Virus record (IMG/VR): IMGVR_UViG_3300024328_000748
Location: 1-59,169 of that record
Source of the DNA: a virus
Length of the DNA stretch: 59,169 nucleotides
Reading direction: 5' to 3' (one strand)
Part shown: positions 1 to 59,169 of the stretch, piece after piece
Numbering within the stretch: position 1 is the stretch's first letter
Layout of the letters: the number at the start of each line of letters is the position of its first letter
Notes under the pieces: generated by a model
The model's input: the letters and a program-made list of their open reading frames with translations, nothing else
The model's database searches: none
What the model was told of the DNA's origin: nothing
Translations under genes and position numbers: made by a program

Positions 1-25
1 AAGGTATTATGGAAGAAGCACACTT

Positions 26-604
26 ATGATAGTAAACACAGATATTGATATTGATGTAGCAGATAGAACTAAGTTGTTAAACTTAATTAAACACACACCT
101 GCAATGATTAATGATAATGGTAGACGCAAAAAGCATAACACTGGTGTATACTTCCATGAAATGCCAAGCGATCCATTTACTGGGTTAAGCACAATTGATC
201 ACAAGGAAGCTGAAGCTAAAGGCTATTTTAAACTTGATGTGTTAAATGTAAGTTTATATAAAGATGTTGAAAGCTATGATCAATTAGAAAAATTACTTGA
301 AATGCAACCAATGTGGGATTTATTAGAACACAAAGAAGTTGTTGAAAAATTATTTCACATACATGCACACTACAACATTGTAAGCAGAATGAAACCAACA
401 AGCGTTGAAGAACTTGCAGCCGTACTGGCAATCATTAGACCAGCTAAACGTAATTTATTAGGTAAAGATTGGAATACAGTGTTTGCTACTGTATGGGATA
501 AACCAACAGACGGAACATATTATTTTAAAAAAGCACACGCAATAAGTTATGCAATGGCTATTGTACTACAACTTAATATGCTAGTTATGGGTCTTTCTTT
601 ATAA
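26..604 (+). CDS. DnaE-like (DNA polymerase III alpha) palm/fingers fragment
   Basis: The 192-residue protein resembles a miniature part of bacterial DnaE. The N-terminus carries a D-I-D-I-D run followed by an Arg, like the PDFDVDF catalytic aspartate motif of C-family polymerases. Next comes FKLDVLN (about residues 73-79), like VKFDFLGL. An IIRPAKR stretch (about 136-142) resembles the LYRPGPM fingers motif, and FKKAHAISYA (about 167-176) resembles FNKSHAAAYG. DnaE is normally over 1,000 residues, so most domains are missing here. The reading frame stays open to the left edge, so the gene may begin before the window, with the rest of the enzyme upstream. The 3' end overlaps the converging gene by 20 nt. 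Polymerase activity is not established. Confidence 0.55.
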   Translation: MIVNTDIDIDVADRTKLLNLIKHTPAMINDNGRRKKHNTGVYFHEMPSDPFTGLSTIDHKEAEAKGYFKLDVLNVSLYKDVESYDQLEKLLEMQPMWDLLEHKEVVEKLFHIHAHYNIVSRMKPTSVEELAAVLAIIRPAKRNLLGKDWNTVFATVWDKPTDGTYYFKKAHAISYAMAIVLQLNMLVMGLSL

Positions 605-956
605 GACTGATATTACGGCGTTTAATACGTTTTGTAATACTGTCGCTTAGTCTAACTTCAGGTCCAGCAACTACTTCCATTTGTTTTATATTAAAACTTT
701 GACTTGTAGCACTAAATGGCCATCTATTTAATAATGCAATATTGATAGGTAGTTTCCGATTTGTTTCCCACCACCACTCATCGCCCAATCTCAAAAACGA
801 TTGACGTTCCGCATTTGATCCTAGTCTATCGTAAACATACATTGTAGCTATATGGTTATCGATATTTTGCATTATTCCTAGGTATTCATTTCCGGCATAC
901 TCTATGACAGTTAAGAATGGAAATTCTTCTAACAAGGTTTTATATTTTTCAATCAT
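585..956 (-). CDS. Conserved phage protein of unknown function
   Basis: This is a 123-residue protein. I chose the inner ATG (MIEKYK) because the longer reading adds a poorly conserved-looking leader that runs towards the late promoter of the opposite gene. The sequence has a hydrophobic aromatic core (EYAGNEYLGIMQN, WWWETNR) and a basic tail (KRIKRR). The pattern resembles a small conserved hypothetical protein seen in marine T4-like phages; that is recall, not a search. It converges on and overlaps the DnaE-like gene. No promoter was recognised upstream. Confidence 0.55.
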   Translation of the reverse strand: MIEKYKTLLEEFPFLTVIEYAGNEYLGIMQNIDNHIATMYVYDRLGSNAERQSFLRLGDEWWWETNRKLPINIALLNRWPFSATSQSFNIKQMEVVAGPEVRLSDSITKRIKRRNISLIKKDP

Positions 957-1002
957 TGTACATATATTTATTAATTTTTTTACCAGCGGTTTTTGTAATT
1001 TG

Positions 1003-1010
1003 CATAAATA
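1003..1010 (+). promoter_or_regulatory. T4-type late promoter
   Basis: CATAAATA octamer. With T4 spacing (+1 six nt after the octamer) the transcript starts at about 1016, just before a strong CAGGAG ribosome site for the gene at 1030. Confidence 0.75.
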
Positions 1011-1029
1011 CATACACAGGAGAATATGA

Positions 1030-1851
1030 ATGTCAAATTACGCAACAACTTATAATATTAATCAAACAGGCGATTTATATGCAATAGATGCCTCAGGTAG
1101 CAAAGCTGGATTGGGTAGCTATGCAAGTGCGGCAGGAACTACTATAAACTCTCCTGTCAATTATCGTTTCTTAAAGCTATTTACCGGTTTAGATAATGAG
1201 TTTATTTTTTACATAAAAAACATAGATCGTAAACCAATACAGCTACATGGTCAAACTATTATGGCTAATTTAACCAATAGAGAAACCCAAGCAAAAATAG
1301 TAGCAAAGAAATGTCAAATATTAGACTTCGACGAAGGCAAAGTTAAGCTAGTTGTCTCTGCCGGTGAGATAAGTTCAATACAAAACGGTTTCCTTGATCT
1401 TGTATTTACCTATGTAAATTCACAGGGTTTAAATCTTCCATTATTTGTAGATCAAAACCTAAGACCAAATTATACAGTTGAAGTAAGCGACCAAACAAGA
1501 AATATTCCATTAACAACTTCTACAGGTGATACATTTATAGAATCTGATGGATTTTACTACAGTAGTCATTTACCAGGACCTGGTGCATACAACAAAGTTA
1601 ATGGAATGATTACATTGGCAGTATACGCCACTAACTATACAGGTAACTTTTACATACAGGGCGCATTAGAAGAAAACCCTACAGAAAACGACTGGTTTAA
1701 TATTATATTGGGTACGCACACAGATGAACATTATCCATATATTGGCTTTACTGGAATTGATCCATGGACATTCCGTACTAATATAAAATATCTTAGAGCA
1801 AAATTCACACAAACGCAAGGAACACTTGACAAAGTCATAATTCGAGTGTAA
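1030..1851 (+). CDS. Virion structural protein (putative)
   Basis: A 273-residue protein rich in Thr, Asn, Tyr and beta-type sequence, with no catalytic motif. Middle and C-terminal stretches such as NFYIQGALEENP and YLRAKFTQTQGT resemble beta-sandwich tail or baseplate proteins annotated as virion structural in marine myophages. It has its own late promoter at 1003 and a CAGGAG ribosome site at 1016-1022. An out-of-frame ATG at 1026 is rejected because the long frame starts at 1030. Late expression supports a structural role; the exact position in the virion is unknown. Confidence 0.55.
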   Translation: MSNYATTYNINQTGDLYAIDASGSKAGLGSYASAAGTTINSPVNYRFLKLFTGLDNEFIFYIKNIDRKPIQLHGQTIMANLTNRETQAKIVAKKCQILDFDEGKVKLVVSAGEISSIQNGFLDLVFTYVNSQGLNLPLFVDQNLRPNYTVEVSDQTRNIPLTTSTGDTFIESDGFYYSSHLPGPGAYNKVNGMITLAVYATNYTGNFYIQGALEENPTENDWFNIILGTHTDEHYPYIGFTGIDPWTFRTNIKYLRAKFTQTQGTLDKVIIRV

Positions 1852-1860
1852 TATATACAC

Positions 1861-2868
1861 ATGAGTTTAATGATCGAATACGTCAGAAATCTGATTCCGA
1901 CGAACTGGAAGCCTAGCCCTAGTGGTTGGCATTCTGGTAATTGCCCTATGTGTATAACAAATGGACAAGCTAGGCCAGATACACGTGGACGTGGTGGATT
2001 TCACTTTGATGACGATAAGTTTCAGTATCATTGCTTTAACTGTCATTATAAAACAGGTTGGAGTCCAGGTAATAAAGTTAATAATAGACTAAAAAACTTA
2101 TTATTAAAATTTGGTGCAGATGAAGCCGCAGTACAGCGTTTACAATTAGAGCTTATGCGTGAACTTGATATCACACATACACTAATGGTACAAGAGCGCA
2201 GAAAGAAACTAGTAATTGATTGGCCAGAAGTAGCATTGCCTGAAAATACAAAGCCATTTATGGAACATACGCCAGATACAAACTGGACTGAAGCAGTAGA
2301 ATATTTAACAAACAGAGGATTTGATATAACAGATCCTAGACTGATGTATAGTCCGGCTAAACAGCCAGCTAGAATGTCAAAGCGTTTTGTAATACCTTTT
2401 TATTATAAAAATAAAGTAATTGGATATACAGGTCGTTGGATAGGTAAGCCACCAGAAGGAATGCCTAAGTATTATAATCAACAACCAGCTAAAAACTTTG
2501 TTTATGGATTAGACAGACAACATGCTGACAAAGAAATTGTTATATTGACAGAAGGTCCTTTAGATGCTATAATAACAGATGGAATCAGTGCAGGCACTAA
2601 TACTATTAGTGAAGAACAAGCAGACGTTATTTTGAGTTTAAACAAACAAATTATTGTATTACCAGATGCCGACGAGGCAGGAATGAAAATGGTAGATGCA
2701 GCAGTTAAATACGGATGGAGTGTTGCATTTCCTGAATGGGAAGATTGCAACGATGCCGGCGATGCGTTAATGAAATACGGCAGATTATTTACAGTGCGTA
2801 GTATATTAGATAGTGCTATAAGTAATCCTACAAAAATACAGGTTATTGGAAGGAAATATTGTAAATGA
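1861..2868 (+). CDS. DNA primase with zinc finger and Toprim domain (gp61-like)
   Basis: Makes RNA primers for lagging-strand synthesis at the phage fork. The N-terminal zinc-binding domain has C28/C31 and C58/C61 (CPMC and CFNC). The Toprim domain shows LTEGPLDAI (about 229-237), supplying the conserved Glu, and LPDADEAG (about 267-274), supplying the acidic DxD pair. At 335 residues it has the size of T4 gp61-type primases rather than host DnaG. It overlaps the helicase start by 4 nt (ATGA), so the two are probably translationally coupled into a primosome unit. Confidence 0.9.
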   Translation: MSLMIEYVRNLIPTNWKPSPSGWHSGNCPMCITNGQARPDTRGRGGFHFDDDKFQYHCFNCHYKTGWSPGNKVNNRLKNLLLKFGADEAAVQRLQLELMRELDITHTLMVQERRKKLVIDWPEVALPENTKPFMEHTPDTNWTEAVEYLTNRGFDITDPRLMYSPAKQPARMSKRFVIPFYYKNKVIGYTGRWIGKPPEGMPKYYNQQPAKNFVYGLDRQHADKEIVILTEGPLDAIITDGISAGTNTISEEQADVILSLNKQIIVLPDADEAGMKMVDAAVKYGWSVAFPEWEDCNDAGDALMKYGRLFTVRSILDSAISNPTKIQVIGRKYCK

Positions 2869-4262
2869 GTGAACAAAAAGAATATACATTTGAACTACAA
2901 AAACTATTTGTAGAATTTTTAGCACACGATCAAGATTTGTTTGTTCGTGTTAATGGTATATGTAATCCAGAATATTTTACAAGAGAATTACGTAAGACAG
3001 TAGAGTTCATTCAAGAACATGCAAACGATTATGGCGCACTTCCTTCAGGCGAACAAATTGTAGCAACAACTGGATTAGAGCTACAGAGTTTAAAAGACAT
3101 AGATGCAAGACACGATGATTGGTTTATTGATGAGTTTGAAACATTTTGTAAACACAAAGCACTAGAAACTGCTATTTTGAATTCAACAGATTTACTTGAA
3201 CAAGGTGAATTTGGTGCAGTAGAATTAATGATTAAAGAAGCAGTAGGTATTGGGCTTGCTAAACACTTAGGTACAGACTATTGGGCAAATCCATTAGAAC
3301 GTATTGAAAAAGTTCGCAATGCACGTGGTGGAACAAGCACAGGCTGGACTGAAATTGACAAAAAACTGTATGGTGGATTTAATAGAGGTGAATTAAATAT
3401 ATTTGCTGCACCGTCAGGTGGTGGTAAGAGTTTGTTCTTGCAAAATTTAGCATTAAACTGGGCGTTAGATGGAAAGAATGTATTATATATTAGTTTGGAA
3501 CTTAGTGAAGAGCTATGTAGTATGCGTCTTGATAGTATGCTTACAGGATATAACACAAAAGAAGTATTTAAAAATGCAGAAGACGTTGGATTAAAGGTTG
3601 GAGCAATTGGTAAAAAAGCAGGTAACCTACAAATTGTGCAAATGCCAAATGGTGTTACAGTAAATGATTTAAATAGCTTTATGAAAGAGTATGAAGTAAA
3701 GCATAATATTAAATTAGATGCAGTATTACTTGATTATTTAGACTTAATGATGCCAGCACAACGTAAAGTTCCGCCAAGTGACTTGTTTATTAAAGATAAA
3801 TTTGTATCTGAGGAGTTACGTAACTTTGCAGTAGAAAAAGATCTATTGTTTGCAACAGCATCTCAGTTAAATAGAGCAGCAGTAGAAGAAGTAGAGTTTG
3901 ATCACTCTCATATTGCAGGTGGTATTAGTAAAATCCAGACAGCAGATAACGTAATTGGTATTTTTACAAGTACAGCAATGCGTGAACGTGGCAGATATCA
4001 GATTCAATTTATGAAAACACGTAGTAGTGCAGGTGTTGGACAGAAAGTTGACTTAGCATTTGATATTGCAGGGCTACGTATTACTGATTTACCAGAAGAT
4101 GAACAAGGATCCACAATGCATCAACCGAGTGCAATGATGGATAAGTTAAAAAGAAACACTACAGTAACACACCAAGAGAAAACTATTGCAGAAGAGAGTA
4201 TAGTTGAAGACACAGATGCATCAGATAGACTACGAAGCATGTTGAAAAAAGTTAACAAATAA
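2865..4262 (+). CDS. Replicative DNA helicase, DnaB/gp41 type
   Basis: A hexameric 5'-3' helicase that unwinds the phage fork together with the upstream primase. The 465-residue protein has an N-terminal helical domain and a RecA-like motor with Walker A APSGGGKS at about residues 182-189, a Walker B-like VLLDYLDLM near 288, and an SQLNRAA motif near 334, as in the DnaB family. The Asp/Glu-rich C-terminal tail lacks a motif. The start overlaps the primase stop. No late promoter lies immediately upstream, consistent with earlier expression. Confidence 0.9.
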   Translation: MSEQKEYTFELQKLFVEFLAHDQDLFVRVNGICNPEYFTRELRKTVEFIQEHANDYGALPSGEQIVATTGLELQSLKDIDARHDDWFIDEFETFCKHKALETAILNSTDLLEQGEFGAVELMIKEAVGIGLAKHLGTDYWANPLERIEKVRNARGGTSTGWTEIDKKLYGGFNRGELNIFAAPSGGGKSLFLQNLALNWALDGKNVLYISLELSEELCSMRLDSMLTGYNTKEVFKNAEDVGLKVGAIGKKAGNLQIVQMPNGVTVNDLNSFMKEYEVKHNIKLDAVLLDYLDLMMPAQRKVPPSDLFIKDKFVSEELRNFAVEKDLLFATASQLNRAAVEEVEFDHSHIAGGISKIQTADNVIGIFTSTAMRERGRYQIQFMKTRSSAGVGQKVDLAFDIAGLRITDLPEDEQGSTMHQPSAMMDKLKRNTTVTHQEKTIAEESIVEDTDASDRLRSMLKKVNK

Positions 4263-4272
4263 CTGTATAATA

Positions 4273-4280
4273 GATAAATA
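4273..4280 (+). promoter_or_regulatory. T4-type late promoter
   Basis: GATAAATA octamer followed by C. Predicted +1 near 4286 leaves a 26-nt leader containing a TTAGGAG ribosome site for the 4312 gene. It drives the late block from 4312 onwards. Confidence 0.75.
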
Positions 4281-4311
4281 CAAGTAATATCCAGTTTAGG
4301 AGTTTGGGCTG

Positions 4312-4560
4312 ATGAAAAAGAGAACACGTAGTTTATTAGAAGAAATTAATAATCTATCACCTACAAAAGATAGAATTAATATATTGGAATCACGTGGTAC
4401 CAATGCCATCAGTGCAATTATGAATGTACTTGAGATGGTAGATGCAAATTATAGTGAAGAAGATGCCCAAGATATACAAAAACGTATAATGCTTAGTATT
4501 AAGAATAGAGATCCTGAACGTTTTAATAGAGGTATAAAAAACCTAAGGAATAAAAAATGA
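4312..4560 (+). CDS. Small conserved protein of unknown function
   Basis: An 82-residue helical protein with a basic end (GIKNLRNKK) and an acidic middle (SEEDAQDIQKR). No catalytic motif is visible. It is the first gene behind the late promoter at 4273, has a good ribosome site, and overlaps the nucleotidyltransferase-like gene by 4 nt (ATGA). The tight coupling suggests a shared expression schedule with the nucleotidyltransferase/ligase-like pair, possibly as a partner. Function is not assigned. Confidence 0.6.
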   Translation: MKKRTRSLLEEINNLSPTKDRINILESRGTNAISAIMNVLEMVDANYSEEDAQDIQKRIMLSIKNRDPERFNRGIKNLRNKK

Positions 4561-5492
4561 ATATTCAAGATATCGTAGGCACAGTTAAGCGTAAAGCACG
4601 TGATAGCAGAAAACATCGCAAAATTCAGCCCGATAATTTATATAAAGTAAATGTTAAGAAGCTATCCGAAGGCGGAGCAATGCCTGGCGTTGGCGCAATT
4701 CATCATACTGAAATAGATGCTACAATAGAAGCACTAGAAAAGTCCTTGGGTGTGTCACTTAAAGACAATGTTTTAGGATCCGTAGGTAAAAAAGAATATA
4801 GTGGCGATATAGATGTAGCAATTGATCTACCAACAGAAAAATTACCAGAATTTGCGGCAAAATTAGAAGCATCACCTCTTATACAAGATGTAAAAAAGTC
4901 TAGTGTGTTTATGACAGTAGTAGACATTGTTGGATACAACGCAGAAAACACTAAAGAAGGAATAAATCGCACAGGTAAAGTACAAATTGACTTTATGCCA
5001 GGTGAACCAGAGTGGATGAAAACATATTATCATAGCCCACACGAAAAAGGCATGAGTAAAGACGGACGTTCTAGTAACTACAAAGGAACTTTCCGTAATA
5101 TTATGTTAGCAACAATGGCTGCAGTTTATCAAGCAGATAGCAGCGAAGAACAAAATGAACATGGACGTCCATTAGAACAAAAGCGTTGGATATGGAGCCC
5201 ATCAGATGGATTAAATTGGATCTCACGTAAACCTAAACCTAAAGCAAATGGACAAGGCTATACAAAAGCAAACATTGATACACGAATAGAAGGTCCATTT
5301 AAAAATCCAACAGAAATTGCAACAAAATTTGGTCTTGACAGTGCTGAAGATTTATATAGTTTTGAAACACTATTAGCAGCAATTAAGAAAAACTATCCAA
5401 GTGAAGTTGTTGATAAAATTATTAGACAGTTTAAAGATAACGGTCAAATTCAAAGCATGGGCATTCCAGCAGAACTAGAAGGTGAAGGCTAA
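4557..5492 (+). CDS. Nucleotidyltransferase-fold protein
   Basis: The 311-residue protein shows the DNA polymerase beta/MNT signature: a Gly-Ser at residues 74-75, then about eight residues later SGDIDVAID with Asp84 and Asp86 as metal ligands. A third acidic position could be the Asp of QIDFMPG near 148. The family transfers NMP to nucleic acid, protein or small molecules; the substrate here is unknown. It overlaps the next gene by one nt (TAATG), which encodes a protein with a ligase-like KxDG motif. A joint role in end modification and sealing is therefore plausible but inferred. Confidence 0.6.
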   Translation: MNIQDIVGTVKRKARDSRKHRKIQPDNLYKVNVKKLSEGGAMPGVGAIHHTEIDATIEALEKSLGVSLKDNVLGSVGKKEYSGDIDVAIDLPTEKLPEFAAKLEASPLIQDVKKSSVFMTVVDIVGYNAENTKEGINRTGKVQIDFMPGEPEWMKTYYHSPHEKGMSKDGRSSNYKGTFRNIMLATMAAVYQADSSEEQNEHGRPLEQKRWIWSPSDGLNWISRKPKPKANGQGYTKANIDTRIEGPFKNPTEIATKFGLDSAEDLYSFETLLAAIKKNYPSEVVDKIIRQFKDNGQIQSMGIPAELEGEG

Positions 5493-6607
5493 TGTTTATC
5501 AAAGAAATATTATTAGAGAAGGCAGGTAGTGCCAGAATCCAACACCTCGAAGACCTCATTCTTTGGAATGGTAAAGCAGGTGCCCAAAAAGCAATAGCAT
5601 CATTGCACAGTTTAGAAAGCAACCCAAGTGATACAACTATCAAATGGGACGGCTCACCGGCGGTTATATTTGGTCGTAATGAAAACGGCGAGTTCATATT
5701 AACAGATAAAAGTGGATTTGGTGCAAAAGGTTATGACGGCAAAGCCACATCAGCAGATGGTCTAGAAGCTATGCTAAAGAATCGTCCTGGCTACACTAAA
5801 AACCCACAAGAATACGGCGGCTTTATTAAGCAAATGAAAAGTGTATGGCCTGCATTTGAGCAAGCAACACCAAGCGACTTTAGAGGATATGTACATGGTG
5901 ATTTACTTTGGTTTACAACACCACAAGAAAAAGATGGCAGGTTAATATTCACACCAAACACAACACAGTACTCAGTTGATCCTGCAAGTGACATCGGCAA
6001 GAAAATTGCCAATAGTAATACAGGTGTTGTGCTACATGCACACATTGACTTAGAAGGAAACAAAAGCTCAGTTGATGCAACTAAGTTTCAAGAAGGTCCA
6101 TTGTTAGCAATGCCTCCACAAACACTTACAGATGTACCAGACATTCAAAGTGCTAAACTAAAAGAACTTGAAAACTTTATTAATCAAGCAGGCGGAGACA
6201 TTGATGCAGTATTAACACCTCCTGTAGAACTTAAAATGAAAAACTTTCCAGATATCTTGTACATGTATATGAACAATGCAGCAAAAACAAGATCAACCGG
6301 TAAAATTGGTAGTAAGCATTTTGTACAATGGTTAACAGCAGATGGTTCTAAGGTAAGTAAAGCTAAACAAGGCAGACTTGTAGAATATTTAAAGCAACAT
6401 CAAAAAGGTTTAGATGCCGTATTTGCATTTATGCGTAGTATTGGACCTATTAAAGATAACATTATAGCACAACTAGATGCCAACCCAGCTGATATTGAAG
6501 CAAGTACAGGTGGACAACGAGGTGGCGAAGGTTATGTAATTGGCAAAGATGTCAAACTAGTAAACAGAGCAGGCTTTACAGCCGCTAATATGGAAAAGAA
6601 CAATTAA
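5492..6607 (+). CDS. KxDG-motif ligase-like nucleotidyltransferase (putative)
   Basis: A 371-residue protein with KWDGSPAVIF at residues 51-60. This matches motif I (KxDG) of the covalent nucleotidyltransferase superfamily, which includes DNA and RNA ligases and capping enzymes. A downstream GYVHGDLLW (near 131-139) could serve as motif III. The C-terminus has EGYVIG (about 346) followed by KLVNR (about 355), resembling motifs IV and V of RNA ligases. The segments between are long and unfamiliar, so it may be a divergent member with its own substrate. It is translationally coupled to the nucleotidyltransferase-fold protein just upstream. Confidence 0.5.
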   Translation: MFIKEILLEKAGSARIQHLEDLILWNGKAGAQKAIASLHSLESNPSDTTIKWDGSPAVIFGRNENGEFILTDKSGFGAKGYDGKATSADGLEAMLKNRPGYTKNPQEYGGFIKQMKSVWPAFEQATPSDFRGYVHGDLLWFTTPQEKDGRLIFTPNTTQYSVDPASDIGKKIANSNTGVVLHAHIDLEGNKSSVDATKFQEGPLLAMPPQTLTDVPDIQSAKLKELENFINQAGGDIDAVLTPPVELKMKNFPDILYMYMNNAAKTRSTGKIGSKHFVQWLTADGSKVSKAKQGRLVEYLKQHQKGLDAVFAFMRSIGPIKDNIIAQLDANPADIEASTGGQRGGEGYVIGKDVKLVNRAGFTAANMEKNN

Positions 6608-6805
6608 ATGTATAGTAAGCAATGTAAGTTACACTTACACGAAGCAAAAATGACACGTTGGCAACACTTTAAACATGCATGTAGCATTAGTTGGCGTTTA
6701 GAGAAGGCAGCATGGGCAGTATTTTTACATGCACTTGCGCCAAGATACTTTAAAACATACGCAAGTGATACTTGTGATGCAATAGCAAAAGAGAATAAAA
6801 AATGA
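6608..6805 (+). CDS. Small DUF6356-like protein
   Basis: A 65-residue protein beginning directly after the upstream stop. The pattern HLHEAKMTRWQHF, an aromatic/hydrophobic helix, then HALAPRYFKTYASD resembles the DUF6356 arrangement (His-Leu start, Tyr/Trp-x-x-His, and a His-Ala-x-x-Pro motif after a hydrophobic helix). Function of the family is unknown; a membrane association is likely. It overlaps the next gene by 4 nt. Confidence 0.5.
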   Translation: MYSKQCKLHLHEAKMTRWQHFKHACSISWRLEKAAWAVFLHALAPRYFKTYASDTCDAIAKENKK

Positions 6806-7560
6806 ACGAAAAACAATATACAGCAAAGCAATGGGCAGAACTAGAAGGTGGACACACAATGAGCGAAGATTCAAAAGCTCTACCATTTATGCAATCTTTA
6901 GGTGAAGCACGTATGTACAAATCAAAAGCGCAAATCTCACGTGAAGGCGCACGTAGTATCACTGACCATGCATTTGTTAGTATGTTAAGTTTATATGCAA
7001 TGAGTCAAGATTATGACTCAGCACCAATGGCAGCCAATTATGCAAAAGCAACAATTTCTAGAGGTAGCTTTTCTGCACCAAGCCCAGGCGGAACAGATTT
7101 ATATCAAACACTTTTTACACTAAACAAACCAGAAGGGTTAGTCAATAGTGCAAACGACAAAATGTTAATGAGTAAAGTACAACTTGATAACAATAAAATT
7201 AAAGGTTTTCTTAGAAAAATACAAAATGGTAATTTGTCACATGGTGAAGCACAATCATTTTTCTATAGACTAGAAAGCCAACTAGCAATACAAGATCCTA
7301 AGTTAAGAGCAGCAAGACGCTTAACACAAAACTGGAGCAAATTAACTACAGCACAGCGTACATTAGTTGCTACACAACTTGATAGATATTATAAAACAGC
7401 CGCATACAGAAGTGACATGCGTCCACTGTTTATGAAGTTTGCTAAAAATAATGGACTTATTGTTGGACAAGGAAAAGTTAAAAAGATTGCGAAGCGAGTG
7501 GCAAGAGGAGCGGCAGCTTTTGCGGCTGGATATGCAGCTGGCAAAATGACAGAGCTATAA
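6802..7560 (+). CDS. Conserved late phage protein, possible virion component
   Basis: A 252-residue protein. It is largely helical, with a basic stretch (KVKKIAKRVARG) followed by an Ala/Gly-rich tail (AAAFAAGYAAGKM) at about residues 225-248 that could insert in a membrane or pack as a helical hairpin. No enzyme motif is seen. It sits in a late gene run between the ligase-like gene and structural genes with almost no spacing, which favours a virion or assembly role. Confidence 0.5.
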   Translation: MNEKQYTAKQWAELEGGHTMSEDSKALPFMQSLGEARMYKSKAQISREGARSITDHAFVSMLSLYAMSQDYDSAPMAANYAKATISRGSFSAPSPGGTDLYQTLFTLNKPEGLVNSANDKMLMSKVQLDNNKIKGFLRKIQNGNLSHGEAQSFFYRLESQLAIQDPKLRAARRLTQNWSKLTTAQRTLVATQLDRYYKTAAYRSDMRPLFMKFAKNNGLIVGQGKVKKIAKRVARGAAAFAAGYAAGKMTEL

Positions 7561-7561
7561 T

Positions 7562-8029
7562 ATGCGCTCTACAGGAACACAAAGACCGTCGGAAGTAATC
7601 GGTGGCAATACGGCCTTTTACACTATATACACATTAATAGATATTACTGATTCAAATGTATCAAGTCCAAAAATAAATGAGAAAAAGTTTTATCAAAGTC
7701 AAAACTTAAATACATTTATGCAGGTAATTGGATTAAGAACACAACCAATTATAAGTAGTATAACAAAACTAGAATCACAGAATTTAACTGATTACAAATT
7801 TGGATCAAGCATTACTGGTACACAAACAGTATGGATATTAAAATTTGTGTCAGATACAGATCGTGCCTGGTACGGCAATGATAGTAATACTGCATTATTA
7901 TCACAGGATTTTGATTTTGTACCAGTACACGATCAGTTAGATGAAACTGTAGTAATAGACGGAGATGTTATAAACACCAATACAGTTGATAAGTGTAATA
8001 CTTACTTCAGTTTTAGTGAAAACATATAA
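7562..8029 (+). CDS. Probable virion-associated protein, unknown
   Basis: A 155-residue beta-rich protein with many Thr, Ser and Asn residues and no recognisable motif. It starts two bases after the previous stop. The gene runs to the late promoter at 8025, which lies inside its last codons. Composition and position in the late block suggest a structural component; nothing more specific can be supported. Confidence 0.45.
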   Translation: MRSTGTQRPSEVIGGNTAFYTIYTLIDITDSNVSSPKINEKKFYQSQNLNTFMQVIGLRTQPIISSITKLESQNLTDYKFGSSITGTQTVWILKFVSDTDRAWYGNDSNTALLSQDFDFVPVHDQLDETVVIDGDVINTNTVDKCNTYFSFSENI

Positions 8030-8032
8030 ATA
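8025..8032 (+). promoter_or_regulatory. T4-type late promoter
   Basis: TATAAATA octamer at the 3' end of the preceding gene. Predicted +1 is near 8038, exactly where a perfect hairpin (8038-8055) starts. Confidence 0.75.
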
Positions 8033-8037
8033 GTACT

Positions 8038-8055
8038 ATATGCACGAATGCATAT
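8038..8055 (+). promoter_or_regulatory. 5'-terminal mRNA hairpin
   Basis: ATATGCA-CGAA-TGCATAT is a perfect 7-bp stem with a CGAA loop. It begins at the predicted +1 of the 8025 late promoter. Such 5' hairpins can protect mRNA from decay. It also overlaps a five-codon ATG-initiated frame at 8040-8057. Confidence 0.5.
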
Positions 8056-8108
8056 AATAGAAATCAGCTCTTTAAGAGATTGTAATTAAATGGAATTGGA
8101 CGGGAATT

Positions 8109-8390
8109 ATGTCAATGCAACAATCAAGACTAGAGCGTGAAAACCTAGAAGCACATGTAGACTTATGTGCAGAGAGGTATCGCGTGTTAGAAGAAAAATT
8201 TACAAGATTAGAAAACAAAGTTGACGATCTGTCAGATTCAATTAAAGCGTTGTCGGATAAGAATACAGCTGATAAAGTTTCTGGTAACAAATTAGTAATA
8301 GGTGCAGCGGCAACTGTGATTGCAGGATTATTAAGTACAATTGTATTATTATTGCTTAATTTACAAGGAATGCAGGTACTGGTACAATAA
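8109..8390 (+). CDS. Coiled-coil protein with C-terminal membrane anchor
   Basis: The 93-residue protein has a coiled-coil-like N-terminal two thirds (LERENLEAHVDLCAERY, then KFTRLENKVDDL). A single C-terminal membrane segment (AAATVIAGLLSTIVLLLLNL, about residues 66-85) follows. The topology would fit a tail-anchored protein, with holin or lysis accessory as possibilities, but there is no specific signature. It is preceded by a roughly 70-nt leader from the 8025 late promoter and overlaps the next gene by one nt. Confidence 0.55.
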   Translation: MSMQQSRLERENLEAHVDLCAERYRVLEEKFTRLENKVDDLSDSIKALSDKNTADKVSGNKLVIGAAATVIAGLLSTIVLLLLNLQGMQVLVQ

Positions 8391-8677
8391 TGATACTGAA
8401 CGAATCATATAGTAACGTTGTTACAGAAGCTAAAGTAGTGTATGCTCGCAGAGGCAGAAGTGTTACTACTAAGTTTAGATGTACAGTAGGACCTAGAAAA
8501 GGTCGTGTTGTAGCATCACCGGCTCAATGTAGCAAACCTATAGATTTGAAAAAGAGATTTGTGTTAAGAAAAACAAGAGCAGCAAAAGGCTCACGTATGA
8601 TGAAAAAAGCACAAAGAACAAAAAGAGTTAACCCACAAAGTAGAATTGTGAGACAACTAAACAAAGCGAGAAAATGA
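8390..8677 (+). CDS. Small strongly basic protein
   Basis: A 95-residue, Lys/Arg-rich protein with clusters such as RRGRSVTTKFR, LKKRFVLRKTR and KKAQRTKR, plus two Cys (C31 and C47) inside a KGRVVASPAQC segment. It is likely to bind nucleic acid, for example packaged DNA or RNA; this is inferred from charge only. It is a late gene coupled by overlap to the membrane-anchored protein upstream. Confidence 0.5.
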   Translation: MILNESYSNVVTEAKVVYARRGRSVTTKFRCTVGPRKGRVVASPAQCSKPIDLKKRFVLRKTRAAKGSRMMKKAQRTKRVNPQSRIVRQLNKARK

Positions 8678-8678
8678 T

Positions 8679-9383
8679 ATGAAAACAGAAAGTTTAATTA
8701 ATAAAGTACAAGAATTTTTAGAAGGTCAAGATATCAAAATTGATCAGGAGCTATTATCAAACTCGCTAAGAGAATTAAATTTTACTCAAACACTTAGTTT
8801 AATAGATAACTTAAAAGTGAATGATAAAAATGCAGTATTAGAATTACTAAACATTAATGCGCCGGTAACAGAAGAAGAATCACCGTGGACAACAACAGGT
8901 AAACATCCTGAAGATATGGACGCAGATGAACTAAGAGATGAACTTGCAGTATTTGATGAATTAAGAGATAGAGGTGATTATTTGTCACCACAAGAATTAG
9001 CACGTGAAGATACATTATTTGATTACTTAGAGCAAATTGATGGACCACAAGTAGACGAAGCATATGGAACAGTTGGAACACAACAACCATCAGCTTCGGC
9101 AATTAAAGCACAATCAACAAAAGACAATAACAACCAGCGTGATTTTACAAACAATCAACAAGATCAACAAAGAAATGCTTCAAATCCTGTGCCTAGAGGT
9201 GTACCGGGTCTCAAAAATCCACAAGCAACAGGACAAGGCGCAGCAAGATCAGTTGGCGCAGATCCAGATGATGTACAACGTGGACAAAATGCAGCACAGT
9301 CAAATGCAAACGCACAACTGGCAGATCAAAATAGACAAGAAATTGAAAGATTAAAACAACTCGCATACGGGAGGCGCGGCTAA
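8679..9383 (+). CDS. Late protein with disordered Gln/Asn-rich C-terminus
   Basis: A 234-residue protein. The first 70 residues look helical, an acidic middle (DELRDELAVFDELRDRG) follows, and from about residue 130 the chain is Gln, Asn and Ala rich and probably unstructured. Such tails occur in scaffold or linker proteins. Alternative frames in this stretch look open only because of its low-complexity CAA/ACA repeats. It overlaps the next gene by one nt (TAATG). Confidence 0.5.
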   Translation: MKTESLINKVQEFLEGQDIKIDQELLSNSLRELNFTQTLSLIDNLKVNDKNAVLELLNINAPVTEEESPWTTTGKHPEDMDADELRDELAVFDELRDRGDYLSPQELAREDTLFDYLEQIDGPQVDEAYGTVGTQQPSASAIKAQSTKDNNNQRDFTNNQQDQQRNASNPVPRGVPGLKNPQATGQGAARSVGADPDDVQRGQNAAQSNANAQLADQNRQEIERLKQLAYGRRG

Positions 9384-9589
9384 TGAGATCTATATTAGGC
9401 CCTGGCGGAATCCCAACATTTGTAAACAAATTGGAAAATAAAGTATATGAATCTATAACTGAAACAGTATCTAAAGAAGATCTTTCAGAAAGAGATGTAT
9501 ATCTTATGCAATGCTTAGTAAACAAGAACTTAATTAAAAAAGTTGTTGAAGGCAAAAAAGTTTATTATAAAAAAACAAGGAGTATGTAA
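9383..9589 (+). CDS. Small protein, possible winged-helix fold
   Basis: A 68-residue protein beginning MRSILGPGGIPTF. The C-terminal half (SERDVYLMQCLVNKNLIKKVVEGKKVYYKK) has the helix-then-beta-wing rhythm of a small winged-helix domain; this is a weak inference. It sits in a chain of late genes that overlap by single bases on both sides. Confidence 0.45.
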   Translation: MRSILGPGGIPTFVNKLENKVYESITETVSKEDLSERDVYLMQCLVNKNLIKKVVEGKKVYYKKTRSM

Positions 9590-10197
9590 TGTCGTCGCCA
9601 GAAGTACGTGGAATGCAAGATATTTTGGACAAGCTAAATTCAGCTGCCCAAACGCACGAATCAAATCAATCAACTAAGCCCACAGCAAATGTATCTACAG
9701 ATGCAAAAGCTATGTATGATATACTAGCTAAATTAGAAGAAGCTACTAAGACGGCAGCAACAGAAGTGGCAGCAAGTGCAGAACATGACACATCATTGAT
9801 AACAGCAGGTGCAGTTCGTAACCGTGAAACTGATTCAATAGAAATAGACGGCAATTATAAAATTCAGTTAGTGGAAAGAAAAGTAATAGAAAATGTAAAC
9901 AAAAAGTTTTACAATATTGAAGATTCCACTGGCACAGTACTATACAAAGAATTAGCACTTTTTGAAAGTGCAATGGGTATAATAAAAAACTTAATGTTTG
10001 ATAAAGGCGATCACAAAATTGATAAAATTGTTCAACTTGATGATCGATATGCGGCATACTTAACTGAAGCAGCTATGTATAAACACAAGTCAATAACATT
10101 AACAGAAAGCTATAAGACAGATGTATACGTTGCAAAGCAAGGACACGCTATGCATAAGTTACATTCTATCAAAAAACAGATCAAATCACTGCTCTAA
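9589..10197 (+). CDS. Late phage protein of unknown function
   Basis: A 202-residue protein. The N-terminus has two related helices (MQDILDKLNSAAQ and MYDILAKLEEATK) separated by a Thr/Ser-rich linker, suggesting an internal duplication. The C-terminal half (about 85-200) is a mixed alpha/beta domain with no known motif. It ends just before the late promoter at 10199. The repeated helix could be a binding peptide for a capsid or scaffold partner; that is speculation. Confidence 0.5.
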   Translation: MSSPEVRGMQDILDKLNSAAQTHESNQSTKPTANVSTDAKAMYDILAKLEEATKTAATEVAASAEHDTSLITAGAVRNRETDSIEIDGNYKIQLVERKVIENVNKKFYNIEDSTGTVLYKELALFESAMGIIKNLMFDKGDHKIDKIVQLDDRYAAYLTEAAMYKHKSITLTESYKTDVYVAKQGHAMHKLHSIKKQIKSLL

Positions 10198-10198
10198 G

Positions 10199-10206
10199 CA
10201 TAAATA
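10199..10206 (+). promoter_or_regulatory. T4-type late promoter
   Basis: CATAAATA octamer followed by C, immediately after the preceding stop. Predicted +1 near 10212, giving a short leader to the ATG at 10235. Confidence 0.75.
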
Positions 10207-10234
10207 CAATATAACAGGAAAACGGGGTTCTAAC

Positions 10235-11011
10235 ATGGAATTACAACAATTACAAGAAAACAAACTAACAACGCTCAAGCGTGTGCTTGACGATGTGTTT
10301 AGTTTAAAACTAGACTTTAATGCACCTAGCTCTAAGTTAGAAGCAATACAAGAGTCTACACAAAGAAAAATAACAAGTCTAAGAGATGCAGGACAAGACG
10401 TGTCTCATAAAGATTTTCAAAAGCTACTATTAATTGCGGAAGGAATGGACATGGCAATAGAGAAAAAGAAGCTAGAAGAATCAGCTGATTTAGATCAAGC
10501 TGAAGTCCTACTAGCGGCAAAACAAATGGCAGATGACTTACAAAAAATGGCTGAAAACTTAGCAAGTATGCAAGTTGAAGACTTAATGAGTATTCATAAT
10601 GCTATGAAAGAACAAGTAGGTACAGCAGAAGCAGACGCATTTAATTCAAGTGCCGAAGCAGCAATTGGCTCGGCATTAGATGCAGTTAAGTCTGCAAATG
10701 AGCAAGTTGGAAATGCAGTGTTAACAGCACAAGGTATGGCACCAGAAACAACAGACATGGATATGCCAATGGGTGAACCAGAAGGCGACATGGAAGCAGG
10801 TCTTGATGATTTAGACGCTCCTATGGATGCACCAATGGACGATGAGTTTGGTGGAGCAGATGCAATGGATGCCGATTCTGACATGGACGGACGTGAAATG
10901 AAAGAAGATGCATACTTGGCAGCAGTACGTACTATTAAAGAAGCACAAGCGGAAGGTAAAGTATCACCAGCTATTCTTAAACAAGCATTCGCACAGTTAA
11001 AGAATAAGTAA
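10235..11011 (+). CDS. Acidic coiled-coil late protein, possible scaffold or head component
   Basis: A 258-residue protein. I chose the ATG at 10235 because it follows the late promoter at 10199; an upstream in-frame ATG at 10121 would lie inside the previous gene. The protein is helical with long heptad-like stretches (about 1-165), then a Met/Asp/Gly-rich acidic segment (about 172-222) and a final helix (KVSPAILKQAFAQLKNK). High acidity, coiled coils and a strong dedicated promoter resemble prohead core proteins, but no sequence signature proves that. Confidence 0.5.
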   Translation: MELQQLQENKLTTLKRVLDDVFSLKLDFNAPSSKLEAIQESTQRKITSLRDAGQDVSHKDFQKLLLIAEGMDMAIEKKKLEESADLDQAEVLLAAKQMADDLQKMAENLASMQVEDLMSIHNAMKEQVGTAEADAFNSSAEAAIGSALDAVKSANEQVGNAVLTAQGMAPETTDMDMPMGEPEGDMEAGLDDLDAPMDAPMDDEFGGADAMDADSDMDGREMKEDAYLAAVRTIKEAQAEGKVSPAILKQAFAQLKNK

Positions 11012-11311
11012 ATGAGATACAACGATTTAATAAGGCATACTCTAATTGATCTGCTGTCAGTGATGACTGCAGAAGGGTCAACTTCTTTATCGTTGGATAC
11101 ATTAGAAAAAACATTAGATGCACAAAACATGCATGTTGATGAACAAGAACTACGTGACTTACTTGATAGTATCCCCGTTGTAAATACAATCAAGGATGAT
11201 GTAGTGTTCTTTAACAATGATGGCGATGTTGATGCACCTGATCCGGAAAAACAAGATAAGACAGTTGCAAAACTGGCTAAGAAAAAAGTAGACAAAGAGA
11301 TGAGCAAATGA
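11012..11311 (+). CDS. Small late protein of unknown function
   Basis: A 99-residue protein starting right after the previous stop (TAAATG). The first 60 residues could form a small helical domain (LIDLLSVM, LDTLEKTLDAQNM). The end is charged (KTVAKLAKKKVDKEMSK). No family was recognised. It overlaps the following structural gene by 4 nt. Confidence 0.5.
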   Translation: MRYNDLIRHTLIDLLSVMTAEGSTSLSLDTLEKTLDAQNMHVDEQELRDLLDSIPVVNTIKDDVVFFNNDGDVDAPDPEKQDKTVAKLAKKKVDKEMSK

Positions 11312-11925
11312 ACATAGGATTAAACGCAGCACAGGCAAGAGCAAAAAGCTCACAAGATATGGTTGTTTTTAACGAGTGTACTGCCATCATGAATGCTATT
11401 ATAACAACAAGTGCAACCGGTGTATATGAAACTTATATCGGCGATGGAACAACAATGACTGAATGTACTCCTAGCACAATAAAGATTGGTACAGTAAATT
11501 CTCCAACAGTTAATGTAGGTGATACACTTATTATCAATTCAACAACAATTACATTAGGCACAACAGGAACAAACTTAAACTCTATTATTGCAGACATTAA
11601 TGATGCAGCGGTAACAGGTATAACAGCATCAAAGGATGCTGGATATTTAGTTTTAAATGTTGTACTTGATGCATCAGCTACTTGGTCCTATGAAATAGGA
11701 ACTGGAACAGCAAACACGGCATTAGGTTTCACTGATGGAATCTATGTCCCACCTACGCCTACTAGTACAACATACTTTACTTCATGGCAAGGTGCACTTA
11801 CTGACAGAGCATTAGATAACCAAATGAACGCAGTAATTAAGTACTTTGGTAATTTAGGTTACAAAGTAAACAGACTAACAAATTCAGCTACTGGAAAGAC
11901 TTTCAGATGGCATATATATTGGTAA
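11308..11925 (+). CDS. Virion structural protein (putative)
   Basis: A 205-residue, Thr/Ser/Gly-rich protein with predicted beta structure and repeated ITT, GTG and TNL segments. The C-terminus is aromatic (TSWQGALTDRALDNQMNAV, then FRWHIYW). This composition is common in tail, neck or fibre proteins. It is in the late block and followed by a good AAGGAG ribosome site for the next gene. The exact role cannot be told. Confidence 0.55.
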   Translation: MNIGLNAAQARAKSSQDMVVFNECTAIMNAIITTSATGVYETYIGDGTTMTECTPSTIKIGTVNSPTVNVGDTLIINSTTITLGTTGTNLNSIIADINDAAVTGITASKDAGYLVLNVVLDASATWSYEIGTGTANTALGFTDGIYVPPTPTSTTYFTSWQGALTDRALDNQMNAVIKYFGNLGYKVNRLTNSATGKTFRWHIYW

Positions 11926-11946
11926 ATTACAAGGAGAATACCCACT

Positions 11947-12246
11947 ATGGCACATAATTTAACAACAACAATAACTCCAGATCTAATTGCAGAAGCACAT
12001 GATGCCGGCACAGTACCCGAAGATGCAATAATCAGTGATGCAGCAATTGTTATTCACGAAAGATTTGAAGCAGAAGGCAAGATCTTAGATTTGACAGAAA
12101 CCGACAACGGTAATGGCACATATCAGTCAGTAATTAAGTTTGTTGATTCAGCAGCATGTGATGCCTACCTAGCAGAAATGGCAGCTATTAACGAATTCGA
12201 AACAAGCGGCGCATCGAGATCTAATCAAACACGAGCAGACGTATAA
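11947..12246 (+). CDS. Small acidic late protein
   Basis: A 99-residue acidic protein (start MAHNLTTTITPDLIAEAHDAG) with an AAGGAG ribosome site 5-10 nt upstream of the ATG. A central turn (ETDNGNGTYQSVIKF) looks like a beta hairpin. No motif or family recognised. It closes the late gene run that begins at 10235. Confidence 0.5.
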   Translation: MAHNLTTTITPDLIAEAHDAGTVPEDAIISDAAIVIHERFEAEGKILDLTETDNGNGTYQSVIKFVDSAACDAYLAEMAAINEFETSGASRSNQTRADV

Positions 12247-12324
12247 TATAAACAGTGTCCCTACGTTGCAAGACGAGACACAAATATTAAACACTTAATA
12301 GAGTATAATATAAGGGGAAATACA

Positions 12325-13032
12325 GTGAAAGATCTACAAGAAACACTCAATGCAGTAAACAGATCAAAGATTTGTGCGAGAAACTATAAATCAGATGCAG
12401 TTCCTGAAGAGCTAATCGAACATTTACAAAAAGTTGGAACCGGCGGCCCATTTAAACAGGGTAGACGGTATTTTGATTTATATGCAATTACAAACGCTGA
12501 AAAATGTAATGCTATATGGAAACATACAGCACGACCAGACGAAGCTAATGCATTAAAGCACATGCCAAAAATAAACAAAGATGGAACACCAGCAACGTTT
12601 GTAGGTAATGCACAGGTACTAGCACCGGTGCTATTTGTATTTGCCGCTTGTGATCCAACACCAGATTATCCAGAAGAAGATTTTTGGGATCCAACCCAAA
12701 TTGATATAGATAACGAAGAAGAACAAAACAGTAGATTTGCAATGGGTACTGGAATGGGAATGTTAGTATTAGAAGCTAACAGACAAGGACTACACACAGG
12801 TAATTGTGTATGTTTTGAACCTGGACCAATTACAGCACTAATTAAAGAATGGTCAGGCAGAGATGATTTTAATCATGCAGGACTAATGGTTGGCGCAGGA
12901 TATCCAGTAGAAGAATGGACAGGACCGGATGGATATTTGCAAATGCGCGACCATCCATTAGTTGCAGACCACGAATATTCTCCACCAGACGATAGCGATA
13001 GAGACGATCCAAGATATTATAGAATTACATAA
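12325..13032 (+). CDS. Nitroreductase-family-like protein (FMN-dependent, putative)
   Basis: The 235-residue protein starts at GTG with AAGGGGA just upstream. It has a nitroreductase-like layout: an N-terminal NRSKICARNY segment like the NRRSxRxF FMN-phosphate motif, a central MGTGMGMLVLEANRQGLHTGNC helix region like the GAAxQNLLLAAxxxGLGxCW motif, and AGLMVGAGYP late, like VALLxLGYP. An insert rich in Asp/Glu (about 118-135) is unusual. If active it would reduce nitro compounds or quinones with NAD(P)H. TATAAT lies at 12304 but no clear -35 was found. Confidence 0.6.
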   Translation: MKDLQETLNAVNRSKICARNYKSDAVPEELIEHLQKVGTGGPFKQGRRYFDLYAITNAEKCNAIWKHTARPDEANALKHMPKINKDGTPATFVGNAQVLAPVLFVFAACDPTPDYPEEDFWDPTQIDIDNEEEQNSRFAMGTGMGMLVLEANRQGLHTGNCVCFEPGPITALIKEWSGRDDFNHAGLMVGAGYPVEEWTGPDGYLQMRDHPLVADHEYSPPDDSDRDDPRYYRIT

Positions 13033-13034
13033 AC

Positions 13035-13829
13035 ATGACGACTGCATCTAAGAAGATAGCCTTCATTGGGTGCAGTCATTTTGCTGGACTCGAACAAGAA
13101 ACACAAGGCAAGAACAACTGGACATTTCAGTTGTCTCAAAAATTCCCACAACACGAATATAGAAATTATTCCAGAGGCGGCCAAGGAATACAAGGATTTC
13201 AGCTGGCTCTATTAGATGCTAAAATGTGGGGCGCAGATATTATATTCTTAAACAGAACATATTTAGGTCGCTGGCAACTTGAATTTGATGTAACAGGACA
13301 TGATTTTAAATTCATAAAAACCCACAGCATCGGAAACAATTGGACAGAGTGGCTATGTGATTTTTCTTTTATGTGGGGTAGCACCAATAGTGGACCAAAC
13401 AGGGCTTATGGTCCCAACGATCGTCTAGAAGATACAGAATTTGATGACGTTGCAAAGTACTTTGAGAAAAATAAGAATTTTTGGAGAGTACAGTACTGTA
13501 ATAATCAATGGCGTACAGATTGGGAATTAAAATGGTATTCAAACGTAGAAAAATTATATAATTTTGAGCATATATTTTTACTTGATTGGACACGGTTTAG
13601 TCATCAAGTTACTAATGAGAACGGAACAGATCTACCAACTCGTTCTTCAACTACGTGGGATGTAGATGTAGAAACTCATTTCACTAAAGGCAATTGGCAA
13701 ACTCCATATTATCAACTCGGAATAACAATAAGCAAGATAGATCAACATCTTAATCCACATGGAAATAAGAGATTATTAGACGAATATATTCTTGCAAATC
13801 ACAAAGTTAAATCAGCACTAACCACTTGA
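13035..13829 (+). CDS. SGNH-hydrolase-like protein (putative)
   Basis: A 264-residue protein with an N-terminal beta strand ending in IGCSHFAG (residues 11-18), in the place of the GDS nucleophile motif. A C-terminal LNPHGNKRLLDEY (about 239-251) resembles the DxxH block of SGNH/GDSL esterases. A GNNWTEWL segment (about 99-106) may correspond to the Asn block. The nucleophile would be Ser14 preceded by Cys. Family assignment is tentative. It could act on surface glycan esters or be a non-catalytic relative. Confidence 0.4.
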   Translation: MTTASKKIAFIGCSHFAGLEQETQGKNNWTFQLSQKFPQHEYRNYSRGGQGIQGFQLALLDAKMWGADIIFLNRTYLGRWQLEFDVTGHDFKFIKTHSIGNNWTEWLCDFSFMWGSTNSGPNRAYGPNDRLEDTEFDDVAKYFEKNKNFWRVQYCNNQWRTDWELKWYSNVEKLYNFEHIFLLDWTRFSHQVTNENGTDLPTRSSTTWDVDVETHFTKGNWQTPYYQLGITISKIDQHLNPHGNKRLLDEYILANHKVKSALTT

Positions 13830-13854
13830 CTTTTTAGTAAATTAGTAGTATACT
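13826..13854 (+). promoter_or_regulatory. Sigma70-like promoter giving a leaderless mRNA
   Basis: TTGACT (13826-13831), 17-bp spacer, TATACT (13849-13854). Six nt later comes ATG at 13861, exactly the expected +1. Confidence 0.7.
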
Positions 13855-13860
13855 AATACT

Positions 13861-14553
13861 ATGATAAACATTACCAAAAAATACGATTACAAAGAACTAA
13901 AGCGTCAGAGTGTAGATGGAAAGCGTCTATATGAGAATCCATACGGCGATCCAGTTCCAAGTGTAACAACAATCCTAAGTGCTACACAACCAGCAGAAAA
14001 GCGACAAGCATTAGCTAACTGGCGTAAACGTGTTGGAACAGAAGAAGCACAACGTATTACTACAACTGCCGCTAATCGTGGAACAGTTATGCACAATATA
14101 TTAGAACATTGGGCATTAGGTGAATACGAAACATATAACCCTGGAAATAATATTGTACACAGACAAGCCAAGGATATGGCACAAGTTGTTATTGACAATA
14201 TTGAAAATGATGTAAATGAAATATGGGGCACAGAAGTAAATTTATGTGCCGCTAATTTATATGCAGGTACAACAGATTTAGTGGGCATGTATAAAGACAA
14301 GCCAACTATTATGGATTTTAAGCAAACTAACAAACCTAAAAAACGTGAATGGATTGACGACTACTTTTTACAAGGAGCCGCATATGCATTAGCACATAAT
14401 GAGATGTTTGAAACAAAGATTGAAAACATTGCCATCTTTATGTGTAGTGGTGATTGCCAGTGGCAACTGTTTGAATCTACCGAAGAAGACTTTTCTTATT
14501 GGGCTACACAATGGGCCAAGAGATTAGAGAAGTTTTATGGCATGTCTTCATAA
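13861..14553 (+). CDS. PD-(D/E)XK nuclease, RecB/Cas4-like exonuclease
   Basis: A 230-residue nuclease of the PD-(D/E)XK superfamily. An N-terminal RGTVMHNILEHWA (about 77-89) is the motif I His block of RecB-type nucleases. GTTDLVGMY (about 139-147) supplies the motif II Asp, and IMDFKQTNK (about 151-159) supplies the D-x-K motif III. A QGAAYALAHNE helix gives the QxxxY block. It probably degrades or processes DNA ends in recombination or host-DNA breakdown. Its ATG falls at the predicted +1 of the promoter at 13826, so the message would be leaderless. Confidence 0.75.
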   Translation: MINITKKYDYKELKRQSVDGKRLYENPYGDPVPSVTTILSATQPAEKRQALANWRKRVGTEEAQRITTTAANRGTVMHNILEHWALGEYETYNPGNNIVHRQAKDMAQVVIDNIENDVNEIWGTEVNLCAANLYAGTTDLVGMYKDKPTIMDFKQTNKPKKREWIDDYFLQGAAYALAHNEMFETKIENIAIFMCSGDCQWQLFESTEEDFSYWATQWAKRLEKFYGMSS

Positions 14554-14556
14554 ATA
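14549..14556 (+). promoter_or_regulatory. T4-type late promoter
   Basis: CATAAATA octamer overlapping the end of the nuclease gene; predicted +1 near 14562, leader with GAGGAA ribosome site before ATG 14584. Confidence 0.75.
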
Positions 14557-14583
14557 CAGTATATAGAAAACGAGGAATAGCAG

Positions 14584-15336
14584 ATGGCAACAACTAAAGT
14601 ATCACAGATTATAATCAAAAAAGACATATTGACAAATTTACCTGTATTAGCACCTGGCGAATTTATGCTTGCAACAGACGAGCAAAGATTATTTCTTGGA
14701 CAACTAACAGACCAAAGAACTGGCGACGATGCTGGTACAGATACTACTACAGCAACAGTTAAGTTTACAGTTAAGAGTGCAGGATCAGTTGTACCATTGG
14801 ATCTAGACGGAATAAGTGAATTTTCTATTTCTGTGTATGATGGCCAAAATCCTACATCTGACCCACTAGTTATTCCAGGATCAAGTGTTGACATTAATGA
14901 TGATGCACTTACATTCAATCATGGACTTGGAAGAGCACCTGCTTTTAACGACACTTTTACATTACATTATAATAAAGAAGTGACATCTTTTACTGCCGAA
15001 ACTGGTACCAAATTACATTCAACAGCATTTACCAACAGTGGCAATGTAGTAAAAGAAATAGATGGCATAGAGTTTAATAGCGATATTAAAAATACTATTG
15101 TTATGAATTATACATTGTTTAACGTAGCAGGCAAAATGCGTAAAGGCACATTAACTATATTAGTGTCAGGCACCACAAACAGTAATATTGAAGATAAGTA
15201 TTTTGGCGACAGTGAATTAAGTGATGTTGAATTTTCACTAACAAATACTGGTAAAATATTTAAATTAAATTTTAACACATCGATTACAACTGAATTAAAT
15301 TTCGACTACACACAAACATCTACACAAAATTCGTAA
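14584..15336 (+). CDS. Tail fibre or other virion structural protein (putative)
   Basis: A 250-residue protein. The N-terminal LAPGEFMLATDEQRLFLGQ (about 22-40) resembles the short beta motif found at the start of phage fibre and hyaluronidase-type proteins. The rest is Thr/Asp/Gly-rich beta sequence without a catalytic motif. It has its own late promoter. The Asn/Thr-rich ending (YTQTSTQNS) is typical of a fibre-like surface protein. Its position in the virion is inferred only. Confidence 0.55.
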   Translation: MATTKVSQIIIKKDILTNLPVLAPGEFMLATDEQRLFLGQLTDQRTGDDAGTDTTTATVKFTVKSAGSVVPLDLDGISEFSISVYDGQNPTSDPLVIPGSSVDINDDALTFNHGLGRAPAFNDTFTLHYNKEVTSFTAETGTKLHSTAFTNSGNVVKEIDGIEFNSDIKNTIVMNYTLFNVAGKMRKGTLTILVSGTTNSNIEDKYFGDSELSDVEFSLTNTGKIFKLNFNTSITTELNFDYTQTSTQNS

Positions 15337-15345
15337 GGTAATACA

Positions 15346-15780
15346 ATGAACGAATTTTGGCAGAGTTCGCCTAAGCAACGTTTGAATTTGTGGAGGCAAT
15401 TTCGTAAAAGTTTATCAGATATGGAATATCTGGGAAGACTACAAGCCGTTGTAGACTTTTGGAAAATGGCACCGATGTCTAGTATGCACACAGACATTTA
15501 TGATGCCAGTACATGGACCCAACCTTGGGATTTTATTTGGGAAGGCGTCTATGATGAGAATAACGTAGCTTTGGGAATAGCGTATACATTACAGCTAGAA
15601 GGTTATGCAGAATGTGAGATTTTGCTTGTACAAAACTCAAAAGAAAGTTATATTTCTTTAATAGTTTTGGTAGACAAAACACACATTTTAAATTATAATT
15701 ATGGTAAAGTAAATAGTGTGAATGATTTAGATTCTAACACTACTATACTAGAAAAAACGCAAGTTAGCGAGTTAACGTAA
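15346..15780 (+). CDS. Conserved late protein of unknown function
   Basis: A 144-residue protein. The N-terminus is basic and aromatic (FWQSSPKQRLNLWRQFRKSL), the middle contains WTQPWDFIWEGVYD, and the C-terminal half is beta-rich. No family was recognised. It follows the fibre-like gene by 9 nt and is probably co-transcribed from 14549. Confidence 0.45.
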   Translation: MNEFWQSSPKQRLNLWRQFRKSLSDMEYLGRLQAVVDFWKMAPMSSMHTDIYDASTWTQPWDFIWEGVYDENNVALGIAYTLQLEGYAECEILLVQNSKESYISLIVLVDKTHILNYNYGKVNSVNDLDSNTTILEKTQVSELT

Positions 15781-15841
15781 TACTTTATACGTCAAGTGTT
15801 ATTGTAAATAACTTACAGCTAATTAAAGAAACGGATAACAG

Positions 15842-18145
15842 ATGACAAATATAATAGTAATTAAAAGAGATCAAACTAAAGAGGAACTTGATCTAGAAAA
15901 AATGCACAAAGTAGTTTTTTATGCATGTGAAGGAATAACAGGCGTTAGTCCAAGTGAAGTAGAAATTAGAAGTCATATTTCGTTTTACAATGGAATTGAA
16001 ACAGCAAAAGTCCAAGAGACTTTAATTAAAGCAGCCGCAGATCTTATTAGTGAAGAAACACCAAACTATCAATGGGTAGCTGGTAGACTTATCAATTATC
16101 ATTTACGTAAAGAAGTATATGGACAGTTTGAGCCATGTAGTCTTAATGAAATTGCTAAACGTAATGTAGAACTAGGTTATTACGATGAGAATTTTTTCGC
16201 CGTTTATAGTCCAGAAGAAATTTTTCAAATGGATAGCTATATTAGACATGATCGTGATGAAAATATTGCATTTGCAGGCATGGAACAGTTTCGGGGAAAG
16301 TATCTAGTACAAAATAGAGTAACAGGTGCAATATACGAAACACCACAAATAGCATACATGATGATTTCAGCAACACTGTTTGCTAACTATCCACAAAAAA
16401 CAAGATTAAAATATGTAAAGGATTTTTATGACGCTATTAGTAATTTCGATATTAGTTTACCTACTCCTATTATGGCCGGACTCCGCACGCCGCAACGTCA
16501 ATTCAGCAGTTGTGTACTTATTGAGACCGATGATAGTCTTGACTCTATTAATGCTACTAGTAGTGCTATTGTAAAGTATGTGAGTCAAAAAGCAGGCATT
16601 GGTATTGGTGCAGGTAGCATACGTGCTATTAACTCACCTATTCGCAATGGCGATGCAAGTCATACAGGAGTTATTCCGTTTTACAAAATGTTTCAAAGTG
16701 CAGTCAAGTCATGTAGCCAAGGTGGTGTACGTGGCGGAGCAGCAACATTGCATTATCCAATATGGCATTTAGAAGTAGAAGATTTATTAGTATTAAAAAA
16801 TAACAAAGGTACAGAAGATAACAGAGTACGTCACTTAGATTACAGTGTACAGTTTAATAAACTTATGTACGAACGTTTGCTTACAGGTGGAAACATTACA
16901 TTATTCTCACCAGCAGATGTACCTGGATTATACGAAGCATTTTTTAATGACCAAGATGAATTTAAACGTCTTTACGAAACAGCAGAACGCAACACACATA
17001 TACGTAAAAAGTCTGTATCAGCAATTGAGCTAATTGGTAGCTTTATGGAAGAACGTAAGAATACAGGGCGTGTATATTTACAAAATGTAGACCATGCAAA
17101 TACACACGGTGCATTTGATGAAGAAATAGCACCTATTCACCAGTCAAATTTATGCCAAGAAATTGACTTACCAACAAAGCCATTGAACAGCTTTGAGGAC
17201 GAAGATGGTGAAATTAGCCTATGTACACTTGCCGCAATTAATTGGGGCAATATTAGAACCACACGTGATTTTGAACGTGTTTGTAGATTGGCAGTGAGGG
17301 CATTAGATGAATTACTTGATTACCAAAACTATCCTGTTAAGGCTGCAGAACGTAGCACAATGCATAGACGTCCACTTGGCGTTGGTATTGTTAACTTCGC
17401 ATACTGGCTGGCTAAGAATGATTTAAACTATCAAGATATTGATGCAACAGGATTAGAATTAGTTGACGAATGGGCAGAAGCATGGAGTTATAATCTTATT
17501 AAAGCAAGTGCAGATTTAGCCGTAGAAAAAGGCACAATTAGTGGCAACAAAGAAACAAAGTATGGAAAAGGAATTACACCTAACGAAACATACAAAAAAG
17601 ATCTTGATGAATTAGTCAAGCATAAAGAACGCCAAGATTGGAAAGGATTGCGTGAACAACTTAAAGCAACAGGTATTCGTAATTCAACTCTAATGGCACT
17701 TATGCCTGCAGAAACATCAGCGCAAATTAGCAACAGCACGAATGGAATTGAACCACCACGTAGTCTTGTTAGTATTAAACAATCAAAGCACGGTGTATTA
17801 AAGCAAGTAGTACCAGAATACAGACGTTTGCAAAACAAGTATGATTTACTATGGGATCAAAAGTCACCAGAGGGTTATTTAAAAATTATGGCAGTATTAC
17901 AAAAATACATTGATCAAGGCATCAGTGTTAATACAAGTTATAATCCACAGTTTTACGAAGATGAAAAAATACCAATGTCAGTAATGATTCAACACTTGTT
18001 GATGTTTTACAAATATGGCGGGAAACAATTGTATTACTTTAATACATTCGATGGTCAAGGCGAACTTGATGTCAACAAACTAAACGAAGAACAATTAGCA
18101 CCAGGACTCGTCGATGATGAAGACTGTGATAGCTGCAAAATATAA
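15842..18145 (+). CDS. nrdA: Ribonucleotide reductase class Ia, large subunit
   Basis: Reduces ribonucleoside diphosphates to deoxy forms for phage DNA synthesis, with NrdB supplying the radical. The 767-residue protein is full length. It has the active-site Cys224 in FSSCVL, Cys438 and Glu440 in NLCQEID, and the C-terminal redox pair C762-x-x-C765. The RRPLGVGIVNFA stretch is a conserved barrel block. The N-terminus (about 1-95) has an ATP-cone-like start, so dATP control may be retained. nrdB follows after 12 nt and then a glutaredoxin, giving a complete reductase operon. I see no clear promoter in the 60 nt upstream. Confidence 0.96.
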   Translation: MTNIIVIKRDQTKEELDLEKMHKVVFYACEGITGVSPSEVEIRSHISFYNGIETAKVQETLIKAAADLISEETPNYQWVAGRLINYHLRKEVYGQFEPCSLNEIAKRNVELGYYDENFFAVYSPEEIFQMDSYIRHDRDENIAFAGMEQFRGKYLVQNRVTGAIYETPQIAYMMISATLFANYPQKTRLKYVKDFYDAISNFDISLPTPIMAGLRTPQRQFSSCVLIETDDSLDSINATSSAIVKYVSQKAGIGIGAGSIRAINSPIRNGDASHTGVIPFYKMFQSAVKSCSQGGVRGGAATLHYPIWHLEVEDLLVLKNNKGTEDNRVRHLDYSVQFNKLMYERLLTGGNITLFSPADVPGLYEAFFNDQDEFKRLYETAERNTHIRKKSVSAIELIGSFMEERKNTGRVYLQNVDHANTHGAFDEEIAPIHQSNLCQEIDLPTKPLNSFEDEDGEISLCTLAAINWGNIRTTRDFERVCRLAVRALDELLDYQNYPVKAAERSTMHRRPLGVGIVNFAYWLAKNDLNYQDIDATGLELVDEWAEAWSYNLIKASADLAVEKGTISGNKETKYGKGITPNETYKKDLDELVKHKERQDWKGLREQLKATGIRNSTLMALMPAETSAQISNSTNGIEPPRSLVSIKQSKHGVLKQVVPEYRRLQNKYDLLWDQKSPEGYLKIMAVLQKYIDQGISVNTSYNPQFYEDEKIPMSVMIQHLLMFYKYGGKQLYYFNTFDGQGELDVNKLNEEQLAPGLVDDEDCDSCKI

Positions 18146-18157
18146 AAGGTAATATAA

Positions 18158-19291
18158 ATGAGCTCAGTATTTAATTCAGCCAACAAAACAGATCACACTA
18201 AGGCATTAGCTTTTTTAGATTCTGCCGGCGCAGTAGCTATTCAACGCTATGACACTATGAAGTATAAACAGTTTGATAAACTAACTGATAAGCAGTTGGG
18301 ATTCTTTTGGCGTCCAGAAGAAGTTGATGTCACTAAAGATTCAAATGACTTTAAACTATTAACAGATCACGAACAGCATATTTTTACAAGTAATCTTAAA
18401 AGACAAATTCTTTTAGATAGTGTACAAGGCCGTGCGCCAAGTGAAGCATTTGGTCCACTTGCATGTTTACCAGAATTAGAAGCATGGATTCAAACTTGGA
18501 CATTCAGTGAAACAATTCACTCACGTAGTTATACACATATTATTCGTAATATCTATTCTAATCCAAGCATTGTATTTGATGGAATGATGGACATTGAAGA
18601 AATCATGGATTGTGCTGGAGACATTTCAGAATGCTACGATCAGCTTATTGATTTATCTTCTTATTATAATTTGCTAGGTGTTGGTAAGCACAAAGTAAAT
18701 GGTAAAACAGTTGAAGTAGACTTGTATGAAATGAAGAAGCTACTATACAAAACACTAATGAGTGTTAACATCTTAGAAGGCGTTCGTTTTTATGTAAGTT
18801 TCGCATGCTCTTGGGCATTTGCAGAACTTAAAAAGATGGAAGGCAATGCTAAGATTATTAAACTAATTGCACGTGATGAAAACTTGCACTTAGCATTTAC
18901 ACAATCTTTATTAAAGGTTCTACCAAAAGATGACCCAGATTATATTAAGATTGCAAAAGAAACAGAAGCTGATTGTATCCAAATGTTTGTTGATGCAGTA
19001 GATCAAGAAAAGGCATGGGCTGAATACTTGTTCAAAGATGGATCAATGATTGGACTAAACACACAGCTACTAAGTGATTATATTGAATGGATCGCATCAA
19101 AGCGTATGACCGCAGTTGGACTAAAGTCACCATACACTGTATCACAAGCAAACCCACTACCATGGACACAAAAATGGATTTCAGGCGCAGAAGTACAAGT
19201 TGCTCCGCAAGAAACTGAAATTAGTAGTTATGTTGTTGGTGGTGTTAAACAAGACGTATCCGAGGATACATTTAAAGGATTTAGTTTATGA
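18158..19291 (+). CDS. nrdB: Ribonucleotide reductase class Ia, small subunit
   Basis: Houses the diiron-tyrosyl radical cofactor. The 377-residue protein shows the FSETIHSRSYTHIIRNIY block with Glu, His and the radical Tyr (Tyr125), VEGVRFYVSF-type helix as NILEGVRFYVSF, and ARDENLHLAF with the last Glu/His ligands. This is very close in pattern to the E. coli class Ia subunit. It overlaps the glutaredoxin start by 4 nt (ATGA). The C-terminal tail (SEDTFKGFSL) would dock into NrdA. Confidence 0.96.
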   Translation: MSSVFNSANKTDHTKALAFLDSAGAVAIQRYDTMKYKQFDKLTDKQLGFFWRPEEVDVTKDSNDFKLLTDHEQHIFTSNLKRQILLDSVQGRAPSEAFGPLACLPELEAWIQTWTFSETIHSRSYTHIIRNIYSNPSIVFDGMMDIEEIMDCAGDISECYDQLIDLSSYYNLLGVGKHKVNGKTVEVDLYEMKKLLYKTLMSVNILEGVRFYVSFACSWAFAELKKMEGNAKIIKLIARDENLHLAFTQSLLKVLPKDDPDYIKIAKETEADCIQMFVDAVDQEKAWAEYLFKDGSMIGLNTQLLSDYIEWIASKRMTAVGLKSPYTVSQANPLPWTQKWISGAEVQVAPQETEISSYVVGGVKQDVSEDTFKGFSL

Positions 19292-19545
19292 CAAATGTAG
19301 TAGTATACAGTAAGCCACATTGTCCTTATTGCGATAAGGCTAAGGCATTACTTGAAAGAATGAATATCGAGTTTGAAGCAAAAATGCTTGATAAAGATTT
19401 TACAAGAGAAGATTTAATGGAAGTTGCCCCAACGGCTCGAACCTTTCCACAAGTGTTTATTAATGGAACAAACATCGGCGGGTATGATCAATTGACAACA
19501 TACATTGAAACAACTAATTTTAACGGAACAGGATTTACATTATGA
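19288..19545 (+). CDS. Glutaredoxin
   Basis: An 85-residue thioredoxin-fold protein with the active site C12-P-Y-C15, the TFPQVFI cis-Pro block (about 53-59) and the IGGYDQL glutathione-binding end (about 64-70). It most likely re-reduces the NrdA C-terminal disulfide; the overlap with nrdB (4 nt) and with the next gene (4 nt) supports coupled expression. It corresponds in role to T4 NrdC. Confidence 0.93.
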   Translation: MTNVVVYSKPHCPYCDKAKALLERMNIEFEAKMLDKDFTREDLMEVAPTARTFPQVFINGTNIGGYDQLTTYIETTNFNGTGFTL

Positions 19546-19838
19546 TTATTGAAGCACCTTACAAAGTAGGGGATATAGTAAGTATCAAACTAAGCAGTGG
19601 CGAAGAAATGATTGCGAAACTTGAAGAAGAAACAGCAACACACATTTCACTAAACAAACCACTTATTTTAGTAGCAGCAGAACAAGGCGTAGGCTTATCA
19701 CCATTTATGTTCACAGTTAGCCCAGATGCTAAAGTGCGTTTGAATATAAATAGTATTATATGTGTAGTTAAGTCTGCGAAAGACGCCAGCTCAACATATA
19801 TTCAACAAACAACAGGTATACAGTTAGCAAAAGCATAA
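19542..19838 (+). CDS. Small Sm/LSm-like beta-barrel protein (putative)
   Basis: A 98-residue protein. Its core VKLSSGEEMIAKLEEE-type hairpin (about 16-30) followed by ISLNKPLIL recalls an Sm1 motif (a ligand-binding loop in a five-stranded barrel). The end (ICVVKSAKD) could be the Sm2 strand. In phages such proteins are uncharacterised; RNA binding is possible but unproven. It is coupled to glutaredoxin by a 4-nt overlap and precedes the PAAR gene by one base. Confidence 0.5.
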   Translation: MIIEAPYKVGDIVSIKLSSGEEMIAKLEEETATHISLNKPLILVAAEQGVGLSPFMFTVSPDAKVRLNINSIICVVKSAKDASSTYIQQTTGIQLAKA

Positions 19839-19839
19839 T

Positions 19840-20133
19840 ATGGCAGCAGTTCACAGAAATACAGATAGTCGTGCATGTGGAGCCTCAACTGAAGTTGCAG
19901 GCCAAACCACAGTCTATGTCAATAACAAATTATGTAGTGTTGACGTAGATCCAAACAGTCACGGCGGTGGTGAACTAGAAGCAGCAAATCCAAATGTATA
20001 TGTGAATAATAAACTTGTAGTTATTGTAGGTAATAGTGCAAAGAGAGATAGCAAATGTCCAATACCAGGCGGCAATCATTGTAATCCAAAAGCAACAAGC
20101 GGTAGCGGTAATACAGCTATAGGCGGCGAGTAA
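19840..20133 (+). CDS. PAAR-repeat baseplate spike-tip protein
   Basis: The 97-residue protein caps the central tail spike and helps puncture the outer membrane. It shows two copies of a VYVNNKL strand (about 26-32 and 53-59), Gly/Pro-rich turns and conserved His/Cys (SHGGGE, CPIPGGNHCNP) that would bind a metal ion, as in PAAR proteins such as T4 gp5.4. The location before a large structural gene, with a one-base overlap, fits a baseplate cluster. Confidence 0.8.
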   Translation: MAAVHRNTDSRACGASTEVAGQTTVYVNNKLCSVDVDPNSHGGGELEAANPNVYVNNKLVVIVGNSAKRDSKCPIPGGNHCNPKATSGSGNTAIGGE

Positions 20134-21422
20134 TGGCAGATTTTCAATCAGCAGCAAACTACTTAAAAAATACTGATGTAGACTTAGTTACAAGTACTAC
20201 TATAGATGTTGGCACAGGCGAAGTAGAAGCGAGAACAACTAGTTTTAGTTTAAGAGAAATTATTTGTAGTTTACTTGCTGGTAATGGAATTTTACTTCCT
20301 AATTTACAATTATGTTTGAAAATTAATATTGGCAGATTATTAGGAATTCCTGGAATTCCACCAGAGCTATATAAAGCATTACAAGAAGCCGAAGGTGCAT
20401 TAGATGAATTTATTGCACACACAAACATTGATAATGTGTTAGGTAGACTTAATGCCGCAATTGCAGAATTTGCCGCAATTGCTAATATGATTAACTTTTG
20501 TGGAACACCAATTAATCCAAAGCCAATTCCAAATGTATTAGAAGATTTATTTGGGTCCTATTTAGGCGCAGGTAAAGATTTACTTGATAAACTAGGTACA
20601 ATGTTTGATAGTGATGTTGGAGGATGTACAAGTGGCGGCGGATTTAATGCAGGAATATTCCAAGGTGGAGTACTCAAGTCACTCGGTGATATCATTGATG
20701 AATTTGGAAGTATTGCTAATGCACCTGCAAATACAATTGACTCATTAACTAATGAATTAAAAGCGTTTGCATCTGACATGCAAAATCTAGTAGAGTTTGA
20801 AAACAATTTTAGTGGCACAGAATCAAATGGTGGTAGTTCTTTTACAACAGGAACAGAATCGTCAACGCACACAGGTGTTGGAACAGCAATTGACACAAGT
20901 ACACTTACATTATCACATGCACAACAAGTAGCAGGTGGATTAAAATCAGCTTATTCAAGCCTAAGTGGCTATAAGGTTGGTCCTGAAAATAAGAACATAT
21001 TTGAATATCTATTGGAACCAAAAATGCTTGGACAACTTGCATCAGAAGATTTACCTACAGTAAACACAGTTGAAAGAACACCAAATTATGACTATTGTGG
21101 AGTAATTGAATCATACACAGCATCACCTAACAATGTAGTGGAAAAAAGCGCAGGCGCACCACCATCTGCATCAACTGATCCCGGAATAACTGGATTAGCA
21201 GAAAGTGGAATCGTAAGCAATAGTTCACCAATTACAACAACAAATTTAACTAATCCTAACCCAATGGTTAGAAAAACAGTTCCTAATTCAACCATAGGAA
21301 CGCCAGGCGACAAAAAAGGTGATATTGCATCTGACTCGTCGCATATATACATAGCAAATGCAGATTATGATGGATCTACTGCAATTTGGGTAAGATCTGC
21401 CGTAGATCAGTCCTGGTCGTAA
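20133..21422 (+). CDS. Virion structural protein, probably baseplate or tail
   Basis: A 429-residue protein with a helical N-terminal half (residues 30-230, including Cys/Gly-rich GTPINPKPIPN) and a Ser/Thr/Asn/Pro-rich C-terminal half ending in a beta motif (GDIASDSSHIYIANADYDGSTAIW). No catalytic motif. It is coupled by one base to the PAAR spike-tip gene, so a tail or baseplate role is likely. The C-terminal DSSHIYIA motif is common in phage surface proteins. Confidence 0.6.
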   Translation: MADFQSAANYLKNTDVDLVTSTTIDVGTGEVEARTTSFSLREIICSLLAGNGILLPNLQLCLKINIGRLLGIPGIPPELYKALQEAEGALDEFIAHTNIDNVLGRLNAAIAEFAAIANMINFCGTPINPKPIPNVLEDLFGSYLGAGKDLLDKLGTMFDSDVGGCTSGGGFNAGIFQGGVLKSLGDIIDEFGSIANAPANTIDSLTNELKAFASDMQNLVEFENNFSGTESNGGSSFTTGTESSTHTGVGTAIDTSTLTLSHAQQVAGGLKSAYSSLSGYKVGPENKNIFEYLLEPKMLGQLASEDLPTVNTVERTPNYDYCGVIESYTASPNNVVEKSAGAPPSASTDPGITGLAESGIVSNSSPITTTNLTNPNPMVRKTVPNSTIGTPGDKKGDIASDSSHIYIANADYDGSTAIWVRSAVDQSWS

Positions 21423-21450
21423 AAAAATCTAAAAAAACAAGACATTTCGG

Positions 21451-21479
21451 TTGACAAAACCATATCTTACTGTTATATT
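21451..21479 (+). promoter_or_regulatory. Sigma70-like early promoter with dyad
   Basis: TTGACA (21451-21456), 17 bp, TATATT (21474-21479). GGTT-GACAA-AACC surrounds the -35, as in the other early promoters here. Confidence 0.8.
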
Positions 21480-21516
21480 ATATATAATTGGACTATAAAA
21501 GAAAATCGGTATAAAC

Positions 21517-21804
21517 ATGAGAGCACAAATATATAAAGATGGAGTTAAGCGAATCAATGCTAAAATTGAAGTTCCGCTTAGTGACGAAGATGTTGGCGAC
21601 TATATTCTTAGCGCATTAGTCGGCGAATCTATAGATTTAAAAAGTTTACAGACAATGAATAAACGACAACTTTTACATCTTGCTAAAGAAGAAATTAAAA
21701 CATTTGGCACAGAGAATCCACGAGTACGAGTTAACGGAATAGACAATGACACTGAAGTGATTGTTAAGAATTACGTTAAACAAATGTTCCCCGAACTACA
21801 ATAA
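21517..21804 (+). CDS. Small early protein of unknown function
   Basis: A 95-residue protein with a beta start (MRAQIYKDGVKRINAKIEV), an acidic helix and a C-terminal helix (VIVKNYVKQMFPEL). It is expressed from the dyad-containing promoter at 21451, with no obvious ribosome site in the leader. No family recognised. The early promoter class suggests a host-takeover or regulatory role, which is an inference. Confidence 0.6.
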   Translation: MRAQIYKDGVKRINAKIEVPLSDEDVGDYILSALVGESIDLKSLQTMNKRQLLHLAKEEIKTFGTENPRVRVNGIDNDTEVIVKNYVKQMFPELQ

Positions 21805-21817
21805 CCAGGAGATTATT

Positions 21818-22369
21818 ATGAACAAGATTAAATATTTTATTATAGCAACAGCGATACTATTAGCCAACTCGGCAATTGCTGGTACAGTACAACTAGATGC
21901 AGTTGTAATAAAAGTTGTACCACAATATTCAGAAGTACAAGTAACTACACCCATTAGAACATGTAAAATAGTAGATGTTCCAATTTATGGAAATACTGGT
22001 AAAGCACAAACAGGTGAAGTATTAGGTGGTGCAATTATTGGTGGTATACTAGGTAACCAAGTAGGCGGTGGTAAAGGACAAGATGCTGCAACTATACTAG
22101 GTGCAATTTTAGGGGCAGACTTTGCCAATAAAAAAGGCGGACAACAAACTATCGTTGGATACAAACAAGTAGAACAATGTGAACTTAGAAATAGAATAAC
22201 TACAAAACCTGGGCCTACAACATACAAAGTAACAGTTAAAATGCCTAGTATGGGAAGTAGACAAAACACAAGGAAAGAAGTGTATACATTTACAAGTGAA
22301 ACAAAATATTCAATTAACGAAAAAGTATTCGTAAGTGTTGATTATTCAATCACAGATGTATATAGATAA
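21818..22369 (+). CDS. Exported glycine-zipper protein, 17 kDa surface-antigen-like
   Basis: The 183-residue protein begins with a signal peptide (MNKIKYFIIATAILLANSAIA, cleavage after about residue 21). A glycine-zipper block follows (about 67-107: EVLGGAIIGGILGNQVGGG, then ILGAILGADFANKKG). This resembles the Gly-zipper 2TM domain of bacterial outer-membrane lipoproteins, but no lipobox Cys is present. I chose ATG 21818 for its CAGGAG site and the signal peptide. It probably goes to the host periplasm or outer membrane and may alter the envelope or exclude other phages. It looks host-derived. Confidence 0.65.
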   Translation: MNKIKYFIIATAILLANSAIAGTVQLDAVVIKVVPQYSEVQVTTPIRTCKIVDVPIYGNTGKAQTGEVLGGAIIGGILGNQVGGGKGQDAATILGAILGADFANKKGGQQTIVGYKQVEQCELRNRITTKPGPTTYKVTVKMPSMGSRQNTRKEVYTFTSETKYSINEKVFVSVDYSITDVYR

Positions 22370-22372
22370 ATA
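22365..22372 (+). promoter_or_regulatory. T4-type late promoter before tRNA-Thr
   Basis: GATAAATA octamer; predicted +1 near 22378, 12 nt before the tRNA. Confidence 0.6.
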
Positions 22373-22389
22373 AAAAGTAGAAAGAATAT

Positions 22390-22465
22390 GCCGGTATAGC
22401 TCAGTTGGTAGAGCAACTGATTTGTAATCAGTAGGTCACAAGTTCGAATCCTGTTACCGGCACCA
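22390..22465 (+). tRNA. tRNA-Thr (anticodon TGT), CCA encoded
   Basis: A full cloverleaf: acceptor GCCGGTA/TACCGGC, D arm with AGCTCAGTTGGTAGAGC, anticodon stem CTGAT/ATCAG with TGT, and T arm with GTTCGAATC. Discriminator A and an encoded CCA at the 3' end. ACA is a very frequent Thr codon in this window, so the tRNA likely supplements the host pool. Confidence 0.95.
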
Positions 22466-22545
22466 GATATAAAGAAAAGGCGATTGGACTGCCGGGCTGC
22501 AAAATGCCTTAAAACGGAAATACAAAAGAGAAACAATTTAATAAG

Positions 22546-22553
22546 TATAAATA
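22546..22553 (+). promoter_or_regulatory. T4-type late promoter before tRNA-Ala
   Basis: TATAAATA octamer; predicted +1 near 22559, six nt before the tRNA. Confidence 0.65.
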
Positions 22554-22564
22554 TAAAGAGACAT

Positions 22565-22640
22565 GGGGCTGTAGCTCAGTTGGGAGAGCGACTGGTTTGC
22601 AACCAGTAGGTCGTAGGTTCGATCCCTATCAGCTCCACCA
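22565..22640 (+). tRNA. tRNA-Ala (anticodon TGC), CCA encoded
   Basis: Acceptor GGGGCTG/CAGCTCC contains the G3:U70 wobble pair that identifies alanine tRNAs. The anticodon stem is CTGGT/ACCAG with TGC, the T arm is regular, and CCA is encoded. GCA is a heavily used Ala codon in this window. Confidence 0.96.
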
Positions 22641-22645
22641 TTATC

Positions 22646-22670
22646 AACCCAGCCTTAGTGCTGGGTTTTT
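22646..22670 (+). terminator. Rho-independent terminator after tRNA-Ala
   Basis: Stem AACCCAGC / GCTGGGTT with a six-base loop, followed by T5. It ends the tRNA transcripts. Confidence 0.85.
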
Positions 22671-22683
22671 ATTTAGTTTTATA

Positions 22684-22712
22684 TTGACAAATAAATACTA
22701 CTATTATATACT
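22684..22712 (+). promoter_or_regulatory. Sigma70-like promoter giving a leaderless mRNA
   Basis: TTGACA (22684-22689), 17 bp, TATACT (22707-22712). ATG at 22719 is exactly at the expected +1. Confidence 0.7.
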
Positions 22713-22718
22713 ATAAAC

Positions 22719-24107
22719 ATGAGACCATATCATTTACTAATACCGTCTGATCAATTAGCTATCAGTGACAAAAATACAAAACTAACTTACAATGAATTTA
22801 TAACAGAAATACACAAAATTAATGCGTGGTATAAACAAAATGGATATCATGCAGGACATAGAATTAGTGTAGTAGGAATAAATTCAGTGCATACGTATTT
22901 GTATCTATTCGCTGCGGCACTTGATATGTGTGCAACCACATTACCATATGGCGGCACTGAAGACGAATGGCGTTTTAGATTAGATTCAAATAACAGTAAT
23001 GCTATTGTGCATGTTAACACAGATGGTACAGTAAAGTTAGAACATTTACATTATGAGAAAAGCACAGTTCTTGATAAAGAAATAATGCTTTACTATAGTA
23101 GTGGCACAAGTCACCCATATGGCTGGACAAAAAGCTATCCAGTTCCATATGAATTAGATGAAAATAATTATGGCACTAGTCAAGATGTAACACACTATTA
23201 TCGTGAACGTGGAAACAAATGGTATCGTAACCCAGAAACAAACAAAACAATAAATGCAATGGCACCTTACATTGGGTGGGGACAAGAAGTTACATTTACA
23301 ACTATTGCCAAAGGCGGTCATGTGCATCTTATTGATAAACAAAGTGAATACACAGAAGCATGTAAATGGGTAAAACCCACATGGTTAGCAGGCTTTCCTT
23401 TAGCATGGCAAAAAGTAATAGACAGTGGTGATAATGGTGGTCATAATATTAAAGTGTTTGAATACAGTGGTGCAAAACTTATTGATGGACAAAAGGAAGA
23501 GTTTGAAAACTTCTTTGGACATAGTAATTGGATATGTGGATATGGAGACGCTGCAACAGGAATGACACTTGTTAATTACAGCAATAACTTTGATACAATA
23601 GGTAAGCCAATACAGTGTCTTGTTAATGCTGGTGCCGAATATAGACTGTCAAATGAAAATAGCACTATTGAATTTAGAGGTCCCATGACACCAGATGGTG
23701 ATTGGTGGGATACAGGAGATATAGCTGAAATAGACAGTAATGGAGATTGGATACTAAAAGGTAGAGCAAACGAACTTATTATTGTGCGTGGCGGAGGCAA
23801 AGTATATCCATTCGAAGTAGAACATGTTATGTCACAGCATCCTAATGTGAAGGAAGTATATGTTTATCCACAGCCAGATGATAAATTACACTTTGTTCCT
23901 GCATGCATATACAGTGGAGATATAAGTCCAGCAGAATTAAAAGAATGGTGCAAAAGTAAAATGCAATCTTTTAAATGTCCAGTAAAATATACAAGATTAA
24001 CAGATACAATCGCAGTATTAGGACAAGCTGCGTGTATACCAAAGGTAAGTCGAGTAAATATGTATAATACATTAAATGATAACCCAGAATGGATTAAAGA
24101 TGAGTAA
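22719..24107 (+). CDS. ANL-superfamily adenylating enzyme (acyl-CoA synthetase-like)
   Basis: Activates a carboxylate with ATP as acyl-AMP. Motifs of the ANL superfamily are in order: YYSSGTSHPYGWTK (about 125-138) as the P-loop A3, GYGDAATGM (about 273-281) as A5, DWWDTGDIAEIDSNG (about 328-342) as A7, GRANELIIVRGGGKVYPFEVE (about 347-367) as A8, and CIPKVSR near 440 as the A10 Lys. The N-terminal region is shorter than in host enzymes (462 residues). It leads an operon with a methyltransferase, a B12-type radical SAM protein and an oxygenase. It probably starts synthesis or modification of a small acyl compound; the substrate is unknown. Confidence 0.85.
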   Translation: MRPYHLLIPSDQLAISDKNTKLTYNEFITEIHKINAWYKQNGYHAGHRISVVGINSVHTYLYLFAAALDMCATTLPYGGTEDEWRFRLDSNNSNAIVHVNTDGTVKLEHLHYEKSTVLDKEIMLYYSSGTSHPYGWTKSYPVPYELDENNYGTSQDVTHYYRERGNKWYRNPETNKTINAMAPYIGWGQEVTFTTIAKGGHVHLIDKQSEYTEACKWVKPTWLAGFPLAWQKVIDSGDNGGHNIKVFEYSGAKLIDGQKEEFENFFGHSNWICGYGDAATGMTLVNYSNNFDTIGKPIQCLVNAGAEYRLSNENSTIEFRGPMTPDGDWWDTGDIAEIDSNGDWILKGRANELIIVRGGGKVYPFEVEHVMSQHPNVKEVYVYPQPDDKLHFVPACIYSGDISPAELKEWCKSKMQSFKCPVKYTRLTDTIAVLGQAACIPKVSRVNMYNTLNDNPEWIKDE

Positions 24108-24705
24108 TCTAAAACAAAATTTAGGTGATAGTTATAACAACGGCTTTGATGATGCAAACGAACAAATAAAGTTATATAGCACGTGGGAAACATATACGAA
24201 AGATATATGCGAAGAAGCAGGCTGGTTAGGACCGTTAAAAACAACACAGTATGTAATAGACAATGTCGATGTTAGACATGAGATTGCTGACCTTGCCTGT
24301 GGACCAGGTCCTGGTGGTGAAATATTATGGCAAAAGGGATATGCTAATGTTGATGGATACGATCTAACCAAAACATTTCTAGAGAAAGCAAAACAACATT
24401 ATAGAAATGTTAGTGTCATTGATATTGTAAAACAACCATTGCCTAAACAATATGATATAATATTAGCAAGTGGATTGTTTACAAAAGGACATCTAAGTTC
24501 AGCACCAGCAGAAAATATTGCAAACAGTCTAAAAGAAAATGGACTGTTGATTATTACAACACCACATATGGATGATTATGACTACATAGCAGAATCAGGT
24601 TGGGATAAACAAACATTCTTAACACAAATAGAATGCATAGGTCCATGGCCAAGTTTAGTTACAACACATCAACATTATCATTACCTTCGAGTATACAAAA
24701 AATGA
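24100..24705 (+). CDS. SAM-dependent methyltransferase
   Basis: A 201-residue class I methyltransferase. The SAM-binding motif I is DLACGPGPGGEIL (about 66-78), with the acidic post-I end VDGYDLT, and a motif IV-like QYDIILASGLF near 115. I chose ATG 24100, which overlaps the ANL gene's stop (ATGAGTAA), over an earlier in-frame ATG within that gene. The next gene overlaps its stop. It sits in the metabolic operon and probably methylates a small molecule or pathway intermediate. Confidence 0.75.
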   Translation: MSNLKQNLGDSYNNGFDDANEQIKLYSTWETYTKDICEEAGWLGPLKTTQYVIDNVDVRHEIADLACGPGPGGEILWQKGYANVDGYDLTKTFLEKAKQHYRNVSVIDIVKQPLPKQYDIILASGLFTKGHLSSAPAENIANSLKENGLLIITTPHMDDYDYIAESGWDKQTFLTQIECIGPWPSLVTTHQHYHYLRVYKK

Positions 24706-26558
24706 AGAATATATATCTTGCAAACTTTAGTATGACAATCAACCCAGGCGAGCATAAATTCTTGCCTTATAGTGTTGCTGGTCTATGGACTTATGCTGAG
24801 CAAGATGAACAAGTTAAAAACAATTATCAGTTGGCAGGAATTTACTACGACAAAGTAGATCACGATGAAATATTAGACGAACTCGACAATCCATTTCTAT
24901 TTGGTTTTAGTGTTTACATTTGGAATGAAAATTATACAAATATACTATCACAAAAAATTAAAGAACGCTGGCCAGAATGCATTATTGTTTATGGTGGTCC
25001 ACAAGTTCCACAAGATTCAAAAAACAAATGGTGGAATGAACATGAATATGTAGATGTTGTAGTATTTAAAGAAGGCGAAGAAATATTCAAGGATATACTA
25101 AAAAATCCAGATAAGAAATGGATATCTGAACAAATTAATACAGCGGTTAACTTTGGAACACATTGGAGTAATAGTGTATCAAATGATAAACGTGCAACAC
25201 GACAACGTGATTTAACTAAGTTACCAAGTCCGTATCTAAGTGGAACAATGGGCAAACCTAAAAAGCATCATGCTATGCTGTTTGAAACAAATAGAGGCTG
25301 TCCATATGCTTGCACATTTTGTGATTGGGGTGGACTAACATACAGTAAACTTGTTAACCACGATATTAACAGGTTAGAAGCAGAAATAGAGTATGCAGGC
25401 AAAAACAAGATTGGATTCTTATACAGTGTTGATGCTAACTTTGGTATTCTCAAAGACCGAGATAATTCCATTGCTGATATGATTATTGCTACAAAGAAAA
25501 AGTATGGATATCCAAAAACATTTTTTGCTAATTGGGCCAAAAATGCAAACGAAGATATATTAAAAATAGCAAAGAAAATGTATGATGCAGAACTTATCAA
25601 AAGTTTTATTATGAGTTTGCAAACATTAACACCATTGGCAATTGAACTTATTAAACGTGATAACATGGATAGCAACGATTATGAATACTTTGCTAAACGT
25701 TGTAGTGAAATAGGTTTGCCATTTGACTGTGAACTTATTATTGGTAATCCAGGAGAAACATTAGACAGTTGGAAAGATACATATTTAGAAATTACAAAAT
25801 ATGATTCATTGTCAACATACTTGTATCCATTAGCACTATTACCAAATGCTGAAATAAGCACTACAGAAAGTAGAGAACGATTTGGATTTAAAACTGTTCG
25901 TAAACCATTTCCAGGTGTATTAAATGAGAACACTCCAGAAGAGATTGAATTAGTAGTAGAAACCAATTGGTTAACAGAATCCGATATGAGAGAAATATGG
26001 GAATGGACATGGACTACACGAACAGGACATGAGTTTAACCTTTTACGTGATGCTGCAGACTATTTAACTAGACAAAAAATTGTAACTAAAAAACAGTTTT
26101 ATGATGATTGGTATAAGTTTGTTGTTAATAGTAATGGTATAACAAAAAAGCATTTTAACAAAGCAAAAGGCAGAATTGATGATTATGTATTTGGATTAGC
26201 AAGTCAAAGTTTAGGATATAAAGAAAATATAAGTGATCACCGTGATAAGTTTTATGCAGAAGTAAAAATATTTTTACTACAGTATGAAATTGAAGAATGG
26301 CTACTTGATGAATTATTACGCTATTGTGATGCTAGATTATTTAATCACAACATAGAATATCCACATACACAAACGTTTGATTACGACTTTATACATGATG
26401 TAAAACGAGAAACAACAATAGAGTTTACACCAACACTAAGAGGCGCCGCTTCTACTACAGCTCAAATGCTACTCGACGGTAGTGATAAAGTAAGTGAAAA
26501 TTTCAAAGCAAAGGTGACAATGACATGCACACTGAACAATCCAAAAATAATTTTATAG
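24702..26558 (+). CDS. B12-binding-type radical SAM enzyme
   Basis: A 618-residue protein beginning at ATG 24702 (overlap with the methyltransferase stop). The N-terminal half (about 1-165) resembles a Rossmann-like cobalamin-binding domain of this family, with FGFSVYIWNENYT and IIVYGGPQVP, although a DxHxxG cobalamin motif is not obvious. The radical SAM core has C200-x3-C204-x2-C207 (CPYACTFC) in a TNRGCPYACTFCDWGG context. Such enzymes do methylations or rearrangements at unreactive carbons. It likely acts on the product of the ANL and methyltransferase steps. It needs an Fe-S cluster, and iscU is present later in the window. Confidence 0.8.
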   Translation: MKNIYLANFSMTINPGEHKFLPYSVAGLWTYAEQDEQVKNNYQLAGIYYDKVDHDEILDELDNPFLFGFSVYIWNENYTNILSQKIKERWPECIIVYGGPQVPQDSKNKWWNEHEYVDVVVFKEGEEIFKDILKNPDKKWISEQINTAVNFGTHWSNSVSNDKRATRQRDLTKLPSPYLSGTMGKPKKHHAMLFETNRGCPYACTFCDWGGLTYSKLVNHDINRLEAEIEYAGKNKIGFLYSVDANFGILKDRDNSIADMIIATKKKYGYPKTFFANWAKNANEDILKIAKKMYDAELIKSFIMSLQTLTPLAIELIKRDNMDSNDYEYFAKRCSEIGLPFDCELIIGNPGETLDSWKDTYLEITKYDSLSTYLYPLALLPNAEISTTESRERFGFKTVRKPFPGVLNENTPEEIELVVETNWLTESDMREIWEWTWTTRTGHEFNLLRDAADYLTRQKIVTKKQFYDDWYKFVVNSNGITKKHFNKAKGRIDDYVFGLASQSLGYKENISDHRDKFYAEVKIFLLQYEIEEWLLDELLRYCDARLFNHNIEYPHTQTFDYDFIHDVKRETTIEFTPTLRGAASTTAQMLLDGSDKVSENFKAKVTMTCTLNNPKIIL

Positions 26559-27082
26559 TAGAAACTTCAGTTGAATACAATCCTGATGACTTTGCATACA
26601 TGTATGCAAAATACGACAGTGAGTTTGAAATGTATCACAGTAGACATGGATCACCACTGGGTTTAGAAGTTGTTTACAATCCAGATATATTACAAGAGCC
26701 AATTGTAGATCATTGGGTAAAGTATTTTACCAAGCATGGATTTGAATTTAATTTTGACATGAACGATGACATGGAAGGAAGTGGACAAGCAGGCTTTCAA
26801 CTTATTAGAACTAATTTATTAGAAGGACAAGATTTAAGCATACATCAAGATGGATATAGAAATGCAGGATTAGTTATACCATTAAGTTTCCCACAAAGTA
26901 TACAATGGTATGACAAAGACAACAACGAATTATACAATCATGAATACACACAGATTACCTGCATAAATGCCGGCGGCGCTAGACACGGAGTAAAATACTC
27001 AGCTGAAAAGCGTTGGCAGTTTCAATTTGATGTGTTTAATACTTGGGAAGAACTACAAGATCTTATTTTAAAAATTGCTTGA
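26525..27082 (+). CDS. 2OG-Fe(II) oxygenase-like protein
   Basis: A 185-residue protein with the jelly-roll iron triad pattern: H107-x-D109 in SIHQDG, the distal H154 in ARHGV, and R163 in KRWQFQFD that could bind 2-oxoglutarate. It overlaps the radical SAM gene by 34 nt and converges on the minus-strand sulfotransferase-like gene (20 nt overlap). It likely hydroxylates or desaturates a product of the operon; the substrate is unknown. Confidence 0.6.
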   Translation: MHTEQSKNNFIVETSVEYNPDDFAYMYAKYDSEFEMYHSRHGSPLGLEVVYNPDILQEPIVDHWVKYFTKHGFEFNFDMNDDMEGSGQAGFQLIRTNLLEGQDLSIHQDGYRNAGLVIPLSFPQSIQWYDKDNNELYNHEYTQITCINAGGARHGVKYSAEKRWQFQFDVFNTWEELQDLILKIA

Positions 27083-27779
27083 TCTCTTTCCAGTTCTTAT
27101 CTTTGACATTCAATACTAGCTGGTGATCAGTATTGACTCTTTCTTTCATTCTATGAGTGAATGTAGTTGTTATACTATCTTTGTATTCGTTGTAGTAATC
27201 ATCTTTGTATAAAGTTCCGTGTGTGCGTTGAGCCCATATATCTGCAAAAGTAAAATCCTTTTTTGATTCACGCAAACACTGTAGGAATATTAAGTGTGGA
27301 TTATCTTCTGGAACTAAATTAGCCATTCTAAGCCACCCAGGAAACTTTGCAGTAGTTTGCATATAGCGTTCTACTAGTGAGTCTACATCGTGTATTAAGT
27401 TAATTACTTTACATTCTGGAAACCAACGTAATAGTTCATTAGGCTTACTATGTGTGCAATACACGAACGATTTATCTGTGCTTGGCGCTAACCTTGTAAA
27501 TTCCTTTTTAAATACACTATAATAATATTCTGGAAATGGAAAAAAGTCCTTAACATAATCCCATGTAGGCGGAAGTTTGCCATCTGGCACAATTCTGTCA
27601 AAGTGTGCTGGTGCAACACTACGTTGTCTTATTGTAGTGTTCTTTGTGTTTATATTCCATGGATTAATTCCATTGTCGGCATGACTATACCAATACATAT
27701 TTGGAAGTGCTGAAATAGTTCTAGCAAACCTATGTCCACCACCACCATTTTCAAAACTAACAAATACAATATTATTCAT
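27063..27779 (-). CDS. Sulfotransferase-like protein (putative)
   Basis: A 238-residue protein with an N-terminal FVSFENGGGGHRFAR (about 5-19), a glycine-rich loop in the position of the PAPS 5'-phosphosulfate motif. A downstream INLIHDVDSLVERY (about 125-138) resembles the 3'-phosphate block (R-D-x..S-x-x-x). It could transfer sulfate to a sugar or small molecule, but the match is weak, and another P-loop transferase is possible. It is the last gene of the minus-strand operon started at 29575; it overlaps the nicotinamidase stop by 8 nt. Confidence 0.45.
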   Translation of the reverse strand: MNNIVFVSFENGGGGHRFARTISALPNMYWYSHADNGINPWNINTKNTTIRQRSVAPAHFDRIVPDGKLPPTWDYVKDFFPFPEYYYSVFKKEFTRLAPSTDKSFVYCTHSKPNELLRWFPECKVINLIHDVDSLVERYMQTTAKFPGWLRMANLVPEDNPHLIFLQCLRESKKDFTFADIWAQRTHGTLYKDDYYNEYKDSITTTFTHRMKERVNTDHQLVLNVKDKNWKEIKQFLK

Positions 27780-28308
27780 TTACTATAATTCCCATTTGAC
27801 GCATTTTGTCTGTTGCTTCTTCTACAGACCCAATTGACGCACATGCATTTTTGATAACAGTAACATTATAACCTAATTTAGCTGCATCTGTGGCACTCCA
27901 TGCCACACAATAATCATATGCTACACCAACAAAGTCTAAGTCTGTGATACCAAGTTGTTGTAAGTATCCATGTAAGCCTGTTGTTGTAGTGTGATCGTTT
28001 TCGTAAAAAGCACTATAACTGTCTATGTGTTGTCTAAACCCTTTACGCACAATCAGTTGTGCTTTATGTGTATCTAATTCGTCTACACACTCGGCACCTT
28101 TTGTATTTGCTACACAGTGAACAGGCCATGTTGTTTCAAAACTACTATGGTCTTCTGGATGCCAATCTTGTGTGATAATAATATGCGAGTATTGATCTTG
28201 TAATTCGTTTATCTTTGGTATAACATGTTCAGCACCTTCAACAGGTAAACTGCCCCAACTCATAAAGTCGTTTTGAACGTCAACTATTATTAGCGCCTTA
28301 TTTTCCAT
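27772..28308 (-). CDS. pncA: Nicotinamidase (isochorismatase-fold)
   Basis: Hydrolyses nicotinamide to nicotinate for NAD salvage. The 178-residue protein has the catalytic Asp in DVQNDF (about 8-13), TQDWHPEDHSSF with metal-binding Asp/His, WPVHC, a Lys in IVRKGF, and the nucleophile Cys in GVAYDYCV (about 134-141). I chose ATG 28308, which overlaps the SDR stop (ATGGAAAATAA); earlier in-frame ATGs lie inside the SDR gene. It fits with NAD(P)H-using enzymes nearby (SDR, Fpr). Confidence 0.85.
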   Translation of the reverse strand: MENKALIIVDVQNDFMSWGSLPVEGAEHVIPKINELQDQYSHIIITQDWHPEDHSSFETTWPVHCVANTKGAECVDELDTHKAQLIVRKGFRQHIDSYSAFYENDHTTTTGLHGYLQQLGITDLDFVGVAYDYCVAWSATDAAKLGYNVTVIKNACASIGSVEEATDKMRQMGIIVNE

Positions 28309-29041
28309 ACATGTCATAATACCACCTAGCATGAATGTTATGGAGAGCAAAATAGTCATCGTCCATCCATTCTGGATTACTTTTTAATACATTTACTTCT
28401 ATACAACTTGGTGTTTCGGCCAATACCCATTCTGCACTTTGTTTTACAATTTCATCTGGGTGTAATACATATGTTTTATCAATATAGGGACGTTCACCTT
28501 CAAGTTGTTCACCGTCTGTTGTGCTAACGTTAACAAATAAGCTACTCACCATATTGTTGTGTTCGTTGTCACCATAAAATTTTCTATATAATCCACGCAA
28601 TATATCTTTTGCTTTTGTAAAACTATTCCAATAAGGAACATCATATAAATCAGCAGTTGAACCAATTGCTACAATACGTAAATGTTCAGCATCATTTCCT
28701 AGTTTGTATAATGCAGGAGTTATATTAGCAAATGTAGTTACATTGCTATTAAATATACTGTCGTCTAGTCCATCACCGTCACTGTCTATAATAGGATGAT
28801 TCTCATCTTCAAATCTAAACTCTCCAGGTAAATGTATATACACAACTAATCTATCTGATATTTCACTAAAGAAATCTTCAGGCACAGGTGACATTAAGTC
28901 ACATGTCATATGTGTGTATGCTAATCCATCAACAGGAGTGTCAGTACGACTAATTCCATATATTTTTCCATAATTTTTTAAGTGGTGGGCATATGCTAAC
29001 CCAATGTCTGATCTAATGCCAGCAATAACAAATGATATCAT
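28298..29041 (-). CDS. Short-chain dehydrogenase-like protein with altered active site
   Basis: A 247-residue Rossmann protein. IAGIRSDIGLAYA (about 6-18) is an SDR-type NAD(P) motif and VAIGSTADLYDVPYW (about 122-136) holds the Ser. The Tyr of the YxxxK motif is not present at its usual place: the block reads FTKAK, so Phe replaces Tyr with the Lys retained. Activity may be lost or changed. It lies between the GNAT-like and pncA genes in one minus-strand operon. Confidence 0.6.
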   Translation of the reverse strand: MISFVIAGIRSDIGLAYAHHLKNYGKIYGISRTDTPVDGLAYTHMTCDLMSPVPEDFFSEISDRLVVYIHLPGEFRFEDENHPIIDSDGDGLDDSIFNSNVTTFANITPALYKLGNDAEHLRIVAIGSTADLYDVPYWNSFTKAKDILRGLYRKFYGDNEHNNMVSSLFVNVSTTDGEQLEGERPYIDKTYVLHPDEIVKQSAEWVLAETPSCIEVNVLKSNPEWMDDDYFALHNIHARWYYDMYGK

Positions 29042-29053
29042 GTTTGTCTTTCT

Positions 29054-29575
29054 CTAAAAATGTCTATTTCGTATGTTAGTGTAATTTTCTACGTTAACTT
29101 TCCATATACTTTGTTGTGTATAAAATATCTCTTCATCTCCACAGTATTCTACCATTTGTCCATGCTTTTCCATTATAGAAAATGATTTATGTATTCTATT
29201 CATTCTGCCACTAGAGTCGTTAGCAACATTTGTTGTGATATAAACAGGAGCCCCCATTGCAAATTCTAATTGCAGAGGCAAATGGTCTGCTATACAAAAA
29301 CTTTGCATTTGGTATCTAGTTAGTCCATTAATTGACTTTGGTTCTAATTGAGCACCCCTAAACAATGCTCTAAATCCATCTTTGAATAAATGTATACCAC
29401 TGATAGCTATTAACTTGCCATCCTTGAATGTTCCATGCCACATACCATTCTCTAAACACCAGTCAAATTTTAATGACTTTAGAGAGTTATTATTTTTGTA
29501 ACCTAATTTATCGCATTCAGCAATAAATTCTTCTAGTTCTGGTGTTACTTGGTCTAGTAGAGTTGTGTTTATCAT
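29054..29575 (-). CDS. GNAT-like acyltransferase (putative)
   Basis: A 173-residue protein whose order fits a GNAT fold: an N-terminal helix pair, HGTFKDGKLIAISGIHLF as beta hairpin, LFRGAQL, and a C-terminal GDEEIFYTQQSIWKVN strand. A clear acetyl-CoA pyrophosphate loop (Q/RxxGxG/A) is not seen, so it could be inactive or use another donor. Its ATG (29575) falls exactly at the +1 of the minus-strand promoter 29582-29610, making the mRNA leaderless. First gene of the operon down to 27063. Confidence 0.45.
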   Translation of the reverse strand: MINTTLLDQVTPELEEFIAECDKLGYKNNNSLKSLKFDWCLENGMWHGTFKDGKLIAISGIHLFKDGFRALFRGAQLEPKSINGLTRYQMQSFCIADHLPLQLEFAMGAPVYITTNVANDSSGRMNRIHKSFSIMEKHGQMVEYCGDEEIFYTQQSIWKVNVENYTNIRNRHF

Positions 29576-29581
29576 GCTTAT

Positions 29582-29610
29582 ATTATACTATTTGGTTGAC
29601 AATTTGTCAA
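29582..29610 (-). promoter_or_regulatory. Divergent sigma70-like promoter, minus strand, leaderless
   Basis: On the minus strand: TTGACA (29610-29605), 17 bp, TATAAT (29587-29582), then ATG at 29575 six nt later. Its -35 overlaps that of the plus-strand promoter. Confidence 0.75.
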
Positions 29611-29624
29611 GATATACTTATAAT
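29596..29624 (+). promoter_or_regulatory. Divergent sigma70-like promoter, plus strand
   Basis: TTGACA (29596-29601), 17 bp, TATAAT (29619-29624). The two opposing -35 boxes form the perfect palindrome TTGACAA-T-TTGTCAA (29596-29610). The plus transcript has a leader before ATG 29672. Confidence 0.75.
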
Positions 29625-29671
29625 AAATAAAGTAGTAATGTATTTATATAATCAACATGAGGTAAGAAACA

Positions 29672-29953
29672 ATGTGGTTTAATTGGACGCATCTTAGAGA
29701 TGCAGAATATCTTAGTAAAAGTAAACGTGAAAATGCAGTAGTGTTATACTTTAAGCATATGTGGGTAGGATTTAGAGAAGCAGGTAAACAATTGCTTATG
29801 GCCATTGCTAGTGTACTACACGCAATATTTCCACCATTGTTTGATTTTAAATTACTTGATATAGTAATTAATCAAACTATAGGCTTACATAAATTTTTGC
29901 CAGACCATCCAAGTTGGCAGAGACTAAAAGACGAATTAAAAAAGAAGAAATAA
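29672..29953 (+). CDS. Small membrane-associated protein, possibly DUF6356-related
   Basis: A 93-residue protein with FNWTHLRDAEYLS at the start, an amphipathic helix (YFKHMWVGFREAGKQLL), and a hydrophobic stretch with LHAIFPPLFDF. The His-Ala-x-x-Pro pattern recalls the small gene at 6608. It is first in the plus-strand operon from the divergent promoter and precedes the short ANL gene by one base. Confidence 0.5.
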   Translation: MWFNWTHLRDAEYLSKSKRENAVVLYFKHMWVGFREAGKQLLMAIASVLHAIFPPLFDFKLLDIVINQTIGLHKFLPDHPSWQRLKDELKKKK

Positions 29954-29954
29954 T

Positions 29955-30653
29955 ATGAATTTAGATGGACTTAAACTAATACTGTTGAACGGTATTAGTA
30001 TTAATACAAGTGGCTCTACAGGCGACCCAAAAAAGATATTGCAAACACCTGAAAAGATGAGATTTGCAGATGAGATTGCAATCGACAGTCAACAGATAAC
30101 AAAAGACAGTAAAATATACACAGTTTGTAAACTACAACATGCAGGTGGACTATTGGCACAAACTTTACCAGCTTTACGCATTGGTGCAGAAGTAGTAGTA
30201 GAAGATTTTAGTGCATATAGATGGGTTAAAGAAATATACAAGTACACACATTCCCATCTTACACCAAATCATGCAAAAGCAATAATGAAAACTAAAGGCT
30301 GGCGTAAAGCAGACCTAACGGGAATATGGATAACATGTGGAAGCGATCCAGTTCCTTGGGATACTATTAGTGCGTTTGTAGAAAAAGGTGCAACAGTTAT
30401 GGCAAATTGGGGCATGACAGAAGTTGGACCATGCGCTATTAACACAGTATTTGAAACATTAGATAAAGTTGAAGAATACAAACATGAACTAACCATCTTA
30501 GGCGATAGATTCTATTGTGACACTACAATAGGACCAGATGGGCAATTATACATTAAAGGTGATATAAGCGTTTATGGAGATAATTGGTTCGCTACAAAAG
30601 ATGTAGTGAAAGAAGAGAATAACAGGTATTATTACGTTAAAAGGGCACCTTAG
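29955..30653 (+). CDS. Truncated ANL-type adenylating protein
   Basis: A 232-residue protein that keeps part of the ANL large domain. NTSGSTGDPKKI (about 17-28) is a textbook A3 phosphate loop, ITCGSDPVP (about 118) follows, ANWGMTEVGP (about 147-156) is A5, and DNWFATKDVV (about 211-220) is A7. The A8 hinge and the C-terminal domain with the catalytic Lys are missing, as is the N-terminal region. It may bind ATP/acyl groups, work with the longer ANL enzyme at 22719, or be a specialised short form. It precedes Fpr. Confidence 0.65.
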   Translation: MNLDGLKLILLNGISINTSGSTGDPKKILQTPEKMRFADEIAIDSQQITKDSKIYTVCKLQHAGGLLAQTLPALRIGAEVVVEDFSAYRWVKEIYKYTHSHLTPNHAKAIMKTKGWRKADLTGIWITCGSDPVPWDTISAFVEKGATVMANWGMTEVGPCAINTVFETLDKVEEYKHELTILGDRFYCDTTIGPDGQLYIKGDISVYGDNWFATKDVVKEENNRYYYVKRAP

Positions 30654-30707
30654 ACGCTCAAATACCGTCACACACGCACGAACTATACATAGGAAACAAA
30701 TTATAAC

Positions 30708-31493
30708 ATGGCAATATTAGAATTAGAAGTGCTGAAAGTTCAGCATTACACAGACGACTTATTTCATTTCACAGTAGCGAGAGATCCAGGACTAAGATTT
30801 AGAGATGGTGAATTTGTAATGATTGGACTAAACAACTGGTCTGAAAAACTACAAAAGAACAAACCAATTATGCGAGCATACAGTGTAGCAAGTCCTAATC
30901 ACCAAGATACTATTGAATTTTATAGTATTAAGGTGCAAGACGGACCACTAACAAGTAGACTGCAACACGTAGTTCCAGGTGATAAAATTTTAGTTAATGA
31001 TAAAGCAGTAGGCACACTAGTTCATGCAAATATAAAACCAGGACGTAATTTATACTTACTTGCAACAGGCACAGGCGTTGCTCCTTTCCTATCATTAGCA
31101 CGTGGAGTAGACACATATGAATATTATGACAATGTTATTTTAGTATGGGGTGCAAGAACAGTAGCAGAACTTCCATTCGATGCAATGTTTAGAAATCTAA
31201 ACGAAGATGAAATATACCAACATGTAACAGAAGGCAAGTTTAAGTTTTATCCTACTGTCACAAGACAACCATATGAAAACGAAGGCCGTGTAACAACAGC
31301 AATGTATGAAGGCAAAGTGCAAGAAGCATTAGACTTACCAGCGTTAGATCCAGAACATGATAGAATTATGATATGTGGTAGCATACCAATGAATAATGAA
31401 CTAGTAGAATGGTTAGAAGTTGAAGGCTTTGAAGAAGGTAATAATAAGACACCAGGAACTTATGTAGTTGAAAGAGCATTTGTGGAACAATGA
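30708..31493 (+). CDS. fpr: Ferredoxin/flavodoxin-NADP reductase
   Basis: Transfers electrons between NADPH and ferredoxin or flavodoxin. The 261-residue protein has the FAD motif RAYSVAS (about 57-63), GPLTSRL (about 85-91), NADP motif ATGTGVAPFLSLAR (about 125-138), MICGSIPMN (about 222-230) and a C-terminal YVVERAFVE that is typical of bacterial Fpr. It overlaps the oxygenase-like gene by 4 nt. It may supply electrons to the radical SAM and 2OG/Fe enzymes of this region, which need reducing power. Confidence 0.9.
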   Translation: MAILELEVLKVQHYTDDLFHFTVARDPGLRFRDGEFVMIGLNNWSEKLQKNKPIMRAYSVASPNHQDTIEFYSIKVQDGPLTSRLQHVVPGDKILVNDKAVGTLVHANIKPGRNLYLLATGTGVAPFLSLARGVDTYEYYDNVILVWGARTVAELPFDAMFRNLNEDEIYQHVTEGKFKFYPTVTRQPYENEGRVTTAMYEGKVQEALDLPALDPEHDRIMICGSIPMNNELVEWLEVEGFEEGNNKTPGTYVVERAFVEQ

Positions 31494-32239
31494 TTTATAG
31501 TGAGTTACTTGATAAGCACAGACATACTATTGTAAATAACTTTGAACCAGCACGGTGCGAAGAAAATGTATTTACTGAACGTGACTTACATCAATTAACT
31601 TTATATCAATTTCAAAATGCTGACGATTTACGTTGGACAGACTCAAGCAGTAATATACAACCTATATTAAATGTTACACGTTTGTTTGAAGACTTTCCGT
31701 GGATGCAAGACAAATTTGAATCAATACTAAAACACGACTTCAGTGAACATCACACAGGTAATTATTACATTACTACACAGTTACATGATGCACACGTAGA
31801 CCTAATGACAGAATCAGAAACAAAATTTGATTGGGCAGAGAAGTTAATACCATATAAAAGTTGTGTAATACCATTGGGTATCACAGCAGGCGCAGAAGCC
31901 TACACAGCATTTTTTAAGCAACGACATATTGGAACAAGCATAACATTTGATCGTGTTGGACAAAGTTCACAAGACAAAAGCATGTATGAGATTGCACGTG
32001 AGTATCCAGAGTTAGAAACACTAGATACGCCAACATTAGAAAATACAGATTATATATTCCCACACATAGACGAGGGTAATATATGTGACTTTGATTTGGA
32101 AGCAGTTTTTCCATTTCAGCCCGGCAATGCATTAGTATTTGATGCATGCCAGTTACACGCAAGTTGTGTAACACGTAGAAGACCAAACTTTAATTCACTA
32201 AAAACAGGAATAAATATTCAGTTTTATATTAAGGTATAA
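31490..32239 (+). CDS. 2OG-Fe(II) oxygenase-like protein, paralog of 57020 gene
   Basis: A 249-residue protein with H102-x-D104 in DAHVDLM and a distal His in DACQLHASC (about 225), plus a GINIQFYIK ending. The gene at 57020 encodes a protein with the same order: DAHVDL, KQRHIG or DQRRIG followed by a TFDR block, FDACQxHASC, and MNIQFY. Both are probably iron-dependent oxygenases with unknown substrates. It is coupled to fpr by a 4-nt overlap, suggesting a redox partnership. Confidence 0.55.
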   Translation: MIYSELLDKHRHTIVNNFEPARCEENVFTERDLHQLTLYQFQNADDLRWTDSSSNIQPILNVTRLFEDFPWMQDKFESILKHDFSEHHTGNYYITTQLHDAHVDLMTESETKFDWAEKLIPYKSCVIPLGITAGAEAYTAFFKQRHIGTSITFDRVGQSSQDKSMYEIAREYPELETLDTPTLENTDYIFPHIDEGNICDFDLEAVFPFQPGNALVFDACQLHASCVTRRRPNFNSLKTGINIQFYIKV

Positions 32240-32242
32240 ATA
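32235..32242 (+). promoter_or_regulatory. T4-type late promoter
   Basis: TATAAATA octamer at the end of the oxygenase gene; predicted +1 near 32248, immediately before the paired leader. Confidence 0.7.
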
Positions 32243-32247
32243 TTAAT

Positions 32248-32340
32248 ATAGGGTAAACCAAAATTGGCCCGGGTAGAGATTCATTGCTTGCATGTCAACA
32301 CTCTTAGGACGATAGCTATCGGACAGGTTTTACCCTAATT
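32248..32340 (+). ncRNA. Structured 5' leader or small RNA
   Basis: AGGGTAAACC (32250-32259) pairs with GGTTTTACCCT (32326-32336), closing a domain of about 85 nt. Inside, CCGGGTAG (32268-32275) can pair with CTATCGG (32316-32322) through one bulge and a G-U, AGAG with CTCT, and CGATAGCTATCG is a local palindrome. The transcript starts at its 5' edge and the domain ends before the AAGGA ribosome site of the 32359 gene. No match to a riboswitch I know. Confidence 0.5.
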
Positions 32341-32358
32341 AATTTACAAGGAAAAAGT

Positions 32359-33111
32359 ATGCACACATTATATTTGGTGGTAAGTAGAAGTTGTATTAAT
32401 CAAATGGAAATTCCATATTTGTTAAACAACAGCCCAGACTTACACGGAACCAGCAGCCCAGGAGAGCATTGGGCAGGATATGAACTTGATGGAGAACCTA
32501 TAGATCATGAACCTGGTCCATTGGGCAAAGTAAGAGTACATGATGATTATTGGAATCTAGATGCAGAAGATAAAGAATGGTACAACTTTGATATTCGTAA
32601 CGAAATGCATATATCAGAAGAACAATTAAATGGATTGCTTAATATAAGCAACAAATATTCTATTGCACTACTGCTACATGCACAAAATTATGAAGATATA
32701 TGGGCATGGAGTAGAACACAAAATGTTATTATAGTTAACCCGGTTATTAGTCATTGGGAAGATAATATCAATACATGGGCGGCACGTGAATATAATTACC
32801 TAATGGAAGACGATAGAAATGCCAACTACAGTGGGTACGACCATACATGGCCAGGAGTAGATCAAGTAGTAGAAGCATTTGTACAACGTATGAAATTTGA
32901 CGATGACATAGCAACATGGAATACTGATAGATTAATTACACAGCCACAATGGATGAGAACTCCAGAAATATATACATTATGGGATTCAGTAAAATTAACC
33001 CCACCATCCAACGAATGGATAGATGCATACATTAAAGATTATGCAGAACATCAGGAACACGAAACTGACCTTATTAATGAACTAAAGGAATCATATAATG
33101 CCACAAAATGA
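32359..33111 (+). CDS. Phage protein of unknown function
   Basis: A 250-residue acidic, Trp- and Tyr-rich protein (MHTLYLVVSRSCINQMEIP at the start). It has no motif known to me. A conserved-looking core holds YSIALLLHAQNYEDIWAW and VIIVNPVISHWEDN. It has a strong AAGGA ribosome site and is downstream of the structured leader at 32248, so its translation may be controlled by that RNA. It overlaps the next gene by 14 nt. Confidence 0.5.
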   Translation: MHTLYLVVSRSCINQMEIPYLLNNSPDLHGTSSPGEHWAGYELDGEPIDHEPGPLGKVRVHDDYWNLDAEDKEWYNFDIRNEMHISEEQLNGLLNISNKYSIALLLHAQNYEDIWAWSRTQNVIIVNPVISHWEDNINTWAAREYNYLMEDDRNANYSGYDHTWPGVDQVVEAFVQRMKFDDDIATWNTDRLITQPQWMRTPEIYTLWDSVKLTPPSNEWIDAYIKDYAEHQEHETDLINELKESYNATK

Positions 33112-33454
33112 ATTTTTACCATTTACTAAACCAATTAAAATGTACTTGTTTAAAGCCGAGAATGCAGTACAACTAAGTTTTCGTATCTCAGATTACGCAG
33201 TAATTACCGAAAGAGTAAGCATACAAGACATGGATATTATTTGCAAAGAATGGAACAACGGCGGTGTAAACGGTATTGAAACTTGGATGGGAAAAGTGTT
33301 TTGGGAAGAACGTAAGTTTGGACCTAGGCCAAAATGTGAACCAGCAAGTTTTGTTGCTATTGCGTTCGCTAAATGGAATTTTAGAATTACGGTACATGCA
33401 ATGGAATCTCTTGTACTTGATTACGAGGCAGCAAAAGCTAAGTTAGAAGAGTAA
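33098..33454 (+). CDS. Small phage protein of unknown function
   Basis: A 118-residue protein with mixed alpha/beta sequence, e.g. AENAVQLSFRISDYAV, then GIETWMGKVFWEERKFGPRP. It overlaps the 32359 gene's 3' end by 14 nt and is followed by the late promoter at 33479. No family recognised; expression probably follows the upstream late transcript. Confidence 0.45.
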   Translation: MPQNEFLPFTKPIKMYLFKAENAVQLSFRISDYAVITERVSIQDMDIICKEWNNGGVNGIETWMGKVFWEERKFGPRPKCEPASFVAIAFAKWNFRITVHAMESLVLDYEAAKAKLEE

Positions 33455-33478
33455 AACAAGTACATAATACTGCATTAT

Positions 33479-33486
33479 CATAAATA
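33479..33486 (+). promoter_or_regulatory. T4-type late promoter giving a leaderless mRNA
   Basis: CATAAATA octamer followed by GCAGT and ATG at 33492, exactly the predicted +1. Confidence 0.7.
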
Positions 33487-33491
33487 GCAGT

Positions 33492-33986
33492 ATGGACGCT
33501 AAAAAAAGAATGAATTGTATGAAAATAATGCTGGTTGCGGCACTTTTGTTGCTAATCGGAGCTATTTTTTCATTGGTACATTCATACGTTAAATTACAAC
33601 AATCTTACCCATTAGAAAACTTACGTGGTGCAATATTACAGCCGGTGTACGATGGTGATCCAGTTTTAGAATTCCAAGGTACATATGATAGGTTTGTAAA
33701 GTGTAATATGACAGGATTTGATGTGCATTTATATAATGAAGAAACAGCAGATATAATTACACTTACTCATAATCATTTAGCAAAACCAATCCCAATAATA
33801 CCTGAACCAGCACACGACATAAAAACACAGTTTGCATTATTCATGCCAAAAACAATGTACCCAGGCACATGGAAACCTTCATTTACAGGATTCTACATAT
33901 GCCAATTAGGAATATTTGTAGATCCTAAAGTTCAAGTAATTACTCCTGAAGCATTTATAATCAAGCCAGCAGTAGCCGAAAAATAA
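33492..33986 (+). CDS. Membrane-anchored protein of unknown function
   Basis: A 164-residue protein with one N-terminal membrane segment (MLVAALLLLIGAIFSLV, about residues 13-29) behind basic residues, so the rest would lie in the periplasm. The soluble part is beta-rich (GTYDRFVKCNMTGFDVHLY, GTWKPSFTGFYICQLG) with two Cys. It is read from a late promoter with ATG at +1. The role is unknown; envelope modification is possible. Confidence 0.5.
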   Translation: MDAKKRMNCMKIMLVAALLLLIGAIFSLVHSYVKLQQSYPLENLRGAILQPVYDGDPVLEFQGTYDRFVKCNMTGFDVHLYNEETADIITLTHNHLAKPIPIIPEPAHDIKTQFALFMPKTMYPGTWKPSFTGFYICQLGIFVDPKVQVITPEAFIIKPAVAEK

Positions 33987-33990
33987 TAGG

Positions 33991-34019
33991 TTGACATAAC
34001 CAAGACTTCTTGTTATAAT
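33991..34019 (+). promoter_or_regulatory. Early sigma70-like promoter with dyad
   Basis: TTGACA, 17 bp, TATAAT. The region carries GGTT-GACAT-AACC and AAGA-CT-TCTT dyads shared with promoters at 35494, 36951 and 39224. Confidence 0.85.
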
Positions 34020-34048
34020 ATACACTATTATGATAAATGGAGATACAA

Positions 34049-34216
34049 ATGATCTTGGGTAAAATTCAAAAGAAAAAACTATTCGAAAAGCTCTTTGCTG
34101 ATTGGCAAATGAAAATTAAAGCAATGTCGCCGACATTGAAAAACAAGTCAATTAATTTATTAGCCGAATGGGCAGCAGAGTCACAAATCCAAAATTATGA
34201 AAACACTAGAACATAA
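34049..34216 (+). CDS. Small helical early protein
   Basis: A 55-residue protein with start MILGKIQKKKLFEKLF. ATG 34049 is preceded by GGAGA (34039-34043). It is basic at the start (KKKLFEKLF) and helical with a WAAES block. No family recognised. It is the first gene behind the 33991 early promoter and overlaps the zinc-ribbon gene by 20 nt. Confidence 0.55.
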   Translation: MILGKIQKKKLFEKLFADWQMKIKAMSPTLKNKSINLLAEWAAESQIQNYENTRT

Positions 34217-34424
34217 AGATACGTGTAACATTTGCGATAGTGAATATGATGAAGATGCAGGCGGTATAAAAGGATACTTTGGTATATTACCTGTTACTTT
34301 TTGTGAGTGGTGTGCAAGTAGCATACACGATATGGTTTATCAGGAGGTAAAAGAAGAAGTCATTGATCAATTCAAAGAATGGCAACGATTGAACCCAGAG
34401 CCATGTGGAATGAGCAGAAAGTAA
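34197..34424 (+). CDS. Small zinc-ribbon protein
   Basis: A 75-residue protein with CNIC (residues 10-13) and CEWC (about 36-39), which would bind one zinc ion. The rest is a Glu-rich helix (VYQEVKEEVIDQFKEW). Small zinc ribbons in phages often bind host RNA polymerase or ribosome parts, but this is only a possibility. It is behind the early promoter at 33991. Confidence 0.55.
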   Translation: MKTLEHKDTCNICDSEYDEDAGGIKGYFGILPVTFCEWCASSIHDMVYQEVKEEVIDQFKEWQRLNPEPCGMSRK

Positions 34425-34426
34425 AG

Positions 34427-34434
34427 TATAAATA
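34427..34434 (+). promoter_or_regulatory. T4-type late promoter giving a leaderless mRNA
   Basis: TATAAATA octamer, then TAATT and ATG at 34440, exactly at the predicted +1. Confidence 0.75.
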
Positions 34435-34439
34435 TAATT

Positions 34440-35474
34440 ATGTTATACCCTATTATAGATAATGTTCAGTTTGACTTAAATGTTACATGCAATGCATTCT
34501 GCCCAGGATGTCATCGTTATGCATTTAAAGACGACAAAATGTATCTAAACCCATATCTAACTTTTAATACAAGTGTAGATCTTAGTGTAATTGAAAACAT
34601 AGTACAAAATCCAAGACTTGCAGATGATGTATGGCTAGACTTTGTAGGATTAGTAGGCGAACCTGTAGCTCATAAGCAGTTTTTAGAAATCACTGATATT
34701 GTATACAAATACAAACCAAATGCAGTTATTCAAATACACACAAATGGTGGACTAAGATCTACTGAGTTTTGGGAAGAGTTGGCACCAAAAATAATGAGAC
34801 AAGATGCCGCAAGCAGTGTTGTCTTTTCTATTGATGGATTAGAAGATACAAACAACACATATCGAATTGGTGTTCTATGGGAAAAAGTAATGGAAAATGC
34901 AAAAGCATACATTGACGCAGGTGGAAGAGCAACCTGGAAATGTATTGAGTTTCCATGGAATTCTCATCAAAAAGACGAAATACAACAGTTAGCAAACTCT
35001 ATGGGAATGCAAAAATTTCGATGGGAACCAAACAGAGATGCTGATTCAGAGCGTATGATAAAGTATATGAAAGCAGCAAAAGAGTTTCATAAAAAAACAA
35101 AAATAGATTCTGAAGATTTCAATATAACAAATGAAGACTCTAACTATCCGGGTACAAAAAATCTAAATGCAGAAATAGGCAATCAATACAATAGCTTTAC
35201 TGAAATAGAAGATCAATGCTTTAGTCAAAAAACAATATATGTAAATTACGATGGTAGAGTATTACCTTGTTGTCAGTTTAATGGTTCTACTACAGATCCA
35301 GCATTCAAAGAAGAAATGATTCCATTTATATATGATGGCAATGACAAAGATTGGAATAACCTATATAAAAATAGTTTAGAAGATGTATTGACTAACAGTT
35401 GGTGGACACGACTATATTCAAGTCTTACGGATACACCCTGTTCCGTTTGTGTAAGTGCATGCGAAAAAAGATAA
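34440..35474 (+). CDS. Radical SAM protein with SPASM-like C-terminus
   Basis: The 344-residue protein has C17-x3-C21-x2-C24 (CNAFCPGC) for the SAM-bound cluster. A C-terminal block with LPCCQFNG (about 278-285) and CSVCVSAC (about 334-341) resembles a SPASM domain that holds extra Fe-S clusters. SPASM enzymes often modify peptides. It is a paralog of the gene at 40052, with the same Cys spacing and ending. Its message would be leaderless. Substrate unknown; a modified phage or host peptide is one possibility. Confidence 0.75.
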   Translation: MLYPIIDNVQFDLNVTCNAFCPGCHRYAFKDDKMYLNPYLTFNTSVDLSVIENIVQNPRLADDVWLDFVGLVGEPVAHKQFLEITDIVYKYKPNAVIQIHTNGGLRSTEFWEELAPKIMRQDAASSVVFSIDGLEDTNNTYRIGVLWEKVMENAKAYIDAGGRATWKCIEFPWNSHQKDEIQQLANSMGMQKFRWEPNRDADSERMIKYMKAAKEFHKKTKIDSEDFNITNEDSNYPGTKNLNAEIGNQYNSFTEIEDQCFSQKTIYVNYDGRVLPCCQFNGSTTDPAFKEEMIPFIYDGNDKDWNNLYKNSLEDVLTNSWWTRLYSSLTDTPCSVCVSACEKR

Positions 35475-35493
35475 AAAAAGATGTATTTTCTGG

Positions 35494-35522
35494 TTGACAA
35501 CCAAGACGTCTTAGTGTATATT
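35494..35522 (+). promoter_or_regulatory. Early sigma70-like promoter with dyads
   Basis: TTGACA (35494-35499), 17 bp, TATATT (35517-35522). GGTTG-A-CAACC and AAGACGTCTT are perfect inverted repeats across -35 and spacer. Confidence 0.85.
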
Positions 35523-35554
35523 GTATATATAAGCTAATAAAACAGGAGTTGAAA

Positions 35555-35893
35555 ATGCAAAACGAAATACAAACATTGATCCAAAAATGTAAAGCAGATT
35601 ATACAAAGTTCGCTACAGCAGGCGATCGTGGAACACCAGATCCAGATAGTTACTTTGGTAAAACACTTGCTAACTTTGAAAATAGTTTTACTATTAAAGA
35701 AGGCAAAAAGTATATTAAGATTATACGTGATAATGGTGTATGGGGCTTTATTGTTAAAGAAGATGGTCCTAAGTTTAAAAAAGGTGATATCCTTAAAGCT
35801 GCAGGCTGGAATGCACCAGCAACAAATGCCGCACGTGGTAACATTTTTGAAGACTTTAGTGTTGCGTGGACAGGTCCACATTACTTGAAATAA
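35555..35893 (+). CDS. Small early protein of unknown function
   Basis: A 112-residue protein. I chose ATG 35555, six nt after CAGGAG, over a TTG at 35549. It has a helical start (IQTLIQKCKADYTKF) and a beta-rich C-terminal half (YIKIIRDNGVWGFIVKEDG, KKGDILKAAGW). The latter part could be a small beta-barrel nucleic-acid or protein-binding domain; that is speculation. First gene of the 35494 operon. Confidence 0.6.
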   Translation: MQNEIQTLIQKCKADYTKFATAGDRGTPDPDSYFGKTLANFENSFTIKEGKKYIKIIRDNGVWGFIVKEDGPKFKKGDILKAAGWNAPATNAARGNIFEDFSVAWTGPHYLK

Positions 35894-35903
35894 GGAAAAG
35901 CAA

Positions 35904-36053
35904 ATGAGTAAAATGGGAAACTGGGTACTAGAAATGCAAGATGATGCATATGACATGACTCTTGCAGAATTTATTAAAAAACATGGCGAAAGCCAAACAT
36001 CAATTTGGCACCAAGCACAAGAAGAAGGTGAAGGGGTTCTAATTGATGAATAA
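35904..36053 (+). CDS. Small early protein of unknown function
   Basis: A 49-residue acidic protein (MSKMGNWVLEMQDDAYDMT). AAGGAA lies at 35892-35897 before the ATG. The sequence looks helical with a hydrophobic/acidic alternation and no motif. It is in the operon from 35494 and overlaps the PMM-like gene by 8 nt. Confidence 0.55.
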   Translation: MSKMGNWVLEMQDDAYDMTLAEFIKKHGESQTSIWHQAQEEGEGVLIDE

Positions 36054-36771
36054 AGCATATGTGTTCGATGTAGATGGAACACTAACACCAAGTCGTGGAA
36101 GAATGGATTTTAATTTTAATCAATTCTTCTACGAATTCTGTTTGCACAATCATGTATATCTGGTCACAGGAAGTGATAAAAGCAAAACAGTAGAACAAGT
36201 AGGTAACATTATATACAGTGGTGCTAAACGTGTATATAATTGCAGTGGAAACGATGCATATGAAAACTTTACTAATGTATATCGTAACGAATGGACATTA
36301 GCAGAAGCACCATGGAAATATTTAGAAAACAGATTAAATCATAGTGAGTTCCCACAAAAGTCAGGATGGCATTTTGATGAACGTCCTGGACTATTAAATT
36401 TTAGTATTGTTGGAAGAAAATGCACAGCACAACAACGAAAAGATTATGTGTTGTATGATACATATCACAAAGAACGTGAAGATATTTCAAAGGAATTTAA
36501 CACAGCATTTGGCGAAGAATACAATATCATGTCAACTGTAGCTGGTGAAACAGGAATAGATATAACACAACAAGGTTGTGGTAAAGCACAAATACTCAAA
36601 GACTTAGACTACGAAGAAATTATTTTCTTTGGTGACAAGACCATGAAGGGCGGAAACGATCATGATATTGCACAAGCATTAATAGGAATGGGCCATACTG
36701 TATTTTCAGTAAAGGAATGGCAAGACACCTATGGTATTTTAACACAAATGCATGAAACCCATACGATCTGA
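36046..36771 (+). CDS. HAD-family phosphatase, phosphomannomutase-like
   Basis: The 241-residue protein has the HAD nucleophile motif DVDGTLT (D8/D10) at the start, GWHFDERPGLLNFSIVGR (about 107-124), and a late FFGDKTMKGGNDHDIA (about 191-206) with the metal-binding acid cluster. The order and spacing resemble eukaryotic-type phosphomannomutases. Its reaction would interconvert mannose phosphates or remove phosphate from sugar phosphates. I chose ATG 36046 over a TTG one codon upstream. It overlaps small genes on both sides. Confidence 0.7.
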   Translation: MNKAYVFDVDGTLTPSRGRMDFNFNQFFYEFCLHNHVYLVTGSDKSKTVEQVGNIIYSGAKRVYNCSGNDAYENFTNVYRNEWTLAEAPWKYLENRLNHSEFPQKSGWHFDERPGLLNFSIVGRKCTAQQRKDYVLYDTYHKEREDISKEFNTAFGEEYNIMSTVAGETGIDITQQGCGKAQILKDLDYEEIIFFGDKTMKGGNDHDIAQALIGMGHTVFSVKEWQDTYGILTQMHETHTI

Positions 36772-36940
36772 TAAACAATGGACATGGTTGCCCAAGCGTA
36801 TGAGCAGTGGAAAACTAGTGTTCTGCACATACTATTACTATGAAGAATTCCTAAGAACAGCAGACCCAAGACACAATTGGGTTCACAGATATGAATATTC
36901 CAAACGAGAATATTTTATAAAAAAACTTTCAGAAAAATAG
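36752..36940 (+). CDS. Small basic aromatic protein of unknown function
   Basis: A 62-residue, Lys/Arg/Tyr/Trp-rich protein (start MKPIRSDKQWTWLPKRM). It overlaps the end of the phosphomannomutase-like gene by 20 nt and closes that operon before the next early promoter. No family recognised. Its charge suggests nucleic-acid binding, without direct evidence. Confidence 0.5.
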   Translation: MKPIRSDKQWTWLPKRMSSGKLVFCTYYYYEEFLRTADPRHNWVHRYEYSKREYFIKKLSEK

Positions 36941-36950
36941 CATTTTTTGG

Positions 36951-36979
36951 TTGACAGAACCAAGACTTCTTGCTATAAT
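36951..36979 (+). promoter_or_regulatory. Early sigma70-like promoter with dyads
   Basis: TTGACA, 17 bp, TATAAT. GGTT-GACAG-AACC then AAGA-CT-TCTT, the same dyads as at 33991. Confidence 0.85.
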
Positions 36980-37012
36980 ATAACTATATTAACAATAAAA
37001 GGAACAGTCTAT

Positions 37013-38221
37013 ATGAAAACCATTGAAAGACTGCTTATTGATAAATTAAAAACATTGATGCCAACTGCTAGATTTGAAAGAAAAAAAGATAAAACAGGCG
37101 GCACTTTTCATGTGACTATTAAAGATATTGCTAAGACAGAAGTAGATAGTGTACTTACTGAACAAGGCTTTACTTGTAAAAATAGTGATCGGAATCATAG
37201 TAGTAGATATACAGGCGAATATATCATATTTGATAATGAAAAAGTTTATATTGTTGTTAGAACTGCAAAGGCACGCAAAGGCGGACATTATATAATTCAG
37301 AAGCAAACTGCACCAGAAAAGTTATTTTTAAAACTAAAATATACTAATGCTAATGCAATGAAAGATGATATTATAAATGGATTAGATAAAGCAAATATAC
37401 CTAATAATGTAAGTGATGCATTAATAAGTTTATTAGATGTAGCTGATGGTACTGATGTTTTATTTAGAAATAAAGAAATATTAAATACAGACAAATCATT
37501 TATTACCAGTGACTTTGGCGAAGTACTAGGCGCTTATAATCACTTAGTAAATGGTGCCAAGTGTATAGAATTTCCTAGTGCAAGTAATAACTTAAATATT
37601 GATTATGTTGTTGATGGTGTTGGGATAGCACATAAAAGTGTAAACGGTTCAAGTAGATTTACACTTGACTCTAGTGTAGCAAGTAGTTTGCTTGCATTAA
37701 CTAGAGATTGTAATCACTTAAAAGTATTACAATCAATTGTAAGTAGAGATAAGTTTGGAATTTTATCAAACGCATCAGTTAATTGTCCAGAATTAAAATA
37801 CTGGAATGATATGTTAAATGGGTTTAGTATCGAATCGTTACAGAATTACGTAGATACACATACATTTGATCAATACATAGATGATGTATATAAATCACAA
37901 ACTGGTAAATTAGGAATTTCAACTAAACAAGATCAAGTAAGAACTGCTTGGAAAAATGGTAGCATAGAACCAATGTTGTTTACTTTGCTGACATTTATGG
38001 CAAGATATTATAGTGAAAATTATGTTGATAAACTAGGTAAGATTGTTAAGTCAGTTATAGGAGATAATATATTTGAATATGTTGACTATGATACTGATAC
38101 TAACGAAATAAAGGTTGCACAAAAGCCATATCAATTGTATAATAAGTGGAAGATACATTATCACGGAAACAGTATTAATGCATTTAATAATTGGCCAGCA
38201 CCAGTGGGAATAGAGGAATAA
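37013..38221 (+). CDS. Unknown protein, possible restriction-type nuclease
   Basis: A 402-residue protein with an AAGGAA ribosome site before ATG 37013. I see no confident nuclease motif; a YVDYDTDTNEIKV segment (about 361) could hold acidic and Lys residues. It is adjacent (3 nt) to a DNA methyltransferase and expressed from the same early promoter, the usual layout of a restriction-modification pair, but it could also be a methyltransferase partner or unrelated. The early promoter favours an anti-host or anti-competitor job. Confidence 0.4.
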   Translation: MKTIERLLIDKLKTLMPTARFERKKDKTGGTFHVTIKDIAKTEVDSVLTEQGFTCKNSDRNHSSRYTGEYIIFDNEKVYIVVRTAKARKGGHYIIQKQTAPEKLFLKLKYTNANAMKDDIINGLDKANIPNNVSDALISLLDVADGTDVLFRNKEILNTDKSFITSDFGEVLGAYNHLVNGAKCIEFPSASNNLNIDYVVDGVGIAHKSVNGSSRFTLDSSVASSLLALTRDCNHLKVLQSIVSRDKFGILSNASVNCPELKYWNDMLNGFSIESLQNYVDTHTFDQYIDDVYKSQTGKLGISTKQDQVRTAWKNGSIEPMLFTLLTFMARYYSENYVDKLGKIVKSVIGDNIFEYVDYDTDTNEIKVAQKPYQLYNKWKIHYHGNSINAFNNWPAPVGIEE

Positions 38222-38224
38222 AAT

Positions 38225-39154
38225 ATGATATTAAACGGAAATATGCTAGAAAAAATTAAAGAAGTAGATGATAATATAGTAGATATGTTATTAACAGATC
38301 CTCCGTATAACATCAGTGAAAAAGGTGCTAAACCAGAATGGTTTAAAACTGATGAAAATACAGGTGAACGTGTAAATGTCAATAACATACATAGTCAAAA
38401 GTTTGATGAAACATTTGATGATAATTGGGATAGTGTTGACAATATAGACTTTAAGGATCAAATGAATGAATGGGCTAAGGCATGGTTTCCAAAACTTCGT
38501 AAAGGTGCTACTTTTTGTATTTTTATTAGTGATGTATATATCAGTCATTTATGGGAAAGTTTAGAAAATGCTGGGTTTGAACCAAAGCGTGTATTTACTT
38601 GGAAGAAGCCAGCTGCAGTTCCATTTAACCGTAAAGTGAATCCTGTAAGTGGTTGCGAGTATATTATATTTGGAATTAAACCGGGTGGCAAAAGAACATT
38701 TAATTCTGATGCAGTTGAAGGAACTATTGTAGAAAGATATGCAATGGCTGATAAAGCCAGTAGTATTTTATATAAACTAATTAAAGATGATATTTTTGGT
38801 AATTTAGATGAATGTTTTGAAACTGCTCTTAAAGAAGCAAAAGCAGTTAAAAACAAACTAAAGAAAACAGGAGATATAGTACATTGTGTTGTTCCTAATA
38901 CAATTACATATAGTGGTGGGCTAGGAAAAAATAAAATACACCCCACACAAAAGCCACAAGAAATATTAGAATACTTTATTAGTTTATGTAGCAATAAAGG
39001 TGATATGATTATGGATACATTTGCAGGCTCTGGCAGTACTGGAAAAGCAGCAGAAAAATTAGATAGAAATTACATACTAATAGAACGTGATAAAAAGATG
39101 TTTGACAAAATGAATGATAGATTTGATCAACAATTTGACTTATTATTTGAATAA
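38225..39154 (+). CDS. DNA methyltransferase (amino-methylating, DPPY type)
   Basis: The 309-residue protein has DPPY at residues 25-28, the catalytic motif of N6-adenine or N4-cytosine methyltransferases. FAGSGSTG near 262-269 is the SAM-binding motif I. DPPY comes before FAGSGSTG, as in the beta class. A HPTQKP block (about 240) precedes it, as usual. It may modify phage DNA or pair with the preceding unknown gene. A rho-independent terminator follows at 39184. Confidence 0.85.
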   Translation: MILNGNMLEKIKEVDDNIVDMLLTDPPYNISEKGAKPEWFKTDENTGERVNVNNIHSQKFDETFDDNWDSVDNIDFKDQMNEWAKAWFPKLRKGATFCIFISDVYISHLWESLENAGFEPKRVFTWKKPAAVPFNRKVNPVSGCEYIIFGIKPGGKRTFNSDAVEGTIVERYAMADKASSILYKLIKDDIFGNLDECFETALKEAKAVKNKLKKTGDIVHCVVPNTITYSGGLGKNKIHPTQKPQEILEYFISLCSNKGDMIMDTFAGSGSTGKAAEKLDRNYILIERDKKMFDKMNDRFDQQFDLLFE

Positions 39155-39183
39155 CATTATTAAATAGAATCAAACTATTTTAC

Positions 39184-39209
39184 AAACCCTTGTTTTGCAA
39201 GGGTTTTTT
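39184..39209 (+). terminator. Rho-independent terminator
   Basis: AAACCCTTG / CAAGGGTTT stem with a TTTTG loop and a run of Ts. Ends the methyltransferase operon. Confidence 0.85.
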
Positions 39210-39223
39210 CTTTACGAATTCGG

Positions 39224-39252
39224 TTGACAACCAAGACATCTTAGTGTATATT
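39224..39252 (+). promoter_or_regulatory. Early sigma70-like promoter with dyads
   Basis: TTGACA, 17 bp, TATATT. GGTTG-A-CAACC and AAGA-CA-TCTT are nearly identical to the 35494 promoter. Confidence 0.85.
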
Positions 39253-39284
39253 AGTAGTATAAGTTAACTAAAAAGGAATACAAT

Positions 39285-39521
39285 ATGTTAGACGCAAAAT
39301 TTATCCAAGCATTTGAAAAAGCTGCAACAAACCCAGAAAACATTGATGAGAACAATGAAGTTAATTGGAACTATGTTGATGCAGATATGCACTTAGATGG
39401 TATTGCTGATGCAATTGGTGAAAACTTTTATAGCTGGTTTAATGATATGGCTGATCAGTTTGAATTGAATCAAGCTGCAGATCGTTTGGAAGTATTGAAA
39501 ACAGATTATTTGGGACAATAA
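39285..39521 (+). CDS. Small acidic early protein
   Basis: A 78-residue acidic protein (start MLDAKFIQAFEKAATNPEN) with AAAGGA before its ATG. It looks helical with no known motif. It is the first gene behind the 39224 early promoter and precedes the HD hydrolase by one base. Acidic early proteins in phages often bind host regulators or nucleic-acid-binding proteins; no direct evidence here. Confidence 0.55.
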   Translation: MLDAKFIQAFEKAATNPENIDENNEVNWNYVDADMHLDGIADAIGENFYSWFNDMADQFELNQAADRLEVLKTDYLGQ

Positions 39522-39522
39522 T

Positions 39523-40029
39523 ATGGTAGTAGAATCAAAAATGTTTGCAACAGCGGCGCATGCCGCAGTAGGGCAAAAACGTAAATACTCAGGTGATGAT
39601 TACATTGTTCACCCACAACGGGTTGCTGCAATTGTAGAAAGGCATGGCGGGTCAGATGAAATGGTTGCCGCTGCATGGTTGCATGATACTGTAGAAGATA
39701 CAGATGTTACACTAGAGCTTATCACTAAAACGTTTGGTTATGAAATTGCAAGTATTGTCGAAGGTCTTACTGATGTTAGTTTGCCTAGTGATGGTAATCG
39801 AGCAAAGCGTAAATCAATTGACCGTATGCACAGTGCAAGTGCCTCAACTGAAGCACAGTTTGTAAAGTGTGCAGACATTATTGACAACAGTTGGGATATC
39901 GCTGAAAACGATCTTAGTTTTGCAAAAGTATATAAATCAGAAGTATTTCTTTTGTTAAATGCAATGACCAAAGTCAAGCATACTGAGATTTGGGAACAAG
40001 CAATGCAAAGCGTAGAGTTAATGCCTTAA
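39523..40029 (+). CDS. HD-domain hydrolase, SpoT/MESH1-like (ppGpp hydrolase candidate)
   Basis: The 168-residue protein matches the single-domain alarmone hydrolases. AHAAVGQKRKYSGDDYIVHP includes H30, AAWLHDTVEDT has H54/D55 and the E58-D59 pair, and VKCADIIDN gives a later Asp. This spacing is the RelA/SpoT HD domain without any synthetase, as in MESH1. It could remove ppGpp to keep host translation and nucleotide synthesis active in infection. It is expressed from an early promoter. Other small HD phosphohydrolases remain possible. Confidence 0.7.
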   Translation: MVVESKMFATAAHAAVGQKRKYSGDDYIVHPQRVAAIVERHGGSDEMVAAAWLHDTVEDTDVTLELITKTFGYEIASIVEGLTDVSLPSDGNRAKRKSIDRMHSASASTEAQFVKCADIIDNSWDIAENDLSFAKVYKSEVFLLLNAMTKVKHTEIWEQAMQSVELMP

Positions 40030-40038
40030 TTGGCATTA

Positions 40039-40046
40039 ACTAAATA
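40039..40046 (+). promoter_or_regulatory. Late-type promoter giving a leaderless mRNA
   Basis: ACTAAATA octamer, then CTTGT and ATG at 40052, exactly at the predicted +1. The octamer differs from the consensus at position 2. Confidence 0.6.
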
Positions 40047-40051
40047 CTTGT

Positions 40052-41026
40052 ATGCTTTACAAAGAAATAGATACAGTTGAGTTCGATCTCAATACAGTCT
40101 GTAATTCATACTGTCCTCCATGTCATCGATATACAGTTCAAGACGGTGAACTGTATCATAATCCATATGTAAAATTAGGTGTTAACTTAGAGCTTGATGT
40201 GATTGAGAAAGTATTCAGCAATGACCGTTTATCTGATGATTGTTTTGTTGATCTTGTTGGATTAGTGGGCGAGCCAATCGCACATCCAAATTTTATGGAA
40301 ATTATAGATATTATCTATAAGCATAGACCAAATGCAGCAATTAACTTACATACAAATGGTGGATTACGAACTGAAAAAATGTTCTATGATTTAGGTAAAA
40401 AGTTTAACAAGCATAGTTGGATTAAATTCTCATTAGATGGATTAGAAGATACAAACGGCATATATCGTATTGGCGTAGACTATAATAAAGTAGTAGCAAA
40501 CATGCGAGCATTTATAGATGGCGGCGGCCGAGCAATATGGAAATTTGTTACATTTAAATGGAACGAACATCAAGTAGAACAAGCAAAAGCGTTGTCAGAA
40601 GAATACGGCTGTGAAAATTTCCAACAAGATTGGGATGTTAATGATCAAGATATAGATACATTTATGGCTGCAGCCAATACAAAAATTAATAAAAAGGTAG
40701 CCTCAAGAGTAGCAGACTTTATTGAAGTACCAAAAAACAGATCACGTAAAATTAAAGATAGATGTTTTTCATATAAGAAAATATATGTAAATGCACATGG
40801 ATATGTTATTCCGTGTTGTATGTTTAATGGGTCATTTACATATGAATCTATGCGTGAACAAACTCTAAATTTTATTAAAGAAGATAGAGGCGAATATTGG
40901 AACAGTTTATATCACAATGACCTAGAAACTATAATGAGCGACACTTGGTGGCAAAAACTAAAAGATAGTTTTGAAACTGGTCCATGTGATATTTGTGTAA
41001 GCCAATGCGGTGTTAAATTAGATTGA
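40052..41026 (+). CDS. Radical SAM protein with SPASM-like C-terminus, paralog of 34440
   Basis: The 324-residue protein has C17-x3-C21-x2-C24 (CNSYCPPC) at the same positions as the 34440 protein. A later VIPCCMFNG block and the ending CDICVSQC match the SPASM-like Cys set. The central WFDL-type strands and a GLEDTNGIYRIGVDYNKV block also match. It probably modifies a peptide or small substrate. The message is leaderless. A sigma70-like promoter follows for the next gene. Confidence 0.75.
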   Translation: MLYKEIDTVEFDLNTVCNSYCPPCHRYTVQDGELYHNPYVKLGVNLELDVIEKVFSNDRLSDDCFVDLVGLVGEPIAHPNFMEIIDIIYKHRPNAAINLHTNGGLRTEKMFYDLGKKFNKHSWIKFSLDGLEDTNGIYRIGVDYNKVVANMRAFIDGGGRAIWKFVTFKWNEHQVEQAKALSEEYGCENFQQDWDVNDQDIDTFMAAANTKINKKVASRVADFIEVPKNRSRKIKDRCFSYKKIYVNAHGYVIPCCMFNGSFTYESMREQTLNFIKEDRGEYWNSLYHNDLETIMSDTWWQKLKDSFETGPCDICVSQCGVKLD

Positions 41027-41051
41027 CTTAACCCATAAAATAGTGTATTAT
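41023..41051 (+). promoter_or_regulatory. Sigma70-like promoter
   Basis: TTGACT (41023-41028), 17 bp, TATTAT (41046-41051), overlapping the end of the radical SAM gene. Weaker than the dyad class and without the dyads. Confidence 0.6.
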
Positions 41052-41072
41052 ATATTATAACAAATAAAGGAA

Positions 41073-41303
41073 ATGACGATGATGTTAGAACTAATTAAAG
41101 ATCCGATAGTATGGGGCATGGGCCTATTTGTTTTTTTATGCGCCTGGCATAATTTTAGAGTTGGACATAGGCAAGGTGTTACAGAAGGTGTAGATGTAGT
41201 TTTACACATGCTTAGTGCAGAACAACTCATAGACTTAGAACATGGTGCAGACGGAGAGATTATTATTCACGCCAAAGATGGCAGTGCAAAAAAGAAAACA
41301 TAA
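41073..41303 (+). CDS. Small membrane protein of unknown function
   Basis: A 76-residue protein (start MTMMLELIKDPIVWGMGL). One hydrophobic segment (IVWGMGLFVFLCAWHNF, about 12-28) would span the membrane, with an acidic cytoplasmic or periplasmic tail. The start is uncertain: ATGs lie at 41073, 41079 and 41082 and the AAGG site (41067-41070) favours 41079. It is in the operon with the 41307 oxygenase-like gene. Confidence 0.5.
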   Translation: MTMMLELIKDPIVWGMGLFVFLCAWHNFRVGHRQGVTEGVDVVLHMLSAEQLIDLEHGADGEIIIHAKDGSAKKKT

Positions 41304-41306
41304 TAG

Positions 41307-42146
41307 ATGTATAGTAAGCAACAATTATTAGATAAACAAAAGACTGCCGCACTTGCATTAGAAAAATCACAAGCATTGGAAACAAAGTTTGCTGACAGAT
41401 TTGAAATGGCAAAGTCTTTGTTTGCAGTATTAGATAAAGAACTTTTTATCGAATGCAATGATATTGATGAAAATGATCCTTATAATATTGAACCATGGCA
41501 AGATGAAGATGTACCCGATAAAAGCTATGCATGGAAACATCAAGGACCTGTATTTGGGTTTGATATAGACACTATGGTTGGACCAGAAAGCTGGTACGAT
41601 GAAACATGTGGTGTAGATGATTATGTATTGCGTAGAAAATGTTACATATATGATTGGACTGCTGATAAGCTACAAGCAGACTTTCCTGAACTAAAATATT
41701 TTACAGATTTACACAAAGAATTTGTTCCAGTGTTGCAACATTATTATAATGAATGCTTTGAGGACCAACATGTAGATGTTGCAAAAACTTTACATAAACT
41801 TATGGTTATTGAATATTCGCATCCAACTGCAAACGCAGGCAATATTATAGATCATAAAAAACACAACACAGATAGATTTGGCGATATACATTGTGACGAA
41901 ACATTAGGCGGATTACACTTAGGTGAAAACGTAGTAGAGTTTTACATAGAAGACCACATAACTACAGAACGTAAATATGTAAAAGAACTATCAGAGAATA
42001 ATACATTATGGTTCTTTGGTGAGTTTAGTGAACGCAGTGGGTGGCAACCTAGTATGCACGGAATGAAGCATAACCCAAGTGATGATACTTGGAAAAGATA
42101 TAGTATAATTTTTGATTTACAAGCAAGATATAACGGAGAAGAATAA
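41307..42146 (+). CDS. 2OG-Fe(II) oxygenase-like protein
   Basis: A 279-residue protein with H195-x-D197 ([10 protein letters not shown]) and a distal His in MHGMKHN (H251 or H255), followed by R264-x-S266 that could bind 2-oxoglutarate, as in Fe(II)/2OG enzymes. It differs in sequence from the 31490/57020 pair. It likely oxidises a peptide or small molecule. It ends two bases from the ClpP gene's ATG (stop 42144-42146, ATG 42148). Confidence 0.6.
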
Positions 42147-42147
42147 A

Positions 42148-42738
42148 ATGGCATTAGTACCAATGGTGGTCGAACAAACAGGCCGCGGAGAAAGAAGTTA
42201 CGATATTTACAGTCGTCTATTAAAAGATCGTATTGTAATGTTAACTGGAGAAGTAAACGACATGACTGCTAATTTAGTAGTTGCACAGATGTTGTTTTTA
42301 GAATCACAGAATAATAGCGATCCTATTAATTTTTATATTAACAGTCCAGGTGGTGCAGTTACAGCCGGTCTTGGAATATACGATACAATGCAGTTTATTA
42401 AATCTCCAGTAAGCACAATTGTAATGGGTCAAGCATGTAGCATGGGTAGTTTCCTTGCTATGGCAGGCGAAGCTGGACAACGTTTAGTATTGCCAAACTC
42501 ACGCACAATGATTCACCAACCAAGTGGTGGCGCAGGTGGACAAGCAACTGACATGGAAATTCAAGTACAAGAAATTCTTAAGATGAAAAAGAACCTAACA
42601 GAAACTTATGTCAAACATAACAGTGTAGGTAAAACGTATGACGAATTGGCAGCGGCTATGGAACGTGATAACTTTATGTCAGCACAAGAGGCAGTAGACT
42701 TTGGATTAGCTGATAAAGTTATAGAAAGAAAACCATAG
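42148..42738 (+). CDS. clpP: ATP-dependent Clp protease proteolytic subunit
   Basis: The 196-residue serine protease keeps the full catalytic triad: S98 in GQACSMGS, H123 in [10 protein letters not shown] and D174 in MERDNFMSA. Length and blocks match bacterial ClpP (about 200 residues), without a long propeptide. It would form the 14-mer chamber with the ClpX encoded at 45963. I chose ATG 42148; the longer in-frame start lies inside the oxygenase gene. Confidence 0.95.
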
Positions 42739-42760
42739 CGTTAAGTTAGTTATATTTTTG

Positions 42761-42768
42761 TATAAATA
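42761..42768 (+). promoter_or_regulatory. T4-type late promoter giving a leaderless mRNA
   Basis: TATAAATA octamer, then CTTAT and ATG at 42774, exactly at the predicted +1. Confidence 0.75.
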
Positions 42769-42773
42769 CTTAT

Positions 42774-43472
42774 ATGAAAATATACGACATACTAGAAAAT
42801 CATCAAATTGAAGAAGGTCCAAACGACCCAGCCATATTTAAGGCTGTGTTTTTAGCTGGCGGTCCTGGTTCTGGTAAGAGTTATGTAGCAACAAAGATAC
42901 TCAGTGGACTAGGATTAAAACCAGTTAACAGTGATGAGATATATGAATACTTAGCATACAAGCAAGATCTTGATTTGGGAAATCCAGATGAAGTTGCTAG
43001 TGACCAAGGACAAGAAGTGCGTGATCGTGCAAAACAACTTACTGATAAAAGACAAAACATATACATTGATGGTCGTATTGGATTGATTATTGATGGCACA
43101 GGTAAAGACGTGCAAAAGGTAAAAGATCAAAGTGAGAAATTAAAAACTTTAGGATACGAATGTTCAATGATATTCGTTAACACTAATTTACAAGTAGCAC
43201 AAGAACGTAATGCTGCAAGAGCTAGAACAATACCAGCCGACATGGTACAAACTATGTGGCAAAAAGTCCAAGAAAACATTATGAAGTTCCAACAAGTATT
43301 TGGTGCAAAAAACTTTCATGTTGTAGATAATAGCGGTGGATTAGAAGATCCAGAACGCAAGGAAAACTTTGATAATGTATACAAGAGTATTAGAGCATTT
43401 ACTTCTTCAGAACCAAGTAGTCATATTGCTAAAAAATGGCTAGATAATGCAAAAAGTAAAAATACTACTTAA
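42774..43472 (+). CDS. Zeta-toxin/polynucleotide-kinase-like P-loop kinase
   Basis: The 232-residue protein has a P-loop AGGPGSGKS at residues 28-36, followed by a switch-like NSDEIYEYL. IDGRIGLIIDGTGKD (about 98-112) holds acidic residues and an RNAARARTIP block supplies lid Arg. This pattern fits the zeta toxin/PNK group of kinases, which phosphorylate nucleic acid ends or UDP-sugars. It has its own leaderless late transcript. Confidence 0.6.
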   Translation: MKIYDILENHQIEEGPNDPAIFKAVFLAGGPGSGKSYVATKILSGLGLKPVNSDEIYEYLAYKQDLDLGNPDEVASDQGQEVRDRAKQLTDKRQNIYIDGRIGLIIDGTGKDVQKVKDQSEKLKTLGYECSMIFVNTNLQVAQERNAARARTIPADMVQTMWQKVQENIMKFQQVFGAKNFHVVDNSGGLEDPERKENFDNVYKSIRAFTSSEPSSHIAKKWLDNAKSKNTT

Positions 43473-43487
43473 ATACCCCCAAAAAGT

Positions 43488-43495
43488 GATAAATA
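43488..43495 (+). promoter_or_regulatory. T4-type late promoter
   Basis: GATAAATA octamer; predicted +1 near 43501. The leader to ATG 43549 has no obvious Shine-Dalgarno sequence. Confidence 0.6.
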
Positions 43496-43548
43496 TATAG
43501 TAACAGCGTCTTTGTTGGCGTGAATTAATTAAGGCATACGGATTTAAC

Positions 43549-43896
43549 ATGTATACATATAAAGCAAAACTTATTCGTATTGTCGATGGCGATACTATTG
43601 ACGCAGAGATAGATCTTGGGTTTGATACTATTGTTCGTAAGCGAATAAGATTATTCGGAATTGATACACCTGAAACAAAAACTAAGGACATGAACGAAAA
43701 GACAAAAGGACTTGCAGCAAAGCAAAGACTTACTGAACTTTTAAATAGCGAGTTTGTAGTAGAAACAATTCTAAACAAACGAGGCAAATATGGTCGTGTT
43801 CTAGGAGTAGTATACAATCTATTAGACGATAACAAACGATTGAATATTAACGAAGCTTTGGTAGACGAAGGACACGCTGTTAAGTATCTATTTTAA
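43549..43896 (+). CDS. Thermonuclease-family (SNase) nuclease
   Basis: A 115-residue OB-fold nuclease. RIVDGDTIDAE supplies the metal-binding Asp, RKRIRLFGIDTPE (about 31-43) supplies the catalytic Arg and Glu, and KYGRVLG (about 81-87) is the last conserved block. It lacks a signal peptide, so it would act in the host cell or be packaged. It is slightly shorter than free SNases (about 150) but has all core blocks. Confidence 0.85.
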   Translation: MYTYKAKLIRIVDGDTIDAEIDLGFDTIVRKRIRLFGIDTPETKTKDMNEKTKGLAAKQRLTELLNSEFVVETILNKRGKYGRVLGVVYNLLDDNKRLNINEALVDEGHAVKYLF

Positions 43897-43918
43897 ATAG
43901 AGCAGTGGGAGAATTATT

Positions 43919-45514
43919 ATGAGATTATTTGGTTATTGGACAATTTTAGTAGCACTTGTTATTAGTGCAATCGCGGCATGGTATAGTATTATAGGCCTTG
44001 TTGCAATTTTCGCCGCCGCAGTAATGCCAGTTATTATAATGGGAACAGCATTAGAAATTGGTAAAATCACATCAGCTATATGGCTACACTTTAACTGGAA
44101 AACTAAACGATGGATGATAAAATCATACTTGGTTTTTGCAGTTGCATTGCTTATGTTTATTACAAGCATGGGTATTTTTGGATTCCTATCAAAAGCACAC
44201 GTAGAACAAAACGCATCTATGTTAGAAGGTGTTGCACAACTAGAACGTATTGAAGTAGAAATTACACGTGCCGAAGGTGAGATAGAACGTGCTGAAGGTA
44301 AAATTGAAAAACTTTCAACAGCAGATACAAGCACAGATGATGGCATACAAGAAAAGATTAGAGTAGCAGAACAAAGTATAACAACTGTATACGATAGATT
44401 AAAAGACGATATTAAATTTACACAAGACTCATTAGCAACAGCAGCCGAACCATATGAGAAGCAAGCCGAACAAGCAGACGCTACACTAGAAAAAATGAAT
44501 ACTTATGTTGAGGAAAACAACATAAGAGCATTACAAGGTTTAGTAGGTGCTGCACAAGACGGAAGAATGGGAACCAAGACAGCTGATAAAGTTACAGAAT
44601 TCCGTGACAAAATTGAAAAGAGCAGAATGATGGCTCTATTCCAACTTGGAAAAATCAGAGAATCATCACAGGAAGATATTGTTAAATTAAGAGAAGCAGC
44701 AGACAAAACAATAGCACAAACAAATGAACTTATTAATCGTTTGCGTGAGCAATTGGGAACAGCAACAGATACAGATGTTGAACCACAGATACAAGAATTA
44801 CAAGTTAAAATTAAAGATTTTGAACTAAATTTAGATACACTGTTTGAACAAAAGTATGCTATAGAAGCCGAAAGTAGAGAACTTGAAGCTGAAGTAGGTC
44901 CTGTAAAATATATTGCAGAGTTAGTATACGGAGAAGAAGCAAATAGAGACACACTAGAAGATGCAGTTAGATGGGTAATACTTATACTTGTTGTAGTATT
45001 CGATCCACTTGCAATCGTATTAGTTATCTCAGGTATAGCTCTTGTTGAAGAAAACCCTAGAAAAAAGAGGATACGTAATGAGCAACCACATACAGAAAAT
45101 GCAAAAAAAGAGACCAAGTTGGTGGAAAAAACTATCAAAAAAGATACCACCAAAAAAGATAATACAACACCTGAAGAACAAATAGAGTCTAAAAAAAAGA
45201 CAATAAAACCTGAGGCTATTGAGTTCCAAGGAAAAGTATATCAACCCACACATTATAACTATCAACGTATCAAAGAACAGATAGAACAAAACGACAGACA
45301 TCGCAGTATTGAAGCCAGACAAGAGATGGTAAATAATATTGTAGGCAGATTAGAAATAACTGATCCTAAGAAGTTTGACGATGTAGATATTGTTAAAAAG
45401 CAATTAGAACAAATCTTTGAAGACGACCAAAAAGAAGCAGAAAGATTAGCTAATGCAGATACTAAACATATACTTGAAGTATATGAAAAGATAATTAAGG
45501 GCACTAAGAAATAA
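43919..45514 (+). CDS. Large coiled-coil membrane protein
   Basis: A 531-residue protein. Three membrane segments lie at about 5-25, 27-47 and 65-85 and another at about 350-375 (ILILVVVFDPLAIVLVISG). Between them is a long coiled coil (about 95-330). The segment NIRALQGLVGAAQDGRMGTKTADKV (in pieces, about 200-225) resembles a peptidoglycan-binding repeat (LQ..LG..DG..G.kT). The C-terminal tail is charged. It may build an envelope-spanning structure for late infection or lysis. Function is not established. Confidence 0.55.
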   Translation: MRLFGYWTILVALVISAIAAWYSIIGLVAIFAAAVMPVIIMGTALEIGKITSAIWLHFNWKTKRWMIKSYLVFAVALLMFITSMGIFGFLSKAHVEQNASMLEGVAQLERIEVEITRAEGEIERAEGKIEKLSTADTSTDDGIQEKIRVAEQSITTVYDRLKDDIKFTQDSLATAAEPYEKQAEQADATLEKMNTYVEENNIRALQGLVGAAQDGRMGTKTADKVTEFRDKIEKSRMMALFQLGKIRESSQEDIVKLREAADKTIAQTNELINRLREQLGTATDTDVEPQIQELQVKIKDFELNLDTLFEQKYAIEAESRELEAEVGPVKYIAELVYGEEANRDTLEDAVRWVILILVVVFDPLAIVLVISGIALVEENPRKKRIRNEQPHTENAKKETKLVEKTIKKDTTKKDNTTPEEQIESKKKTIKPEAIEFQGKVYQPTHYNYQRIKEQIEQNDRHRSIEARQEMVNNIVGRLEITDPKKFDDVDIVKKQLEQIFEDDQKEAERLANADTKHILEVYEKIIKGTKK

Positions 45515-45517
45515 TTA

Positions 45518-45970
45518 ATGAAACTAGATGATAATAGCAGTTATACAGTAACCGCACCAGATTTATTCCTTTCTGAAAATGGAGTAAACGTCTTAATAAC
45601 AAGTACAAACGAAGAACTAGTTAACGGAATCAAATTATTATTTGAAAAGTTTATCAGAACAAGTGTCATCTTTAACGTACAACTTACACAATCAGACCCA
45701 GCAACTATGCCTTGGATGTGGCACGTAAGTAGAACATGCGAATATATGGTTGTTGACCTTGATACATGTGCATGGGAAGATATAATGGCTGCACTATTAA
45801 AAACAAAAACGCCTAACCATACTGTAGTATTTTATGCAGAAAAACGAGTAAGACGAGAAGCAATAAAATTAATCAATGCAACCAGTAAGTACATTACTAT
45901 TACTAACTTAGAAGAATTAAATAAATTTTTAGATATAGATACTAGGTACCCAGGCATGACAGATGAGTAA
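45518..45970 (+). CDS. Conserved protein of unknown function upstream of clpX
   Basis: A 150-residue alpha/beta protein (start MKLDDNSSYTVTAPD). A strand-helix pattern with VLITSTNEELVNGIKLLFEKF and NHTVVFYAEKRVRREAIKL recalls a small Rossmann-like or receiver-like fold, with no active residues recognised. It overlaps clpX by 8 nt, so it may be an adaptor or partner for the Clp system; that is inference only. Confidence 0.5.
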   Translation: MKLDDNSSYTVTAPDLFLSENGVNVLITSTNEELVNGIKLLFEKFIRTSVIFNVQLTQSDPATMPWMWHVSRTCEYMVVDLDTCAWEDIMAALLKTKTPNHTVVFYAEKRVRREAIKLINATSKYITITNLEELNKFLDIDTRYPGMTDE

Positions 45971-47162
45971 TCCATACTGTAATTTTTGCGGTAAAAACAA
46001 ACATCAAACCAAAAAATTATTAGCCGGTAATGATGGAACGCATATCTGTGACGGGTGTGTGGATCTTTGTCACGACATTCTAATTAAAGAAAAAGCTAAA
46101 ACTAGCGGCACACCGGAGCAAGCAACACGCCTTAAGCTACCTACACCAACAGAACTACACGAACACTTAAATAGATATGTAATAGGACAAACCTCCGCTA
46201 AAAAGACGCTTAGTGTAGCTGTATACAACCACTACAAGCGTATTAAGAACACTACACAAGTAAAGCTTCAAAAGAATAATGTGTTAATTGCAGGTCCTAC
46301 AGGAACAGGTAAAACACTTATTGCTTCTACACTAGCATCATATTTAGATGTTCCATTTGTAGTTACAGATGCAACAACAATAACTGAAAGCGGATATGCT
46401 GGTGATGACTCTGAAGTGTTAATAGATAAACTATTACAAGCTGCAGATTATGATATAGAAAAAGCACAATTAGGTATTATATACGTAGACGAAATTGATA
46501 AAAAAGCAAAGCGAAATGATATGGTAAGTCTAAGTCGAGATGTATCAGGCGAAGGTGTACAACAGAGCTTGCTAAAATTAATGGAAGGTGTTACAATAAC
46601 AGTACCAAACAAACACGGAGATCATCCAGAAAAAGTAGATATAGATACTACTAATATATTGTTTATAGTGGGTGGTGCATTTATAGGATTAGACGATATA
46701 GTAAAACAACGTGTTGGTAAAGGTAGAATCGGATTTAATGATGATAACCAGTCAAAGCTAGATAATTGGGAATTGCATTTACAAACACCTGACTTAGTCA
46801 AGTATGGACTTATACCTGAATTTGTAGGAAGATTGCCAAGTGTTAATGTTTTACACCAATTAACCAAAGAAGAATTGATAAAAATACTAACAGAACCACA
46901 AGATTCAATAATAGATCAAATAAAAGTGCTTTTTTCACTTGACAAAATACAAATAGAGTTTAATATAAAAGCATTAGAGGAAATTGCCTCTATTGCAATA
47001 GAACAAGACCTCGGTGCTAGAGGGTTAAGAAAGATACTGGATGCAGCACTTGTTGAAACACAATACCAGTTACCACAACTAAGAGAAAGCGGAGTGACAA
47101 AAATTATAATAACAGATAAAGTAATCAGCGATGGACATATGCCATTAATGGTTAAAGGGTAA
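45963..47162 (+). CDS. clpX: ClpX AAA+ unfoldase
   Basis: Unfolds proteins and feeds them to ClpP. The 399-residue protein is near full length. It has the N-terminal zinc-binding domain (C6, C9, C29, C32), Walker A GPTGTGKT (111-118), pore loop SGYAGDD (about 142-148), Walker B IIYVDEID (about 175-182), and the IGF loop (I256-G257-F258) that docks ClpX on ClpP. It ends one base before infC. All working parts appear intact, so a phage ClpXP is feasible. Confidence 0.94.
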   Translation: MSNPYCNFCGKNKHQTKKLLAGNDGTHICDGCVDLCHDILIKEKAKTSGTPEQATRLKLPTPTELHEHLNRYVIGQTSAKKTLSVAVYNHYKRIKNTTQVKLQKNNVLIAGPTGTGKTLIASTLASYLDVPFVVTDATTITESGYAGDDSEVLIDKLLQAADYDIEKAQLGIIYVDEIDKKAKRNDMVSLSRDVSGEGVQQSLLKLMEGVTITVPNKHGDHPEKVDIDTTNILFIVGGAFIGLDDIVKQRVGKGRIGFNDDNQSKLDNWELHLQTPDLVKYGLIPEFVGRLPSVNVLHQLTKEELIKILTEPQDSIIDQIKVLFSLDKIQIEFNIKALEEIASIAIEQDLGARGLRKILDAALVETQYQLPQLRESGVTKIIITDKVISDGHMPLMVKG

Positions 47163-47163
47163 T

Positions 47164-47682
47164 ATGAGAAAACCACATAGCCCACATAACAAATTTCGTG
47201 TTACATCAAATGATCAAATACGATACAAAGAAGTAAGAGTAATTGCACGTGAACAAGAAAGTGTAGTTATGGCAACAAAAGATGCATTAAATTCTGCAAG
47301 AAATCAAGGACTAGATCTAATCCTTATTAATGATAAAGCTAATCCACCATTGTGTAGAATCGTAGAAATGAATAAATACTTATACGAACAGAAACAAAAA
47401 GAAAAAGCAGAGAAAAAGCGCCAACGTGAGAATTTAACAGATCAAAAAGAAATACGTATGGGGTTAAATATTGATGTACATGATCTACAAACAAAGGCTA
47501 ATCATGCCAAAAAGTTTTTAGAGCAAAAAGCAAAAGTCACGGTGACAATTGTGTTAAAAGGCCGCGAAAGAGGCAAACAAGACATGGCAAGAGATCTATT
47601 GAATAGCTTCGCTGAATTATTAGAAGCTGAGTATGAAACGATAAATAGTCAAAACAATAGAGTAATTGGACGTGTAAAATAG
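47164..47682 (+). CDS. infC: Translation initiation factor IF-3
   Basis: IF3 binds the 30S subunit, controls start-codon choice and prevents 50S joining on wrong or leaderless complexes. The 172-residue protein has both domains. The N-terminal block is followed by LDLILINDKANPPLCRIVEMNKYLYEQ (in pieces, about 50-77). The C-terminal domain starts KEIRMGLNIDVHDLQTK and continues into KVTVTIVLKGRERG and a final RVIGRVK. Host IF3 is about 180 residues, so little is lost. It lies between clpX and the bS21 gene. Confidence 0.93.
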   Translation: MRKPHSPHNKFRVTSNDQIRYKEVRVIAREQESVVMATKDALNSARNQGLDLILINDKANPPLCRIVEMNKYLYEQKQKEKAEKKRQRENLTDQKEIRMGLNIDVHDLQTKANHAKKFLEQKAKVTVTIVLKGRERGKQDMARDLLNSFAELLEAEYETINSQNNRVIGRVK

Positions 47683-47689
47683 GTAATAA

Positions 47690-47971
47690 ATGGCGAAGTA
47701 TAATAACAACAACTATTCTCGAGATAGAAACAAAAATAACAGAGACGATAAGAATTACGGATTATCTGTCGAAGTAAGAAACAACAACGTAGAACAAGCA
47801 ATGCGTAAGTTGAAAAAGAAAATAATGAATGATGGCATGTTACAAGAATTACGTGAACGCCAGCATTTTGTAAGTAATACAGAAAAGCGATTAAAGGCCG
47901 AGGCTGCGGCTCGTGCCAGACATCGTAAACGTATAGCCAAAGATAGTATCGAAAAGAAAAGGCTATACTAA
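47690..47971 (+). CDS. rpsU: Ribosomal protein bS21
   Basis: The 93-residue protein has a disordered Asn/Arg/Asp-rich head (about 1-24). The S21 core follows: LSVEVRNNNVEQAMRKLKKK (about 25-44), then MLQELRERQHFVSN, and a basic tail (KAEAAARARHRKR). bS21 binds 16S rRNA beside the anti-Shine-Dalgarno. The N-terminal extension is longer than in E. coli (71 residues). It lies 7 nt after infC. Phage-encoded bS21 is known in marine phages; the pairing with IF3 is what stands out here. Confidence 0.88.
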   Translation: MAKYNNNNYSRDRNKNNRDDKNYGLSVEVRNNNVEQAMRKLKKKIMNDGMLQELRERQHFVSNTEKRLKAEAAARARHRKRIAKDSIEKKRLY

Positions 47972-47980
47972 ACAGAATTT

Positions 47981-48052
47981 GTATACATGTAGTATACGAA
48001 TAGGCGGGATGCCGAAAGGGTCCCATAATTAACATCTTGCTTAAAAGGAGAT
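47981..48052 (+). promoter_or_regulatory. ROSE-like RNA thermometer leader of hsp20
   Basis: Three hairpins. First, GTATAC-ATGTA-GTATAC (47981-47997). Second, GGGA..TCCC (48006-48024) with a CC-GAAA-GG tip. Third, ATCTTGC (48034-48040) pairs with GGAGAT (48047-48052) with a bulged G39-equivalent, hiding the Shine-Dalgarno. The TTGCT stretch opposite AGGAG is the signature of ROSE thermometers. CATCTT (48033-48038) can also pair with the AAGATG start site. Confidence 0.65.
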
Positions 48053-48057
48053 AAAAG

Positions 48058-48498
48058 ATGAAAACATTAACAACACTTGATCTAAATAAGATCACACCAT
48101 ATGCAGTTGGATTTGACAGAATTATTTCTGACATGTTTCAATATGCAGAAAATAACGTAGCAAGCACAGGCTACCCACCATATAACATTCGTAAAGAAGG
48201 TGACAAATTTCAAATTGAAATTGCACTAGCTGGAGTTACTAAAGAAGATTTAGATATTACAGCAGAAGGTGGAAAGCTAACAATCGCATACAATCCAGAA
48301 GAAGTAGAACCAACAGTTGAAGAAGCAATGACTGAATGGTTGCACAAAGGTATTGCACAGCGTAAGTTCAAACGAGTTTGGACACTTGCAGATGATGTAG
48401 TTGTAAACGGTGCTCAGATGGAAAACGGAATGCTTTATATTGAATTAGAGCGTATCGTGCCAGAAGAGAAAAAAGCACGTTCAATTAAAATCAAGTAA
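48058..48498 (+). CDS. Small heat-shock protein Hsp20
   Basis: The 146-residue protein holds unfolding proteins soluble. Its alpha-crystallin domain runs from about residue 40 (YNIRKEGDKFQIEIALAGV) to 130, with the conserved GxLxI-type GGKLTIAY and an RKFKRVWTL strand. A C-terminal SIKIK can dock on neighbours. It follows the ROSE-like leader, so heat control is likely. It lies between bS21 and clpS in a proteostasis block. Confidence 0.9.
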   Translation: MKTLTTLDLNKITPYAVGFDRIISDMFQYAENNVASTGYPPYNIRKEGDKFQIEIALAGVTKEDLDITAEGGKLTIAYNPEEVEPTVEEAMTEWLHKGIAQRKFKRVWTLADDVVVNGAQMENGMLYIELERIVPEEKKARSIKIK

Positions 48499-48513
48499 AT
48501 ACTAACGTTAACG

Positions 48514-48540
48514 GTGTAGGGGGTTATCCCCTACACTTTA
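48514..48540 (+). terminator. Hairpin after hsp20, probable terminator
   Basis: GTGTAGGGG-GTTAT-CCCCTACAC is a perfect 9-bp stem, followed by a short TTTA. The weak T-run makes it either a terminator or an mRNA-end stabiliser. Confidence 0.6.
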
Positions 48541-48563
48541 CAAACTAACTTAAAAGGTAAAAC

Positions 48564-48872
48564 ATGTCATCGACACAATCAACAAATGAAGCAGTAGTAG
48601 AAAAACAAAGAGTAACAGCACCTAATAAATATATGGTTATTTTTCTAAATGACAACGTAACACCTATGGAATATGTTATACAGGTATTGATGACATATTT
48701 TAATAAAACCACAGAACAAGCGAACGAAATTACATTAGAAGTTCACGAAAAAGGCAGATCAATTGCTGGTGCTTATAGTTACGAAGTAGCAGAACAAAAA
48801 TGTATTGAAACAGTTACAGACGCAAGAAAACATAACTACCCACTTGATGTAGTTATGGAAGAATCAGCCTAA
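48564..48872 (+). CDS. clpS: ClpS adaptor
   Basis: Recognises N-degron proteins and delivers them to Clp unfoldases. The 102-residue protein has FLNDNVTPMEYVIQVL (about 31-46), with the Asn-Asp pair and the gatekeeper Met. VHEKGRSIAGAYSYEVAEQK (about 65-84) holds the conserved His and Gly. In bacteria ClpS works with ClpA, while this window shows only ClpX, so it may use host ClpA or a phage route. It follows the hsp20 hairpin. Confidence 0.9.
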   Translation: MSSTQSTNEAVVEKQRVTAPNKYMVIFLNDNVTPMEYVIQVLMTYFNKTTEQANEITLEVHEKGRSIAGAYSYEVAEQKCIETVTDARKHNYPLDVVMEESA

Positions 48873-48880
48873 AAAAACAT

Positions 48881-48909
48881 TTGACAACTTAAACATTTGA
48901 TGTTATAAT
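48881..48909 (+). promoter_or_regulatory. Sigma70-like promoter
   Basis: TTGACA, 17 bp, TATAAT (48904-48909), without the GGTT/AACC dyad. Drives the cupin operon. Confidence 0.8.
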
Positions 48910-48936
48910 ACATATAACGAATGAGGTATTCTGACT

Positions 48937-49266
48937 ATGAAAGTAAACATAAATGATATACAAGGCGAAATAGCCAAACAAGACGAACGTTATACAGTTA
49001 CTGATAATAAGACTCTTACGAATCTAGTGCTTAGTTCTACTAGATTACAACCTAATTGTGCTACAAATGGCCATTCACATGCAGGCCAAGAAGAAATTTA
49101 TTATTTTGTAGGTGGTTCAGGTAAAATGCAATTAGGTGAAGAATACATTAATTTTATAGAAGGTGATGTTATTCTAATTCCAGATGGAATATTCCACAAA
49201 GTATCAGCAGGACCATTTGGTGCATATTTTGTATGCGTATTTGATGGGAAACGATATGATCATTAA
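48937..49266 (+). CDS. Cupin-domain protein
   Basis: A 109-residue single cupin. GHSHAGQEEIYYFVGGSGKM (split, about 46-65) gives the first metal motif (His, His, Glu) and GDVILIPDGIFHKV (about 81-94) the second His. Such small cupins bind metal and act on sugars or as isomerases/dioxygenases. A GAGG site lies in the leader. It overlaps the cytidylyltransferase gene by 11 nt, which suggests a sugar- or polyol-phosphate pathway. Confidence 0.8.
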   Translation: MKVNINDIQGEIAKQDERYTVTDNKTLTNLVLSSTRLQPNCATNGHSHAGQEEIYYFVGGSGKMQLGEEYINFIEGDVILIPDGIFHKVSAGPFGAYFVCVFDGKRYDH

Positions 49267-49684
49267 TAAAGTAGGATTCACGTGTAGCACGTTTGATTTA
49301 CTCCATGCAGGACATATTGGCATGTTAAGAGAAGCAAAAGAACATTGTGATTATTTAATTGTAGGACTACAAAGCGATCCAACTATTGATAGACCTGATA
49401 CTAAAAACAAACCAATACAAACAATGGTAGAACGTTACGCACAACTTAATGCATTGCATCTAGTTGATGAGATTGTTCCATATCAAACAGAAGAAGATCT
49501 AATTGACATACTAGAATTGTTTGCAATTGATGTAAGATTTTTAGGTGAAGAATACAGAGAAAAAGAATTTACTGGAAAAGACGTATGTCGTAAGCGTGGC
49601 ATAGATTTACATTTTAACAAACGTGACCATAGGTTCAGCACAAGTTCACTACGGAAACGTGTTTGCGAAAAGGAAACTAAATGA
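49256..49684 (+). CDS. Cytidylyltransferase-like nucleotidyltransferase (TagD-type)
   Basis: A 142-residue Rossmann-type nucleotidyltransferase. GFTCSTFDLLHAGHIGML (about 7-24) contains the HxGH motif and HRFSTSSLRKRV (about 123-134) is the RTxxISTT-type end. It would form CDP-glycerol or a similar CDP/ADP-activated head group from CTP. ATG 49256 was chosen over an upstream in-frame ATG because it gives the family start (KVGFTCSTFD). Operon with the cupin and DexA genes. Confidence 0.85.
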   Translation: MIINKVGFTCSTFDLLHAGHIGMLREAKEHCDYLIVGLQSDPTIDRPDTKNKPIQTMVERYAQLNALHLVDEIVPYQTEEDLIDILELFAIDVRFLGEEYREKEFTGKDVCRKRGIDLHFNKRDHRFSTSSLRKRVCEKETK

Positions 49685-50220
49685 CAATACATGCAATGAT
49701 TGATTTGGAAACATTAGGCACTGCACCTGATTGTGCCGTGTTAACTATTGGCGGTGTTAAGTTTAATCCCAATGCTATATCAGAACCATATCAACCTTTC
49801 TACTATAGATTTGAAGTAGACGAGCAATTAGAAAAAGGTCGCACAGTATTAGACAGCACATTAGAATGGTGGGGTCAGCAAGCAGACGATGTTCGTGAAG
49901 AAGCATTAGGCGATGCAGACAGAACACCCGTGCTAGAAGTATTACAAGCACTAAACAAATGGTGTGTAGGTGTTGATACTATTTGGTGTCAAGGACCTGC
50001 ATTTGATATTGTAATACTGGAGAGCATGTTTAAAGAATACAATCATCACATACCTTGGCCGTTTTGGAAGATACGTGATAGTAGAACACTGTTTGGTATT
50101 ATGCCAAAAGATCCACGCAAAGCAATTAACTTTGCGGCTCACAATGCATTAGAAGATTGTAAAGTTCAAGCATTGTGTGTTCAGCAAACACTACAAAAGT
50201 TACAACTGGAGGTTAGGTAA
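49681..50220 (+). CDS. dexA: DexA-like 3'-5' exonuclease (DnaQ superfamily)
   Basis: A 179-residue exonuclease similar in layout to T4 DexA. IDLETLGT (about 7-14) is ExoI with DxE, TLEWWGQQ follows, FDIVILE (about 108-114) is ExoII, KIRDSRTL is a shared block and AAHNALEDCKVQA (about 156-168) is ExoIII with His and Asp. It trims DNA or RNA 3' ends. It overlaps the preceding gene by 4 nt and the next by one. Confidence 0.85.
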   Translation: MTIHAMIDLETLGTAPDCAVLTIGGVKFNPNAISEPYQPFYYRFEVDEQLEKGRTVLDSTLEWWGQQADDVREEALGDADRTPVLEVLQALNKWCVGVDTIWCQGPAFDIVILESMFKEYNHHIPWPFWKIRDSRTLFGIMPKDPRKAINFAAHNALEDCKVQALCVQQTLQKLQLEVR

Positions 50221-50468
50221 TGTTACACACTGTAGAAGCACTAATAGACAAGATTAAAGCAATGCACGATAAAGCAATTTTACTACATAGACTTCGAAAT
50301 CAGTATTCAGAACATGCAGACCAAACATACGACAAAGCAGAATGCCAGTCTCTAATTGATGATATTCAATACATGGCTAAACTTATTTCAAACGATAAAC
50401 AAGGTGATGAGATTAAAACCGAGATGGAATACAAGAAATTTTTAAAGGATAACGAAAATGAGAATTGA
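50220..50468 (+). CDS. Small helical protein of unknown function
   Basis: An 82-residue, mostly helical protein ([22 protein letters not shown]; then [19 protein letters not shown]). It resembles a small coiled-coil pair with no motif. It overlaps DexA by one base and GMP reductase by 11 nt, so translation is coupled with both. No function assigned. Confidence 0.5.
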
Positions 50469-51588
50469 CCAAGATATTAAACTAGACTACAGTGATGTGT
50501 TAATTCGCCCAAAGCGTAGTACATTAAGTTCACGCAAACAAGTAAGACTTGAACGCAAGTTTAAATTTAGAAACAGCAGACACGAGTACGAAGGTATTCC
50601 TATTATGGCTGCTAATATGGATGGTGTTGGAACATTTGAACTAGCAGATGAACTTGCACAACAAAATATATTTACATGTTTAGTAAAAACATATTCAGTG
50701 GAAGAACTTGTAGATTTTTTTAACAATGATTATCCAGATAATAGAAGAACACAAAACATTGCTATGAGCATTGGTACAGGAACAATAGACTTTGATAAGT
50801 TAGAAGCCGTGTATAATAAAGTAAGCAATAAACTAAAATATGTATGTATGGATATTGCAAATGGTTACAGTGACCATTTTGCACAACACGTTAAAAAAGT
50901 ACGTGATAAATTTCCGAACTTAGTAATTATAGCAGGTAACGTAGTTACTGGAGAAATGACAGAGGAGTTAATTTTAAATGGAGCTGATATTGTTAAAGTG
51001 GGCATTGGTCCCGGGTCTGTTTGCACTACTAGGATTCAAACTGGTGTGGGATACCCGCAACTATCTGCGGTCATCGAATGCGCCGATGCAGCACACGGAC
51101 TTGGGGGTCACATTATTGCTGATGGTGGGTGCAGTTGCCCTGGAGATGTCGCTAAAGCCTTTGCTGCTGGAGCAGATTTTGTTATGCTTGGTGGCATGCT
51201 CGCTGGGCACGATGAAGGCGGCGGCGAAGTAATTACCCGATACTATGAAACTAGTGAACTAGAATATGAAGTTGGCGAGCATTTAAATAATCGCAAACAT
51301 AAAGTAGAAGAAAAGAAGTTTGTACAATTTTATGGAATGAGTTCAGATGCAGCCAACACAAAACATTTTGGCGGACTAAAAGACTATCGTTCAAGTGAAG
51401 GACGTGAAGTACTTGTGCCATATCGCGGTGCAGTTGCTAACACACTTCAAAATATATTAGGTGGAATTAGATCAACTTGCACATATGCAGGCGCAATGAA
51501 ACTCAAACAACTTAGTAAATGCACAACGTTTGTTCGTGTTAACAATCAGTTTAACAAAACATACGAAAGCACAACAACCAAAATATAA
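50458..51588 (+). CDS. guaC: GMP reductase
   Basis: Converts GMP to IMP with NADPH. The 376-residue protein has the type start [19 protein letters not shown], the catalytic Cys189 in GPGSVCTTR and a long FGMSS/ATxxH-type tail region ([15 protein letters not shown]). The family is IMPDH/GMPR; the [14 protein letters not shown] block favours GMP reductase. Bases 51000-51240 differ: GGG, CCC, GCT and GGT codons appear that the rest of the gene avoids, suggesting a recombined patch from another source. Confidence 0.88.
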
Positions 51589-51626
51589 CTTTTAAACAGG
51601 TATGTATACAGTGCATATCGTCTTTG

Positions 51627-51634
51627 CATAAATA
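51627..51634 (+). promoter_or_regulatory. T4-type late promoter
   Basis: CATAAATA octamer; predicted +1 near 51640. Drives the non-coding region and small-gene cluster. Confidence 0.65.
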
Positions 51635-51659
51635 AGTATGGTTTATTGCGTTCATACGT

Positions 51660-51667
51660 GATAAATA
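51660..51667 (+). promoter_or_regulatory. T4-type late promoter
   Basis: GATAAATA octamer, 33 nt after the first; predicted +1 near 51673. Two tandem late promoters point to strong output. Confidence 0.65.
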
Positions 51668-51681
51668 AAAGTGTAATAAAC

Positions 51682-51703
51682 AACAGCACAACGTTGTGTT
51701 GTT
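51682..51703 (+). repeat. Perfect palindrome
   Basis: AACAGCACAAC followed by GTTGTGTTGTT is self-complementary, counting one G-U pair. As DNA it could be an operator; as RNA it is a long stem with a tight loop. Confidence 0.65.
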
Positions 51704-51710
51704 ATTTACA

Positions 51711-51893
51711 TATACAACGTAGTATAGAGCGACCTCGGCTCGGAAAAAAAGAGCGGCAGTTAGTGCCACGCTAACTGACTCTGGGAAAGACCAGGGCATA
51801 ACCCATGCCTTACAAGCGATACGTTAGCAGGTATCGTGGTAGCGGCCAGGAGAGACTGGCAAAGAAGAAACGGATGCTTTCCCAAAAACATCC
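51711..51893 (+). ncRNA. Hairpin-array RNA, candidate new non-coding RNA
   Basis: About 180 nt with at least seven local hairpins: TATAC/GTATA (51711-51726); GAGC/GCTC (51727-51741), which competes with GCTC/GAGC (51738-51754); CAGTTAG/CTAACTG (51757-51777); CTGG/CCAG with GAAAGA loop (51781-51794); AGGGCAT/ATGCCTT (51793-51811); CGATAC/GTATCG (51817-51836); GCCAG/CTGGC with GAGAGA loop (51845-51860); and GGATG/CATCC (51872-51893). The GTTAGC in the 51823 loop matches GCTAAC at 51770-51775, a possible pseudoknot. GC content is above the neighbouring genes and no reading frame runs through it. Confidence 0.7.
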
Positions 51894-51919
51894 CATATAA
51901 AACATTTAAGGAGAAGCCA

Positions 51920-52114
51920 ATGGCAACCAATTTTTTTGGTGCATGGGCAGGACTCTTCAACGGATCACGTAGAACTCGTGTGAGATATGAGGCTGAACTG
52001 CTTACCTATGCAAAAACGGAATACACTAACGACTGGCAGTATGCATATCAGTATATGCTGGCCAACAAGGGCAAAGGCCCACAAACAGTATCACTGAAGG
52101 TGGGTGCAAAATAA
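51920..52114 (+). CDS. Small protein of unknown function
   Basis: A 64-residue protein (start MATNFFGAWAGLFNGSRR) with AAGGAG at 51908-51913. I rejected an in-frame GTG/ATG at 51836 that lies inside the hairpin array. The protein is aromatic and basic (ELLTYAKTEY, WQYAYQYML). It is the first of five tiny genes joined by TAATG overlaps and short gaps. Confidence 0.6.
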   Translation: MATNFFGAWAGLFNGSRRTRVRYEAELLTYAKTEYTNDWQYAYQYMLANKGKGPQTVSLKVGAK

Positions 52115-52284
52115 TGATTAAACGATTAATTAAAATGGCAAGAATGTCAACGTTATCAAGAGAAGAAAAATACTTAGCTAGTTCAACGGATCTAGTTGAG
52201 CTCGAAAGACGTCAAAGACTAATACAGAGAGGCCAAGCACCTTGGCAACCTGTAACTAATAAAAATTTAAGAGGATGGGTATAA
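52114..52284 (+). CDS. Small DUF3563-like protein
   Basis: A 56-residue protein (start MIKRLIKMARMSTLSREE). The pattern REEKYLASSTDLVELERRQRL resembles the short DUF3563 family of proteobacteria (RE..YL..a.dladLErRmr). Function of the family is unknown. Overlaps neighbours on both sides by one base. Confidence 0.6.
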   Translation: MIKRLIKMARMSTLSREEKYLASSTDLVELERRQRLIQRGQAPWQPVTNKNLRGWV

Positions 52285-52469
52285 TGACTACAACAGTATT
52301 ATATAACACTACATGCAGAGTATGTGACACAATCAAAGTAGGTTTAGTAACAGCCGCTATGGCAGTATGGGCATTTGGCGAAAGTGCCGGAAGAGCAAGA
52401 GCAGCCGCAGAACTACACCGCCAAGGCTATACAAAAGAAGCTAAAGCATTAATGTTGAGTGACAACTAA
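52284..52469 (+). CDS. Small protein with DUF1127-leader-like tail
   Basis: A 61-residue protein. I chose ATG 52284 (TAATG overlap) over an upstream start inside the DUF3563 gene. The N-terminal half has two Cys (CRVCDTIKVG) and a hydrophobic stretch. The tail SAGRARAAAELHRQGYTKEAKALM resembles short proteins found beside DUF1127 genes in alphaproteobacteria. Function unknown. Confidence 0.55.
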   Translation: MTTTVLYNTTCRVCDTIKVGLVTAAMAVWAFGESAGRARAAAELHRQGYTKEAKALMLSDN

Positions 52470-52603
52470 TGTTTAAGAGATTTTTAAAAGCAATGGAATA
52501 CAGAAGTTATTGCATGAGCATACAGCAACTTAGAAACATGGGCGAGTTTGAAAAAGCCAATGAAATATCTGAGTTCAAGCATAATATGTATCCTACACAC
52601 TGA
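52469..52603 (+). CDS. Small protein of unknown function
   Basis: A 44-residue basic-aromatic protein (start MFKRFLKAMEYRSYC). ATG overlaps the previous stop. The middle (LRNMGEFEKANEISEFKHNM) is a helix. No family recognised, but LRNMGEFEKA resembles the AAAELHRQGYTKEA end of the previous protein, so it may be a related short form. Confidence 0.5.
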   Translation: MFKRFLKAMEYRSYCMSIQQLRNMGEFEKANEISEFKHNMYPTH

Positions 52604-52614
52604 GGAATAATAAA

Positions 52615-52788
52615 ATGAAACTGATCAGAACACTGAAAAACATTTTGAGTTCAAGCTATGATAGACAAGGTGCTCGTGCTTTACACAGCATGACTGACCG
52701 CGAACTAGCAGACATTGGAATATGTCGTGGTGATATCAATAGACTAGTTAGAACACAAGGTGAATTTAACAGAAAAAACCAAATGTAA
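52615..52788 (+). CDS. DUF1127 small RNA-binding-type protein
   Basis: A 57-residue protein with the DUF1127 signature: LHSMTDRELADIGICRGDINRLVR (in pieces, about 23-46). Members in alphaproteobacteria (for example CcaF1 of Rhodobacter) bind RNA and influence small-RNA maturation and turnover. It is the last gene before the terminator at 52812. Together with the other tiny genes and the hairpin-rich RNA upstream it suggests phage control of host RNA regulation. Confidence 0.8.
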   Translation: MKLIRTLKNILSSSYDRQGARALHSMTDRELADIGICRGDINRLVRTQGEFNRKNQM

Positions 52789-52793
52789 CAACC

Positions 52794-52801
52794 TATAAAT
52801 A
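52794..52801 (+). promoter_or_regulatory. Late-type promoter octamer just before a terminator
   Basis: TATAAATA; predicted +1 near 52807 would run straight into the terminator, giving an RNA of about 40 nt, unless it reads through. Confidence 0.4.
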
Positions 52802-52811
52802 TCTTTACATT

Positions 52812-52848
52812 AAAAACCGTATATTGTTAACGCAGTGTACGGTTTTTT
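52812..52848 (+). terminator. Rho-independent terminator
   Basis: AAAAACCGTA / TACGGTTTTT stem (52812-52821 with 52838-52847) with a 16-nt loop and trailing Ts. It ends the small-gene cluster. Confidence 0.85.
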
Positions 52849-52868
52849 ATTATGTACAGTTTTAATCG

Positions 52869-52876
52869 GCTAAATA
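52869..52876 (+). promoter_or_regulatory. Late-type promoter giving a leaderless mRNA
   Basis: GCTAAATA octamer, then CTATT and ATG at 52882, exactly the predicted +1. Position 2 departs from the consensus. Confidence 0.55.
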
Positions 52877-52881
52877 CTATT

Positions 52882-53865
52882 ATGAGTAAAGTAAATCTAA
52901 TACCCGACTTAGTACAACAAATAACTGTAGCTAAAACGCAGGAAGAAAAGTATGAGCTTGTAAAAAAGTATGAAAAAGAAACATTAGTTAAGCGTATAAT
53001 GATTTTTGCATACAATCCATGGATAGATTTTAAATTACAAACTTTTACACCAAAGCACAGCGGTAAACAATTTGGCATGGGTATAAGTAAATTTATGCAC
53101 ATGTTCGAAGAAATTATTGAAGGACAACTTGATCCAAAGGATGCAGAGTTTGGATTTAATATGGCATTTTTGCATATAGAGACAAACCAAGCACCTGTTA
53201 TGCTTGCACTAATTAATCAGACATTAGACAAACAACTAGGACTTACTGCAGAAACAATAAACCGTGTGTGGCCAAATTCAATACACACATACCCATTACG
53301 TGTAGCATTAGAATCAAATTACACAAAATTTGATAACTTTCCTGCATCTGTGCAAACAGTAAGTGAAGGTCTACGTATAAATGTTATTGTATATGATGGA
53401 ACTGTATCTTTTAGACAAAAAGATGGCACTGTAATTGAAGGATGGAAATATTGGAATCAACAGTTTCTTAATCTTGCACAAGGGCAGAATACTGTATTTG
53501 ATGGACATGCCGTAATTGCAAAAAACAACAAGGTAGCTGAAACAGACAACGCCAAAGTATTAGAGGCCGATATTGAAGATATAAGATTTATATTTTGGGA
53601 TGTTATACGTTACGATGGATTTGTTCACGGCGAAGATACACGCATAGGGTACAACTGGCGTTACAACGGACTTGAACATATGATGATGTTAGCATATGCA
53701 AAGAACCCAGAACCATGTTATGATATATTAAAAGCAGAAATGGTTGGGTCCAAAGAACAATTAGAATCTACTATTAAAAACTATAGTAAGGCAGTTATAA
53801 AGTCGTTAGATAGTACTTGGTCTGATGGCTCAACTGAGAATGAAATTATTTTTTCTCAGAAATAA
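52882..53865 (+). CDS. gp30-like DNA ligase without catalytic lysine (pseudoenzyme)
   Basis: A 327-residue protein that follows T4 gp30 ligase through the N-terminal domain. LVKRIMIFAYNPWIDFKL matches the helical start. INRVWPNSI (about 127-134) matches NKVWPGLI, and NFPASVQTVSEGLR (152-165) aligns with the motif I FPAFAQLKADGAR. The nucleotide-accepting Lys (T4 K159) is Val160 here, and the motif III Glu in DGELVY is His in DGHAVI. The chain stops before motifs IV-VI. It cannot seal DNA by the usual route and may act as a structural or inhibitory relative. Leaderless message. Confidence 0.65.
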   Translation: MSKVNLIPDLVQQITVAKTQEEKYELVKKYEKETLVKRIMIFAYNPWIDFKLQTFTPKHSGKQFGMGISKFMHMFEEIIEGQLDPKDAEFGFNMAFLHIETNQAPVMLALINQTLDKQLGLTAETINRVWPNSIHTYPLRVALESNYTKFDNFPASVQTVSEGLRINVIVYDGTVSFRQKDGTVIEGWKYWNQQFLNLAQGQNTVFDGHAVIAKNNKVAETDNAKVLEADIEDIRFIFWDVIRYDGFVHGEDTRIGYNWRYNGLEHMMMLAYAKNPEPCYDILKAEMVGSKEQLESTIKNYSKAVIKSLDSTWSDGSTENEIIFSQK

Positions 53866-54166
53866 TTTGTTCTAGTCTGTGATTATTTTGCACTCTTGTA
53901 TTTCTAATATATCTCCAAATCTTACCTCTGCCGTTATCAACTTCAAAGATAGTTTCTGAATAACCTATACTGATAATAGTAGCACGTTCTCCATCCAAAT
54001 ATACTACATCTCCGGGCTCAAATCCAGGTTTCATTTTCCAGCGTATACTCGCTACTACGTCACCTACTAATTCTTTAACCCATAGTGCAACAATACCTGA
54101 TACTAGTAATGCTAATACTGGTGTTACATAAGCAGTTATGCCTGCCTCTAATACTGATTGATCCAT
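53846..54166 (-). CDS. Small MscS-like mechanosensitive channel fragment
   Basis: A 106-residue protein with one N-terminal membrane helix (about 12-32, VTPVLALLVSGIVALWVKE). A beta domain follows, PGFEPGDVVYLDGERATIISIGYSETIFEVDNG (in pieces, about 47-79), matching the MscS middle domain (GDxVxxxGxxGxVxxI). A full MscS has three helices and about 280 residues, so this is a minimal form. It could alter ion flow or turgor at lysis. It converges with the ligase-like gene (20 nt overlap). Confidence 0.7.
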   Translation of the reverse strand: MDQSVLEAGITAYVTPVLALLVSGIVALWVKELVGDVVASIRWKMKPGFEPGDVVYLDGERATIISIGYSETIFEVDNGRGKIWRYIRNTRVQNNHRLEQIISEKK

Positions 54167-54169
54167 AAT

Positions 54170-54535
54170 TTATTCCTCATTTTCAATTTTTATATGATCT
54201 TGATGCGCTTGTCCGCTTCTACCACATTCATAAACACAAACCGGTGATGGATTATCGCTATTCCATCCTTCAAAATTTATATACGATTTGTATATAGGGT
54301 TCTCCATAATTTCTTTCCATGTATATTTTCCTAAGTCATTAAAATTTGGATCGCTTTTTAAAAGTTCCTCTAATTTTTCATCAGGATGCTCTTTAAGTAT
54401 CCTCTTCCATCCTCGTATCCACACACAACATGGCCATAATTTACCACCCTCGTCTACTTCCCATTCCCTTCTATTACTAGTAGAGTTAGCATCATAACTA
54501 TGATTAAGACATTCGGGTACTATTGTTCCCTTCAT
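54170..54535 (-). CDS. SPASM-like partner protein, copy 2
   Basis: A 121-residue protein with Cys at LWPCCVWI (about 33-40) and VCVYECG (about 98-104). It resembles the C-terminal SPASM part of a radical SAM protein but is encoded separately. WNSDNP and KYTWKEIMENPIYKSYINF match the partner at 55176 closely. It overlaps the radical SAM gene at 54532 by 4 nt. The two proteins together would make one functional enzyme. Confidence 0.65.
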   Translation of the reverse strand: MKGTIVPECLNHSYDANSTSNRREWEVDEGGKLWPCCVWIRGWKRILKEHPDEKLEELLKSDPNFNDLGKYTWKEIMENPIYKSYINFEGWNSDNPSPVCVYECGRSGQAHQDHIKIENEE

Positions 54536-55179
54536 ACTAATTTCTCCAATATTTTCTCACATACTTTTTTATTTTCAGAACTTATTAGACCGATGTGACG
54601 TCTATTAAATTTGAAAATAATATTAATATTATGTTTTTTTGCAAAGTTATGAGCTTCTTCTACTTCATGCCAGTTCCATTCAAATATAAGAAAGTGCCAT
54701 TCTATGTCAGCATCTGTTTTTGAAAATGCTATCATGTTATCCATAGCACGTTGCCAATTAACTCCTTCTCGGTATTTCCAATTTGAATCATGTGACATTC
54801 CATCTATACCAAAACATATAAATAATTTATTTCCATACTTGTTACCCATTCTAGTATACCATTCTGGATCTCGCAATCCACCATTTGTATTAATAATTAA
54901 TCGTCCTATACTTTCTTTAGAAAATATTCTATTAACAAAGTCTGTTATTCGGGGATGCATCATAGGGTCACCTAGTTCTCCGCAGAATTGTGCAATTGTT
55001 AAATTATCGGAGCAATTATTAACTATTTTGTTGAATAAATCATATGGCATATGAGTAGGAGTTAACCAATCTGCTGTTTCTCCAGTATCTGGATTAGTTC
55101 GTTGACAACTTCTACATTTAGCTTGACAGTATGTAGTAATAGCAAAATCAGTTTGAACCAGTTTTGGTTGATGTATCAT
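54532..55179 (-). CDS. Split radical SAM protein, copy 2
   Basis: A 215-residue protein with C18-x3-C22-x2-C25 (CQAKCRSC) and a barrel like the copy at 55522. FCGELGDPMMHPRITDFV and YREGVNWQRAMDNMIAF are almost the same in both copies. ATG 55179 overlaps the SPASM partner's stop (ATGA), so I prefer it to earlier starts. It lacks its own SPASM, which is supplied by the 54170 gene. Confidence 0.75.
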   Translation of the reverse strand: MIHQPKLVQTDFAITTYCQAKCRSCQRTNPDTGETADWLTPTHMPYDLFNKIVNNCSDNLTIAQFCGELGDPMMHPRITDFVNRIFSKESIGRLIINTNGGLRDPEWYTRMGNKYGNKLFICFGIDGMSHDSNWKYREGVNWQRAMDNMIAFSKTDADIEWHFLIFEWNWHEVEEAHNFAKKHNINIIFKFNRRHIGLISSENKKVCEKILEKLV

Positions 55180-55532
55180 CTCTTTGTCAATTCCTTTTGA
55201 TATGCATCTGCTCTTGCCTTCCCACACTCTTTAATACACATAGGTGGCGGGTTATCACTATTCCACCCATCAAAATTTATATACGATTTATATATTGGAT
55301 TGTTTGTAATTTCTTCCCACGTATATTTGTTTAAATCATTAAAGTTTGGATTGGCTTTTAACATTTCGGCTAATTTGTCATCTTGTCTTATTGCCATTGA
55401 ATGATCCCACCCTTGTATCCAAACACAACACGGCCATAGTTTTCCAGCTTGATCTACTTCCCACTCTTTTCTCTTGCCACCGTCACTGTCTGAATCTAGT
55501 TTAATGCAATCCGGTACTACTTCATTTTTCAT
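55176..55532 (-). CDS. SPASM-like partner protein, copy 1
   Basis: A 118-residue protein paired with the radical SAM gene at 55522 (11-nt overlap). LWPCCVWIQGW and CIKECGKARAD carry the Cys set. It matches the 54170 protein over its whole length, including YTWEEITNNPIYKSYINFDGWNSDN (in pieces). The arrangement is a duplicated radical SAM/SPASM couple. Confidence 0.65.
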   Translation of the reverse strand: MKNEVVPDCIKLDSDSDGGKRKEWEVDQAGKLWPCCVWIQGWDHSMAIRQDDKLAEMLKANPNFNDLNKYTWEEITNNPIYKSYINFDGWNSDNPPPMCIKECGKARADAYQKELTKR

Positions 55533-56172
55533 CTTTGATTATCCTCGACAAAATTTTATTACATTCTATTTTATTTTCTTTGCTTATTAATCCGTGTTTC
55601 CTATAGTTATATTTAAATGCAATTTCAATATCAGCTTCAAGTGAAAAATCATAGGCTTGTTGAACTTCTTGCCAATTCCAGTCAAATATAATATAATGCC
55701 ACTCAGTTCTTCCGCCTGATTGGTTGAACGCTATCATGTTATCCATTGCTCGTTGCCAATCAACACCTTCTCTGTATTTCCAATTAGTGTCATGTGACAT
55801 GCCATCAATACCAAAAAACATTTGTAATTTTCTTCCATATTTTTCAGCCATTGTAGCATACCAGTCTGGAGTTCTTAGGCCACCATTTGTATTAATAAGT
55901 AAACTAACTAAATTTGGATGGTCAAATATACGATCAACAAAATCTGTTATTCTGGGATGCATCATAGGGTCACCAAGTTCTCCACAAAATTGTGCCATAT
56001 ATAAATCATGTGGAGATTTGTTAAGTATATTATCAAACACTGGATAAGACATATGAGTTGGTGTTAACCAACTATTAACCTCTCCAGTATCTTCATTGGT
56101 TCGTTGACAACTTCTACATTTAGCTTGACAGTATGTAGTAATAGCAAAGTCAATCTGAGTGTTTAATTTCAT
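55522..56172 (-). CDS. Split radical SAM protein, copy 1
   Basis: A 216-residue protein with C15-x3-C19-x2-C22 (CQAKCRSC). I chose ATG 56172 because it lies exactly at +1 of the minus-strand late promoter 56185-56178, making the mRNA leaderless; an ATG at 56187 would lie inside the promoter. NTNGGLR, FGIDGMSHDTNWKYREG and MAQFCGELGDP are family blocks. It lacks a C-terminal SPASM, provided by the 55176 gene. Confidence 0.75.
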   Translation of the reverse strand: MKLNTQIDFAITTYCQAKCRSCQRTNEDTGEVNSWLTPTHMSYPVFDNILNKSPHDLYMAQFCGELGDPMMHPRITDFVDRIFDHPNLVSLLINTNGGLRTPDWYATMAEKYGRKLQMFFGIDGMSHDTNWKYREGVDWQRAMDNMIAFNQSGGRTEWHYIIFDWNWQEVQQAYDFSLEADIEIAFKYNYRKHGLISKENKIECNKILSRIIKDEK

Positions 56173-56177
56173 ACATG

Positions 56178-56185
56178 TATTTATC
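56178..56185 (-). promoter_or_regulatory. T4-type late promoter, minus strand, leaderless
   Basis: GATAAATA on the minus strand, then CATGT and ATG at 56172 (predicted +1). Shares one base (56185) with the plus-strand promoter. Confidence 0.7.
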
Positions 56186-56192
56186 ATAAATA
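56185..56192 (+). promoter_or_regulatory. T4-type late promoter, plus strand
   Basis: CATAAATA; predicted +1 near 56198, then a leader with AAAGGA before ATG 56220. Divergent from the minus-strand octamer. Confidence 0.7.
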
Positions 56193-56219
56193 AGTATGTA
56201 CTTAATTAAAGGATAACAC

Positions 56220-57014
56220 ATGAAAATAGCATTCTGTATCTCAGGTGAAACAAGAGAACATAATAAGTTTTATGGTCCTGATAGTATGATAACATATCTA
56301 ATGGAACTAGGTCATACTGTAGATGTGTTTGGGCATACATGGGACCACTCAGAAGTGCCAAATTCTAGTTTGTATAATTTTAAATTATTGCAAATAGACA
56401 ATCAACATAAAATTATAAGCGATTGGAAAAATGTCGACTTAATAAATAGAGCATGGTTTGCCGACTCTACGCAAATTGTTAAAGAATCAGGCAAAGAAAT
56501 GATACAGTCGTTAGATATTACAAATGCAAAAATAGGCCAACATGTTAGTGGATGGAAATGTTTGCAAATGCCAGATACAGATCAATATGATGTATTTTAT
56601 CGATGGAGATGGGATTTAAAATTAGATCCTGGTCTACTTGAGAATGAAAGATACATGATAGATAAAACATTAATTCCATGGTTAGATTATGTAAAAACTA
56701 ATAACAAAATACCAATAGTTATAACAGATAATAGTGGGTGGATAGCAAGAAACATTAGTGTACAAGATCAACATTTTTTTATGAATAAATTAACACATCT
56801 AAATATAAAACAAAAATCATGGGAAGAGGCGATATTAAATGTCTGGTACAGAAATAGAGAAAAATGTAGCTATCATATGTTATGGAACTGGATGTTAATA
56901 GATGAAGCAAGCGCATTCATTGGCGAAAAAGTTCATGATATAGTATCGCTTACAGCAACGTTGCCACACAACAACAATGAAAACTTTGAATTAACTGACT
57001 TGGATGAAACGTAA
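56220..57014 (+). CDS. Glycosyltransferase-like protein (putative)
   Basis: A 264-residue protein that starts KIAFCISGETREHNKFYGP followed by LMELGHTVDVFGHTWD. The start and GHTVDVFGHTWD recall small GT-like proteins found in phage and surface-glycan loci. A DVFYRWRWDLKLDP stretch (about 123-136) offers an Asp cluster, but no clear DxD or sugar motif. It is followed by the oxygenase paralog at 57020 after 5 nt. Confidence 0.4.
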   Translation: MKIAFCISGETREHNKFYGPDSMITYLMELGHTVDVFGHTWDHSEVPNSSLYNFKLLQIDNQHKIISDWKNVDLINRAWFADSTQIVKESGKEMIQSLDITNAKIGQHVSGWKCLQMPDTDQYDVFYRWRWDLKLDPGLLENERYMIDKTLIPWLDYVKTNNKIPIVITDNSGWIARNISVQDQHFFMNKLTHLNIKQKSWEEAILNVWYRNREKCSYHMLWNWMLIDEASAFIGEKVHDIVSLTATLPHNNNENFELTDLDET

Positions 57015-57019
57015 AAACT

Positions 57020-57784
57020 ATGAACTACTTGACTAATTGCCAAAAATATAGACAGGATATTATAAGCAGGTTTGAGCCTGCATATATCTTGGAGGAGTTT
57101 TTCTCTGATGATGAGTTACAAACACTTATGGATTATCAATTCCAAAATGCAAAGCGTGTAAAAGCAAGAGTGTCAGGAATGAATATACAAAGTGTCGTAA
57201 GTGTGCAACGTATGTTCAGAGAAAATCAATGGCTGACAGATAAGTTTACAGAAGCATTGGGCGAGTTCGACGAGATACTGACAGGTAATTTTTACATTAC
57301 AATAATGCACCACGATGCTCACGTAGATTTAATCAATGAAGATGAAGAAAACGATCCAGTGTTCCATAACCTAATACCTTGGAAGAGTGTAGTGTTTCCA
57401 ATATTCCTATCAGATAATGCAGACTGCTACACAGCATTTATGGATCAACGTAGAATAGGATATGCAGCCACATTTGATAGACTATCAGTTACTGACCAAG
57501 GAGATAGTAGTTATAAATTGTTTAGAGATTACGATGGATTTATAGATATTAATGGTAATCCGTTACCAAGCACAAATGACAGTCCAGGTTGGTCAGAAGA
57601 AAAGTATCCAATAATACCTAAAGAAAACTTCAGTGGATTTAGCGAAGAAGCAATATTCAGGCAGGTAACAGGTGATGTTATGGTGTTTGATGCATGTCAA
57701 GTTCATGCGAGTTGTCAACTTCCAGGTTCAAATCCACACTGGATGAAAAATGGAATGAACATACAGTTTTATAAATCAGCCTAA
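57020..57784 (+). CDS. 2OG-Fe(II) oxygenase-like protein, paralog of 31490
   Basis: A 254-residue protein with HHDAHVDL (iron H-x-D), DQRRIG-YAATFDR and FDACQVHASC (distal His) in the same order as the 31490 protein, and a common MNIQFYKS ending. The two differ in length only slightly. It lies beside a radical SAM cluster and converges on the radical SAM gene at 57781 (4-nt overlap). Confidence 0.6.
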   Translation: MNYLTNCQKYRQDIISRFEPAYILEEFFSDDELQTLMDYQFQNAKRVKARVSGMNIQSVVSVQRMFRENQWLTDKFTEALGEFDEILTGNFYITIMHHDAHVDLINEDEENDPVFHNLIPWKSVVFPIFLSDNADCYTAFMDQRRIGYAATFDRLSVTDQGDSSYKLFRDYDGFIDINGNPLPSTNDSPGWSEEKYPIIPKENFSGFSEEAIFRQVTGDVMVFDACQVHASCQLPGSNPHWMKNGMNIQFYKSA

Positions 57785-58851
57785 ACGTCTAAACATTCTT
57801 TCCAGTCTATTTTTCTAATAGTAGAAAGGGTGTCGTAATAAGAAAGCATCATTGCTCTAAGTTTATCATAATCTTCTTGTGTGCTATTGAACTTGAGTAA
57901 CTTATTAAGTTTCTTATTATCTAAACTTCTTGCTTTCTCAATAATATGCGGTTGTGCTAAAAATGGTTGTAGATGCTTTGGCTTATAAACACTATTTGCA
58001 TCCCATCTAATATTTCTTTGTTGACACCAATCTATTAATTGTGGTAAACTGTCCACACTACCTGCTTGCAAACTTGTTTCAATGTTAACAGTAATATTAT
58101 CGTATTCTAACATTTTGTCAATATTACTTTCTATCTTATTCCATTTAAGTGGCCAGCGTATAAAGTCATTAGCAGTACCATATGCATCTATACTAACATT
58201 AATATAAACTTCTCTGAATCTCTTTAGTGTTTCTTGTAAACGTTTGCTAAAGCTACCGCCATTGCTTGTTATTTGTATACGCATGTCACTGTTAAGTTCA
58301 ACAAGTTGTGTTAGAAAATCATCTAGCAATCCTCTAACTGTAGGTTCACCGCCTGTGAATCTGATACGTTTTGCTCGGCGAGCAAACTCAATTACTTCTC
58401 TAAATTTGTTCTCATCTTCAAACCAATTTGTTTCTAATGGGCTACTAAAAACTCTAAACTGTTCCAATTGTGGATTTGATTTGTTTTCAGCATCAAGTAA
58501 ACTACTGTTGTATGCACTACACATAATACAGCCTGCATTACATATATTGCCAAACTTAATTTCCATATCAAACAGATCAAATTCTTCTCTATCTGGATAT
58601 CTACTTTCGCCAGTTTGTACCATGCCTTCTATGCCAGCTTCTTCATCTAAAGCACATTCGTTGCAACCTACAGAAAACTTATCTGCTTTCATGTCAGTCA
58701 TTACGTTTTTATAGAAGTCACTATTCAAGTAATCCTCTATACTATTTGTTGCTACATCTAATTGATTGTCTTGTTCTTCCCATGCACAACAGGGTCTGTA
58801 TTTGCCTGTAGAACTTATACTTACATGGTTTGACGGCCATTTACACTTCAT
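57781..58851 (-). CDS. Radical SAM protein with N-terminal SPASM-like block
   Basis: The 356-residue protein has C104-x3-C108-x2-C111 (CNAGCIMC) as the SAM cluster motif, GGEP in RFTGGEPTV (about 160), and N-terminal Cys sites (CC at 21-22, and VGCNEC near 61-66) in reversed domain order. I chose ATG 58851 at +1 of the minus-strand late promoter. An earlier in-frame ATG would put the start before the promoter. It is next to iscU, which starts 83 nt away on the other strand. Confidence 0.75.
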   Translation of the reverse strand: MKCKWPSNHVSISSTGKYRPCCAWEEQDNQLDVATNSIEDYLNSDFYKNVMTDMKADKFSVGCNECALDEEAGIEGMVQTGESRYPDREEFDLFDMEIKFGNICNAGCIMCSAYNSSLLDAENKSNPQLEQFRVFSSPLETNWFEDENKFREVIEFARRAKRIRFTGGEPTVRGLLDDFLTQLVELNSDMRIQITSNGGSFSKRLQETLKRFREVYINVSIDAYGTANDFIRWPLKWNKIESNIDKMLEYDNITVNIETSLQAGSVDSLPQLIDWCQQRNIRWDANSVYKPKHLQPFLAQPHIIEKARSLDNKKLNKLLKFNSTQEDYDKLRAMMLSYYDTLSTIRKIDWKECLDV

Positions 58852-58856
58852 ATTAC

Positions 58857-58864
58857 TATTTATA
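58857..58864 (-). promoter_or_regulatory. T4-type late promoter, minus strand, leaderless
   Basis: TATAAATA on the minus strand, then GTAAT and ATG at 58851 (predicted +1). Confidence 0.75.
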
Positions 58865-58880
58865 AGGTAAATACAAGTGG

Positions 58881-58909
58881 TTGCAAGAATATGCAACTTG
58901 TAGTATAAT
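58881..58909 (+). promoter_or_regulatory. Sigma70-like promoter before iscU
   Basis: TTGCAA (58881-58886), 17 bp, TATAAT (58904-58909). Leader to ATG 58934 holds ACAGGAAA. No GGTT/AACC dyad. Confidence 0.7.
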
Positions 58910-58933
58910 TATAGTTATTTTACAGGAAATATT

Positions 58934-59169
58934 ATGGCTTATTCAGAAAAAGTGTTAGACCATTATAATAATCCACGTAACGTAGGTAAATTTGATCCAA
59001 AAGACCCTGACATTGGAACAGGCATGGTAGGTGCACCTGCATGTGGAGACGTTATGCGTTTACAAATAAAAGTAAACGATGAAGGAATTATAGAAGATGC
59101 AAAATTTAAAACATACGGATGCGGCAGTGCTATTGCCAGTTCAAGCATGGTAACAACAATGCTAAAAGG
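58934..59169 (+). CDS. iscU: Fe-S cluster scaffold IscU (cut by window end)
   Basis: Assembles 2Fe-2S clusters for delivery to target enzymes. The 78 residues present match IscU: C37 and D39 in GAPACGDVM, and C63 in YGCGSAIASS, at the same positions as in E. coli. The third Cys (about 106) would lie past the window. An ISC scaffold in a phage is unusual, and it fits the many radical SAM enzymes here, all of which need 4Fe-4S clusters. Confidence 0.9.
   Translation, partial: MAYSEKVLDHYNNPRNVGKFDPKDPDIGTGMVGAPACGDVMRLQIKVNDEGIIEDAKFKTYGCGSAIASSSMVTTMLK

Follow-up and report, generated by a model that had tools for sequence, protein, structure and literature searches.

A conserved IF3–bS21 gene pair within the proteostasis module of a marine phage family

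The virus record IMGVR_UViG_3300024328_000748 from IMG/VR was analyzed over its full 59,169 bases (the window), which are probably a fragment. It encodes translation initiation factor IF3 and ribosomal protein bS21 as adjacent genes, and this pairing is conserved in the marine phage family to which the record belongs. With a probability of roughly 0.55, the two genes form the translation arm of a proteostasis module conserved among these phages, serving as a supplement to the 30S subunit that would raise and redirect initiation in general. The reading is based on the presence of both IF3 domains and their fold, the RLY-bearing core of bS21, the co-inheritance of the two genes, their dN/dS ratios, and their linkage to clp genes and tmRNA.

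The IF3 and bS21 genes and their conservation as a pair

The two genes are as follows:
47164-47682, + strand: IF3 (infC), 172 aa, both domains present (PF05198 and PF00707)
47690-47971, + strand: ribosomal protein bS21, 93 aa, identified by PF01165, alignment and matches to bS21 in the PDB

An earlier note on this DNA had described a full-length infC at 47164 and a bS21 gene at 47690, 7 nt apart and flanked by clpX and hsp20. The coordinates and Pfam matches agree, with the pair bracketed by the end of clpX at 47162 and the start of hsp20 at 48058. The phage IF3 scores above the curated cut-offs for both domains (IF3_N: E = 2.4e-22, 79.3 bits, cut-off 26.9; IF3_C: E = 9.5e-20, 70.8 bits, cut-off 34.8) and matches PHROG 9787, annotated as a translation initiation factor. 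The earlier note had also called for a structure prediction and a phylogeny of both proteins. The AlphaFold2 model of IF3 (mean pLDDT = 80) is a two-domain fold with a helical linker, and a Foldseek search with this model matched the 30S-bound IF3 of Thermus and E. coli, with hits to 5lmn, 8jsh, 1tif and 1tig and per-domain TM-scores of ~0.8 to 0.9 of the target. In a maximum likelihood tree, the family IF3 sequences group with those of the 121Q, XbC2 and GAP32-type jumbo phages (support 99/100) and are separate from the sampled clostridial and E. coli sequences; the tree has long branches, and its bacterial sampling is limited to E. coli and to clostridial genomes from a pattern-biased genome scan. 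A recent pickup of IF3 from a host was considered and receives no support from the tree among the clostridial genomes and E. coli sampled.

The carboxy terminal domain of the family IF3 departs from the bacterial-type residues (R129 and the GREMAH motif) of the comparison set, which was made up of E. coli and clostridial IF3 and may not define all bacterial IF3. In the alignment, M135 is replaced by R and H137 by K or R in 31/31 distinct sequences; R133 and E134 are retained and the motif becomes GRER-x-K/R. R129 (E. coli numbering) is replaced by V, I or T in most members, and the linker is two residues longer than in the compared IF3. The literature search returned no paper on the function of GREMAH. 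The altered residues could reflect a ribosomal role that has been changed or lost.

The bS21 protein also scores above the cut-off for its family (PF01165, Ribosomal_S21, E = 1.9e-13, 50.3 bits, cut-off 27). It carries an N-terminal extension of ~25 aa that is rich in Asn, Arg, Lys and Tyr, and its C-terminus, KKRLY, contains the RLY/KLY head-contact motif in its gamma/beta-type form. RLY has been described as a contact to 16S h37 in gammaproteobacteria, and KLY-like motifs occur in some phage S21 proteins. The RLY terminus is absent from bS21 in part of the family. Signals of the host are in conflict, since the gamma/beta-type RLY of bS21 stands against an alpha-type tmRNA in relatives. Both genes are under purifying selection (dN/dS = 0.10–0.30 for IF3 and 0.09–0.26 for bS21). 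The possibility that either is a pseudogene or a fragment is excluded by the full domains, the fold and the dN/dS ratios.

Among IMG/VR contigs, bS21 is found in the same operon for 27 of the 31 distinct family IF3 sequences, and it lies between IF3 and the next conserved gene in 44/48 family loci (L139-L186), a degree of conservation that excludes chance adjacency. Most loci have a spacing of -14 to +9 nt, whereas one subgroup has 96 nt. In all relatives whose contig extends far enough, the pair is bordered by clpX and clpS. Four members have no bS21 beside IF3, and thus the pair is not obligatory. Three of these have no space for it, with hsp20 or clpS within ~110 nt after IF3, and in the fourth the gap is occupied by a different, long frame.

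The proteostasis module and its counterparts in other phages

The pair is embedded among the following genes:
42112-42738, + strand: ClpP protease subunit (PF00574, E = 8.1e-80 at 42184-42729), TTG start
43919-45514, + strand: conserved 531-aa protein, no assigned function, first gene of the syntenic block, hydrophobic N-terminal stretches
45518-45970, + strand: conserved 150-aa protein, no assigned function, in conserved order, overlapping the clpX start
45963-47162, + strand: ClpX unfoldase (PF06689, PF07724), with zinc finger and IGF loop
48058-48498, + strand: Hsp20 small heat shock protein (PF00011, E = 4.6e-16; phrog_432)
48564-48872, + strand: ClpS adaptor (PF02617, E = 6.2e-28)

The order of the module (clpP, the two conserved unknowns, clpX, IF3, bS21, hsp20, clpS) recurs in dozens of IMG/VR contigs of up to 221 kb. 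The 531-aa protein had no PHROG match and the 150-aa protein had neither a Pfam nor a PHROG match. Judging from its sequence, the phage ClpX retains the zinc finger and the IGF loop used for ClpP docking, and together ClpP, ClpX and ClpS would apparently provide the window with a complete ClpXP protease and its N-degron adaptor. An alpha-type tmRNA was identified in 9/12 relatives tested, as well as in the Pelagibacter phages HTVC008M and Mosig; the 59,169-base window yielded none. The permuted alpha-type tmRNA is located at 2280-2645 of L069 (G001) and at 4595-4959 of L078 (G002), in both cases ~7 kb from the IF3 operon, and occurs in other relatives. Two relatives contain tRNA clusters. Downstream of the module, at 50458-51588, is an IMP dehydrogenase/GMP reductase-like gene whose synteny extends to most relatives.

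A late promoter driving the IF3 operon was considered and set aside. The sequence TTAAATA is present 19 nt upstream of orf43919 in the window and in L003 only, and a second TTAAATA, 42 nt upstream of bS21, falls inside the IF3 coding sequence; the promoters leave the timing of the operon unsettled.

Parts of this arrangement have precedents. The presence of IF3 and S21 in huge phages, the tails of phage S21 and the idea of a hijacked ribosome have been published (Al-Shayeb 2020, PMC7162821), as has the proximity of bS21 to Hsp20 and Clp genes (Chen 2022, PMC9723584). In the Sinorhizobium phages AP-J-162 (PMC11242549) and Phosso (PV764938), clpX is directly beside IF3 and S21 is encoded in the same genome, as in the present family; however, S21 is not adjacent in AP-J-162 and is ~6.8 kb away in Phosso, which further differs in having a bacterial-type IF3 (GRELSH). 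Escherichia phage 121Q and related jumbo phages resemble the family in that IF3, which belongs to the same group of the tree, adjoins a ClpS-like gene, but 121Q has no S21. Since either clpX or a ClpS-like gene is found beside IF3 in Phosso and the jumbo phages, respectively, the adjacency of IF3 and Clp genes looks, from these gene orders, to be older than that of IF3 and bS21. HTVC008M, Mosig and the bS21 phages of PMC9723584 share with the family a bS21 gene near hsp20, the alpha-type tmRNA and the late-box geometry described below; HTVC008M and Mosig differ in that IF3 was not found in either, and HTVC008M is also without ClpP. The accessible text of the huge phage report (PMC7162821) was not found to describe an operon pair of IF3 and bS21, which here is a conserved adjacent pair within one marine phage family. 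The earlier note had known of no described phage operon with both factors. This holds for the adjacent and conserved operon, which was not found in the literature searched (few subscription journals were covered) and is what is new, but not for the co-occurrence of both factors in phages, or in one phage, which AP-J-162 had already provided.

Leaderless promoter geometry and the possible roles of the pair

Eleven genes of the window have a promoter placed at a fixed, short distance from the start codon:
33480-33494, + strand: late box TAAATA-N5-ATG, ATG at 33492
34428-34442, + strand: late box TAAATA-N5-ATG, ATG at 34440, radical SAM protein
40040-40054, + strand: late box TAAATA-N5-ATG, ATG at 40052, radical SAM protein
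42762-42776, + strand: late box TAAATA-N5-ATG, ATG at 42774, P-loop/kinase-like protein
52870-52884, + strand: late box TAAATA-N5-ATG, ATG at 52882, DNA ligase-like protein
56170-56184, - strand: late box TAAATA-N5-ATG, ATG at 56172, radical SAM protein
58849-58863, - strand: late box TAAATA-N5-ATG, ATG at 58851, radical SAM protein
1819-1863, + strand: sigma70-type promoter, -10 end 6 nt before ATG at 1861, DNA primase
13819-13863, + strand: sigma70-type promoter, -10 end 6 nt before ATG at 13861, exonuclease
22677-22721, + strand: sigma70-type promoter, -10 end 6 nt before ATG at 22719
29573-29617, - strand: sigma70-type promoter, -10 end 6 nt before ATG at 29575, gene 29054-29575

A T4-type late box is positioned exactly 5 nt before the ATG of seven window genes versus 0.29 at other spacings (P = 2.4e-8), and the same enrichment was observed in close relatives and larger contigs. 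In four further genes, a TTGAC...TANNNT promoter has its -10 element ending exactly 6 nt before the ATG; relatives share this spacing and none was found in T4, 121Q, Syn9 or HTVC008M. An artefact of AT-rich sequence was rejected, as enrichment is confined to spacing 5 (late) or 6 (sigma70) and the equally AT-rich genomes of T4 and 121Q show neither. If transcription begins at the usual start of such promoters, all 11 messages would be leaderless. The earlier note had counted ten genes with the ATG at the predicted +1, and the geometry bears this out with seven late-type and four sigma70-type genes, the starts themselves being predicted. In larger relatives, late-type genes include terminase-like and gp25-like proteins (judged by eye). 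The four radical SAM genes of the window (34440, 40052, and 56172 and 58851 on the - strand) each stand behind a leaderless late box. SD-like sequences precede about half of the window genes and, across the family, most IF3 and clpS genes.

It had been proposed in the earlier note that the pair favors leaderless late messages of the phage over leadered messages of the host. For host ribosomes to prefer leaderless phage messages, IF3 could, for example, be a variant that does not discriminate against them. This would be in keeping with a leaderless geometry that is significant in every family genome with sufficient sequence, with differences between the family IF3 and its E. coli and clostridial counterparts at C-domain positions that are strongly conserved, and with the finding that leaderless translation in E. 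coli increases when infC mutations relax start selection (PMC9031893). The published effect of raised wild-type IF3, however, is opposite in sign, as it inhibits translation of leaderless mRNA in E. coli (PMC9031893, PMC4611024), and the phyletic comparison argues against leaderless messages depending on IF3. Late-box geometry is significant in the IF3-less pelagiphages HTVC008M (11 genes) and Mosig (6 genes), whereas the IF3-encoding 121Q and Phosso lack it over the 200 kb sampled from each. Late-type leaderless genes also comprise just ~3–9% of genes in family genomes of at least 59 kb. The sigma70-type messages for primase and exonuclease would presumably be translated by unmodified host ribosomes; if both genes are expressed early, which is what their functions suggest, their translation must fall to host ribosomes while the phage factors are still absent. 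Since the IF3/bS21 operon and about half of the phage genes are SD-led, a clean contrast between leaderless phage and leadered host messages does not emerge. Thus, the link between the pair and leaderless messages is not supported and a preference of this kind is quite unlikely. It is also unlikely that a phage-specific IF3 whose C-domain loop has been rewritten would, together with a tailed bS21, yield a reprogrammed 30S subunit with a start-site selectivity unlike that of the host, for instance one that tolerates or prefers leaderless and weak-SD phage messages.

A plain supplementation of the host is possible, if doubtful. Host IF3 and bS21 may become limiting after takeover of a slow-growing marine cell, with the phage proteins acting as equivalents that leave selectivity unchanged. 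Strong purifying selection on both genes and the presence of other gap-fillers (tRNAs, tmRNA) in relatives are consistent with such a role, and the occurrence of RLY in some members but not in others would be in line with a match to different hosts, which has been described for phage S21. The conserved N-terminal tail of bS21 and the family-specific substitutions of IF3 are more than simple mimicry of the host would account for, and IF3 is moreover unlike a recent host copy among the bacteria sampled. The phage proteins might instead replace host versions that are modified or degraded by a host defense and so sustain 30S initiation. While this has been proposed generally for phage bS21 (PMC7550191, PMC9723584), and IF3 and bS21 are co-located with Clp genes, the system has no known defense target and evasion is highly improbable.

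For the preferred reading, a 30S supplement within the proteostasis module, the identity of the genes, the fold, synteny, purifying selection and family-specific residue changes are established, and we infer ribosome binding, timing and an effect on message choice. IF3 and bS21 would be exchangeable components that both act on the 30S platform. The phage IF3 would enlarge the supply of factor that maintains free 30S subunits and monitors start sites, and the phage bS21, with its charged N-terminal tail, may swap onto the host 30S subunit near the SD-antiSD helix. As a result, initiation would be raised and redirected to phage messages generally, the majority of them SD-led or leadered in another way, and not to the leaderless class. 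The resulting burden on protein quality would be dealt with by the Clp proteins, Hsp20 and tmRNA. Hijack models for phage S21 and IF3 have been published (PMC7162821, PMC9723584), and a redirection of host translation has repeatedly been put forward for phage ribosomal and initiation proteins, mostly for genes taken singly. An operon of two 30S-platform neighbors beside ClpXP, ClpS and Hsp20, with tmRNA in relatives, makes the idea testable with two small proteins, and the precise leaderless geometry of the family offers a natural message class for assays.

A candidate RNA thermometer in the hsp20 leader

One further element is located directly after bS21 and upstream of the phage hsp20:
47996-48063, + strand: ROSE-like RNA thermometer candidate, a hairpin followed by UUGCU opposite the hsp20 Shine-Dalgarno sequence

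The hsp20 leader resembles the ROSE thermometers (RF02523) in having a hairpin and a UUGCU opposite the Shine-Dalgarno sequence upstream of a small heat shock gene, and this pairing is accompanied by a covarying structure; it may be regarded as a candidate ROSE-like thermometer. It differs from the known members in being phage-borne, of which no case was found in the literature searched, and in scoring below the Rfam gathering cut-off (ROSE_3: 26.7 bits, E = 8.9e-4 in a 251-base scan, gathering score 43). In the alignment of family leaders, CTTGCTTAA is invariant and eight pairs have changes on both sides, with 0/500 shuffles as good; the SD helix presents one-sided variation only. A family model, built with the window sequence included, scores the window at 73.5 bits. 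The same model also gives lower-scoring hits, each immediately ahead of hsp20, in bS21 contigs, cyanophage Syn9, Mosig and HTVC008M; those of Mosig and HTVC008M (E ~0.1 to 0.2) count solely through their position.
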